A stretch of 64,000 bases of DNA from Liquidambar formosana. Taxonomy: Eukaryota; Streptophyta; Magnoliopsida; Saxifragales; Altingiaceae. The position numbers and the translations under genes are program-made. Positions 1 to 64,000 of the stretch are shown here, piece by piece. The stretch spans positions 11,369,848 through 11,433,847 of the forward strand of contig CM077820.1 of the NCBI GenBank assembly GCA_039720395.1, read 5' to 3'. Under the pieces are notes generated by a model. It saw only the letters and a program-made list of their open reading frames with translations, had not been told where the DNA came from and made no database searches. The first letter of the stretch is position 1, and every line of letters begins with the position of its first letter.

Positions 1-593
1 CTTGACTATTGGCCAAATCCCCCTTCTTTTTTTTTTTCACTCACAAAAAGCAAAGAAAGCACTCGCATACCCACAGAAGAGAAAAAGAAAAAACGAAAAA
101 AGAAGCGTGGGGGGTGGGGTGGGGGGAGGTGGCGAACAAGGCATTTTCATATGCTCCAACCCCGAGATGTTTCTCCTAGCCAACTAGGGTTACAAACCTT
201 ATAGCCAATAGTCATTACGTCCCAGGTAACACAAATAACAAGTTTTAGTAAATAGAACATATTAGTTTGAGATACTTTGTCGACCCATTCCTTAATAGCT
301 AAAGTTTTCGAGGTCAAGTGATGCAGTTCTAAGAAAACACAAATGCACCACTCAATTCCTATGAAGATATTACGTCTATAATACATAGAACCCGGCTAAC
401 TGATATGCTCATGGGTTTGTCTAGATTTCAAATCCTATTTGAGTGTAATAGTGTATCATGTTCCATTACACCATCAATTCTGATATGCACCTTCTAATAA
501 AAATTTTCTAATGTAAGTGGGAAAAAAGAGAGTGGGGGTTTGGGAATTGGTGCAGGTTTAAATGTTTAATCTGTGTACCATTACCTAGTGATG

Positions 594-626
<33 letters not shown>

Positions 627-753
627 GAAATTTAACCCAAAAAAAAAAAAAAAAAAAAAAAAAGGGAATATTCCTACCTAGAAAGGTGGAAAAAAGAATA
701 AAACAAGAGAAAATAGGGTATGAAAAAATGAAGACAAAAGGAATAGGTCAGAC
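1..753. other. Intron 4 of GH32 copy 1 (partial)
   Basis: Non-coding. The piece near 50-70 (aaagaaagcactcgcatac) matches intron 4 of copy 3 near 49,512. Long A tracts lie at 594-624 and 639-663. No gene is seen. Confidence 0.6.
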
Positions 754-2039
754 CTGATCTGTAGCGGTGCCAATGTCAAGTGGAACAACAGAACCGGGTC
801 CGAGCTTCACCCCATCAAATTCTGTGCTGCTCCATCTCAAGCTTTCCACTTCCTCCACTGGCCATTGAAGTATTTGGCTTCTCGTCTTGTTGTCGAATAC
901 CACAACCCTTGGAATGCTCTGTACAACACATCAATAAATTATTTTGGAAATAATTCAAACTTTTGATAGTGTGAATCCAAAAAAAGGTTTCATTTCTATT
1001 AAATTAATGGTGTGTTCTTACTATATATATTGTGTGGAAATAATCCCGATCTCAACATCACTAAGACAATCTCGAAGTGGGTTCCTCAGATTACACTTGG
1101 ATGCAACTCTTAGTATGGGAGTATCGATTCCATCACAGCAAACATCTCGAGCTCAACATGATTGTCAGTTCGAGATTGCAGGAGTCAATACTCTCCTCAG
1201 CCCGACCCGAGGTCTCATCCAGCTCAATCAACAAACCAACCAGCACGGTAATGAATCTTTCAGTACGGGATATACTATAGTTCTCTCAACCATGGTTCGA
1301 TTCCCTAACCATGGCCATTGAACCATGGTTGGACAGTTACACATAACCTGAGAGTAGCCATTTAACCATGGCTAGCAAACCATGGTCAGATGGTTATTGG
1401 GCTAACCTAGGTTAGACCAGACCTACTTGACCTGACCCAAATGGTTATCAGGGCTAACCTGGGTCAATCTATACATATGGGTATAAATAGAATATGCAAC
1501 AGTTAGATGACGTATGAACAGTACCCTAATTCTCTATACACGCACATCATCTTCTTTAAAAAACCCTACCTCCATGGTTGCTAACTTTAGCTTTGGAGAG
1601 GGTTAGGCCGAACCCACTTCGGCCTCCCTTTGACTTAGATTTTAGCTTGTGATTGCAGATCAAACGATGGGATTAGCTCCATTCTTCGAGTAGAGTTCGT
1701 GGTCCAGCTTCAAACCAGTACGTACATATATTATATAGAGAGAACTACCATAGGATAACTAGTTTGACTATATATATATATACACGGTTATGTTTCCATC
1801 AGTACATGTTGATATAAGTTATATTAGCACCATGCATTGGGGATTGTACCCCTTGCATTGGTTCAATGTATCTCATAATTCACTAATGCATAAGGTAAAC
1901 ACCTGCATTGGGAGTTGTACCTTGTGCATTAGTGGGATATGAGGTACATTGGACCAATGTAAGGGGTACAACCCCAATGCATGGTGTACGTGCATGGTGT
2001 TGATATAATTTATATCAACACATGCTGATGGGAAAATAA

Positions 2040-2086
<47 letters not shown>

Positions 2087-4318
2087 TTTTAATATCAGGT
2101 GCACTAGCTTAATGTGACGTAAGTGGTTATTGATGTGACTAATGTTGTTTTTGTCACATTATTAGTTGAACAAAATTAGGGATGTATAACATTGTTCATG
2201 ATCCCTCCATCTATTTTGTACATAAAAAGGATTGCACTTTTGTAGCTTAACCCCTTTTTTTTATATTTTATTTTAATATATATACCAAAAAGGCTTACTA
2301 TTTTTACTAAACAGTTCACAATTATTGAATTATTAAATTCTTTTGAGGATTCGGAACTCAACTCAACTTAACTCAAATAAGACTTAAAATCAATTACATG
2401 GGATCAATTATATGAATCCCTTCTGATATATATCATTATTGGAGGTTAAAAAAAATGAAATAATAATGGTACCTGAATTCCCGCCCAGCCCTTTCTTTTC
2501 TGATCATCTTCACTGTCAGCTTCTACAACATAACCTAAATTGATCCTCCTCATTTTGTTGGGGTCATAAAACGTTTTTGATGCATAGTATTTTCCATAAT
2601 CAATCTGAAACCCAGAACCCAAATGCTCATCCGGATAATCGGGCATCCATTTATCGCTTTCCTGATCATAGGTCCCGAGTGCATAGTAATCATACGCATA
2701 CTTAGTATAATTTTCATCCCCCGCGCTAGCCTTGAGCACATGCTTAATTCCTAGGCCAGTAGCCGAATTATCCAACCCCCTCGACTCGTTCATCGAAATC
2801 GGGTAAATGTCCAAGCATTCCCACATGCCCATTTTTGGGACCTTATATAAGACTCCCTTCCACAAGTAGCTAATGAAATCGGTGGTCTGATAAACAAGAA
2901 AAACACAAGTATGATTAACATTAGCATCCCTCGCCCCAATGGCGACCCGCCATGTTCCATCCGGACCAAGCCATGCTGTGGTCGGGTCACGAAAGTCATC
3001 TTGATCAATTTCACGTGGTGGTTTTATAACCGGATTGTTGTCGTCCTTGTGCCAATCGCAGAGGTTAGGATCGGATAGGTTGTGGGGGTGGGCAAGGTTT
3101 TGTACTTGTGTCCGGTTTTCGGGTTTTTCGGGCTCTATGATTTTTCCGGTGTATAGCATTACGATTTTGCCATCAGGGAGATGGGTTGCGGACCCGGTGT
3201 AGACACCGTCCTTATCAAAAGAGTTATTATTACAGGCCATCGCAAGTGGGAGGTGTTTCCAATGGATAAGGTCCGGTGATACGGCGTGACCCCATGTGAT
3301 GTTGCCCCACTTCGCAGAATCTGGGTTGTATTGATAGAAGAGATGGTACTGCCCCATGTGGAACAATGGACCTACACCAATTCAAACAATACCCTGTGTT
3401 AAAATTCACAATTGACACAATCCAAACACATATTAGATCTCATTACAAAATGACTATATGTGTTTGTATCAGTACCATGCATTGAGTGTTATAGACTTGT
3501 ATCTCATGCATTAGCTTAATGTATACTGTAACTTATCATTGCACATGATACAAGGGCGCTGATGTAACTTATATTAACGCATCTTTACTTGATCGCCATA
3601 TTGTTACATGTATATTATTAAAGTGTATTTTTTTAGTACCATATCGTAAAAGATGGGAACATGACACATACAGGCATGTGTAAACAATGCTCCTACATGT
3701 GTCTTGTGCTTAGGACCGTGATAATCCAAGAATGCAAGATGTCCTGGACCTGTTATTGTTATTAGTAGATATATATATATATATATAGTCCTTCTATTAT
3801 CAAGTGCACCTGATATTAACTAATATCAGGTACACTCCAAAACTATACCTAGTGATTTGTATTTTACGAATCCAACTATTGGATTAGATAGTCTTATCAT
3901 GTAAACGTTCCATGCCAAACATTAAGTTGATCTGAAATTGATTGTTTTTCGATCCAAAATGTGCATTTTTTAATCAATAACAATCGCTCATTTATGAACA
4001 TTTCGAATGAAACAACTCTTAATCTTAGATTAACTTGATTTTTGGCATGCATGATTTACATATGAATCAAATTTAGTCTAATATTTGGTTTGGCCAAATA
4101 CGAGTCGCACATAAGAGTTTTGGAGACACTATATGCAAAATTGCATCAGGTGCATTTGATAATAGAAGGATTGTATATATATAAGATGACGATCAAGTGA
4201 GCATGTGCTGATATAACTTATATCAGCCATCGTATTAAGGATTGTATCTCGTGCATTAGTTGGTTACAAAATTTATTGAGCCAATGCATGGGGTACAACC
4301 GCTAATACACCTAATCAA

Positions 4319-4392
<74 letters not shown>

Positions 4393-7150
4393 GGTTATGT
4401 TTTCATCAGTACGTGTTGATATAAGTTATATCTAGGGATGGCAATGAACCCGACAAAGCATGTATCCCGCCCCGTCCTGCCCCTATTAGGACGGGGTTGG
4501 GAAGCAAATAAATAAAGTAGGGGCAGGTTTGGGAAGAAATTAAAAACCCGTGTCGAATTTGGGACAGGGTATGGTTTAATGTCGTCTCGCCCTGGCCCGA
4601 CCTGGATATGTGTAAATATTAGTATTTTTTAATACCTTTCATGTTTTCTTGAATTCCACATTTACCGTTAATTACTTATTTTTTATAATTTTATGTTTAT
4701 GTTTAAATTCTTTTAGTATTTGCTTTTACAAACTATAAAGAGATAAAAATCTACGAGTGGAATGTGTGATTTAAGATTGATTTTTTATTTCGCTTATTAA
4801 ATAAAATTTGTTTTCTATCAATGTAAATGACCCAACAAGACCCGTCCCACCCCACATATTTTTGTTGCCCCGGCCCGTCTCGTCTTGACATGGGGTTGGG
4901 ACGGGTTTGGGATGAAATTATATTTGATGGGATAGGGTTGGGATCGATAAGGGTGCCCCGTCCCAAACCCGCGCCGTTGCCATCCCTAGTTATATCAGCA
5001 CCATGCATTGGGAATTGTACCCCTTACATTGGTTCAATGTACCTCATATCTCACTAATGCACAAGGTATAACTCCCAATGTGAGTGTTGATATAAGTTAT
5101 ATCAGTGCGTGCTTACCTGATCATCATCCTATATATATATGTATTTTCTTAATCTATTAAATAAGGTTTTTCAAGGACTTACCACAAGGATCTGAAGCCA
5201 AAATAACCAAACGTTCCAACCAAAGAGCCATGAGAAATAACAAGAGAATTGGATCAGCACATCTAGAAAAGAGAGATTATATATGGTGGGAAAAAATTAA
5301 ACATAAATGCCTGCGAAATATGTAACTTAGGTAATACACGTAGTTTGAAAGGTGAAATAGAATTTTACCTTTATTTTTGGCTGAGAAAATAAAATTCTAC
5401 CTACCATTAGCAAAATTTAAAAAAAAAAAAAAAAAAAAAGGAGATTTTTATACATTTCTGTAATTGTCATTCAAGTTGAATAGTAAATTTTGTAGGTATT
5501 CCAGCACTTAATTAGATTTGAATCTCAAACTCTGATGTTTAGCCTACTAACCAATTAATTTTAGAATGAAGTTCTTAGTATTTCATGCTAAATTTTTGCT
5601 TATCATCATCTGCATTAACATAATTTTGCTCCATTCATTCCATTTTTATTTGATCTTATTTTTCATTGCGGTACAACTTAGCATTGAACCCTATTGAATA
5701 GGTTTTATTAAATCACGTGCCCACAGCTTTCAGTACCCCTCTGGTAGCCTTCTTAGCATGGTTTTTGGGAAGCGTTGCCGAAGAAGAGTAAAACGTTGGT
5801 TGCACGTAGGCCTGGCAATTCCAACCCAAACCCATGAACCCGCCCAAATCCACCTGCAACTTGCATGGCCCTTAATGTAAATTATGTAGGGACATGCACC
5901 AACCAGGTCGCAAAGGTCGCGCCTCCATGGCTGGACCCTAGCATCCCCCAATTATGTAATAATAGGAATGATTGGTTATTTTGCCCTTTCAGTTAAAATC
6001 ATCCTTGCCTCTACTTGTTGTCTATCCTTCTATTCATTTTTATTTTTAAACTTTTTCTATAAAATAGAAACCCTTTGAGACTCGTATAAAATTTCACATT
6101 CAACTCATGCATATACATTATGTAAGTTCAAAGCCTGTTAAAATCATAAAACTTTGTGTAGATAACCCCAAAGATTTATCTTTGCCATCCTTTTTCCCTC
6201 CCTCTCTCTCTCTCGCTCTCCTCTCATGAGATCCTTCTCCCGTGAGATGTTTGATCCACTGGCAAAAACGACAAAATCAACCACCTCTAGAGAGATGAGG
6301 TGAGAGAAATAGGAGGGAAAAAGACAAGAGTTAGAGAAAGCAAAATAGTGCCCTCGCCGACCAATCACCATCCAACAAAGGCCACCACGACTCAACATAG
6401 AAATAGATCATATAAATATAATAAAAATCAGTAATAATTCCTACATCGGTAGATTTTTTTTAAAGTTTAAAAATAGATAAATAACACTTTATAAAAATTA
6501 AGAATAAACAATAATAAAGATAGGAAGAAGGCATTTTGGATATGATAGAGGGAATAGACTAATAGAGTTAAATGCAGAAGGGTAATGTTGACACAATACG
6601 AAAGGATTAAAATGCCCATTTTAACGTAGAAGCACAAAATACTCCGTAGGAAATTCACTATATTATTAATTACTTGAATAGTCATGGAAACATCGTTTTT
6701 ATCTCTGATAGCTCTCTATTTTTAACTATATTTAAAATTATAAAAATTATACCAACAATCACTTTACCTAATATATTTTTGAAGAGGGTAAAATTAGAAA
6801 TCTAAAATAATTGATGGCATGACAATACAATGAACGTCTCTTAGCTATACGTTTAGTCAAAATTAATGGCTCAAACAAATAAGAATGCGGAGAGTACAAT
6901 TTAGAGAAAATGAGCAAAAGGTGTACTTACCATTCATCCAATTCTTCCTAGGTTGAAAATGGTAGGCCGTTCGTTGCCAAGAAAGTGAAGCATTTGTCCA
7001 TTCATACTGACTTTCGCTTATGTACTGTGGGACTGACTCACCTGGCTTTTCTCCTGACACCCATTTTCCTTCCGGCGACGATGTTGATTGCGTCTTGATC
7101 ATGACATGGGCCATGATCGCCATGAAAACAATCATGGTTCGCCGGTCCAT
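754..7150 (-). CDS. GH32 beta-fructosidase copy 1 (cell-wall invertase / fructan exohydrolase type), partial at window edge
   Basis: Exons on the minus strand: exon 1 6931-7150, mini-exon 5183-5191, exon 3 2473-3371, exon 4 754-918. All junctions are GT-AG and the frame stays open for 431 codons. Residues 6-17 are hydrophobic and look like a secretion signal. Motifs are NDPCG at 73-77 (nucleophile D74; the usual third-position Asn is Cys), FRDP at 203-206 (stabiliser D205) and WECLD at 260-264 (acid/base E261; usual WECPD or WECVD). Exon 4 encodes LQWPVEE, typical of the C-terminal beta-sandwich module. The family hydrolyses terminal fructose from sucrose or fructans in the apoplast. Exons 5-7 should lie just left of base 1, judged from copy 3 spacing. 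The ATG was chosen because it precedes the signal peptide. This is the only copy without a visible lesion. NDPCG, and Ser in place of Lys three residues after the Asp of GTYD, leave substrate preference open. Confidence 0.9.
1031..1726. mobile_element. Solo LTR, 696 bp, in intron 3 of copy 1
   Basis: It begins TGTGTGGAAATAATCCC and ends AGTACGTACA (TG...CA) and is flanked by the 5-bp duplication TATAT (1026-1030 and 1727-1731). It contains TATAAATAG at 1482-1490 and five ACCATGG motifs at 1289-1385 upstream of it. Copy 3 intron 3 lacks it. No internal region or second LTR is present, so it is a solo LTR left by recombination. The family was not assigned. Confidence 0.85.
1783..2044. mobile_element. 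MITE with terminal inverted repeats flanked by (TA)n
   Basis: It starts ACGGTTATGTTTCCATCAG and ends with the inverse CTGATGGGAAAATAACCGT. Inside are inverted GATATAAGTTATA and TATAATTTATATC blocks and inverted CATTGGGG segments. TA microsatellites touch both ends, a placement like that of rice Micron elements. Related copies recur across the window. Confidence 0.75.
4391..5130. mobile_element. (TA)n-flanked MITE, interrupted by a hAT MITE
   Basis: The left end is ACGGTTATGTTTTCATCAG next to (TA)n, and the right end is GTGCTTACCTGATCATC next to another TA run. Internal GATATAAGTTATATC palindromes match the element at 1783-2044. It is split at 4433-4988 by a second element, so it is the older of the two. 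Confidence 0.6.
4433..4988. mobile_element. hAT-type MITE, 556 bp
   Basis: Termini are TAGGGATGGCAA and TTGCCATCCCTA, exact inverted repeats. They are flanked by the 8-bp duplication GTTATATC (4425-4432 and 4989-4996), and 8 bp is the hAT signature. No transposase is present. Internal G/C-rich repeats around GGGACGGG also pair across the element. Confidence 0.9.
5183..5191 (-). other. 9-nt mini-exon 2 of GH32 copy 1 (Asp-Pro-Cys)
   Basis: On the minus strand the sequence reads ttcag, then ATCCTTGTG, then gtaag. Joined to AATG from exon 1 and GTCCA from exon 3 it gives N-D-P-C-G-P. Plant GH32 genes are known for this 9-nt exon, which normally encodes DPN. The Cys codon is shared with the mini-exons of copies 2 and 3, so it predates their duplication. 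Confidence 0.9.
5192..6930 (-). other. Intron 1 of copy 1
   Basis: Non-coding. Blocks at about 5200-5800 and 5960-6420 match copy 3 (53,323-54,470) and copy 2 (20,750-21,418 and 35,980-37,011), which makes intron 1 the best landmark for tracing the tandem duplication. The pyrimidine run near 6190-6220 is not coding. Confidence 0.65.
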
Positions 7151-7173
7151 GCCCGGTGGTACTATAGCTAGTT

Positions 7174-7275
7174 GTGTATAAAGGGATTTTCTTTTTTCTT
7201 TTTTCGCTCAAAGTGTATAGAGGGAACTCTGTGAGAAAAAAGATAGTGCTGCAAGTGATATATATTTATACATGA
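7174..7275 (-). promoter_or_regulatory. Core promoter region of GH32 copy 1
   Basis: A minus-strand TATAAATATATA sits at 7258-7270, about 110 nt upstream of the ATG, where a TATA box would give a UTR of about 80 nt. A weaker TTTATAC lies near 7176-7183. In copy 2 the corresponding site is an expanded (TA)n tract (43,975-44,003). Start-site position is inferred. Confidence 0.45.
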
Positions 7276-7976
7276 ACTTGCCACCAACTTAGTCCAAATT
7301 TTCGGACGCCGAGGATTGGAGGAACGCGATCACACACGGCCTAGATCGACACGGGATATTTGACAAAATGCATTCATCACCCTTCTATTATTATTCGGCT
7401 AGTCTTCTCTTCGACGTCGTATCATAAAAAAAAAAATAAATAAATAAATAAACTAAATAAAGCTAGTCTTCTCTATGTCTCCTCCAATCTCTACTGCCTA
7501 CTTGGGCCTTGGCGGCTTTTTTTAATGAGCAAATGATAAATATATTAATGAAGAGAAACATCAGTGATCACATCTCTTTCACCCATCTCCGCTACTTGGG
7601 CCTTGGCAGCTAGCTTGCAGTAAGGTTTGAGCTTGCATTACACATAATTTACTTTGAAAAACATTATAATATAAGCTAAACAAAGAGGGATAATTCAATT
7701 TAATAGTTTTGTTTTGGGGACTTGATTGATTCAATACTCTGAGTCCACGGCGAAATGCATTTCTAATTATAGTGCGTACGTCGTCAAGAAAAAGATTGGT
7801 ACGGTGGTTACGTAGCAAATAGCAACAACTAATTAGTGTCAATGAAAATGGTAAATTGAGAAGAAATCAAAATAAAAAGTAAAGCATTTCGGGGAGCCTA
7901 GCTCCTTGGACTCTTGGAGGTTCACATCCTGTCCAGTTGTTTACCCACCAGTTCTCAATAACCATTGGATGGGTGC
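7276..7976. other. Upstream region of copy 1, duplicated upstream of copy 2
   Basis: Bases 7276-7976 align closely with 44,003-44,534. An 87-codon minus-strand open frame at 7579-7842 has an 85-codon counterpart at 44,157-44,414, but most differences change the amino acid, so it is probably not a gene. The alignment shows the solo-LTR insertion at 7977 directly. Confidence 0.6.
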
Positions 7977-8833
7977 TGTTTCCGTTAGATTTTAAGTTTT
8001 GGCAGCAAGTCAGGGGATTGGTCCACGTGGATGACAACTGGGAATTGATGACTGGGATTTACGGCCTATGGGAAGACGACAGGTGGCAAAAATATACACA
8101 GTTGGCTGCTTGCAAACTGCTGATTTTTTGGGCAACCGCTGCTGCTGATCGTGGAAAGGAAAACAGAGCATGGGGAGAAAAAACAGGGGTGCTGCCAAAC
8201 GTGGAAGAAAGGTGGGCAATAACTGCTGTCAAGATGCAGTCATGGAGCAAAACAAGCTTGTAAACGTGGGCAATTGAGGCTTAGTTTTTCTGCAGTAGAA
8301 GGAGGATTTCTGGAGCAGTTTTTAGAAGGAGAAAACTGCCATGGCAGTTTTCTGCAAGGGAAGTTTCATTCGGTGATGGGAAGACAGCCCACTATAAAAT
8401 GCAAAATTGAAGACGAAATGAGGGTTCCACAACCAACAATCCTTCTCAGGATCTTTCAAAACATAGGAGTAGATTTAATTAGACCAGCTTTCAAACTTCT
8501 TCTTGTAATCGGTTACTTTCAATCTTGCAAACACTTTCATGTTACTTGTTCTTAGTTCGTGTGAATTTCAAGCTTTGTGGATTGCCTTTCCAAATTATGT
8601 TTGGTAACGTATTCCTTCTCTTGTAATTTCCGTTTTATGCTCACGTGTTCTTTTGTTTCTTTTTTGTCATTCACGCCAGAACTTAAAAGGAAGAACCCCT
8701 TTTCCTTTCGCAATCGCCTATCAATCCATTCTCAAATCGTAAGGGGTTGTGAACGCGCAACTTTTGGGCTGAATTTGGCCCTGGCACGCCCGCAAAATCC
8801 ATCGACCTAGGAAGACCACTTTTAGTGCGAACA
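7977..8833. mobile_element. Solo LTR, 857 bp
   Basis: It begins TGTTTCCGTTAG and ends TTAGTGCGAACA, with inverted TGTT/AACA tips. The 5-bp duplication GGTGC flanks it (7972-7976 and 8834-8838). The paralogous region upstream of copy 2 has the empty site (GGGTGCATTTG near 44,539). TATAAAA at 8393-8399 suggests plus-strand orientation. Family not assigned. Confidence 0.9.
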
Positions 8834-8948
8834 GGTGCATTTGATAATATGTGAAAATGTCACATTCCCACTCATTTTTATTTTTATTTTTATTTTAGGA
8901 AAATGTTAAAGTAATTGGTTTCATATGTCAATTTGTTTGTTAACTGAT

Positions 8949-10448
8949 GTAACCGCTGGTAGATTTTGTCTCATCTGAATCTGAAATCCAATTGGCATCA
9001 CAATATCCTTCTAATACATAAGGAAAATCATTATAAAATAAACCATAATAAATAATTCATTTCAAATATCGAAGTACTCTATACAACGCAGTCCAATGAT
9101 CTCTACAAGGATTTTGAGTATATTTACTCAATCTACTAACAGCATATGCAATATTAGGTCGAGTACAATTTATCAAATACATTAAACTACCAATTATTTG
9201 AGCATACTCAGATTGTGAGACACTATCTTCTTTATTTTTCTTTAAATGAGAATTAGCTTCATAAGGTGTAGATACAGATTTACAATCAAAATGTCCAAAT
9301 TTCTTTAAAAGTTTTTCTATATAATGTTCTTGTGAAAGAAAAATACCCTCATTAGTTTTAGTTAATTTTATTCCAAGAATAAAATTTGTCTCACCCATAT
9401 CTTTCATATCAAATTAAGAAGATAGAAAATTTCTAGTCTCTTTAACAACATCGATCTAGACTAGTTCCCATGATCAACATGTCATCAAAGTACAAGCAAA
9501 TAATAACACAAGAATTATCATCGAATTTGCTATAAATACATTTATCAGAATCATTAATAAAATATCCATTAGATGTCATAGTATTATCAAATTTCTCATG
9601 CCATTGTTCAGGTGTTTGTTTAAGACCATATGAAGATTTAACTAGTCTACAAACTTTATAATCATTACCAGGGACAGCACAACCTTCAGGTTGGTCCATA
9701 TATATTAATTTCCTCTTCTAAGTCTCTATTTAAAAATGCAGTTTTAACATCCATTTGATGAATAATCAATTTATTTATAGAAGCTAATGCAATTAAAATT
9801 CTTATATATAGAGGAAATTCTAATCACATGAGCAAATGTATCAAAATAATCTATACCTTTCTTTTGAGTATAACCTTTAGCAACCAACCAAGCTTTAAAT
9901 TTATCAATTGACCCATCAGGTTTTAACTTCTTTTTAAAAATCTATTTGCAACCAATAGTTTTAGAATCTTGAGGTAAATTAACTAATTCCCATGTATGAT
10001 TAGACATAATAGATTCAATTTCACTATTAATTGCTTCTTTCCAAAGAGTTGAATTATGAGAAGTTACAGCCTCATTATAAGTTTGTGGGTCATTATCAAC
10101 AAGAAAAGTATAAAAATCATCTCCAAAACTAATTTCTTTTCTTATTCTTTTACTCCTTCTTAATTCAATTTCAATATTATCATTAGACTCCTTTTCAATT
10201 TCACTTTGAGGTTCACGAATTATTTTTTCATCTTTAGATTTTAAAGGAAAAATATTTTCAAAGAAATCTGCATTTTTGGTTTCCATAATTGTGTTTGGTT
10301 TCATAATATTATTTTCACTTCTAATTACCAAGAACCTATATGCAGCACTATTATGAGCATAACCAATTAACACAGCATCAAAAGTTTTAGGGCCAATTTT
10401 TTTTCTTTTTAGGTTTTGGTAATAATACCTTAGCCAAACACCCCCCAC
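8949..10448 (-). pseudogene. Copia reverse transcriptase and partial RNase H
   Basis: Pieces at 9942-10,448, 9442-9699 and 9057-9407 together give RRSKRIRKE, WKEAINSEIES, SSYGLKQTPEQWHEKF, the active-site region YFDDMLI (usually YVDDMLI) and [14 protein letters not shown]. RNase H begins with [18 protein letters not shown] (about 8955-9010) and is cut at 8949. Stops and frame breaks between the pieces make it non-functional. Confidence 0.85.
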
Positions 10449-10489
10449 ACTTTCAAATATTTTAAATCAGGTACATGTCCTTTCCAAAG

Positions 10490-10841
10490 TTCATAAGGTG
10501 TTACTCCAGTTTTTTTATAAGGTACTCTTATTTTGTACATGACATGTAGAAAGAATAACTTCACCCTACAAATTAAGTGGTGCCCCAGAACTAATTAACA
10601 CAGAATTCATCATTTCTTTTAAAGTTCTATTTTTCATTTCAGCTACTCCATTAGATTCAAGTGAATAAGGTGGAGTTTTTTCATATATTATGCCATGTGC
10701 TTCACAAAAATCATTAAGGGGTTTGAATTCATATTCTCCACCCCTGTCAGATCTAAGTCTTTTAATTTTTCTATTAAATTGATTTTCAACTTCTGCTTTA
10801 TACTTTAAGAATATTTCAGTAGCTTCATCTTTTGTTCTTAA
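10490..10841 (-). pseudogene. Copia integrase C-terminal half
   Basis: It continues from the Helitron insertion site with RTKDEATEIFLKYK, then the catalytic region SDRGGEYEFKPLNDFC and YSLESNGVAEMKNRTL. SDRGGEY holds the second Asp of the D-D-E triad, and the Glu lies in ESNGVAE. Breaks occur near 10,560 and beyond. Confidence 0.75.
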
Positions 10842-12155
10842 CTAGTTGGTGTACACGTGCGTTGCACGTGAATTTTTTTGAGTTAACTTATTTTTTTCAA
10901 TAATGATAATAATTTTTTTAATTTAATAATTTTATCATGCCTTTGCATAAGATGAAAGCACTTTGATCACTCAATTCCTTTACTTCTTTTGATATGATTA
11001 CTAATTTTTTTTTTGTCATTATCTTTCCCAAATCATAGTACTTAAAATTATCTTTGAAACTTCATTACACATAGGTTCTTTGATATGATTTGATTTCGAT
11101 ATATATATTTTCTTCGTCGATGCATGGTGGATCACTGCTTGTGAATTTATTTTTTTGGGCCTGTCCATTTTTTTTTAAATGATTTTGAACTTTTTGGGGG
11201 GGGGGGGTTGTGATCTAAATTATTTTCTTTTCTTTTTGTTCTTTTTGGTTTTGTTTTGTTTTGTTTAGTTTGGTATTTTGGGTTTGCAGGTAGATATTGC
11301 AAAGTTTCATGAACCTCACGATTTGATGGGGACTTTTTTTGGTGGTTCATTAGACATTTCCTTTTTATTTTCTTTTTTTCATGTGCATTCGTTAATGGTT
11401 TTTTTTTTTTTTGTTGGGGGTTTTGTTTTGTTTTAATTTGTTCATGCCTGGTTCTTTTTAAATTTTCCTTCAATTGAATCATCTATGATTCTCTTCTTTT
11501 TCTTGGTAATTTGACTTGATTATTTTCAAAAATCAGAGATTATATATGAATTCTCAACAAAATATGAAAATTATGCAACAGCAGCAATTTAAAAGTTCAA
11601 TAATGCAATTCAAGTTTTTTCTGATATGCGAATCCTTAGAAAATAATCAAAGATTATATGCGCTATTCAAAACTTTACTTATGCAATTCAAGTTTTTTTT
11701 TTTTTTTTGGCCTCTTAATCTCGGTTTTCATTTGTTTTTGTTCAAGCATGCGTCTTTTTATTTTCATTTAACTGATTCGTCTTTGATTCTCTTCTTTTTC
11801 TTGCTAATTTTGTAATTCAAATAGAGATTTAAAAGTCTAATCATGTAATGCAGGCAGAGATTTAAATGTTTATGTAGGCAGAGATTTAAATGTTTAAACA
11901 CAATTTGTATATATGAGTCAAGTTTATTGAAAACTACATACCAGACAAAGCACCAGAAGAAAGGAGACGCAATGAAGGCACATAGAAGAAGCAGAAGAAG
12001 GAAGCAGTAGTTGTTCTTTCCTGTGTTAGGGTTTTATGATTTTTATAATGTGTTTCTATTTGTATTTATATGTTAATATTGTTAGGCATTTACAAATTAT
12101 AGTTTCCGTTTCCTTAGAATTCCTATTTGGGTTTGGTTTTATTTAATTATTATAC

Positions 12156-14877
12156 TGTCACACCCCATTTTTACACTACCTTACTAGGGCTCACCATTTC
12201 ATGCATGTTTTGTTTTTGAGTCTAGTCACTTGCATTAGTTTTCTAGAGTCACAAGGACAATGGATATGAATTTTGGTTCAAATTGGAGTTGATCTTGAGG
12301 GATAATAAGAGCTTTTGTGACTTGAGGGGCATAATCGTCTTTTAAGTCCCAAACTTTTCATTTGACCTTAGAATGATCTCCAAATTGTCAATTGGAGTTC
12401 ATATGGATGCATAAGAGGTATTTCTAGGATCAATTTGATAAAACAATGGCTCGGGATTAAAATGGCTCAATACAGTTCAAGTTGGTTAATTGACCTTTCT
12501 TTGGGTTAGCTCTAATTGACTCACAATTACCAACCAAATCTTTTCAAATTGACTTTCATTAGTCATCATTTTACCCCCAAAAGTGTTTTATGAAGTTCAA
12601 TTTTGATATGGAAAGTGTTTGGTGTGACCCTATGTGCATGCCTATGCTTAGCAAAGGTAGAAAATAGTGGTTAACCGCCTTGTTTAAACCTAACCATGCC
12701 CCCATGGTTAGTGGTTTTCACCCTAAAATGTTCAAAAACATATTCCTCATCGAAAAACGGTCGTTTTGGCTTTTGTTTCATCAAAATCGGAGTTCATTTG
12801 CCCCCTGAAACACTTCTAGAAGGATTAGGAGTCAAAATAGGGCAAAAATCAGAAGTGGGCTCGGGTGACCACCCAAGCTTGGGCGGCTAGCCGCCTGGGC
12901 CCAGGTGGCTAGCCGCCCAGCCTTGGGTGGTCACCCGAGACCACTTTCCTAATTTCACTCCAACTCTTTGCTGAAGCGGACTTCTTCCTATTTTGACGTA
13001 TTTGGGCTCTTTTGGACGAGTTTCCTTCTAATTTTTGGTAACTTCTGAGTTACTTAAGCCCCAAAGGGATCTCTAATAGCCCTTGGATTAATTTTTAGGG
13101 TTTTAATCCCAGCCATTGGTTAATCCTAATTGAAGTCTATAAATACCCCCCTATGCTTCAGCACAAGGGGAGCCACTTTAGAGCCACTTGATGCCTAAAA
13201 ACCTTAGTGTTAGAGAGAGAATAAGAGAGGGGGACTTGAAGGAGAGCTGGAGTTCTTGCTGTAGCCTTGGAGAACATTGATTCAAGTCATTCATAAGAGC
13301 AAGAGGGAGTTCATACAGCAGCAAGGAAGTTCCTTCCTAAGGTATTCTCCTTCTTTATTCAAGCTTAAACTAGGTTTTCATATAGGATAGGCCTATTGCA
13401 TGTTAAAGGTAACCTTTTTATCATGTATTAACACTCTAGCTAGTTAATATACATGGAATATCTACTGTTTATCTACTGTTTAGCATGCTTTAGGGCTGTC
13501 CTATATGTTTCTAGGCATAGTCATGATTCTTGTGCTCCTGTTTGTCCTTGTGCTAGGATTAGTGTCATTGCATGTTAGAGTTAGGATTTTCATCATGTTA
13601 TATTGCTTTAGTTAGTTAATATGCATGATTTAATTTCTGTTTAGTTTTATTTTAGCATGTTTAGAGTTTATTTGGTGTGTTTTTAAGCATATTGGTGAGT
13701 TTAGGGTTTTAGAGTCTTTGTTTTGTGTTTGTTTTCATATAGCATGATAAAGTAGACTTTTTTATTGGTTTTTCTTCGTGTTTGCTGTATATGTTTTTCA
13801 TATGGAGTAAACATGATAGTTTTGCATGCATGTTAGTATGTTTTAGGGTTTTTTATGCATGATATGGTTCTAGGAATATGTTAGGACTTATTATTGTTCG
13901 CTGTTTTGCTGTTAGCATGCTTAGTGGATGATTTTTAGGCCATGATACTATTCTGTCCAGATTTGCATGTTAGTATTTTTGCATGGTTTTAAGCACTTGT
14001 AAGGGTGCAAATAGGTGTGGTATTTGTCCTATGGCAAATAGGGCTGCTCATGTCTGAAATGGCTAATGCTTGGAGCAATTGCGCTCAGGTAAGCGGGTGT
14101 GAAGGTGCCCCAATTCACCTCTCTTCCTAACTCTTTCTCTTCTCCCTATCTAGGGTTAGTTTTTAATACAAGCCTATGGTTCTAATCAAGGGTTTCCTTA
14201 ACCAATAAAATTCTGGTTTTTATTAAAGTTTCCATTTTGTGGAGTTCCTTCTAAAATCAAACTTTCTATCAATTCTCTTTTGATCGAATAAGGAAACCTA
14301 GGGTTTTAACCATAGGTTTGTATTAGGATTTAACCCTGGTTCTAATCGAACTATGTGGACTTTGATCCATGTATTTCGTTGCATGGTACGTAGGCGCTCT
14401 TCGTGAGGCTCAAGTCCGTCCTAGGATCCAAGCATCCTAGGTTTATTTTTGTTTTGTTTTCTCTTTCTTTATTTTCTGTTTTGTTTGTTTATCATGCATG
14501 GATGGATGAATGAAATATATGATATGCATGCAATTCTTGTGATGATATACTTGCTGGTTTTTGTATGGAAAGACTTTAATTTAGCCCAAATGAACTGAGA
14601 GACCGAAAGGGTGACATGGGTGCCTATAGGCTTTGCCTAGAACCTTCCCATGTCATAACTTAGCCTCCGAATCCCCGATTTCTTTGGTTTCCAAAAGACT
14701 GGTTTTTGCCTTTCCTTTTTTATGGAGTCATTCAAATTGTTTTCCTAAAACAAACTATTTTTAGGGTTTTCCTTGTTTCCTTTAAAAAATAAGGTGGCGA
14801 CTCCTTTTTCTCTTTCAAACCCCCCATCTAATCTCTCTTTCGCCAATCCCTCGTGGGCCCAATTTCCGGGGTTCACA
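12156..14877 (+). mobile_element. Solo LTR, 2.7 kb, related to the Ogre/TAT-like element
   Basis: It begins TGTCACACCCC and ends GGGGTTCACA and is flanked by TATAC (12,151-12,155 and 14,878-14,882). It matches the LTRs at 22,817-25,314 and 30,928-33,425 throughout but is clearly more diverged. It has TATAAATA at 13,138-13,145 and an 80-bp palindrome at 12,860-12,939. It sits inside the Helitron. Confidence 0.92.
12860..12939. repeat. 80-bp near-perfect GC-rich palindrome in LTR U3
   Basis: It starts CTCGGGTGACCACCC and ends with its inverse GGGTGGTCACCCGAG. Each arm is 40 nt with about two mismatches and one G/T pair. It stands out from the AT-rich LTR. Less perfect versions lie at 23,527-23,606 and 31,638-31,717, all about 200 nt or more upstream of the LTR TATA box. 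Confidence 0.9.
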
Positions 14878-15041
14878 TATACGAATTATAGTTTCCTTAG
14901 AATTCTTATTATGGTATGTGTTTTATATTGTTATATTTCCTATATATGCAAAAGGGTAGTTGTGTATTTAAAAATTAAAATAAGGGTATATTAGTCAATC
15001 AAAAGTTTTTCTCACATTCATCTTTTTATAGGTAGTATAGA

Positions 15042-15393
15042 TAAATAAATTTTTGTATATCTTGAATAATCATCTACAAAAGTTATATAATATTTCTTTC
15101 CACCTCTTATTAATGCGCTTTTCAAGTCTCCAATATCACTATGAATTAATTCTAAAAATTCAATTGCCCTTTCAACTGATTTACAAGATTTTTTTAGTTG
15201 ACTTTGATTCTACACATACTTCACATTTTTCAATATTTGTTATTGATATATTTTGAAGTAAACCAATTTCTTTCATTATTTTAATATAAGAAAAATTTAC
15301 ATGACCTAGTCTAACATGCCATAAATCAATAGAATCAATCAAGTAAGTAGAAGAAGATGATGCATTTCCATTCGTAGTCTCAAGTACATTCAA
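15042..15393 (-). pseudogene. Copia GAG-pre-integrase and integrase N-terminal half
   Basis: LWHVRLGHVNFSYI and CEVCVESK at 15,181-15,393 form the HHCC zinc-binding region that precedes integrase. Integrase continues as FVDDYSRYTKIYL until 15,042, where a Helitron interrupts it. The frame resumes at 10,841. A Lys-rich region near 15,190 carries a stop. Confidence 0.75.
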
Positions 15394-15477
15394 AAAAATA
15401 AACCTTGGTTACAATAACCCTTCCCAATAAACATACCATTCTTAGTCATAATAATCTTATCAAATTCAAAAGATACC

Positions 15478-15879
15478 TCAAACCCCAACCTTACCCAGCA
15501 GAGAAACCGACACCAAGTTGTAGCGAATATTTGGAACATGGAGTACATCACTTAGTGAAAGGACTTTTCTCGAAGTCAATTTGAGAAGAACCTTCCCTTT
15601 GCCTACAATTGGCGAGGGTCTCGAATCGTCCATTAACACTTGTTCCTCGCCCTCCCTCATAGGAGTGTAGGAAACAAAATCATTTCTGTCACCACAGATA
15701 TACTTGGTAACCCTAGAGTCTACCACTAAGTCCTTCACATTTGCAACCATGTTAGCCTCAGTAACAACAACAGCAATGATATCATCTGCCTCTGCCAAAT
15801 TAACAGTCATACGTACACGAAAATTATTCGCCTTCTTGTACCTGCACTCGAGAGCATGGTGTCCTAGTTTCCCACACAC
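15478..15879 (-). pseudogene. Copia zinc knuckle and protease segment
   Basis: A CX2CX4HX4C knuckle ([14 protein letters not shown]) is read just at the upstream edge near 15,850-15,890, followed by the protease region [11 protein letters not shown]. The catalytic DSG/DTG motif reads DSR, which should inactivate it. [17 protein letters not shown] is the usual protease C-terminal segment of Copia elements. Confidence 0.75.
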
Positions 15880-15924
15880 ATAACAGTTACCCTTTTTCTT
15901 GAAGGTGGGTTGAGACTTTTGATT

Positions 15925-16689
15925 CTAACCAGGTCTAAAATTCTGATTACTCTTACGGCCTTGGTTTGGTCTATTATTCCAGTTGGTCTTGTGATTCTTA
16001 TTATTAGTCTTCCTATTAGTATTAGGTCTATTAGGTCCATTAACTAAATTAGCCTTAGAAGTAAATTCCTTAGCTTTTTCAGTCTTGTCTCTAATTCTAT
16101 TCTTTTCTTCAATGCGAATGTGAACAATCACATCCTCAAGGCTCATGTGTTTCCTCTTGTGTTTCAAATTATTTTTGTAGTCTTTCCAAGAGTCAGGTAA
16201 TTTTTCAATAAGAAATCCTACCAGAAAAGACTCTTGCAATTCTATTTCTTCAATTTTTAGGTCACTCACTAGGACATGGAAATCATGGATTTAAGATGAT
16301 ACATCTCTATCCTCAGTCATTTGAAAATTAGTAAAATTCCCTATGGCATATTTTTTATTACCAACATCTTCTAAAACATATTTCTTATGCAGGCTATCCC
16401 AAATATCCTTAGTAGACTTATAAGAATAATATATATCATAAATTTCATTAGACAGAGTGCTAAGAATAGTGTGCCTACAAACCTTATTACCATTTTCCCA
16501 TTTTTTCAATTCTTCACCATATTTTTCAGAACCTTCCTTTGGTTTGGAACCTATCAGAATGTGGGTCAAGTCCACCATGTCCAAAGCAGAATAGATACAT
16601 TCTTGCTAGCGCTTGAAGAAGGTGCCATTGAAGTGCTTGATCTTAGAAACATCATGCAAAATCTTAGCAGTCATAGCAACAGCATCCAT
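15925..16689 (-). pseudogene. Copia gag (UBN2-type), broken
   Basis: The frame starts with ATG at 16,687-16,689 (MDAVAMTAKIL) and includes FNGTFFKR and later KLPDSWKDYKNNL, which resemble plant Copia Gag proteins of the UBN2 type. An in-frame TAG at 16,606-16,608 replaces the Trp expected in KRWQ, as a G-to-A change from TGG would. A further frame break lies near 16,270-16,290 and a stop follows at 15,925. Gag would form the particle. This copy cannot make an intact one. Confidence 0.75.
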
Positions 16690-16709
16690 GAGGAATTACT
16701 CTTAAGATT

Positions 16710-17603
16710 GTAGAAAAAATAGAGTACGTGCTACTGTATAAAATAAAACTAGTACAAGAATTGCAGAAATACAAACAATGTCAGTTGAGGTGTGTACAAG
16801 GCATTGTTCTAAAGAGTAGTTCCGCCCCTCTGAGTATTTAACTCGGTGGAGTAGGTCACAGTGCTCTACCCTCCAGGATTCAACAACTGGACTTTCATAA
16901 TCATGCACTTGCAAGTGTAGGAGTAAAATGAAGAACTCAGAGCGCTCCTTTTTATGAAAAAAAGAAATTGAAGAATAGAGAGAAGATTTTTGTTCGTTGC
17001 CTTCTTCTGCTGAATCAAACAGTTGGTATATTAGGCTTTAGAAAAAATAACCCAATAGTAAAAAACAGTCACCAAATAAATACATTAAATCCTGGTATAA
17101 AACACAAAATAAATTTTAGTTTAAATCCCAACAGTCATAAAATAATGAATTCCAACAGTCATAAAATCATAAAATAAATCTAGTTATAAATTCTCAATGG
17201 TCATAAAATTTTATTGGTTTAAAATGGGTTGCTGAACTGGGTTGTGGATAACCTAGTAACCAAAAATCAAAATGTGGGTCAACCCGCCCGCACACGCGAA
17301 ACCAAATATTCGAGATTTGCACCCCCTGCACGCATGTCATACGCTCGCGATGCGCCCAACAAAGTCAATTTTCGGACCCCTGTCCTACAAATCACTTGAT
17401 TTGGCTCTGTCTCATGCGCATGTGGGGACTCCCTACATCCCACCACATAATACCATATACAATAAGTGGGATACTATATAAACCCACTAAAACTCTTTCA
17501 CTTTTCCAATGTGGGACAAGGTGTTATCACACTCAAGTGGAAAACTCTTTGAAGAAAACCTTTGGATTTTTTGAAATACTTATTTTATACTTAAAGTACA
17601 ACA
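16710..17603 (-). repeat. Putative 5' LTR of the Copia element
   Basis: The minus strand starts TGTTGTACTTTAAG at 17,603 and ends near TTCTACA at about 16,710, ahead of the gag ATG. No partner LTR remains for comparison and no clear tRNA-Met primer site was found, so both limits are estimates. Confidence 0.5.
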
Positions 17604-17895
17604 CCAACTAGCTTGGAGTTAGACTAGTAAAGAGAAAGGACAAAAATCTATTTTTCCTCTTTTTGGTACATCTCTATTCCTTCTTTCTTTCTTTTTTATT
17701 TTTTTTGGGTACAACTCTATTCCCTCTTAAGCTTTAGCTGACATGCATAATGGGGTGTAGAAATGAATTGGGGGTGCCACTTTATCAAGTTTGGGGTTGC
17801 CAACTCATCAAATTAGAGGATATTATGAAGTTTTTAAAAATTTTTGGGATTGCCATACCCCCCCCCCCCAAGGCAAAGGTAGGTCCGCGCCCCTG
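17604..17895. mobile_element. Truncated hAT MITE (same family as 48,301-48,711)
   Basis: Segments such as GGGGGTGCCACTTTATCAA and the end GTCCGCGCCCCTG match the complete element in intron 5 of copy 3. The left part is absent and the Copia LTR abuts it, so a deletion or the Copia insertion removed it. Confidence 0.65.
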
Positions 17896-18153
17896 CTTGT
17901 ATCTCATGTATTAACTTAATGTACACCATAACCTATCAATGCACATGATACAAGTTCTAACAAGGGCGCTAATATAACTTATATCAACACACCTTTATTT
18001 GATCGCCACATTGTAACATGTATAATATTAAAGTGTATTTTTTCAGTACCATATTGTAAAAGGGCATGTGTAAGCAACACTCCCGCATGTGTCATGTGCT
18101 TAGGACTGTGATAATCCAAGACAATGCAAGATATCCTAAACCTATTATTGTTA

Positions 18154-18202
<49 letters not shown>

Positions 18203-18291
18203 CTTTTACTATCAGGTGCACTTGATATTAAATATAGGTGTACTCCAAAACTATACCTAGTGATTTGTATTTTGCAAACAACTACTGGATT

Positions 18292-20193
18292 CAATGTTTT
18301 AAAACCCAGCCCGTTCATTGAACCGGAAAAGTTGTCGGGTTAAGGGTCACCGGTTCAACCGTAGGGTTAAACCGGAATTGAACCGTGACGTCATCATGAC
18401 GTAATAAATATTTAATATTTTTAAAATAATTTATAATTATAATTTATAAACTAAAAAATAGTATAAAAAGAAAAATAGTAAAAGAAAAAGGAAAAAAATT
18501 CTCTAAAAATTTTCCAAACAACTTTTATCACTCTTTATAATCCTATAACATCAAAAGAATTTATAGCATTAATATCATTTTGTAATCAACTAATCATCAA
18601 CTCATCAAGTAACATTCTAAGTCTAGAAAATAAGTATTCATTAATAAAAACATGATATCAAACTATCAATATATTCTAATATGGCAATCAAATTTATATA
18701 AAGACAATCATTTTCCTTAAGAAGTTAGAACTTAGAAGTATAGAAACATAATGACTAACGAATAAGGTGTAATGTACTGATGACATACCTAATTGACGCT
18801 TTGTAATTCACTAATTTGTGAAATAATCCAACATCATGTCAAAAGCCTTTCCATACTTTCACAACATCCTCTTTAATCTGTAGTAATGCTACACCTATAA
18901 AACGTAAATGAAAGATATAAGATTAAAAAAAAAAACAAAAAAAACAAATTTAAAAAAAAAATTCAACTTCTTAAGTGTATTGCATCCCATCATAAACATC
19001 AAGAGAGCAACCTAATCCAAACCACATAACATATGTTCATTAGCTCAAATAGAAGGACATAATTCTACAGAAGTAAAGATCATAAAGCAATAAATAATAA
19101 TTGTCCAAATATCCAAAACATAGCATCATTGTCTTCTACTAAGATCTAGCTTCTTCATAGTCCTCTTGTTAGCCAATCTTCATCATTATCTTTATTGTTG
19201 CCATTTCCATTTCCATCATTTGACTCAAAATCACTAGTCTCATCACCAAAAGATCCAAAATCTATCCCCTCTTGAATCTCAAACGCCTCATCTTCCTCAA
19301 CATCATCTGTAAAAGTTACAACTCAAAAGTCATAAGAAAAATTATCAACTTATGCTCTACTTGTGTTTAGTCAAACTAATTTTAAAATATTTATCATTTT
19401 ATAATTTTAAAAAGCTCCTGAAAACTGAAAACTAGAAACTTGAAAACTGTAGGTTCTACCATTCTGGAATTAAAAAAAATAAATAGAAAGAGGTATAACC
19501 GCATAACTGTAAGAGAGATCAGGAAAAAAAAAAAAAAAAATTGCTCCTGAAAACTGAAAACGTGAAACTTGAAAACCCTAGGTTCTACCATTCTAGAATT
19601 TCAAAAAAAAAAAAATAGAAAGAGGTATAACCGTATAAGTATATAACTGTAAGAAAGATCAGAAAAGAGAGAGATCAGGAAAAAAAAAAAAAAAATTGCT
19701 CCTGAAAACTAAAAACTTGAAACTTAAAAACCCTAGGTTCTACCGTTCTAGAATAAAAAAAAAATAGAAAGAGAGAGGAGGAGATCAGAGAGAGTTAGAG
19801 GATGGAGAAGATTAGAAGAAGAAAAGAAGATTAACATACCTGAGATTCTTAAATCGCACAAGAGGAACGGCAGAACCGCAGAAGTGCAGAGCTCCTCTCT
19901 CAGCGACAGCCCCTAGCGTCAAATTGGAATTGGGGATTTGGGGCTTTTGGTTTTCACGTGAGTTTTTTTAAGTTTTGAGCCTTATATTGATAAATGAAAA
20001 AAACCGGCCGGTTCCCTCAACCCGTGAACGGTTTTTACGGTTCACTGGTTCAACCTGCGGGTTGAACGGTTTTTGTTTTTTTTCACAGTTTTTTACTTAG
20101 AACGATTTTATGGGTTAAACAGAACCGGACCTTCAACCGGTCGATGGTTCAACCGGTTGAACCGGGCGGTCTGGTCCGGGTTTTAAAACTTTG
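18292..20193. mobile_element. hAT-superfamily element, 1.9 kb
   Basis: The left end is CAATGTTTTAAAACCC and the inverse of the right end is CAAAGTTTTAAAACCCGG. They are flanked by ACTGGATT at 18,284-18,291 and 20,194-20,201 (8 bp). Intron 2 of copy 1 has the empty site near 3878. On the minus strand near 19,190-19,310 an acidic coding-like stretch (EEGIDFGSFGDETSDFES) resembles the tail of a plant hAT transposase, but no full transposase is present. Confidence 0.87.
19414..19790. repeat. Three imperfect tandem repeats inside the hAT element
   Basis: Units begin GCTCCTGAAAACT at about 19,414, 19,543 and 19,698 and share CCTAGGTTCTACC and AGAAAGAGGTATAACCG. Spacing is about 129 and 155 nt. A-tract lengths account for much of the difference. 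Confidence 0.75.
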
Positions 20194-21418
20194 ACTGGAT
20201 TAGATTGTCTTCTCATGTAGACGTGTCATGCCAAATATCAAGTTGATTTGAGATTGATTGCTATTTGATCTAAAATGTGCATTTTTTAATCAATAACAAT
20301 CGTTCATTTATAGACATTTGAATTAATTAAACAACTCTTAATCTTAGATCAACTTGATTTTTGGCATGCATGACCTACATATGAATCAAATTTAATGCAA
20401 TGGTTGGTTTGGTTAAATACAAGTTACACATAAAAGTTTTGGAATACACTATATGCAAAATTGCATCAGGTGCACTTGATAATAGAAGGACTATATATAT
20501 ATATATGATGACGATCAAGTGAGCATATGTTGATATAACTTATATTAGTCATCGTATTAAGGATTCTATCTCGTGCATTAATTGGTTACAAAATTTATTA
20601 GGCTAATGCATAAGATACAACCCCTAATACATTGTACTGATATAAATTAGGTGAACATGTATTCACCTAATCGGAACTATATATATATATATATAGATGT
20701 ATTTTCTTAATCTATTAAATAAGGTTTTTCAAGGACTTATCACAAGGATCTGAAGCCGAAAAAACAAAACGTTCCAACCAAAGAGATGAGAAATGATAAG
20801 AGAATTGGATCAGCATATCTAGAAAAGAGAGATTGCATAAGGTGGGAAAAAAATTAAACGTAAATGCCTGGGAAATATGTAATTTAGGTAACACTCGTAG
20901 TTTGAAAGGTAGAATAGAATTTTACTTTTATTTGTGGATGAGAAAATAAAATTCTACCTACATCGGCAAAATAATAATAATAAAAAATAAAAAATGATCT
21001 TAGTACATTTCAGCGATTGTGATTCAAGTTGAATAGTAAATTATCTGGGTATTCCAGCACTTAATTGGATTTAAATCTCAAACCCTGATGTTTAGCCTAC
21101 TAAGCAATTAATTTTAGAATGAAGTTCTTAGTATTTCATGCTAAATTTCTGCTTATCATCATCTGCATTAACATATTCGAGCCTCCATTCGTTCCATTTT
21201 ATTTGATCTTATTTTTCATTTGTGGTACAACCTAGCATCGAACCTTATTGAACAGGGTTTATTAAATGACGTGCCCACACCCTTCACCACTCAGGTTATC
21301 ATTTGATTTTTCATTGGTGGTTCATTGTTAAAAGTCAAAGCATCGATTAGCCTAGCTCCGTTGAACATAGTTTTTGGGAAGCGTTGCCCAAGAAGAATAA
21401 ACCGTTTGTAAATTATAT

Positions 21419-22398
21419 TAAGCCTTCTTTAGAATTTGATTATTATATATAGATACATCCCTCTCACGTTTTTGAAATTACACTTGTACTCCTTATTTTA
21501 CAAAATAAACTACAAAGAGACATTTCCTTTAACTTCCATCCATTAATTCGTTAAATCATGTTCAAATTTTTTCAAAATATTCTAACTACTCTTAGTAGAT
21601 GACAACTTTCATATTAAATGCATATAACTCACCAGTCCAATACGTTCATCCAATACTTTTGAAATTTTTAATTATTATTGATAAACAAATAAAAGATAAT
21701 ATATATAAGAAAAATGTTAAAAAGTTTAAATTTTCTATCCAAATGATGTGGCAGCTGTCAGATTTGCTCCTTAGAGACAATTATTTATTTAATTAAATTT
21801 TTAATTGATTTGCAAAATGAAAAATAAAAAATTGATTCACTAAGTTGTCACCTCATTTGAGTAAGTAGATTTGGGCAACAAAAAAAGGACTATGTAACAT
21901 TACTCACATGTAGAAATAAATGAAAAAAAAAATTTATTACAATGGGGATACAACTATAGAGGTGGCAAATAAGGTGGTAACTTGGCAAATTATTATTATT
22001 ACTTTTTTTTTGCACATCAATTAAATAGATAATTGTTTCTAATGAGCAAATCTAATGGCTACTACATCAATTAGACAAAAAATTTAAGCTTTTTTTTAGC
22101 ATTTTTCTTATATATATATAGTATCTTTTAGTTGTTTATCAATAAAAAAAAAAATCGAATGTGCTGGATGAATGTGTTGGATTGATGAGTTATATGCATT
22201 TAACATGGAAGTTGTCATCCAATAAGGATAGTTAGGGTATTTTGAAAAAAATTGAGAGTAATTTAACGGATTAATGGACGAAGGTTAGGAGGAGGGGTCT
22301 TTTGTAGTTTATTTTGTAATGTAAGGGGTTTTAATGAAATTTCAAAAACGTAAAGAAGTGTATTTGTAATTGTCAGATTTTAAAGAGGTCTTCATGTA
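21419..22398. mobile_element. Foldback (long inverted repeat) element, about 0.98 kb
   Basis: The two halves are inverted copies over almost the whole length. CATATAACTCACCAGTCCAA near 21,620 pairs with TTGGATTGATGAGTTATATG near 22,176, and TTTTGTAGTTTATTTTGTAA near 22,300 pairs with sequence near 21,500. It lies in intron 1 of copy 2. No coding capacity is seen. The ends are approximate. Confidence 0.75.
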
Positions 22399-22816
22399 AT
22401 GGGTAAATTGCACTTAAGGGTCTAGAGTTTGAGGTAGGTTTTGTAACACCCTCGTCATTAAATTAGTTTAATTATGTCATTAACTGGTAATTTGTCGGTT
22501 TATGAATTGCATGTGCGGTACATGTGACCTTTGGACCACTTTTGATGATGCATGATGTGTGGGTTATTGTCATTTTGCATCATGCACATGTTGGAATGAG
22601 CATAGATAGCATTCGAACACGTTTTGGCTCGTTACTGCGCTTTTCTGATTTGGTTCGATCGATTGAGCCTTGAGGCCGATCGATCGGAGGTACTCAGGAT
22701 AAACCTGTTGGTTTCTGCCATGGTCCGATCGATCGGGCCCTCAAACCACGATCGATCGGGCATCACAGATTTTGCAATTTTTTTTTTATTTGCATCAAAT
22801 GACGCATGTGCTCCTC

Positions 22817-25314
22817 TGTCACACCCCATTTTTGCACCACCTTACTAGGGCTCATCATTTCATACATGTTATTGTTTTGTTTTTGAGTCTAGTCACTTGC
22901 ATTAGCTTTTTAGAGTCACAAGGACAATGGATATGAATTTTGGTTCAATTTGGAGTTGATCTTGAGGGATAATAAGAGCTTTTGTGACTTAAAGGGCATA
23001 ATCATCTTTTAAGTCCCAAACTTTTCATTTAACCTTGAAATGATCTCCAAATTGTCAATTGGAGTTCATATGGATGCATATGAGGTATTTCTAGGTTCAA
23101 TTTGATGAATCAATGGCTCAGGATTAAAATGGCTCGATGTAGTTCAAGTTGGTTAATTGACCATTCTTTGGGTTAGCTTAAATTGACTCACAATTACCAA
23201 CCAAATATTTTCAATTTGACTTTAATTAGTCATCATTTTATCCCTAAAAGTGTTTTAGAAAGTTTAATTTTGGTTTGGAAAACATTTGGTTCAATCCTAT
23301 GTGCATACCTATGCTTTGCAAAGGTAGAGCATAGCGGTTAACCGCCTTTGTCAAACCTAACCATGCCCCCATGATTAGTGATTTTCACCCTAAAATGTTC
23401 AAAAATGTATCCCTCATCGAAACACGATCGTTTTGGCTTTCGTTTCATCAAAATCGGAGTTGATTTGACCCCTAAAACACTCTTAGAAGCAAAAGATGTC
23501 AAAAAAAGTCAAAAAACTGAAGTGGGCTCGGGTGACCACCCAAGCCCGGGAGGCTAGCCGCCCAGCCCCTGGTGGCTAGCCACCCAAGGCCTGGTGGTCA
23601 CCCGAGGCCACTTACCTATTTTTGCTGAAACGGGATTCCTTCCCTATTTTGACAGCTTAGGACTCTTTTGGACGACTTTCCTTCTAATTTTTGGTAACTT
23701 TTGAGTTTCTTAAGCACCAAGGGAGTCTCTAATAACCCTTGGATTAAATTTTAGGGTTTTAATCCTAGCCATTGATTTATCCTAATTAAACTCTATAAAT
23801 ACCCCCCTTATGCTTCAGCACTAGAGGAGGGAATTGGAGGCCACTTTATGCATTAAACCTGAGTGTTTAAGAGAGAATAAGAGAGAGAGAGCTAAAAGAG
23901 AGTTGGAGTTCCTGCTGTAGCCTTGAAGAAGCTTGATTCAAGTCATCCACAAGTCAAGAAGAGAGTCTCTACAGCAGCAAGGAAGCTTTTTCTAAGGTAA
24001 AACTCCCTTCTATTCAAGCTTAAACTAGGGTTTCTTATAGAATAGGTCTATTGCATGCTAAAGTTGAGTTTTTTATCATGTGTTATTACTTTAGTTAGTT
24101 AATAAACATGGTTTAAATATTGTTCATTATGAGTTATGCATGCTTTATGGTTATTTTATAGGTTTTAATGCAAGTTTGTGAGTTTAGGGTTTCTATTGTC
24201 CTTGTTTTAGGTTAGTTGCATATAGCATGTTAAAGTAGGCTTTTTTATTGGTTTTTCTTCATGGTTGTTATATGTATGATATATATAGAATAACTATGAT
24301 GTTTTCTCTATGCATTTAGTGGATTTTAGGGTTTTTATGCATGTCTTAGTGTTAGGATTGCATTAAGTTCTAGTTTTATTCACTGTTTATGTTATTTGCA
24401 TGATTAGTGGATAAATTTAGGCTTTGACACTATTCTGTCCAGATTGCTATTTCTTTCTTTTTGTCTTGTTTCGAGCACGTGTAAGGGTGCAAACAGGTGT
24501 GATAATCGTCCTATTATACATAGGGCTGTTATTGCTTAAGCTTGCTATTTGCTTGGAGTAATTGCCTAAGGTAAGTGGGTTTGAAGGTGCCCTAATTCAC
24601 CTTTTTCTATCTCTAACTCTTTCTCTTCTCCCTCCTTAGGGTTAATTTTTAATATGAACACATGGTAATCACCAAAGGTTTCCTTGCTAAATAAAATACT
24701 GATTTTCTATCAAAGTTTCCATCTTGTGGAAGTTTTTCCTAAAACTCAAACTTGGTTTATTTAATTCAAATAAGAAAACCTAGGGTTTTAACCATAGGTT
24801 TATATTAGGATTTAACCCTAATTCTAATCGAACTACGTGGACTTTGATCCATGTATTTCGCTACATGGTACGTAGGCGCTTTGAGGTTCAAGTCCGCCCT
24901 AGGATCTAAGTATCCTAGTTTTGTTTTGTTTACTTTGTTTTTGTTTGTTTATTATGGATCGAATATATGATATGCATGCAATTCTTGTGATGATATACTT
25001 GCTGATTTTTGTATGGTAAGACTTTAATTTAGCCCAAATAAACTAAGAGACCGAAAGGGTGACATGGGTGCCTATAGGCTTTGCCTAGAACCTTCCCATG
25101 TCATAACTTAGCCTCCGAATCCCCGATTTCTTCGGTTTCCAAAAGACCATTTTTGCCTTTCCTTTTTAAACATGGAGTCTTTTTAATTGTTTTCTTAAAA
25201 CAAAGTGTTTTTAGGGTTTTCCTTGTTTCCTTTAAAAAATAAGGTGGCGACTCCTTTTCTTTTTCAAACTTATTTTCTTTTCAATCTGTGTGGGCCCAAT
25301 TTCTGGGGTTCACA
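22817..25314 (+). repeat. 5' LTR of the Ogre/TAT-like element
   Basis: TGTCACACCCC...GGGGTTCACA. TATAAATA at 23,794-23,801 is the likely promoter. The GC-rich inverted repeat at 23,527-23,606 lies upstream of it. Confidence 0.92.
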
Positions 25315-25317
25315 GTT

Positions 25318-25335
25318 TGGCGACTCCACTGGGGA
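25318..25335 (+). promoter_or_regulatory. Primer binding site (tRNA-Arg type)
   Basis: TGGCGACTCCACTGGGGA starts 3 nt after the 5' LTR. It would pair with a tRNA 3' end in TCGCCA, as reported for tRNA-Arg primed Ogre elements. No tRNA sequence was available for comparison. Confidence 0.75.
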
Positions 25336-25877
25336 TTTGTGGGCTAGACTCTATAAAGTTTAATTGGGCTAAATTAATTTCTTTTGTTTAATTAAAATCA
25401 ATCACATTGCATCCGCTTGATTGTGTGCTTTCATTTATTGCATTGTGTGCGCAAACTCTTGCATGTTAGGATCGATGTCCCTCGATGTATCCTTGCCACT
25501 GATGGGCCTAGCCTCAACCTTGGTTTTCCTGATTCCATGTGTTGGGGTGAAAGCTATCAACCTCTCTTGCCAAGTACCCTTGGGCTTGCCCTTGGGTATA
25601 TTAAATGAGCTAATCACGTACTGCTGGACCCACGCGGCGTTCCTGATGCCACATGTGGTTAGGTATAAAGATAGTTCAAGCAAGTGAAGGACCCCAGCCT
25701 ACCCTTATCATTAGTCCATGTAGACAGACTTGTAAGGCACTATTGGTTCACCATTATGCACCCACACTTGATTGTAATGATATCATGCCGTGCTTGTGTT
25801 GTGTTGCTATGCTCATAAGTTGTGTTCTAGGCTTAGGTTTATTTTAACCATGCGTAATGATTGACGCTTGATATATG

Positions 25878-26312
25878 GTCTCACCTACATACCCTTAATA
25901 AGTACTTCCACTCTTTACTCAAGGGGCTCCCTAAAAGAGGGATGCACTAATTAAAGGTATGTAAGCTAAGACCATTTAATCATAGGCTTTTAAATGAACC
26001 AATAGGGGCTTGTTTGGAGTGAAGTGTTTAATTAAGAGTTAAGAAGTTGGGGCTTACTCATCTTTATGTCCTTAGTATGTCACCTCACCTTCCGTCTTAA
26101 GGGACACTTTTGAGGATGAGGTGTCTAACTAAGGAGATATCCTGTTTAGACCTAGCTCATAGTTTGCCTACACTTGGGGGAAAGTGACTCTTGATGGTTT
26201 TGTGATGGTTAATAACCAGAACCTAAGGTTAAGTGACTCAGCTTCATGCCCTTAGTACGTCACCTCACACTTCAAGGTACCCTTGGAGATGAGATGTCTA
26301 ACTAAGGGGATG
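25878..26312 (+). repeat. Three long stem-loops in the leader of the Ogre/TAT-like element
   Basis: Stem 1 (about 25,878-25,972) pairs GGTCT with AGACC and TACATACCCTTAAT with ATTAAAGGTATGTA. Stem 2 (26,069-26,134) pairs TCCTTAGT with ACTAAGGA and CACCTCA with TGAGGTG around a 4x4 internal loop. Stem 3 (26,249-26,308) has the same layout with CCCTTAGT and ACTAAGGG. They lie between the primer site and the gag remnant. Confidence 0.75.
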
Positions 26313-26453
26313 CTTTATAAGATCACACTTACCAATTTAGCGCAATCATGGAAATATTGTTAAAATGTTTTCGTCATAGCCTAAAAAGGGAATTTTGTTC
26401 TTGAAGGAGGGCTGGATTAAACTTGTGATATCTTCTGGAGGTTAAAGATTAGA

Positions 26454-27197
26454 GTGGAACCCATTATCACTTTCATGGCTGGAGTTGGCCATACGACATT
26501 GGAAGAAATTAGGGAAATGCTTTGTGAGATCATGCAAAAGTTGAATAATATCTTGGCAATTGTTCAAGTTGTTCCTAAAGCCCAATCCGAGTCTATGAAT
26601 CATCATGAGTCTAATTCAGGGGCTATCGAGTCCAAGAGATACAACAGAGCAGATTTGAAGGCCTAAACTGTAAGGAAAGAGCCTCGCCAATTTACTGAAC
26701 TCTACATGCCATTGAACCATGCTTTTTCGAGAGTAGCGATTTTGGGCTTATTGTCACCTCTTGATCCAAAACCCCTTCCTAATCCTTTGCTTCGTCGGTT
26801 TAAGGAAAATGAATATTGTGCTTTTCATCAGAGCAGGGGACACGACACCAATCATTGTTATAGACTACGACATGAGATCCAAGACCTCATTGACCGTGGA
26901 GTAATCAATTTTTCCACACCAACCAATAATCCAAATATTCTTCAAAGCTCTTCCATGAACCCATTTTTGGCCACCGTAAACCCAATCTCTCCAACCCAGC
27001 CATATGCCAATCCACCGAGATCCCTTGCCGCAATTAAGCAAGAATTTCCAATTCATGGCCCATATCATTCAGAGGATACTCAAACTCTTGCTAGCATGGG
27101 GGTTCTTGATTTTGAGGGACTTTATGAGGCTCAAGGAACCTTTGACACTCATAGGGATTTGGATAATGTTGGCAGCGCAAGTCAAGATGAAGAATAA
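26454..27197 (+). pseudogene. Gag fragment of the Ogre/TAT-like element
   Basis: A single frame is interrupted by TAA at 26,664-26,666. After the stop comes RQFTELYMPLNHAFSRV, then a zinc-finger region CAFHQSRGHDTNHCYRLRHE followed by IQDLIDRGVI, the layout of Ogre/TAT Gag proteins. The capsid-like N-terminal part is missing and no protease follows; the frame ends at 27,197. It may still be expressed as a roughly 160-residue piece from 26,706. It could supply RNA binding, but most likely it is relic coding sequence. Confidence 0.75.
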
Positions 27198-28030
27198 GAA
27201 TGTTTAATTCACAAGGAAAGGATGCTGATGCCTTGAGGTTGTTGAGAAAGATAATAAGTTTTTTCTTAGTGCTTACTGCTACACTAATTCTATCATGACT
27301 GTCCGTGATAAGGAGTTTAAGTTTTTTGTTTGTTTTCTAGTTAGTTAATTTTTGTTGATTTCTTCGAGTCAAATGTCCTTTGAAGTTTGGAGTCTTTTGA
27401 GTCCTAGTCATTGTCAATGTGTTCATCTTCATCCCCTCAATAAAAAGTTTGATTTCAATAATTCCATTGTCTCTCTATTTCTCTTCTCCTCAATCAATTG
27501 ACAATCAAAGTGGCATTAAAATATTTCCTAAGAAGCTCGAAAGCTCTTCCCACTAAAAGAGCAAACATAATGAATGATGAATGAGCTGCAATTGATTAAC
27601 TTAGAAACAATGAGAAGTCCAAAATGGTAAACACAGGGGCCACCCGCCCACTACACTACATGAAGACCTAGGCCAAGCAACTTGAGAAGATCTTGAAACC
27701 CTTGTAAGAAGCAATTCAGAGATCAAAAGAAGAAATCAATTAGCATGGTGAGCTTTTGAAGATGTTTATTTCCCTCTCCCTCAAAAGACAAAAAAAAAAA
27801 AAAAAAAGTCAAAAGAAAAAAAAATTGTGAAAAAAAAAAAAAGAAAAAAGAAAAAAAAGAGCACAAAAAAGAAAAAAAGTACAAAAAGAAAGGGAAGGGA
27901 TTAACATACATCCAACAGCATTTAGAAGGAAAATCGATCAGAAGAAGGCCTTGTGTTCAAAGAAGACGACCCGCGGGAAAGGTTCAAGCCAAATGAGGGT
28001 GGTCCCTATGTGGTTATGTGTAGAGCCTAG
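27198..28030 (+). other. Non-coding interior with A-rich tracts
   Basis: There are no coherent reading frames. A/G-rich runs lie at 27,785-27,900. No pol similarity is seen. Confidence 0.6.
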
Positions 28031-28979
28031 GCCCGCTAGGTTGAAAACCTGAAAAGGCGACCTAGGCAAAAGTTAGGGCATTTAAAAAAATGATGAGTGA
28101 ATCTTTTGAACTACGAAGACCTGATTCTCCACCAAAAAAAGAAATGTTTGTTTTGTAAATGTCTTGTGAAGATCAATGTGGAGATACGTAGGCAGCCCAT
28201 AAAGTTACTTTGGGTGCGGTCCAATTCATTGAAAAAAAAAAAAAAGAAAAGAAAAAAAGAAAGAGGCTTTACATATAACCAACCATTGAAGGCAATTCTT
28301 TGTGACTAAGTTAAGAAGAAACGGTCTTATTCATCAAATTAGTGAGCTAAAATACTACATGCCACCAAGAAAGCTCATTTAATTATTCTTCTTGTTCTTG
28401 TTTGGTTTGAGTCCTTCGGATGTCCCTCCATTTACCTCTTTCGCTTCTCTTGAGTCTTGTGTATTTCTAGTGGTCATAGACCTCGTCCTTTGAAAGTATT
28501 CAGTTATGATGATTCATTTGTGGGTTCTATCAACTTCTATATCTTCTTACCTTTTGACTTAGACTCTTGTCATGGATTTAATGATGGAAAAGGGGTAGCA
28601 GTAACCATTATGAAACGATTTGCCTTAGCTATAGGCATGTGATTTCGTGAGATTGGGGCTAATTTATTTTGTTCAATTGAAAAATGTGAATGTGTTATGA
28701 ACCCAGGGGCTGATTATGCTTGTTGAAGAAGAATTTGAATGAATCCTGGGGCTGGTTTATCTTGTTCGGAGAACTTAAATGAATTGGTGAAGAGAATGGG
28801 CTAGGGCTTCATGATTTGAATTTCTTTGCGCTAATGAGAAAACAAAGAAAAAGAAAAAAAAGAAAGGAAAAGAAGAAGAGCCCGCTAGGTTGAAAGCCTG
28901 AAAAGGCGAGCTAGGCAAAAATTAGGGCAACCCGCTAGGTTGAAAACCCGTAAGGGCAATCTAGGCAAAAGTTAGGGTT
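28031..28979 (+). repeat. Three copies of a 50-nt structured module with GNRA-type loops
   Basis: Copies lie at 28,031-28,080, 28,880-28,929 and 28,930-28,979, each CCCGCTAGGTTGAAA... to GGCAAAAGTTAGGG. All can fold an outer CTAG/CTAG stem, a GGTT-GAA-AACC hairpin and a second hairpin: CCT-GAAA-AGG in copies 1 and 2, CCC-GTAA-GGG in copy 3. Confidence 0.8.
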
Positions 28980-29504
28980 TTGAAAAAAGAAGTGAAGAAA
29001 GAAGAAGAGAAGAAGAGGTGATTCCACTCCATTCCTATACCTTGAAAAAGAATTCATGGGTTTGATCCGATCCTCCTAAATTGCATTGTTTCCTAAGAAG
29101 GCTCGACCACCATTTTATAAACAAAGAAAAAATGTTTTTGAAAATTCCATGATTGTGCTAAGTATGTAAAGGGGTCTTTAAAGAAAAAGAATGATAGGTT
29201 TGCAAAACCACTTCCAGTAAATCTTTCTGTGCAAGGCTTTGAACTTGTGCTGATCCATATGAATCAATTTTACTCGAGCTGATTGATTAGTTGATATGCA
29301 TGCATTAGTGACATGTAGTGCTCATTATATTTCAAGGTCCATTTTCCCATGACCATATTTGCTTAAGTTTTCGCCATTGGGTTACACCCAAGTAGCCTTA
29401 TGAGTGATATTCATTCTTCATGTGGTATTGGCTTTGTCCTCATGCTAACCTTGTTTTATGAGTAGTGACTCCTACTTAACTAATGTTTTGTTAAGCTCCC
29501 CTAT

Positions 29505-30770
29505 GAGTATTTACCTATACTCTTTTTCTTGAGCATTGACCTTTGCTCATTTGGAATATTAACTATTATTCATCCTCAGTGTTGACCTTCACTCATTTAG
29601 AGTATTCACTCATAGCCCTCTCTTGAGCATTGACCCTTGCTCGTATGATTTTCTTTGTGAGTATTGAATCCTACTCATTTCAAGCATTGACATTTGCTTA
29701 TATACATTTTATCTTGAGCATTGACCCTTGCTTGAGTGATTTTCTCTGTGAGTATTGAATCCTACTCATTTCAAGCATTGACATTTGCTTATATACATTT
29801 TATCTTGAGCATTGACCCTTGCTCGAGTGATTTTCTCTGTGAGAATTGAATCCTACTCATTTCAAGCATTGACCTTTGCTTATATACATTTTATCTTGAG
29901 CATTGACCCTTGCTCGAGTGATTTTCTTTGTGAGTATTGAATCCTACTCATTTCAAGCATTGACCTTTGCTTATATACATTTTATCTTGAGTATTTGACC
30001 CTTGCTCGAGTGATTTTCTCTGTGAGTATTGAATCTTACTCATTTCAAGCATTGACCATTGCTTATATACATTTTATCTTGAGCATTGACCCTTGCTCGT
30101 AGGATTTTCTCTATGAGTATTGAATCCTACTCATTTCAAGCATTGACCCTTGCTCATAAAATTTTCTTTGTGAGTATTGATCTTTACTCATAGCAAGCAT
30201 TGACCCGTGCTTATGTGTTTTTCTCTATAAGTATTGATTTCTATTCATGAGATTTCTTTTTAGATTTTCAGTATGGATATTGATTTCTATCCATCACTGG
30301 TTCTCGTTTGAGTAATGAACCTTACCCATACGATGTCTTATTGGCTCTCCTGAGTATTGACCTATACTCATTTTAAGTATTGATACATACTCATCTTAGG
30401 TATTGACCCATACTTACCCTGAGTATTGTCACATATTCATCTTGAGTATTGACCTATACTCACCCTATGTATTGACCCATACTCATTCTAATCATTAAAG
30501 CATATTTGTCCCGAGTATTGACTGGTACTCACCCTAAGTGTTGACCTTCACTCTGATTCCTTTTGAGTATTGACGGGTACTCACTCCGAGTGTTGACCTC
30601 CACTCATATTTATCCCTACTCCTTTCGAGTATTGACTGTTACTCACCCTGAGTGTTGACCTTCACTCCCAATACTGATCTTTATTCTCTTCGAGTATTGA
30701 CTTGTACTCATCCTAGGTGTTGACCTTCACTTAGAGTTACCTCTACCTGTCCTGGGTATTGACCTTTACC
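29505..30770 (+). repeat. Array of about 30 covarying 18-nt hairpin units
   Basis: Each unit is a 5-nt arm, an 8-nt loop of the TTGACCYW type and the complementary arm. Examples: GAGCA/TGCTC (29,531-29,548), GAATA/TATTC (29,554-29,571), GAGTA/TACTC (29,659-29,676), AAGCA/TGCTT (29,682-29,699), GAGTA/TACTC (30,352-30,369), GAGTG/CACTC (30,650-30,667) and the longer ATGGATA/TATCCAT (30,273-30,294). From about 29,620 to 30,170 the units are arranged in a higher-order repeat of roughly 100 nt. Confidence 0.88.
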
Positions 30771-30927
30771 TAGACATTGACTTCTAATTGCTTAAGATAT
30801 GTGATGAATTCTATAGGATAATGGAGTTCCCCATTTGAACTTGATGCAATTACTCTCCCAAGCAAAAATGGGATGTTCTTTTATCATTGGTTCGCAAGTG
30901 AAACTTGCTGCACCAATGAGGGGCTTC

Positions 30928-33425
30928 TGTCACACCCCATTTTTGCACCACCTTACTAGGGCTCATCATTTCATACATGTTATTGTTTTGTTTTTGAGTC
31001 TAGTCACTTGCATTAGCTTTTTAGAGTCATAAGGACAATGGATATGAATTTTGGTTCAATTTGGAGTTGATCTTGAGGGATAATAAGAGCTTTTGTGACT
31101 TAAAGGGCATAATCATCTTTTGAGTCCCAAACTTTTCATTTAACCTTGAAATGATCTCCAAATTGTCAATTGGAGTTCATATGGATGCATATGAGGTATT
31201 TCTAGGTTCAATTTGATGAATCAATGGCTCAGGATTAAAATGGCTCGATGTAGTTCAAGTTGGTTAATTGACCATTCTTTGGGTTAGCTTAAATTGACTC
31301 ACAATTACCAACCAAATATTTTCAATTTGACTTTAATTAGTCATCATTTTATCCCTAAAAGTGTTTTAGAAAGTTTAATTTTGGTTTGGAAAACATTTGG
31401 TTCAATCCTATGTGCATACCTATGCTTTGCAAAGGTAGAGCATAGCGGTTAACCGCCTTTGTCAAACCTAACCATGCCCCCATGATTAGTGGTTTTCACC
31501 CTAAAATGTTCAAAAATGTATCCCTCATCGAAACACGATCGTTTTGGCTTTCGTTTCATCAAAATCGGAGTTGATTTGACCCCTAAAACACTCTTAGAAG
31601 CAAAAGATGTCAAAAAAAGTCAAAAAACTGAAGTGGGCTCGGGTGACCACCCAAGCCCGGGAGGCTAGCCGCCCAGCCCCTGGTGGCTAGCCACCCAAGG
31701 CCTGGTGGTCACCCGAGGCCACTTACCTATTTTTGCTGAAACGGGATTCCTTCCCTATTTTGACGGCTCAGGACTCTTTTGGACGACTTTCCTTCTAATT
31801 TTTGGTAACTTTTGAGTTTCTTAAGCACCAAGGGAGTCTCTAATAACCCTTGGATTAAATTTTAGGGTTTTAATCCTAGCCATTGATTTATCCTAATTAA
31901 ACTCTATAAATACCCCCCTTATGCTTCAGCACTAGAGGAGGGAATTGGAAGCCACTTTATGCATTAAACCTGAGTGTTTGAGAGAGAATAAGAGAGAGAG
32001 AGCTAAAGGAGAGTTGGAGTTCCTGCTGTAGCCTTGAAGAAGCTTGATTCAAGTCATCCACAAGTCAAGAAGAGAGTCTCTACAGCAGCAAGGAAGCTTT
32101 TTCTAAGGTAAAACTCCCTTCTATTCAAGCTTAAACTAGGGTTTCTTATAGAATAGGTCTATTGCATGCTAAAGTTGAGTTTTTTATCATGTGTTATTAC
32201 TTTAGTTAGTTAATAAACATGGTTTAAATATTGTTCATTATGAGTTATGCATGCTTTAGGGTTATTTTATAGGTTTTAATGCAAGTTTGTGAGTTTAGGG
32301 TTTCTGTTGTCCTTGTTTTAGGTTAGTTGCATATAGCATGTTAAAGTAGGCTTTTTTATTGGTTTTTCTTCATGGTTGTTATATGTATGATATATATAGA
32401 ATAACTATGACGTTTTCTCCATGCATTTAGTGGATTTTAGGGTTTTTATGCATGTCTTAGTGTTAGGATTGCATTAAGTTCTAGTTTTATTCACTGTTTA
32501 TGTTATTTGCATGATTAGTGGATAAATTTAGGCTTTGATACTATTCTGTCCAGATTGCTATTTCTTTCTTTTTGTCTTGTTTCGAGCACGTGTAAGGGTG
32601 CAAACAGGTGTGATAATCGTCCTATTATACATAGGGCTGTTATTGCTTAAGCTTGCTATTTGCTTGGAGTAATTGCCTAAGGTAAGTGGGTTTGAAGGTG
32701 CCCTAATTCACCTTTTTCTATCTCTAACTCTTTCTCTTCTCCCTCCTTAGGGTTAATTTTTAATATGAACACATGGTAATCACCAAAGGTTTCCTTGCTA
32801 AATAAAATACTGATTTTCTATCAAAGTTTCCATTTTGTGGAAGTTTTTCCTAAAACTCAAACTTGGTTTATTTAATTCAAATAAGGAAACCTAGGGTTTT
32901 AACCATAGGTTTATATTAGGATTTAACCCTAATTCTAATCGAACTACGTGGACTTTGATCCATGTATTTCGCTACATAGTACGTAGGCGCTTTGAGGTTC
33001 AAGTCCGCCCTAGGATCTAAGTATCCTAGTTTTGTTTTGTTTACTTTGTTTTTGTTTGTTTATTATGGATCGAATATATGATATGCATGCAATTCTTGTG
33101 ATGATATACTTGCTGATTTTTGTATGGTAAGACTTTAATTTAGCCCAAATAAACTAAGAGACCGAAAGGGTGACATGGGTGCCTATAGGCTTTGCCTAGA
33201 ACCTTCCCATGTCATAACTTAGCCTCCGAATCCCCGATTTCTTCGGTTTCCAAAAGACCATTTTTGCCTTTCCTTTTTAAACATGGAGTCTTTTTAATTG
33301 TTTTCTTAAAACAAAGTGTTTTTAGGGTTTTCCTTGTTTCCTTTAAAAAATAAGGTGGCGACCCCTTTTCTTTTTCAAACCTATTTTCTTTTCAATCTGT
33401 GTGGGCCCAATTTCTGGGGTTCACA
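30928..33425 (+). repeat. 3' LTR of the Ogre/TAT-like element
   Basis: It has the same length as the 5' LTR, with TATAAATA at 31,905-31,912 and the inverted repeat at 31,638-31,717. Differences from the 5' LTR are mostly transitions. Confidence 0.92.
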
Positions 33426-34864
33426 CTCCTCACGCCTTTTAAAACCCACCAAGCACGATTTTTACACTCTCATTGCTGCACTTTGAAGACCAAGAAAGAG
33501 AGAGAAGGAGAGAGAGGGAGGAGAAAGAGAGAGAGAGGATAGAGAAAGGGAGTGTTTAGAGAGAAAAAACCACATTTTTCTCTTACATGCATGGGTTTTT
33601 CACTCTCTCAGCTCACTTTAATGCTTTGGGAAGCTTCCTAAGGGCTGGGTTCATCTTCTACCACATGTGGGTTGTAGATCAAGCTTAATTCATCTTCTAC
33701 CACATGTGGGGTGTATTATCATGTTTATTTTGTAATGCATGTACTGAGGGGTCTAATTTACATAACCCTATAATTACGAATATCACATTTTAGAGTATAT
33801 GGGTTAATATACATGTGATATATTGGTATATTTTGGATGTACATGCTATGTAAATTCCTGTTGGTTTATATTTTACATGCTTTATATAGCCTAACATGTT
33901 ATATAATTGTGGAATAATTCCATATATGACTGATTTGGGGTTTGGTAGATATGCATATGAATTTATATGCTCATTCATGACATTCATTGGTATGTAATGC
34001 ATGAAATGAAATTATTAAATACTGGGTAAAAGTATTAAAAGGTCCTTGGAGTTGAACTACTGCGGTCATGGGACATCTTGCTGTGTTTTTCACTCCATTG
34101 ATCCTGGGGTACTGCGGTCCTAGTTAAGGACGTCGTGCTGTATTTCCGAATAGAGGCTACTGCGATCCCAAGTAGGGATGTCGTGCTGTGTTGCCCTCTT
34201 GGAGGTTGGGTTTAAATCTTCCGTTTTCGCGCGAAGATTCTTGTGGGAGTGATTGGTTGGTAATTATGAGAACAATTAAATATACATGAGTCACATATCA
34301 TTCATGGAATTTTATTATGTCTAAGCATTATTTATTTTGGATATATTATCATGCTTTGGTTAATTTCATATGAAAATTATATCTACTGAGTTTTATACTC
34401 ACTCCTATATTTTATAACTCTTTTAAGATGAGTTCTTAGTTGGGGAGACCTCGTCATGAGATGTCATTAAATCTTGGGACTTACACTATTGTCAGATCAT
34501 CATGGACATTATTATGATTTTGAACAATTTTATAATCATGGTTATGTATTAATTAACACTTTTGTATTCGGCCAATAGGCACTAGACATGTAATAACCGA
34601 TGTTTTGTAATATTTTAATTTCGTAGGTCTCTTTATATGATTTATCTAGCATGTGATGATACTAATGATGGATGATAGGGAATTTTATGATCATTTTACA
34701 TAGGTTTTATTATGGTATGTTCCATTTACGAATGGGTCACGCCGAAATTTTGTTTGAAATTACAGGTTTTCTAACATGTGTCAGCTACGTGCTTCTTAAA
34801 TGATTTTCTTAATTAAAATGGTTTTATTATTTTGATTACGGCTTAATTATTTTGGGTCGTGACA
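33426..34864 (+). other. Continuation of the interrupted solo LTR
   Basis: Non-coding. A purine-rich GAGAGA stretch lies at 33,487-33,565, and near-repeats TACTGCGGTC, TACTGCGGTCC and TACTGCGATCC lie around 34,056-34,150. No gene is seen. Confidence 0.55.
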
Positions 34865-36091
34865 AGTTTCACTTAAAGGTCCCAAATTTTAATTGCGTTA
34901 ATTTGGTACCCAAATTATTAGTTGTGTTTTTAATTTGGGTCCACCATCATAAACCGTTTGTTGACCAAACAGTTCTGCCTCTGATTTTGCACATGCCGTG
35001 CATGTGACCTATATTATCCCTATTTTGCCCTTTTGATGGGTATGAAAACCCAATTTTACCCCAACATGGCTAAGATCTGAAAATCAAAGTTGATCAATCT
35101 ATAGTCAAAATGGTCAACTAAGGGTCCCACATGGTAGGTCTCATCAAGACGAATCTACCCTTTAAATTTGGAGTCAATCAAGTCAACCTAAGGTCTTCAA
35201 ATGCTAGGGAACACAGTATGTATGGGTGAGTGCACCCACACGGGATCACAATCCACTTCACCTTCAACCTCATAACGGGTTGAAGGAGAAAATGTTAGTT
35301 TCGAGTTTTGTTCCGGGCAACTTCCCCGTAACTTATCTCACTCATTTCTCAACCAAATTCAGTAATTCAAAAGCCGAATTGAAGCACTTGCAGAGCACTA
35401 CAAGCGCGCACAAATTGTTCATCCAAAAACTTGCAGAATCATAATTATTTTTGAGTCCAAAGTCTTAGGTTTATAACCTGAAAATCCGGCAATTTTCAAG
35501 AACTCGACACCGGCGTTCAAATCTGGGTTGGGTGGATCGTCGTCGCCAGCCTGGTACGAGGATGAGGAGAGAAAGGGAGAACGGTGGTGATGGTTGGGTT
35601 TTAAAGCAGTCGGCGATGGTGGGTTTCAAACCAAACCGACCACCAAAATGCGCATAGTAATTAGATCTTTTGATCGCCTTTTATGTTTTTGTTGCTTGTT
35701 CATTAGAAGGCAGAGGCGCTACCAGCAGCATACCTTCGATCCCAGGCACTCGCTCACGTACTGTGTGGAGAAGCATCTACTGGTGACCGCAACAGGTTCC
35801 GTTTTTCCAATTTCGCTTTACTCGAACGTCAACGATGAAGAATGGGGCGTGGTTTTGAGAGCACACAAACGACGTCGTTTTGTAGGGAAAGTCATTTTAG
35901 GATACCACTAACACTGTCTCTGATTTTTGGTCAACACTAACATTGGCTACCAAATTGACGCAATTGCAATTTACCCTAATGTATAAATTATGCACTCTGT
36001 AAAAATAGGAATGATTAGTTATTTTGCCCTTTTTGTTAGAAGGTGAATTTATTGTTTTTGATATATTTTTTTTTTTTGTATTATGTTAAAA

Positions 36092-36410
36092 GGAAAAATA
36101 TAAGGTAACATACTAATAACAGCAAAATCTTGACCACTTAAACCCCAAAAAAGTAACCAACGAGAGTTGGTCTGGCGGCAAAGGAGTGAGTTGTAAACTT
36201 AGACATCCTGGGTTCGAAACTAGTTAATCTTTCTTGGCCAACTACCAGTCAAAGCTATTAGACTGGACGTTAAACGACCTCATGGGGTAGTGGCCCCGCG
36301 TGGGGAGCGGGAATTAGTCGGGCTCTGACAGTTCGGACACATCGTTGCTTGGCATAACATTTTTTTTTTTTTTTTTTTACATGATTTGATTGTTATGCTA
36401 GCATGGTCTT
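36092..36410. mobile_element. MITE with 9-bp target duplication, containing a SINE
   Basis: ATGTTAAAA flanks it exactly (36,083-36,091 and 36,411-36,419). Copy 1 and copy 3 intron 1 show the empty site (TTAAAATCATCC). A 9-bp duplication suggests a Mutator-like source. Terminal inverted repeats are weak. Confidence 0.75.
36158..36378 (+). mobile_element. tRNA-derived SINE with T tail
   Basis: An A-box-like TTGGTCTGGCGG at 36,168-36,179 and a B-box GGTTCGAAAC at 36,211-36,220 form an internal Pol III promoter. The body ends in a run of T (about 36,360-36,378), as in many plant SINEs. It is too long and badly paired to be a tRNA gene. Confidence 0.75.
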
Positions 36411-37011
36411 ATGTTAAAATCATCCTTGCCTTTACTTGTTATCCACCCATTTATTCATTTATTTTACCTTTTTTTATAACACAGAAACCCTTTGAGGCTC
36501 ATATAAAATTTCAAAATTAATTAATATGCACCATGTAAGTTCAAAGCCTATTAAAACCACAAAATCTTGAGTAGATAACCCCAAACATTTGTCTTTGCCA
36601 TTATTTTTTGCTCCCTCTCTCTCTCCTATCATGAGATCCTTCTCTCATAAGATGTTAATCCATTGGCAAAAACGACAAAATCAACCACCTCTAGAGGGGT
36701 GAGGTGAGAGAAATAGGAGGGAAAAAGATAAAGAGAGAATTGCACAGTAGTGCCTTCGCCAATCCCATCTCCAACAAATGCTACCACGAATCAACATAGA
36801 AATAGATCATATAATAAAAATCAGTAATAATTCCTACATCGGTAGATTTTTAAAAAATTTAAAAATAAAAATAAATAACATTCACGTGCAACAAGCTAGA
36901 AAATTCTCGAATGAGATAAGAATTAAGAATAAGCAAGAATAAAGATAGGAAGAAGGCATTTTGGATATGGGAATAGACTAATAGAGTTAAATGCAGAAGG
37001 GTAATGTTGAC

Positions 37012-38092
37012 TGTAAAGTCCATGTTTTCAATGTTGTCATATTCCGTGCCAAAGTATGGTTGAGTCTTGGGTTGATTGAAGATATGTGAAGCTTCAAAGA
37101 TGCGTTAAAGAACAAAGGCTCAAAGCTATGCGGCTCTCACTCATTCTCTAGGAAGGTAAGTGACCATAGTTGCCCATTTCATAGGTGTTTAATTCATTAA
37201 ACATCATTTTTAATGTTTTCATCAAAGGAAGAGTGGTTTTTAAGGTTTTGGTGACATTCTCAATCGATTGGGGTTGATAACCAATCGATTGGAGAAGTTT
37301 TGTTAAAAAAATTTTTGCTACTGTTTTCTAGGATCGATCCTAGGGTCTGGAGGATCAATCCTAGGGTACCCGAAATGACATTTTGCCACTGTTTTTTAGG
37401 ATCGATCCTAGGGTCCTGGAGGATCGATCCTAGCTCGTAAAAATCAGTTTTTAAAGTATTTAAAACCTTCCTATTTGATCCTAAAACGAATCCTAGTCTT
37501 TTAGGGTTTCTTAGTCTCTATATATAGAGGCTATTACAATAGAGAAAGTGAAGCAAGCCTCTCCCTATTAGGGTTTTCATTGTTCATCTTCTTAAAACCT
37601 CTCTAGAGCACTTTAACCTAGGTTTTCACTGATATGCTCTAGAGATTATCAAACCACACACCATTCACAACCTTGAGTGTTTGTGAGGCCGTTGCGACGG
37701 TGATCGAGCTTGCGAGTTCGTGATTGAAGACATCGCTGTGAAAGAGGTTGGTTGCGACCAAAACTGTGACGACGGAGATCGATCGTGTGTGATCGTGGGA
37801 GTGAAGACAACTACATGAGTCCATGTGTGGTTTGTAAGTGTGTCTTGTACTCGTTTATTTCATAGTGGATTTGCTTCAACTGGACGAGGTCCCGTGGTTT
37901 TTCCTATCTAGGGTTTTCCACGTAAAAAATCTTTTGTGCAATTTCTTACATACTTTTATACTTGTTATGAGATTGAATTGATTGTGATAATTGGGATTTT
38001 GAGTGTTCATAATAAAAAGTGGGTAAAATAAATTTAAATACCTATTCAACCCCCCTTCTAGGTATTGTAGGCTTGGTAAAACCGGAATTTCA
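37012..38092 (+). repeat. 5' LTR of the gag-only element
   Basis: TGTAAAGTCC...GGAATTTCA. U3 holds CAATCGATTGG twice (37,261 and 37,282) and AGGATCGATCCT-type palindromes at 37,330, 37,351 (one mismatch), 37,398 and 37,420. TATATATAG is at 37,519-37,527. Confidence 0.93.
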
Positions 38093-38094
38093 AT

Positions 38095-38106
38095 TGGTAT
38101 CAGAGC
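38095..38106 (+). promoter_or_regulatory. Primer binding site, tRNA-Met initiator type
   Basis: TGGTATCAGAGC, the canonical plant Copia/Gypsy primer site, starts 2 nt after the 5' LTR. Confidence 0.9.
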
Positions 38107-38167
38107 GTAGATTCACTCTTAAGGTTTAACAGCCTGAGTGTTGATCTTTTCATTCGATTCCGGTAGT

Positions 38168-40441
38168 ATGGAGCCTGTCAAACTTTCAATACCATATTTT
38201 AATGGTCAAGATTATGGGTACTGGAAGGCTCTTATGCGAGCATATCTCAAATCAATTGATGAGAGAGTGTGGCTTGCTGTGATTGATGGATATACTCCAC
38301 CCAAGGTGGTTGTGGAAGGTGTATCTATTGACAAGCCTAAAGTTCAATGGACTAAAGAAGATTATGAAGGACTTAAATAGAATTCCAAAGGAATCACTGC
38401 TATTTTCAGTGGAATATCCCGAGATGAATTTCGAAGGGTAGCCCATTGTGAATATGCAAAAGAGGCTTGGAATATCCTTGAGAAAACTCATGAAGGTACC
38501 ATATCTGTTAAAAACACTAAAATTCAAATGTTTACTGCTTTGTATGAACAAGAGACTATGAAAGAGAATGAAGTGTTTGATGAGTTTAATGCAAGATTGA
38601 GTGATATTGTCAATTCTAGGTTTTCCTTAGGTGATGTTATGTCTGATGCTACAATCAATAGGAAAATTCTTAGATCTTTGCCAATTAGGTTTCTTCCTAA
38701 GATTACTTCCATTGAAGATAATAAAGATTTAGATACCATGAAAAAGGAAGACTTGGTTGGTGAAATTCAGAATTATGAGATGAAGTTTTGCAAACCTAAG
38801 AAAGAACCTAAGAACATTGGAATTGCCTTGAGTACTGTGAGTGAGAGGTCTAGAAGATATGATTATAGGACTAATTCTGAATTTGATATTTCTGAGGAGG
38901 ACATTGCCTACTTTGTTAAAAAATTTAAGAAATTTTTCAGAAATCCTAGAGGTAGTGTTTCTAATTCTAGAAATAGTAATGGTGCTAGCTCTAGTAGGAA
39001 CAATGAATCTAACTCTAACAAAGGTAGTGGTTCTAGTTCCTATAAGGATAGGAGGGATAGAAATAGGTCTAGATCTCAGTTTAGAACTCAGGGGGAGAGA
39101 CCAAATGATATGAATGATGAGAGAGATAAAATTCAATGTTATGAATGTCATGGTTTCGGTCATATTGCTCTTGAATGTGCTAATACTAAGAAGAAACAAA
39201 GTAGTGATCAGAATAATGGAAAGGGATATAATGCTACTTTGAGTGACAGTGAGACTGAGTTGGATTCTGAGGATTCCTCTCAAGGAGAAGAGGATAACTC
39301 CAATTTCATGGCCTTTACTTCTATTCATCAGGTTAATGATAAAATCTCATCAAGTGTTATTGATTCTGAGAGTCAGGGGGAGTCTGAAAAAGATGAGATT
39401 AATTCCGAAAATTCTGAAAATATGATTGAATCTGATGAAGAAGAAGAAGACCTTCAATTAGCTTATGACAAGTTGTTTGAAGAATGTCTAAAAACCAAAA
39501 AGGTTAATAAATCCCTATACATTAAGGTTAAAACTTTTGAAAAAGAGATAGAGACTTTAAGGATGGAATTGTCTGAATCTAAGGGTTATGAGAGTCAGTT
39601 GAGCACTCAAAAAGCACTTCTTGCTAATGAGGTGGTTCGACTTGAAAAGGAGAAGTTTGAATTGTCTGAGTCTAAGAAAAGTCTTGAGTTGGAAGTAGTA
39701 AATATTGAGAAAGACTTGAAGACTAAGATAGGAGATCTTGAGAAAATGTTAAAAGGTAAAGAGACCTTAGACAAGTTGTTAGGTGTAGGACAGAATTCTA
39801 GTGATAGGCGTGGTTTAGGTTTTGTTAGTGATAGGGTTACTCCTAGTTCACCTAAAACCATGTTTGTCAAGGCTCAAGAGTCTCAAATGATTAAGTCTAT
39901 CATTCCTCCTCCTATTGTGCCTTCAAAGCGAGTCCCTATTTGTGTTCATTGTGGCTTGAAAGGACATATTTGACCTAGATGCCCAGTCTTTAGGGAGAAT
40001 CAAGAGTTACCTAGGAAGAATCCACCTAGGAAGGTAGATAGTGACTTCCATAGGCAAGTGAAGAGGTCTAATGGATATGATATTCCTTATTTTCGGAATA
40101 GATCCTCTTCTAGAAGTACTCTTGTGTGTCATCATTGTGGTAAGATGGGTCACATTCGTCCTAACTGTTTTCATCTTAGGAATGGTTCTTCTAGGACTTC
40201 TAGAAATCCTATCTTAAGTTGGGACAATGTAAGTGATTGTCTTAGGAAGTTATGTCAAGAGGTTGTTGATTTGAGACAAATTGCCCATAAAGGATTAGGC
40301 ACTTCTTCTTGTAATCCTGTGAGTGATTCTATACCAGTTGTGAGTTTTCCTAGAGAGAAATTCATTGCTAGGAAAGAATGGGTGAAGAAAAAGGATTCTG
40401 ATTGTCTTACCCCACTTGTTAGTGTTGTGCAAAAGGATTAG
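38168..40441 (+). pseudogene. Gag polyprotein with three zinc knuckles, two in-frame stops
   Basis: A single frame of about 757 codons starts MEPVKLSIPYFNGQDYGYW, like the DUF4219/UBN2 start of Copia Gag. It has a Ser/Arg-rich region, knuckle 1 CYECHGFGHIALEC (about 39,137-39,178), acidic stretches, a predicted coiled coil (about 39,440-39,770), knuckle 2 CVHCGLKGHI cut by a stop, and knuckle 3 CHHCGKMGHIRPNC (about 40,128-40,169). Stops are TAG at 38,378-38,380 and TGA at 39,971-39,973. The TGA stands where knuckle 3 has Arg, so CGA-to-TGA is likely. Gag would package RNA. Protease, integrase and RT are absent. Confidence 0.85.
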
Positions 40442-42288
40442 GGTAAAGGCATTGTGCTAGATTCTAGTTGAGTTGGCTTGTCCGAAATGACATTAAACTA
40501 CCGATGGTCCGCAAAGACCTTAAACTATCCATAGTACTCTAGGTGTGATCTTTTATCTATATCATTCTTGTTGTTCCTAGAGTTATGGAGTATTTAGGAT
40601 TTATTGCTTTTGTGTGTGTTTTTGTTTTTCTTTGGAGTTTATTTGTTTTTATTTTTTCATTGGTATAAAAAAAAAAAAATGAAAAATTCAGAAAAACCAA
40701 AAAGATTTTCTTGTGTGCTTTGCTATTCTTGGCTAGTTGTGTGTTTTACTTATATATGATTTGCACTAAGATGTTGAGACTATATCCTTTGTGATTGTCA
40801 TATTGAGTTGAAATTTATAAATTGATAAATTTGATATTTAGTCTCACTCTCTTAAGCACACTTAGTGGAGTAGTTCTGAATTTACATGCTATACACTTTA
40901 CACTACACCACTGACATATGACTTTGGGGTTTTTAGGCTAATTCTATCAATTGTTAAATCTATGTCTTAAAATTTCTTGGGATGCCAGAATTTGAATGAC
41001 CTATATGTTATGCACATCCCTATGTCTCATGAAAAGGGCTACCTTCGCGTTGTCCGAAGCTAACTTGAGGTAATTCATGGAGAGGGCTGGTTGCGTGAAA
41101 GTGTGAAAGCCATCATATTGATAATAAAAAAATATTGATGGTGAGCTTTTATAAAGAAAAAAATGAATGTATGTTTAAAAAATTGAAACATATGGGAAAG
41201 GTACGAAAACTTGATACCTACAACATTATTCCCAAAGCTCATAGAAAAAGAAAAAGAAACAATAAAAAAGGGTGAAAAGCAATCTTTTCGATTCTAACAT
41301 GGTTTGAATTCTTTTTCTTTATTTCTTTGGAATTGTTAGACTTTGGTTAGCATGAGTAGTTTTGCCAACCGACCCCGTTGGCGTTGTCAGTGCATTATAC
41401 ACTTAGCATGTGAAATTTCTTGAATAACTTTTCTAATCGTGCATAAGTATGTTGGACTTCATTGAAAATTTGCAATTATGTCTTTGATGACTCATGTGCT
41501 TCTATATTGTGGAATGGTGTCTCAATTTTAGTTCTTTTTCTATATTTGTGGAACACCCTAACATATCCTCGTATTGTCAAGTGCACATGATTTTTTTATT
41601 TTTTTTATTTATTTTTGTGCCTTATTTGAGGGGGAGTTAAGAGTGCTTGTCAGAGTGGATATGAATTGTTATTCCTTGTGTCCTCATCTTGAGTACATTT
41701 TTTTTATATATCTTTTTATCTCTTGATGTGAGGATGGTGATGCTGGTGGTATTGAGATTGGATCCTAGTTTAGGACTCTTGGTGTTTTTTTGATGTTTTC
41801 ATCTCTCTGATATGCTGTTCTTAAAGCTTGGTTTATGAAATTACTTGGTTCTTCTTACTATTCTTTGATTTCCCTATGATATGGTTTCATTCTTTTATAT
41901 ATGTGCTTTCCTTTGTCAATTCATGACAAAAAGGGGGAGAATAGTTTTGAGTTTGAGTTTGTATGCTCGGGGGAGAATATTTGTATGCTTGGTGGACAAT
42001 ATCTTTGAGTTTGTATGCTTGGAGGAGAATAGAATTTCGTTGAGTTTTTAATCTATTTCTGTGATATTATGCTTGGGTATTGTTTGTTTTTGTTTGCAGA
42101 TCACAGGTTGATAGGTTGAGTGTGAGAGTTAGTATTGTTTTTGGTTCTTTACATGTAATATCTCTTTATTGAGTTGTAATTCTCATAATGAGTTTAGGAC
42201 TTGTTCAGTTTTGTGGTTTGGGAATAGGTCTTATATCTCATGTCGAGATTTAGGTTGGTTTTGTCACGGAATTGCCAAAGGGGGAGAT
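40442..42288 (+). other. Non-coding 3' part of the gag-only element
   Basis: No reading frame with similarity to pol. It is T-rich near 41,580-41,720, has short GGGGGAGAATA repeats near 41,935-42,035 and ends at the polypurine tract. Confidence 0.7.
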
Positions 42289-43370
42289 TGTAAAGTCCAT
42301 GATTTCAATGTTGTCATATTCCGTGCCAAAGTATGGTTGAGTCTTGGGTTGATTGAAGATATGTGAAGCTTCAAAGATGCGTTAAAGAACAAAGGCTCAA
42401 AGCTATGCGGCTCTCACTCATTCTCTAGGAAGGTAAGTGACCATAGTTGCCCATTTCATAGGTGTTTAATTCATTAAACATCATTTTTAATGTTTTCATC
42501 AAAGGAAGAGTGGTTTTTAAGGTTTTGGTGACATTCCCAATCGATTGGGGTTGATAACCAATCGATTGGAGAAGTTTTGTTAAAAAAATTTTTGCTACTG
42601 TTTTCTAGGATCGATCCTAGGGTCTGGAGGATCAATCCTAGGGTACCCAGAAATGACATTTTGCCACTGTTTTTTAGGATCGATCCTAGGGTCCTGGAGG
42701 ATCGATCCTAGCTCGTAAAAATCAGTTTTTAAAGTATTTAAAACCTTCCTATTTGATCCTAAAACGAATCCTAGTCTTTTAGGGTTTCTTAGTCTCTATA
42801 TATAGAGGCTATTACAATAGAGAAAGTGAAGCAAGCCTCTCCCTATTAGGGTTTTCATTGTTCATCTTCTTAAAACCTCTCTAGAGCACTTTAACCTAGG
42901 TTTTCACTGATATGCTCTAGAGATTATCAAACCACACACCATTCACAACCTTGAGTGTTTGTGAGGCCGTTGCGACGGTGATCGAGCTTGCGAGTTCGTG
43001 ATTGAAGACATCGCTGTGAAAGAGGTTGGTTGCGACCAAAGCTGTGACGACGGAGATCGATCGTGTGTGATCGTGGGAGTGAAGACAACTACATGAGTCC
43101 ATGTGTGGTTTGTAAGTGTGTCTTGTACTCGTTTATTTCATAGTGGATTTGCTTCAACTGGACGAGGTCCCGTAGTTTTTCCCATCTAGGGTTTTCCATG
43201 TAAAAAATCTCTTGTGCAATCTCTTACATACTTTTATACTTGCTATGAGATTGAATTGATTGTGATAATTGGGATTTTGAGTGTTCATAATAAAAAGTGG
43301 GTAAAATAAATTTAAATACCTATTCAACCCCTCTTCTAGGTATTGTAGGCTTGGTAAAACCGGAATTTCA
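42289..43370 (+). repeat. 3' LTR of the gag-only element
   Basis: It is nearly identical to the 5' LTR, with the same palindromes and TATA box. Most of the substitutions lie in the last 200 bp. Confidence 0.93.
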
Positions 43371-43688
43371 TTGACACAATACAAAAGGGTTAAAATGCCC
43401 ATTTTGACTTAGAAGCACAAAATACTCCATATGAAATTCACTCTATTGTTAATGAAGAGTGATGGAAACAACGTTTTTATTTTTGATAGAATTATAAAAA
43501 TTATACCAACAATCACTTCACCTAATTATATGTTTTTAAGAAGGTAAAATTGAAAGGCTAAAATAATTGATGGCATGACAATACATTGAACGTCTCCTAG
43601 CTAAACGTTTAGTCAAAATGGCTTAGACAATTAAAAATGAAGAGAGTACAATTTAGAGTAAAAGTAAATGAGCAAAAGGTGTACTTAC

Positions 43689-43868
43689 CATTCATCCAAT
43701 TCTTCATAGGTTGAAAATGGTAGGCCGTTATTTGCTAGTGTACTGTGGGACTGACTCATCTAGCTTTTCTCCTGACACCCATTTTCCTTCCGGCGACGAT
43801 GTTGATTGCGCCTTGATCATGACAGGGGCCATGATCGCCATGAAAACAATCATGGTTCGCCGGTCCAT
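43689..43868 (-). pseudogene. GH32 copy 2 exon 1
   Basis: It is 180 nt against 220 in copy 1. A 40-nt deletion removes the segment coding most of [13 protein letters not shown] and shifts the frame. The ATG (43,866-43,868), signal-peptide codons and GT donor remain. The TATA region upstream is now (TA)n (43,975-44,003). Confidence 0.88.
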
Positions 43869-43972
43869 GCCCGGTGGTACTATAGCTAGTTGTGTATAAA
43901 GGGATTTTCTTTTTTCTTTTTTCGCTCAAAGTGTATAGAGGGAACTCTGTGAGAAAAATGATGGTGTTGCAA

Positions 43973-44003
<31 letters not shown>

Positions 44004-44006
<3 letters not shown>

Positions 44007-44918
44007 CTTGCCACCAACTAATTAGTCCAAATTTTCAGACGCCGAGGATTCGAGGAACGCGATCACACGCGGGATATTTGACAAACTGCAAGCCACCTGA
44101 ACTAGTCGCTTCATCACCCTTCTATTATTATTCAGTCTTCTCTGTCCCTCCAATCTCTACTGCCCACTGGGGCCTCGGTGGCTAGCATGCAGTAAGGTTT
44201 TAGCTTGCGTTACACATAATTTACTTTGAAAAACATTATAATATAAACTAAACAAAGAGGGAAAATTCAATTTAATAGTTTTGTTTTGGGGATTTGCTTG
44301 ATTCAACACTTTGAGTCCACGGCGAAATGCATTTCTAATTATAGTGCGTACGTCGTCAACAAAAAGACTGGTACGGTGTTTACGTAGCAAATAGCAACGA
44401 CTAATTAGTGTCAATGAAAATGGTAAATTGAGAAGAAATCAAAATAAAAAATAAAGCATTTCGGGGAGCCTAGCTCCTTAATTGGACTCTTGGAGGTTCA
44501 CATCCTGTCCAGTTGTTTACCCACCAGTTCTCAATAACCATTGGATGGGTGCATTTGATAATATATGAAAATGTCACATTCCCACTCTTTTTTATTATTT
44601 ATTTTATTTTAGGAAAATGTTATAGTAATTGGTTTCATATGTCAATTTGTTTGTTAACTGATGTGTTAATGATAAGATTGTAATTAATCAAAATGTAAGT
44701 TTATTTTTTTTTTATTATTTTAAAGTGGATGTTATATTAGGACTCGTTTGGATAAGCTTCTACTTCTTGTTTATTATGCATGCGGTTAAAATGACTCTTC
44801 CATTTAAAGCAATTGATGTGTTTGAAATATACATATTGGTTCAGAACGAGGGACATAAATTTTATATGCAAATTTTGATATGATATGATTATTAAAACAT
44901 TCGATCTTGCAAAATCCA
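44004..44918. other. Intergenic DNA upstream of copy 2
   Basis: Bases 44,004-44,664 match the region upstream of copy 1 without the solo LTR. From 44,665 the sequence is unique and AT-rich. No gene is seen. Confidence 0.6.
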
Positions 44919-45800
44919 TAAGGGTGCATTTGATATGTGAAAATTAATGGAATCTCACTTTTTTTCTTTTTGGGCAAATTACATATTAATGTCACGAATT
45001 TTACCATGAATTTCAATGTGATGCATAAATTATTAATTTTTCCAATTTAATGTACAATTTATTAATAAGTGTTTCAATATTGGTTAATATGAGACGACCA
45101 TTTAAATCTATAATAGGAGCCCCACGTGAGCACTGTTATAAGGGTGCATTTGATATGTGAAAATGGAATCTCACTTTTTTCTTTTTGGGAAAATTACATA
45201 TTAATATCATGAATTTTACCATGAATTTCAATGTGATGCATAAATTATTAATTTGTCCAATTTAATGTACAATTTATTAATAAGTGTTTCAATGTCGGTT
45301 AATATGAGGCGATCATTTAAATCTATAAAAAGACCCCACGTGTGCACGCTCCTGTTCTAAGGGTGCATTTGATATGTGAAAATTGAATCTCACTTTTTCT
45401 TTTTGGGCAAATTACATATTAATGTCACGAATTTTACCATGAATTTCAATGTGATGCATAAATTATTAATTTTTCCAATTTAATGTACAATTTATTAATA
45501 AGTGTTTCAATGTCGGTTAATATGAGACGACCATTTAAATCTATAACAGGAGCCCCACGTGTGTTTAAGTAGGGCTCCTATTATAAGGGTGCATTTGATA
45601 TGTGAAAATGGAATCTTACTTTTTTCTTTTTGGGAAAATTACATATTAATGTCACGAATTTTACCATGAATTTCAATGTGATACATAAATTATTAATTTG
45701 TCCAATTTAATGCATGATTTATTAATAAGTTTTTCAATGTCGGTTAATATGAGACGACCATTTAAATCTATAATAGGAGCCCCAAGTGTGCTCATGTGAA
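44919..45800. repeat. Four tandem repeats of about 220 bp, with an inverted partner
   Basis: Units start AAGGGTGCATTTGATATGTG near 44,919, 45,139, 45,359 and 45,584. All contain TTTTGGGNAAATTACATATTAATNTCACGAA-like sequence and end in AGGAGCCCCACGTG. Segment 45,880-46,030 is an inverted, diverged copy. Confidence 0.88.
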
Positions 45801-46574
45801 GGCCGGCCTAAGCACACGTGTGCTATGTCGAAAAAATGGATGAGAATCTACTGGGAATGCCACGTTGGCGTTAGATAGCTCCTTACGGGTTCCCATTATA
45901 GATTTAAACAGCAGTTTCACTTTGGCTTACATTGAAACACTTATTAATAAATTGTGCATAAAATCAGACAAATTAATAGTTTACACACCACATTGAAATT
46001 CGTGGTAAAATTTGTAACACTAATATGCAGTTTATTATTTCTTTTTTATTAGAAAAAATGCTAAACTTATCGGTTTTATTTGTCAATTTGTTCATCGATT
46101 GATGTGTCAATTGTTGAGATTTATGTGTGAATTTGTCTCACATCATGCAGAAGAATAAAAAGAAAGAAAATGTCTTAATAATCAAGTAATGAGTTCACTA
46201 CAAATAGGTTTAGGCCTTTTGTGGGGATATTAATTCCAAATTTATATATTAAGCTTGTTGTGTTGGATTTTGGATACCCATATCTCCCCAACAGCGACAA
46301 GATTGTAATTAATCAAGAAATAAGCCCATTTTACTCTTAAAAATGTGGATGATGGAACATTAGCTGATGGATTAAACACTTTTACTGTAACTTCACAGTT
46401 CACACGGCAAAACACTATGTAAGGAAATGTGTTCCGCAATTACAAAATGGAATCTGTATTCGCCAACAAAATTTAAATGAATGGGGGTGAAAAAGGGGAA
46501 TACCGATGAGGTTATTTCTTGAACTTTTGAAGGCATACTTATTGTGTGGTAGTACCGTAATCAACTTGGGAAGT

Positions 46575-46783
46575 GGATTTGGTGCATTTAGTCACTTTAA
46601 ATGCATTGTGAAGTTATTATATATGTGATGAGCGACACGTAGAGAGAGTTGAGATTGGAGGACTGAGATTGATTGGAGACAACCATTTCATGCCTAACCA
46701 ATCTCAACTCTCTCCACGTGTCCTTCTTCGCACGGTAACTTTATAGTGCATTTAAAGTGACTAAATGCACCAAATTCAAATCC
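46575..46783. mobile_element. Hairpin MITE, about 209 bp
   Basis: TTGGTGCATTTAGTCACTTT (from 46,579) is inverted as AAAGTGACTAAATGCACCAA near 46,755, and TTGAGATTGG pairs with CCAATCTCAA around the centre. The two arms cover most of the element. No clear target duplication. Confidence 0.75.
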
Positions 46784-46919
46784 AATTAACTTGATACCCA
46801 AAACCCAATTCCTGCTTTGGGTTATCAGTATCTTTATACTTAGCTCCGATGGTGGGATCATAACAGGGTTACCCGATTTCATACCATAATCTAGGTAATA
46901 ATGCATAAGTAAAAGTTAT

Positions 46920-47120
46920 TTGAAAAACCAAATAAAGATTATTGGTAAATGGATGGTGATCAAGTGAGTATGTTCGAATTAAGTTATATCAGCACTCACA
47001 TTACGGTTTGTACATTGTGTATTAGGGGGTTATAAGACACATTGAGCCAATGTATGGGGTACAGTGTATGGTGCTGATATATATAACTTATATTAGCAAA
47101 TACTGATTTAATCAGGACTA
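46920..47120. mobile_element. (TA)n-type MITE copy
   Basis: GATCAAGTGAGTATGTTCG followed by AAGTTATATCAGCACTCAC, and near 47,080 ATATAACTTATATTAGC, matches the recurring MITE family. It is diverged, in intergenic DNA 3' of copy 3. Confidence 0.55.
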
Positions 47121-48300
47121 AATAATAAATAATCATTGATTGAAACATATAATACGCCGTGCAAATCAAAACAAACTCACTTTTATTTCTCTAGTAATTA
47201 AAATCTGCCACGTAAAAATGAAATTACAGCTCAATAATAATACTAAAAATAAAAAATGAATAGTGCCGAGGTCAGTCCTTGTAATCTTCAAATGACAGAG
47301 ATTTCATTGTCCATATTTCGAGTGAGGCCACGACGCTGGCTTTAGTAGCATTGTTGAACAAAAACAGTCGTGTGTCTTGATAGATTGCTTTAGTTGGATA
47401 AATTCGCACTGTGATAACTGTTCTCCTTCCTTACGCAAAGCTTTCCACAACTGAATGATTGATCTGAATCAACAAGTTAAATCGTAATTTAGGTTTATGC
47501 ACTCGATCAGTGGTAATGTCTGTTTTATTTGGATTTTGGAAGCAAGTTAACTTTATTTGAAATAAATTAATGAAAATTCAATTTTGGATTAGAGGTATCA
47601 CCAGCTTCCTAGGAGCTAGAAGCTCAAATGAGCCATTTTGTCGTTGAATTTGCATGCAAAATAGAAGCTATGTTTTCATCACTAACTGTTATCTTCCTGT
47701 AAAGGGATTTGAAATAGGTCCATTTTAATACCCTCTTTAAGGCCTAAGCCCTGACCCATACCCACAAAGACAGTCTTAGGAATGATATGGATCAAAAAAT
47801 AACATACTTTCATACCATATTGAATTTTCAATCTAAAAACTTATGGTATAAAGTAGAGGGTCTAAATAGGTATATAAAGTCATATCAAAATTTTATACTT
47901 AAACAATATGGATGTGGACTTTCCAACACAGCCTGGGTTGATTTTCTTTTTCTCTGTTTTCTTGACAATCGATTTAACACATTTGAAATTGATTAATTTC
48001 AGGGTCCTCTACAAGATTTCCGGCCAACTTGGGGAATGACTAAAAAAAGAAAGGGGGTTTTTAATTTAAGGAAGAAAAGAGGAAATAATTGTCACTTACC
48101 AATAGCCTCATAGACAAGTTTTCATCATAAAGCAAAGGAACTTCAGCCCCATAGATTTGTTTGTCTACACTGGAAGCCTTAGATGACCTGCATTACCCAA
48201 CATTCTCCGATTACTTTCATTTTTATTACCATAATGTTAACCATCCAATTATGTGCTAAAACATAGTATCTAAGAAGACAAAGTTCTAAGCATGGTCAAT

Positions 48301-48711
48301 CAGGGGCGGAACTAGAAATTTTTGTTTGGGGTCGTCACCTATATATTAACATACATACACAAACACATATATTCATATATTTTATGTGTTGGGTGTGTGT
48401 GCATGCATTTATGTAAAATATAAACCCCTAAACTTGATAGTCAGGGGAATTACTACAAAGGGATGAATGTTTACCTATACATTCGCCTTATTATTTTGTT
48501 ACCTCTCAAGCTTAGTTGGCATGCACAATAAGGGTGGAAAAATAAAATTGGGATGCCACTTTATCAAGTATGGAGGGAAAAAGTGAAATTGGGGGTGCCA
48601 CTTTATCAACTATGGGGGTGCCCACTCATCAAATTGAAGGGGGTTATGTAGTTTTTAAAAAATTTTGGGGTTGCCAAAGCCCCCCCAAGACCAAACGTGG
48701 GTCCACCCCTG
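48301..48711. mobile_element. hAT MITE, 411 bp, in intron 5 of copy 3
   Basis: It starts CAGGGGCGGAACTAG and ends GTCCACCCCTG. The 8-bp duplication TGGTCAAT is exact (48,293-48,300 and 48,712-48,719). A truncated relative lies at 17,604-17,895. Confidence 0.92.
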
Positions 48712-51700
48712 TGGTCAATGATTTTGGCATTCAAGCTAGAATCATATAATAGCGGTAAAAGGAACTAGAAAAGATGTATGCATGTAGTGTCTTTCTAAAA
48801 TTTAATCAGAATAGCAATTGTATTATATTTACAAGTAATAATGAAATTATTTAAAATACTCTAAAAAATTCAACAAAATAAATTTTTAACACACACACAC
48901 ACACACACAAAAGTGTAAATGGTCATATTTTGTTATCAATGACCATATTTTTGTAGTAACGTACTCAAATGTGATCCGAGAATATAAAATGTGACCACTT
49001 ATCATTTAGGTGTACGGTACCTCAGAGGTACCAAAGAATTTTCCCTTGATACTAAAGGAACTGTAAAACATAATTATAGAATAGGAATAGAAGATTCAGA
49101 GAAACATTTTTTTTTTTCATGAAAAAAAAAGAAAAAAGAAAAAAAGCAAACCTGCTTTTGTCGGTGCAGACGAAGGTCTTGAGAGTGCCGCCGGTAGCTT
49201 TGGCAATGTGGAAATAAATAAGCGTTAGCTCGGAAAATGATGGGTGGGCGTTAACTAAAAGGCCAAATGGTCCAAAGGAGCCCCTCACAACAGCGCCACC
49301 CCAGCAATCGTAATTCACATGCTCATCCACATTCTCCTCCAATGCCTCTTTGTCTATCTCAAACTCGGCACTTATGTCCAACTGTCACCATTGCAAAACA
49401 AGTCAACCACTCCATGAGTCCGTGTAACTATGTAAGCATTTTTTTCTTTTTTCTGCGTTTTTTTTTTCCTTGGGGGTTTGTTTTTTTACACAATAATACA
49501 TTCACATTAAGTAAAGAAAGCACTCGCACAGCCACCATATAAGACAACAAGCAAGTAGGGTTAACATGAGTAAACATGTGACATCCCATATATGTGAAGT
49601 CTATGTACTAGGTAATTAAAAACCAATTTAGGAAATAAAAACTTTTACTGCCATATACTTTAGGACTTTAGGTATGCTTTAGTACCAAACATAAGGGTTT
49701 GTTTGAGAACTTCAAAAGCTAGATTAGACTGGTCTGGTCCATAGTTGGTATCAAGTTTTTAAATACACAGTTGGTTTGAAAAAAAACTGTATTTACGCCT
49801 TATTTCCATAACAAAACTGAAATGATTAATAAGAAAAATGGATTTACCAAACAGTGTGAAATCAAAACTCACCAGAGTTATAGGCCAGATTTTTAGGTTT
49901 GCCAAACAGCTCCTAAAAAATGTCTAATCTTATACCCAAAGCACACTTAACGTGTGTTAATTTGGTCCAAAATGTAAGTTTTAATACTTCTTTCTTTTTC
50001 TTTTTTAATGTGTAGAAGCATGTACTTTGAAATTTGTTTTCTAAAAACAACATATTCAATAAATTTCAGCAATTTGATGAGAGGACTAAAAGGAGAGTCC
50101 TACCCAAAAAGGTCAAAAATAACGGAAGAAGAATAAAAAAGAAATAAAAAAAAGAAAAAGAAAATTGCTGGGGGGCGGTGGTCTAGGTTTCAATTGTTTT
50201 GTGTATTGAGTACCATTTGTTAGTATTCCCCTCCACTTTTCTTTCTCCAAAGCCTCTAAAAAAAATAAACAAACCAACCTCAGACCTGCTCGGTAGCTGT
50301 GCCAATGTCAAACGGAACTCTTTTACCGGGGCCGACCTCCACCCCATCGAACTCTGTACTGCTCAACCACTCCACTGGCCATTGAAGTTTGTTGTTTCTC
50401 GTCTTCTGGTCGAAGTCCACAACCCTTGGAATGCTCTGTACAAAACATCAAGAAATTATTCCGGAAATTATTCGATCAGAATTTTTATATTACTCAACAT
50501 GATCCAAGAAAAATAAGGTTCCATAGCGATTAAATGGTATGTTTTACTAAAAAGAAAATAATAAGGAACCGATTATTGCAAAATCTTATTTTTATTTACA
50601 CACCCCATTAATTTTAATTTCTCAAGATTTTAAAAAAATATAAAAGGTTTTTATAAAAACTGATTATTTTTCTCACTAAAAAATATCATTTTAAACAACT
50701 CTATAGAAGAGAGTTTTTTTTAAATTATTTCGTTTAAGTGGACTTTTAACTTTTTGGCTACAAATGAAATAAAGATAGTAAATTGCCAAAAAATCCGACA
50801 GATTTTGGAAGAACTATTTTTTAACAAAGTTGTTCAAAATAATATTTCTATTGGACCGCATGACCAAATCTTAATGAATTAAAATTAGTAGGATGTACAA
50901 ATAAAATTATGGGGTTGCAATAACCAGACCCAAATAATAATTAGCATAGGATGACCTGTTTTGCTTCTCTTTACAGATACTTTTCCGAAATGCACCTAAT
51001 TTATATATGGGTTACAATATATAACTGCAACCTAAGGTAGCATAACTAAGTGGATTGACTAAAAAAAGGGACAAGAAAAGTATATTTAATCAGACCAATC
51101 GACATTAATTGGCACATACGTACTCAAGCTCAATACAGTCACTAATTTTGGGGAGACAAAAGGAGATAAAAGAAAATATCATGAACTCATCTTTCATTCT
51201 GTCCGTCTAGTATGTTTATAATAAGCACTCCATTTAATCCGTACACTCATGTAGGTAGTAAAAGGACTGCCCTTTGTAGCTTATCTTTTTTTTTTTTTTT
51301 AATTTTATTTGCCCCTTTAATTTAACAGAAGGGTTACTCATTTCATCAAACAGTTCACAATTATTGAATTATTAAAATTAACTTTTCCAAGGACTCATAA
51401 CTTAAGTAAAAAACTAAGCCTTAAAATCAATTACATGGGATTAATTATATGAATCCTTTCCGAAATAGTAAAATTAATTAATATTTTTTTTTATAAAAAA
51501 ATTATCTTTATTATAGGTTGAAAAAAATGAAGTTATAATACCTGGATGCGGCCTGCCCAGCCCTTGTTTACATGATCCTTTTCTTTATCATCAGCTTCTA
51601 CAACATAACCCCAATTGATCCTCCTCATTTTGTTAGGGTCATAAAACATTTTTGATGCATGGTATCTTCCATAATCAACCTTCAACCCAAAACCCAAATG

Positions 51701-52441
51701 CTTCTCCGGGTAATCAGGTACCATTCATCGTTTTCCCGATCGTAGGTCCCTAGTGCATAGTAATCATACGCGTGCGTCGCATCATTTTTATCCCCTGAGC
51801 CTTGAGCACATGCTTAATTCCTGGGCTAGTGGCCGAATTATCCAACCCGCCCGACTCAATCATTGAAATCGGGTAACGTCTAAGCATTCCCGGCCACATG
51901 CCCAATCCTCGGACCTCATGTAAGATCCTCTTCAACAAGTAGCTAATGAAATCCGTGGTTTGATAAACAAGAAAAACACACGTATCATCATCATTATGGT
52001 ACTTTGCCCCGATGGCGACCTGCCATGTTCCATCCGGTCCAAGCCATGCTGTTGTCGGGTCACGAAAATCATCCTGATCAATTTCGGGTGGTGGTTTCAA
52101 AACCGGGTTGCCCTCATACTTGAACCAATCGCAGAGGGCAGGATCGGATAGGTTGGCAGGGTAGGCAAGGTTTTGTACTTGTTTTTGGTTTTTGGATTTC
52201 CCGGGCTTTCCAATTTTCCCGGTGTATAGCATTACAATTCGGCCATCGGGGAGATGGGTTGCGTAGCCGATGTAGACACTGTCCTTATCAGACGAGTTAC
52301 CACGAGCCATCGCAAGCGGAAGGTGGTACCAGTGGATCAGGTCCATTGATATGGCGTGACCCCATGTGATGTCGCCCCAAACAGAAAAATTCGGATTGTA
52401 TTGATAAAATAGATGGTACCACCCCATGTGGAACAATGGAC

Positions 52442-53313
52442 CTACACCAATTCAACCATCACCTTGTCTTAAAATTAACAATTGACACCATAAAAACACA
52501 TGTTAGATCTCATTACAAAATGTGTGTTTGTGTACTTATATCCCCTCTAGGTAACGACGTGTTTATATAAATTATATTAACACCATGCATTGAGTTTTAT
52601 AGACTTGCATCTCATGCATTAGCTTAATGTACACCATAACCTATCAATGCTCATGATACAAATTCCAACTCGAGTGTTGATATAACTCATATCAACACTT
52701 CTCTACCTGATCGTCACATTGTAATATGTATAATATTAAAGTGTATTTTTTCAGTACCATATTGTAATTAAAGAACATGACACATATATACAAGCATGTG
52801 TAAACAACGCTCTTGCTTGTGTCATGTGCTCAGGACCGTGATAATCCAAGACACTTCAGGATGTTCTGAACCTGTTATTATTATTACTATATATATACAA
52901 TGACGATCAAGCGAGCATGTGCTGATAAAACTTATATCAGTCTTCACATTAAGGATTGCATCTCATGCACTATCGAGTTACAAAATTTATTGGACCAATG
53001 CATGTGATACAATCCCTCATACATGGTGTTGATACAAGTTAGGAGAATATGTACTCACCTAATTGAGATTATATATATATATATATCTATACAGTCCTAA
53101 TTAGGTCAACACGTGTTGATATAAGTTATATCAGCATCATGCATTGGGGTTGTACTTGTGCATTAGTCTAATGTACCACGTAACCCACTAATGCACGAGA
53201 TATAACTTCCAATGCAGGTATTGATATAACTTATATCAACACGTGCTTACCTAATCATCATCCTCATCCTATATATATATATATATATTAAATAAGGTTT
53301 TTCAAGTACTTAC
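52442..53313 (-). other. Intron 2 of copy 3 with MITE copies
   Basis: It aligns with copy 1 intron 2. (TA)n-linked MITE segments lie at about 52,560-52,720, 52,895-53,050 and 53,095-53,265, each with the GATATAACTTATATCA palindrome. Confidence 0.6.
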
Positions 53314-53322
53314 CACAAGGAT

Positions 53323-54470
53323 CTGAAACCGAAATAACCAAACGTTCCAACCAAAGAGCCATGAGAAATGATAAGAGAATTGGATCAGCAAATCTAGGAA
53401 AGAGAGATTAATTATATATGGGGGAAAAAAATTAAACGTAAATGCCTGTGAAATATGTAATTTAGGTAATAGTTTGAAAGGTAAAATTCTATTTTACCTT
53501 TATTTTTAGCTAGAGAAAATAAAATTCTACCTACTATTAGCACAAAAAAAAAATAAAAAAAATAAAAAAGAGGATCTTCGTACATTTTTGTTGTTGTCAT
53601 TCGAGTGGAATTGTAAAATATGTGGGTATTCCAGCACTTAATTGGATTTCAATCTCAAAGTCTGATGTTTAGCCTACTAACCAATTAATTTTAGAATGAA
53701 GTTCTTTATATTTCGTGCTAAATTTCTGCTTTGTCATCATCTGCATTAACATGTTTTGCTCCATTTTATTTGATCTTATTTTTCATTTGTGGTACAACCC
53801 TAGCATGGAACCCTATTGAATAGGTTTTATGAAATCACGTGCCCACACCCTTCACCCCACAGGTTATATTTTTTCATTTTTCGTTGGTAGTTCATTGCCA
53901 AAAGTCTAAGCATTGATTAGCCTTCTCAACATAGTTTTTGGGAAGCGTTGCCGAAGAAGAGTAAAACGTTGGTTGCACGGCCCTTAATGTAAATTATGTA
54001 ATAATAGGAATGATTGGCTATTTTGCCCTTTTAGTCAGGAGGTGAATTTTTTGTTTTTACTTTATTTTTTTGTATTATGTTAAAATCATCCTTGCCTCAA
54101 CTTCTTGTCTGCCCTCTTATTCATTTTTTTTTTCTTAAAAAATTTATAACAAAGAAACCCTTTGAGGCTCATGTAAAATTTCACAACTCATGTGCATTAT
54201 GTAAGTTCAAAGCCTTTTAAAACCACGAAACCTTGAATAGATCATCCCAAAGGTTTATCTTTGCTATTCTCTCTCTCTCTCATGAGATGTTGATCCAGTT
54301 GCAAAAACAACAAAATCAACCACCTCCAGAGGGATGAGGTGTGAGAAATAAGAGGGAAAAATACAAGAGAGAAGGGCACAGTAGTGCCCTCGCCAGTCAC
54401 CATCTCCAACAAAGGCCACCATGACTCAACATAGAAATAGATCATATAAATATAATAAAAATCAATAAGA
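53323..54470 (-). other. Remaining intron 1 of copy 3
   Basis: It matches copy 1 at about 5192-6420. The match ends at about 54,470, where unrelated DNA replaces the rest of intron 1, exon 1 and the promoter. Confidence 0.65.
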
Positions 54471-55160
54471 TGAAAAGGTTTGGGCGGATTGAATAATAAA
54501 ATTGGCGGTTTGGTCTGATTGGTGGATTGAACTTTGTCAAACTGCCAATAAATCAAACCGCCTGCCTTTAATAATATATGTATAAAATTATAAACAGCAA
54601 ATATTTCTAATTTCATAATAATGTATTATCTTATTAGTACTTTGATAGGATGTTAGGTTTTGGGTCTTCAACCTTTAATAACATTAACTATCACCAATTT
54701 CATCAATATTGATCAAGTGTTTTTTTCTCATAAAATCATAATTTTAATCTTTGGAATTAAAATATTATGTAGGTATGTATATATCAAACTTCACTTAATC
54801 ACCTTAAATAATTATATTTTCTTGATTTATTAATTTATTTACAACGTACTAATTAGTTAAGATCTAATATATTAGAAATGCCCTAATTAAAAAGGACATG
54901 ATACAACCCGCCAAACCTACCCAAACTATTAGTGACAAACCGCCCAAAAAAAAAACCAACCCACCAATTTTTAAGACTTCCAGTTTGGTGGCAGGTCGAA
55001 AAATTTAAAACCCGCTATGAGTGGGTTGGTTGATAATTTTTCTCTAAACCACTCCAAATTGACCCACGCACAACCTTAAAAAGGACTAGTAATGTTTCAT
55101 GTTTGGTATTAAGTTGAGAAGTGATCACTAAAAGGTAAATTCTCTAACTTTTCGTTTTCT

Positions 55161-55191
<31 letters not shown>

Positions 55192-55752
55192 CACACGATA
55201 TAAGTAGGTTGACGCTTGGTGTACACTGTATATCTCTTTGTTTTTATGTGAGAAAAACTTACACTATACAATGTTCAATCCAAACTTAGTAGACTATACC
55301 ATATTTCTTCGTTTTCTTTATGTCTATTTATCTCCTCTCCCAAAAATTAAACATATAAAATTATAAATAGTTATAATCAGAAAAGGAGACAAATATGGGC
55401 AACGATGATTAAAAAAGAAACCGCAACACATTGGAATATGTATTAACATATCAAATTGTTTAGAAAACCATAAAAATCCTTAAAAAAATTATGCAAATAC
55501 ACTTTTGCTAAATGAGGGGTATCTCAAACTGTTAGGCCCAAACTAATCCCTATGATACACAAACCAACCTCAAGTCCATGCATTCGATAGTGAAGGAGTA
55601 AAGACACGAACTCAAGATTTATGATTTCTGCACCGCGGTTTGTTGCCATCTGAGCTACCATCATGGATGTGTATTATATATATATAATTTATATTTTTCA
55701 CAATATTTATTTTTACAAACCTCACCCATGCAACACACGGGTTATAAACTAG
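54471..55752. mobile_element. Transposon-derived segment replacing copy 3 exon 1, with a Helitron 3' end
   Basis: Left part 54,475-55,080 has weak inverted ends (AAGGTTTGGGCGG and the inverse of CGCACAACCTT), suggesting a degraded TIR element. The right part ends in a hairpin ACCCATG/CACGGGT (55,724-55,742, one mismatch), then TATAAA and CTAG at 55,749-55,752 before T, a Helitron 3' end. A Helitron 5' end may lie near 55,233 (A|TCTCTTTG), but this is uncertain. Confidence 0.5.
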
Positions 55753-56120
55753 TATATATATACACACAGACTTGCCACCAACTGACTATCCGTACGTGAA
55801 ATCTTTCCCCCAATTTTTTTTCCTTTTTTTTTTGGCCAAAAGGCTAAAATAAAAAGGGCATTATTGATGTAGATTATAATTAGAAATCAATTATCAATAA
55901 TGCGACTCCATTCACGTTCTGGTTCTATCTAGATGGATGGATTAAGTTTCACCATCCACTCAGTTCTCATGTTGTCATCATAAAAAGATCAAAACCTCCT
56001 TATCAAAAAAGAAAAAAAAAACAAAAAAAGGAAAGAAAAAATTATCAAAACTTACCATATAACGAATCTCAATAAATAAATTAAGTACACACAAAATTGA
56101 TCAAAAGCCGCTATTAGATT

Positions 56121-57150
56121 ATCAGGTAAGCACGTGCTGATATAACTCGTATCAAAACCTGCATTGGGAGTTGTACCTTATGCATTAGTGAGATGTGAGG
56201 TGCATTGAATCAATGCGAGGGGTACAACCCCCAATGCATAGTGCTGATGTAACTTACATCAGCACGTGCTGATGGGATCACCTCTGTATATATATATATA
56301 TATATATATACAGGTCCGGTCAGGTAGGCTTTAGCTGATATACCTCTACATCAGCTGAAACACTCTCAGCTGTAGATCTTCATTAAAGGAGATCTGATGG
56401 CCCAAAATCACCTGCAAAGTTTCATCCGGATCGACCCCATTTGCAAACAAACACGGCTGTACCTTTCCCTTTTCATTTCAAACGAGATTTTAGGGATTTT
56501 GAAAATCACCTTCTCTCCTTCCCTCCTTCCTCTCCCTCTTCCTCTCACCGCCTTACCATACCCTCATCCCCGCCAACCTTGACAGTCCGGCGAGAAGGTA
56601 CAGTACTAGTAGATCTTCCATTTTCTTTTTCTTCTGTAATTTTTTTTTTTTTTTTTTAAATCCTATCCAACCCCCAACCCCTCACCGCGTAAATCCGCCT
56701 GCAGCAGCAAGTCTTCACCATCGGCACACCAAAGGGAAGCATACCGTCGGATCTAATAGTTGGGGTAAGTGTTTTTTTTTTTTTTGGGGGGGGGGGGGGG
56801 GGGTTGTTATTTTCTCCTTTTATTTATTTATTTATTTTTTTTTTGTCTCTGTTGTTTCTCTCTAAACCCTCACAACCCACCTCTCTTTTTGTGCAGCGTC
56901 ACGCTCTCCCTCCACCGACCGAAGCTACACCGCCGGCGAAGCGAACCTGAAGGGCAGTCATCGGCTATCAACGTTAGGGTGTGAGGCACACCGCGAAAAA
57001 ATCAGATCTGATCTGACTGTGTGACCCTCTCCATCCCACCTGCGACCCCCTCTTCCTCAGCCGCTGCAAGATCCGAACACTCACTAGAAAAAAATTGTGA
57101 ATTTAGGGCTACCAAATATGTACCCTAACCTTAATAAATTGATTTCAGGG

Positions 57151-57189
<39 letters not shown>

Positions 57190-59160
57190 TATAAAATCAT
57201 ACTGTTCAAAATAAAATTATTTTAGGGATTTAGTTGTAATGCTCATATAAATTTTTTTTTTTGCTTATAAAATTGATTTGTTTGACATTTTCACATTGTA
57301 AAGAATTCTGAAGCTTATAGGGATTTATTTTTATTTTTGTTCCTTACTCATGTAAAGAAATCTGAAGTTTGTATGAAATATTTATTTTAATTATTGGTTT
57401 TATGCTCAAATATATTTTACTAGCACTAGTTGTCTCTAATCTAGTTAGTACGAATGGTAATATGTCCCTCCCTTCAATGTCTTTTTTCTATTCTTCATAA
57501 AAATAAATGTCCCTTCATTGAGCAAATGGCAATATGTATTTAGGTGGATGCTAGATTTTCTTTTCAGTCTTTGAGTCCCATTTCTAGGATTGTCTACCAT
57601 GAGTGCCCACGTTTATGTGCAATTGGCGATATGTCTGGTTAGTGCAAAATGGCAATGTGTATGCCTTTACTTGAGTCATATGGAAAATTCATGGGATTCT
57701 AGAATTTGCTTTTCTTACCATCCGACAATAATTTTACCTGTGTTTGGATTAGGATTTCCCAACCCAATCATAATTAACCGGCTATAGGTTGCATGTTTTT
57801 AATCAATCGCCTTATTGTAAGATTTGAAGTAAATTGCTAGGAATAAAAAGATCCGCAAAACAAGCAAGCCTCCATCGCATCTTGTGCGGAAGCAATAGCT
57901 CTTGTTGGCCACTTCTATTACTTCTTGGGCACTTCTAATACGCATAAAATATTTTCTATGAATACCCATCTGTTGTGAATAAAGTATGTAAAAAGTGACT
58001 CTGAATAAGAACAAATCTGTAATTTTTATTCAAAAAAAACAAAAGAACATAATCTATGACGATATCCTAAAACTCTTCAACTCAAATACAAGATAATTCA
58101 ACCCAAAACCAATTATAAACAAATAAGAGGGCTGTGGATTGATGGACATGGTTCCTAATGACCATTCTGTTTACAATCACCCCAACTCTCTTCAAAAGGT
58201 TTCAAAACAACTGAGGTTTCAATAAATCAGCCCACATAAAAATTACTACTACAATTCCAAGTTAGGCATTCAAACTGCGCAGAACATAAATCAGCGGCCA
58301 GAAAATTGCAGCTGCAATCCTAAATCTCTTCCACTAAAATTGCCCTCCACAAAATTATGCCATCCATCAACTCCTCCAAGGCTCCAACAACAATTACTTG
58401 ACTTCCTGCAAATAAAGACAATACACAACCAGTTACTTGACTTCTTGCAAATAAACACAATACACAACCGTAGGTAAAAATAATGGTCAATCTAAATTAA
58501 AGTTTCATCCAATAAAAAATACTCCTTCAAAATATTCTTTTGGGTTCTCTTCCCTACACTATTTCTCTTTAATTTTTCCGAATATTGCTTTGAGATAGAG
58601 GTCTAATTTCCACGTTCCTAGACTAAAAAAAAAAAAAAAAAAAAAGAAAAAAAAACCCCCAAAATCAATTTATTAGAGTTAGGGGTATATTTTGCCAGCC
58701 CTAAATTCAATATTTTTTATCCCTTGTGAGCATTACCCTAAATTCTATAACTATGATTATAAAGAAAAACGACCCCAAAATCGATTTGAAGAATTGAAGA
58801 ATAATATCATACCTGGTTTTGGGCGTCATTGGCGTAAAGGTTTGAGGGTCGACATCAGAAATCATTCGTTCGGTGAGTGTTCGGATCTTGCAGCGGCTGA
58901 GGAAGAGGGGATCGCAGGTGGGATGGAGAGGATCACGCGGGTCAGATCAGATCAGATTTTTTCGCGGTGTGCCTCACACCCTAAACATTGATAGCCGGTG
59001 ACTGCCCTTCAGGTTCACTTCGCCGGCGGTGTAGCTTCGGTCGGCGGAGGGAGAGCGTGACACTGCGCCCAAAGAAAGGTGGGTCGTGAGGGTTTAGAGA
59101 GAAACAACAGAGACAAAAAAAATAAAAAATAAAAGGAGAAAATAACACCCCCCCCCCCCC

Positions 59161-59192
<32 letters not shown>

Positions 59193-59852
59193 ACTTACCC
59201 CAACTATTAGATCCGACAATGTGCTTCCCTTTGGTGTGCCGACGGTGAAGACTTGCTGTTGCGGGCGGATTTACGCGGTGAGGGGTTTGGGGTTGGACAT
59301 GATTTCAAAATAAATAAATAAAAAATTACAGCAGAAAAAGAAAATGGAAGATCTACTAGTACTGTTCCTTCTCGCCGGATTGTCAAGGTTGGCGGGGATG
59401 AGGGTATGGTAAGGCCGTGAGAGGGAGAGGGAGAGGGAGAGGGAGAAGGAAAGGAGAGAAGGTGATTTCAAAATCCCTAAAATCTCGTTTGAAATGAAAA
59501 GGGAAAGGTACAACCGTGTTTGTTTGCAAATCGGGTCGATCCGGATGAAACCTTGCAGGTGATTTTGGGCCATCAGATCTCCTTTAATGAAGATCTACTG
59601 CAGAGAGTGCTTCAGCTGATGTAAAGGTGTATCAGCTGAAGCCTACCTGACCGGACCTGTATATATATATATATATATATATACAGAGGTGATCCCATCA
59701 GCACGTGCTGATGTAAGTTACATCAGCACTATGCATTGGGGGTTGTACTTCTTGCATTGATTCAATGCACCTCACATCTCACTAATGCACAAGGTACAAC
59801 TCTCAATGCAGGTTTTGATATAAGTTACATCAGCACGTGCTTACCTGATCAT
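56121..59852. mobile_element. Large inverted-repeat element, 3.7 kb, arms about 1.0-1.2 kb
   Basis: The left arm 56,121-57,160 and the right arm 58,640-59,852 are inverted copies: each reads ATCAGGTAAGCACGTGCTGA inward, then a (TA)n tract, then ACAGGTCCGGTCAGGTAGGC. The outer 190 bp of each arm is a (TA)n-type MITE. The spacer (57,161-58,639) holds no recognised gene. The right arm keeps about 170 bp that the left arm lost, including a possible captured exon. Confidence 0.8.
58813..58865 (-). pseudogene. Possible captured gene first exon
   Basis: On the minus strand an ATG at 58,863-58,865 opens MISDVDPQTFTPMTPKT and runs into CCAG|GTATGA, a good 5' splice site, after a GC-richer UTR-like region. 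It looks like the 5' end of a host gene carried by the element. I do not recognise the protein, and 17 codons are few. Confidence 0.4.
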
Positions 59853-59904
59853 CATCCTATATATATACATTCGATCAACTAAATGTGCTTTTGTAAAGAC
59901 TCAC

Positions 59905-60674
59905 CATTAGGATCTAAAGCAGAAGAAGACAAATTCCCCAAACAAAGAGCCACGAGAAATGATAACAAAATTGGATTAGTACATCTAAAAATGCAAATTA
60001 TACAGGGGGAAAAAAAAACTAAAAATAAATACATGGGTGATGCGTAATTTGGATAATTGTTCAAAAAGTAAAGTTTCACCTACCAATAACAACAGAATTA
60101 AACAAAATATAATAATATAAGTCATACATCCCTGAAGTTGTTACTTAGGTGAAATTGCGGTGTGTGGGAACCGTACTCTTCGCATGGGTTCGAGGATTAT
60201 GGTTAATATTCCCCCCAAAATTAAAAATAAAATAAAAAACAGAAACAAAATTTTACTCTCTTATTTTTATTTTTATTTATATTTATTTTTGGGCTAGTAG
60301 ACATTCATACTATTTCACGCTAAATTTTTGTTTATCATCAAGTGCAACTGGAGAGTTTCATGTATAATGAAGAAAAGTGTACCTACCATTCATCCAATTC
60401 TTCTTGGGTTGAAAATGGTTGGCTGTTCTCTGCCAAGAAAGCGAAGCATTGTTCCAATTAAACAGACTTTCGCCGGAAGAAAAATGTGAGAATAACTTAT
60501 CTGACACTCCTTCTAACACCCCTTTTCCAGTTTTCCTACAGGCTTCAAATTCTCCGAAACTGAAGATACTGGTGGTTATGTAGAGGGGGATTTGGAATCT
60601 TGGTTAAGAAATAACGCGATCAGAAAATTCATGATAGAGGCGAAACCAATCATGGGTCGCCGGTGGGCGTCCAT
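59905..60674 (-). pseudogene. GH32 copy 4, exon 1 and mini-exon only
   Basis: Exon 1 (60,387-60,674) opens MDAHRRPMIGF with a hydrophobic signal-like stretch, then reaches TAA. The expected frame resumes in another phase and ends [14 protein letters not shown] then PKKNWMN before a GT donor. The exon is 288 nt, whereas splicing to the mini-exon needs a length of 3n+1, so a frameshift is certain if the base calls are right. The mini-exon (59,905-59,913, ATCCTAATG) encodes the standard DPN. The large inverted repeat begins about 50 nt beyond it, and no exon 3 follows before copy 3. Confidence 0.82.
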
Positions 60675-60888
60675 GACCAGTGAACGGTGAGCTTAGACGG
60701 AAGTTGACAAATCAAGAAATTTTTTATATTATTGACCGCTGGGGCCAAGGTTTGGTTTTTGCTTCATCACCGATAGTTACGTAATACATTTTTAAAAAGC
60801 ATAATTCATAGAACAAAATTTTTATAATGCCCAACAAATAAATATTTTAGTGGAAATCCCAACCCTTGTTAGCTTTCAAAGGCCTTAG

Positions 60889-60930
<42 letters not shown>

Positions 60931-61127
60931 GGGGGTTGGGGTGGGCTTACACATGGAAGCTCCAGCCCACGGAAGCTCAAACAAACTTTCCTTGTGGTAT
61001 CATTTTAATTTAAGAGAAAAATTTATCGGCTTGAGATATCACGTGGCCGTATCATAATTAGACAAAAGAATCACATTTTTTTGCTAAATTTGTTAAGATT
61101 CCAGACAAATTAAAAGCTTAAATAATA
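60675..61127. other. Upstream of copy 4
   Basis: Non-coding, with a (TA)n tract at 60,893-60,925. No clear promoter assignment. Confidence 0.5.
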
Positions 61128-63287
61128 GAGGAAATATCCAAAACCCCCCTCAAATATAAAATCATATCTAAAAACCCCATTAAATATTTTTCATATCCAT
61201 CTAATCCAAATAAAAAAAAATTATATCCATTAATCCAATCAGTTTTTGTTTACTGCAGTTAAAAGAAAAGTTTGATCCAACTAAAATGCACTTCTTTCAC
61301 AATAATATGTTTGATGACAAAAATGCATATTCAAGTAAATTTTCCCTTTTGCCCCCCCTATTTTCCCAAACTTGCATACCTACTCTCCCACTCTCTTTTT
61401 CTTCTCCCTTCCTCCCATGTGTACATTAGAGAATAATTAAGGGATTTTTGGCCATAGGCCCTAAGTATAAGAGTACTTTTACAATAGGCCGTAAGTGAAA
61501 AACAGTTTTGTGAAAACCCCTTTTGACCCCATAATGACAAAAATACCCCTATTACAATTTAAATCAAATTACAAAACTGTGCTATTTTTTTCCCCATGTT
61601 CTCTCCCTCTCTCCCGTGGTTCCATTGCCTGCCACTTTTGGCCACCACCGATCAAGCTGCAAATGCTATTCGGGCAACTATGAAATGGTTGTCCAAATCA
61701 CCACAATACTTGCTGGTGAGAATCGAACCTAGTAGAAGAGGCACGAACAAGCTAGGAGAAGAGAAGAAAGGGTCTTAATCTACCTTTTATTATGCTATCA
61801 CCAGATTTGGTTTCTAGATTTGCAACGAATCATCTTCTCCTTCCTCCTTCCGCTCGATCTATCTTCTCCATCCCGCCATTGACAACAATGGCGAAGGTGA
61901 ACAGTTTACTGTTGTGTGCATTGTAAAATTTACACAAACAATAGTAACAGTTTACTGTTGTGTGTGCTTTGAAAAATTTACACATATAATAGTAGCAGTT
62001 TACTCTTGTGTGTGCTTTGAAAAAATTACATAGACAATAGTAACAATTTATTTTTGTGTGCTTTGAAAAAATTACACAGACAATAGTAACAGTTTACTGT
62101 TGTGTGCTTTAGAAAAATTATACCACATAATAACACATAATAATAGCACAACCCTCAATCCACCACCGTCCCTTTACCACACCAAACCACCCGCTGTAAA
62201 CCCCTGCCATAAAACCCCAAACCTGTTGATAACCACCATCATCAAACTCTACCAAACCCACACCATCCTCACCGTAGTATGTCCATCATCATGCAAGAAA
62301 TCAGAAACCCAAATCAAAACCACAACCCTTTTCCCTTCAAACCCACTGTCAAACCTTTAAAAAAAAAAAAAAACCAAAAACAAAAAAAAAACCAAAACAA
62401 AACAAAACCAGATCTAGTTTTTCCATCCCCGTCATCGGCAACTCACCACCAACCCCGCCGCCTCCCCACATCATCTGCGAAATTTTTTCCATTTGTTAAA
62501 CCAAAAAAAAAAAAAAAACTAGATCTGGTTTTTCTATCCCCATCATCAGCGACTCACAAACGTCATCGGCGACTCACCACCAACCCCGCTATCATTGTTT
62601 GAGCCCTCTGCAATCGCATCCCCGTCGCCTCCCTACATCAACCGCCGTTGATTCCTCACTGCCAGATCACCGTTAAGCCTCGACCATCGAGCCTCAAGCC
62701 ATTGAGGAACGCTTGCCATCGGCCCTCAACCACCGGAGACGATTGCCATCAAACAGCCAGTGTACAGCCGTCCGATCTGGTGGTTGGAGCTTGATCGCCG
62801 CTCCTCTCCCTCCCCCCTCCCTCACTCTCTCTCTCACTCTCTCTCTCTCTCTCCCTCCCCCCTCCCTTCTTCTCATAAATAAATTTGGTTGAAATGTAAA
62901 TATAAAAGGTTAAAACGGGTATTTCCAAAAAAACATTTCCTTTTGCTTAAAAAATCTTTTAAAAAATGGGTTTTTGAGTTAAAAAATCTTATGGTGGGTT
63001 TTTTGTTGAAAGCAGTCCCCTAATAGGGGTTATTGCTATTTCTAATTACATCAAAAAGGATAAAAGTATAAATTCAGTTAAATATGCAATTTTTTTCATT
63101 AAACATATTAATGTTAAAAAAGGATATTTTAGTCACTCTTTTCTTTTAACAATAGTAAACAAAAAATTAACTAGTTGGAGTAAATAGATATGATTCTTTT
63201 TTTATTTGGAATAGAAGGATATGAAAAATATTTAATGGAGTTTTTGGATATGAATTTATTTTTGAGGGAGTTTTTGGATATTTCCCC
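61128..63287. mobile_element. Mutator-like element with TIRs of about 225 bp, 2.16 kb
   Basis: Ends are GAGGAAATATCC and, inverted, GGGGAAATATCC. The arms 61,128-61,355 and 63,055-63,287 align over their length (ATTAAATATTTTTCATATCC in both). The flanks TAAATAATA and TAAATTATA match at 8 of 9 positions. No transposase is seen. The interior is coding-like in composition near 61,600-61,780 and 62,400-62,870 but has no recognised gene. Confidence 0.75.
61890..62125. repeat. Tandem repeats of about 47 bp
   Basis: About four and a half units with AACAGTTTACTGTTGTGTG, GCTTTGAAAAA and TTACACA.ACAATAGT, inside the Mutator-like element. Confidence 0.8.
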
Positions 63288-64000
63288 TAAATTATAAGGT
63301 ATAAGGCCTAAATTAAACTTCGGTGCGACATGTGGGACTTATCAACAAAATTTGTCCTTCATTCATTGCGTTTTGCAACTCAATGCTAATAGAATTAAAA
63401 ATCAGGGGCCCAGTTTTCTACTCCTTTCCCAAATGTATTCTAGCACTAGATCAGATGCTTTCAATTATTATTGTACGTGCAAAACTCTTTTATGTTTTTG
63501 TTTTTGTTTTTTTCTTTCAAGATGCGTAGATGACTTATCTAGTCATGTTCAAGTAACATTCAGAACCAAAATCATAAGATTCATACCGCAATTTAGGTAA
63601 TAATGCACAAGTAAAAGTTTTTATTTTTTTGCCAAACGAGGGGCATTTAAAGTTATTAGGCTCAAACGAATCCCCTTGTGATGCACAAATCACTTGTGAT
63701 AATAGCTTAAAATTGCATTAATGTTATACTTTTAGTAGGCATTATCGTATTTATTTGGCACTTAATTCTGCATTTTACACATTATACATGAATTCTCTTG
63801 ATACATGTTCTTATACTTAAAGTGGTGTATTAATGCGTGTTTTATTTTGTAGGAAGCCAATTTCCTATAGTCAAGCATTCTAAATTTATTTGGAACTATA
63901 TGGAAGCTTTGCAAGGGTGAAGTGCATTAATTTTAGAAGATTTTAGCAAAGAAATTGGCAACCCCAAAGTTGGAAAGAAGATTAAAAAGGAAGAATTTGG
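63288..64000. other. Right-edge intergenic DNA
   Basis: No gene is seen. TGTGATAATAGC at about 63,695 followed by AT-rich sequence and AGGAAGCCAATTTCC could be the start of an LTR running out of the window, but no second boundary is visible. Confidence 0.35.

Follow-up and report, generated by a model that had tools for sequence, protein, structure and literature searches.

A young LTR retrotransposon within the window (the whole stretch of 64,000 nucleotides analysed here) carries an array of short hairpins between its apparently gag-only internal region and its polypurine tract (PPT), and hairpin arrays of different spelling occupy the same place in related subfamilies of the same genome. 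Position and hairpin form thus persist while the letters change, which points to a structure or a structure-making process rather than to a bound sequence. The reading that we favour, with some reserve, is that the array is a hypervariable tandem repeat in the 3'UTR of a non-autonomous element, probably of Tat lineage, and that its hairpin units may be made and kept by template switching of reverse transcriptase (RT).

The host element comprises the following features:

22,817-33,425, LTR retrotransposon, whole element (two 2.5 kb LTRs around an internal region)
22817..25314, + strand, 5' LTR with TG...CA ends (self-BLAST and flanks)
25318..25335, + strand, putative primer binding site (PBS) TGGCGACTCCACTGGGGA, immediately past the 5' LTR
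26667..27197, + strand, gag-like ORF, 176 aa stop to stop (ORF list; homologues)
30885..30918, + strand, pre-PPT hairpin CATTGGT..GCAAGT-GAA-ACTTGC..ACCAATG, adjoining the PPT
30918..30927, + strand, PPT GAGGGGCTTC, adjoining the 3' LTR
30928..33425, + strand, 3' LTR (self-BLAST), adjoining the PPT

The element is young, its LTRs being 99.3% identical (99.28% over 2500 bp in self-BLAST; 18 of 2,500 positions differ, 17 of them by transitions), and a short target-site repeat, CTCCTC, flanks it at 22811-22816 and 33426-33431. The PBS-like stretch right after the 5' LTR starts with TGG and may match tRNA-Arg. Based on the available part of a survey, the PBS kinds of non-chromoviruses are mainly those for Ala, Arg, Asp, Lys and Trp tRNA (PMC6317226). 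The gag-like ORF is the sole listed ORF of at least 120 aa within the internal region; it contains a CAFH...GHDTNHC motif recognized by eye, has no Pfam match, and has homologues (P0001-P0031) that include Camellia and Rhododendron proteins. Among ten internal ORFs scanned, none had any match above the curated Pfam cut-off, be it to pol or to copia gag. The element thus appears to be pol-less, as the first-pass annotation had proposed, and gag-only. It is probably a non-autonomous, Tat-lineage Ty3/gypsy LTR retrotransposon. The gag query found no match in viral contigs, and the PBS query none in viral or genome contigs. One gag homologue, P0006, is a plant-like fragment recorded under the bacterium Modestobacter lapidis and is a probable plant contamination.

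Several other features were noted in the window. The A-rich internal region of the element contains 50-bp repeats (CCCGCTAGGTTGAAA...) at 28031-28080 and 28881-28977. Elsewhere, two minus-strand ORFs (2446-3366 and 51750-52436) clearly exceed the cut-off for Pfam Glyco_hydro_32N; they are of the GH32 invertase type and may represent a duplicated invertase locus. A plus-strand ORF (38528-39973) has a copia-type gag match that, at 26.1 bits, falls slightly short of the Pfam cut-off of 27. Tandem repeats occur at 44918-45790 (227 bp, 3.9 copies) and at 61900-62119 (48 bp, 4.7 copies, with the inverted-repeat string AACAGTTTACTGTT).

The array of the element, referred to as type 1, is made up as follows:

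29460..30773, + strand, hairpin array of 46 units in one orientation (pattern match, loop and spacing)
29621..30180, + strand, 91-bp higher-order repeat, 6.1 copies, three hairpins each (GAGCA/TGCTC, GAGTA/TACTC, AAGCA/TGCTT)
30348..30546, + strand, 23-bp hairpin repeat, 8.7 copies (tandem-repeat detection)
30558..30731, + strand, 65-bp repeat, 2.7 copies, bearing GAGTA/TACTC and GAGTG/CACTC hairpins

Each 18-nt unit consists of a 5-nt arm, an 8-nt loop of the TTGACCNN type and a second 5-nt arm. A search of both strands of the 64-kb window with GAGTATTGACCNNTACTC, allowing up to three mismatches, returned 35 matches, all of them inside the array (29,460-30,771), where 0.36 were expected; the array is therefore real and above chance. 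It had been described as some 30 units starting at 29505, an estimate that grows to about 46 units, chosen by loop or spacing, with a start at 29,460. Full 5/5 pairing is found in 35 of the 46 units if G.U is allowed and in 28 by Watson-Crick pairs alone. Plus-strand TTGA sites of the window that lie outside the array have a full 5-bp stem in only 5 of 482 cases, and none of the six TTGA sites on the minus strand of the array is paired. Hairpins with arms of at least 5 nt number 33 in the array versus 5.6 in shuffles; in four further stretches of the internal region and one of an LTR, counts are close to or lower than chance. The array is a nested tandem duplication, so that many units are copies of one another. 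Its lying between the gag region and the PPT and 3' LTR bears out the placement at the 3' end of the element. Single units are modest in stability (median -5.8 kcal/mol per 24 nt), and 220-nt pieces of the array have folding z values between -1.5 and -4.8 on the sense strand and between -1.6 and -4.1 on the opposite one. The unit pattern had one match each in at least 80 loci of viral contigs, which we took as chance, and an ORF of the array used as protein query had no match.

Do the arms of the hairpins change together? Pairing was compared with shuffles for 44 of the 46 units (35 of them distinct). Two-sided changes are present at all five pairs, including the second (GC in 2 of 35 distinct units), which the first-pass annotation had set apart as a possible exception. 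Paired cells amount to 92.0% versus 81.8% after shuffling, a value reached in none of 500 shuffles, and fall to 31-48% when the arms are slid. A tree-based test, for which we used our own script modelled on R-scape, put the two innermost pairs first and second among 276 column pairs, with E values of 0.20 and 0.28; collapsing the 91-bp repeats changed these to 0.31 and 0.07. No pair is significant over all 276, and arithmetic on the E values gives significance only when testing is confined to the five predicted pairs. On the window-only tree, Watson-Crick to Watson-Crick changes on the same branch number 5 versus 0.77 expected (P=0.003) under a null conserving every column's changes, and single steps lead to G.U 7 times and to A.C 8 times, both as expected. 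The evidence for concerted change rests on a thin tree, because same-branch double changes drop to 0.0 once sister copies are added (78 recurrent units).

Sister copies were collected from the 718 Mb host plant genome with the stretch after the array, pre-PPT hairpin included, as query. Among 1,412 candidates, 40 scored places at 97-100% identity yielded 30 loci, the window's own counted, and all 30 have a type-1 array. Turnover of the array is considerable, as 12 copies range from 666 to 1,832 bp and from 11 to 43 full hairpins. In 29 loci, 920 of 1,099 upstream TTGA[^G] sites are fully paired, and the exact unit pattern with pair 4 left free has 1,737 matches genome-wide versus 1 in the reversed control. 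With copies pooled (78 recurrent distinct units), predicted pairs 4, 5, 1 and 2 are the top four of 153 column pairs (E 0.017, 0.77, 2.0 and 3.9) and pair 3 ranks 12. Only pair 4 falls below E 0.05 (E 0.0167, 153 tests), and over all column pairs of the window alone no pair does. The earlier claim of covariation beyond plain duplication is supported by two-sided changes at all five pairs and by these top ranks. Covariation of the type-1 array is real, but it is borne by old differences between unit types.

One near-duplicate locus, L148, was left out of the type-1 orthologue, covariation and wobble-null counts. It and L147 (G000:C1:32590348 and 32599855 for L147 and L148) have nearly identical arrays and lie about 9.5 kb apart, as if element plus LTR had been tandemly duplicated; some gag places are likewise paired, 8-9.6 kb apart.

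Orthologous units tell of drift. In 22 such units followed across 29 loci, 23 of the steps off Watson-Crick pairs lead to G.U, 22 to A.C and 9 to other combinations; nine single steps regain a pair (six from A.C, three from G.U), and no Watson-Crick to Watson-Crick double change was found. Pair-breaking changes are not depleted, occurring at or above the null rate, and the difference between G.U and A.C equals the null (P=0.55). Shared and singleton variants stand at 27:23 in arms, 39:37 in spacers (P=0.86) and 43:23 in loops (P=0.25 versus arms). Arms are slightly less variable than spacers (P=0.06 for shared variants, 0.04 for singletons), a difference that looks mutational. The loop, earlier called constant, has a nearly constant TTGA core, but its last four bases are the richest in shared variants. 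At the G/T pair near 30,420 that had been read as an intermediate, 24 of 29 loci have A-T, and G.U comes out as derived. Current selection for pairing is not supported in the type-1 array, contrary to the suggestion that RNA selection now keeps its arms matched: among orthologous units, on a short time scale, arms drift unmatched, an outcome that the first-pass annotation had itself named as refuting its idea. Paired changes are older and separate one type of unit from another.

Related subfamilies have arrays of their own. One of them is represented in the window by a single feature:

12157..14877, + strand, solo LTR with TATAC on both flanks, of a sister subfamily whose PPT-bearing copies have a type-2 array

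This LTR is 84% and 80% identical to that of the element in two pieces. The PPT was seen in 11 of 30 loci of the sister subfamily, and 10 of these 11 have a type-2 array at the same pre-PPT place, the exception being L183. Type-2 stems are 9-10 bp long with G.U allowed and enclose a loop near ATCACTT; examples are GGTATACTC/GAGTATACT, GGTGTACTC/GAGTACACT, GGTATGTTT/AAACATACT and AAATATATTC/GAATATATTT. Among matches to the loop chosen blind to the arms, 226 of 412 are paired 8/8 versus 0 of 211 in LTR background (10 loci). The eight predicted pairs rank 1, 2, 7, 8, 18, 58, 64 and 200 of 351; one has E=0.0067 (0.04 under the column null; 351 tests) and the others lie above 0.05. L183 was left out of the loop-match, covariation and wobble-null counts, and the look-alikes L167 and L168 were both kept in the former two.

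A third type was reached via gag at 77-78% identity. Gag positions served to place six loci (L193-L198): at L193 and L194 the array was reached, and at L195-L198 the placement missed the site, so that these four were left out of array-presence counts. Type-3 hairpins are wobble-rich and bulged, with a GCA loop and stems such as CACCAGT/ACTGGTG and CATCGAAC/GTTCGATG. At both loci the number of perfect hairpins is no higher than the shuffle maximum (14 versus mean 7.2, maximum 14; 7 versus mean 3.5, maximum 7); the mean sense-strand folding z of 200-nt pieces is -3.5 and -5.8. Antisense open frames without Pfam match lie downstream of a gag relative (68%) at L198 (G000:C1:23612900-23613900); by eye they resemble a plant mobile domain ORF. 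Such an ORF is a feature of Ogre elements.

The genome has 2,685 exact copies of the PPT-LTR junction CCAATGAGGGGCTTCTGTCACACC, versus 0 for the control, and a hairpin array is present at each of the first four junctions listed, which were chosen by list order alone. Three are of type 2 and one is a type-3 relative; the loops of this relative are GAA and TGTC, and it has ACCAGT-TGTC-ACTGGT next to GCCAGT-TGTC-ACTGGC. Hairpins at the four junctions number 9, 10, 8 and 6 versus shuffle means of 1.8, 1.2, 1.8 and 1.7, the last (L202) only equalling the best of 60 shuffles. Homologous elements thus do have hairpin arrays at the same place, as had been asked of related elements; they are those of related subfamilies in the same genome, in other letters. 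By BLAST, type 1 has no significant similarity to type 2 or type 3 (best E 1.6). A string common to types 1 and 2, TATACTCATC..TTGAGTAT, was matched by eye, and the two types may have a common origin.

The hairpin adjoining the PPT is shared by all types. It was found in 11 of 11 type-2 and 2 of 2 type-3 loci and in 29 of 30 type-1 loci (-8.1 to -13.9 kcal/mol), the type-1 figure being biased because the query that selected these loci contained it. Its inner stem is ACAAGT..ACTTGT in 11 of 13 type-2 and type-3 loci versus GCAAGT-GAA-ACTTGC in type 1, which is a paired difference.

Types 2 and 3 were also inspected for a preference for the sense strand. Distinct type-2 arm pairs include 28 G.U v 16 A.C (P=0.096). 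In type-2 orthologues, L168 and L183 left out, Watson-Crick pairs went to G.U 18 times and to A.C 6 times (P=0.02), counts that mix mutation with unit swaps, including 7 two-sided Watson-Crick changes; several of the A.C-to-Watson-Crick rows are root artefacts. Against the tree null the sense-strand wobble bias has P=0.057-0.087, and pair-breaking changes are not significantly depleted. Sense/antisense folding z values at four related loci are -6.1/-4.6, -7.0/-4.4, -6.4/-4.3 and -6.0/-3.4, where control stretches differ between strands by at most 0.8 in either direction; only z was used, because raw folding energy favours the sense strand in controls too. In type 3, a hand count of 11 distinct units gave 12 G.U v 4 A.C (P=0.08), with one position common to most of the units. 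The weak lean of type 2 toward the sense strand is suggestive of RNA-level selection but no proof of it.

How might such arrays arise and persist? During minus-strand synthesis, RT would copy the PPT and then immediately encounter the structured RNA of the array. Stalling and template switching at this place could give rise to duplicated units and to arms copied from their partners; the array would renew and replace itself as hairpins, and single units would drift freely between such events. It is tempting to speculate, and this is the most speculative step, that stalling also benefits the element by favouring formation of the PPT primer. Template switching is our best reading in that it would jointly explain how hairpins arise, why their arms match, and why units are tandemly duplicated and drift freely, and it is favoured because hairpin arrays recur at one place and vary in unit number. 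In the available sections of a study on other genes, template switching can create hairpins and help to maintain them, the upkeep of short stems being less clear according to its authors (PMC8794818). An inverted loop, a possible footprint of template switching, was found at none of the six minus-strand TTGA sites; as far as the same sections go, inverted loops are rare there as well (PMC8794818). In addition to template switching, the arrays could be under selection for RT braking or packaging.

It is possible, albeit not probable, that selection acts on the hairpins as RNA structure of the sense strand, for Gag binding, packaging, dimerisation or RT control. Stems and loops are exchanged under a lasting architecture, predicted pairs lead covariation (ranks 1-4 and 12 of 153 in type 1; 1, 2, 7 and 8 of 351 in type 2), and the type-2 arrays have their lower z on the sense strand and their excess of steps to G.U over A.C (18 v 6). 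However, four of the eight type-2 pairs rank only 18-200, loops differ among subfamilies such that no common ligand is evident, and type 1 has neither strand bias (23:22) nor depletion of pair-breaking changes nor a shared-to-singleton ratio in arms that differs from spacers. Template switching is preferred over RNA selection because the matched arms of type 1 lack strand bias and constraint, although per-unit selection in type 1 might be too weak to see since some 40 units are redundant. We consider it rather unlikely that the array is a renewable cis element of LTR retrotransposons, defined by structure and sequence-agnostic, made of RNA hairpins before the PPT, which would brake RT, aid plus-strand priming and be rebuilt by template switching.

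Plain tandem duplication of a few founder palindromes followed by neutral drift, with covariation as mere founder history, is improbable. It would agree with the nested 91-, 23- and 65-bp repeats, the unmatched drift of orthologous arms and the small number of independent paired changes on trees, but not with two-sided changes at all five pairs or with the four strongest of 153 column pairs all being predicted ones; moreover, some cause is needed for sister subfamilies to have palindromic arrays of different spelling at this position.

The W-box has the sequence TTGACY. Very improbable are DNA-level dyad sites for a host regulator, either W-box enhancers or Sirevirus-like palindromes, for although TTGACC or TTGACT occurs in many type-1 loops and Sireviruses, in the accessible text on them, have 8 to 32 palindromic repeats per element (PMC2829016), the commonest type-2 and type-3 loops (ATCACTT, ATCGCTT, GTGACCT, GCA, GAA/TGTC) are without TTGAC, the arms vary jointly as a fixed half-site would not need, and the array sits outside the LTR. 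The W-box reading was rejected on account of these sister-subfamily loops.

The closest parallel to the array is found in the hypervariable 3'UTR tandem repeats of Tat, Ogre and Retand elements, which were reportedly the subject of a 2009 study by Macas et al. In the portions available of two later papers, such repeats form tandem arrays located between coding region and 3' LTR, with family-specific sequence and variable length (PMC7004042; PMC11963269). Likewise, the array studied here lies between gag and the 3' LTR, its length varying by copy and its sequence by subfamily. Here, however, the unit is a hairpin, and several arrays of different spelling share this architecture. Neither PMC11963269 nor PMC7004042 uses the word "hairpin" in its main text, and no report of hairpin-unit arrays in Tat-type elements was found in the literature searched, an absence that is no proof. 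As far as the same portions go, origin and function of Tat-type 3'UTR repeats are termed unknown (PMC11963269), strand transfer is a published hypothesis of their origin, and they feed plant satellite DNA (PMC7004042).

Sireviruses, based on the accessible text, resemble the present case in having many short palindromes (8-32 copies) in one plant LTR retrotransposon and an inverted repeat at the PPT (PMC2829016). Theirs are mostly short-spacer CGG-CCG dyads in Ty1/copia elements, located in the LTRs and before ENV and read as DNA regulatory sites (PMC2829016). By contrast, the stems described here are 5-10 bp long with loops of 3-8 nt and lie beside the PPT of a gag-only, probably Ty3/gypsy element, and the CGG-CCG core is absent from 44 aligned units. 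Template-switch hairpins, in the sections available, share with ours that both stem sides are changed and the loop is retained, but were described in rRNA and microRNA genes and not in a retrotransposon array (PMC8794818). Our best reading of the window array is thus that of a known kind of hypervariable Tat-type 3'UTR repeat, with hairpins as its units. If the units of Tat-type 3'UTR repeats are hairpins renewed at the PPT, this would offer a concrete, testable mechanism for the repeats arising there, and covariation without sense-strand bias would provide a clean case in which RNA selection is separated from a mutational process that imitates it.
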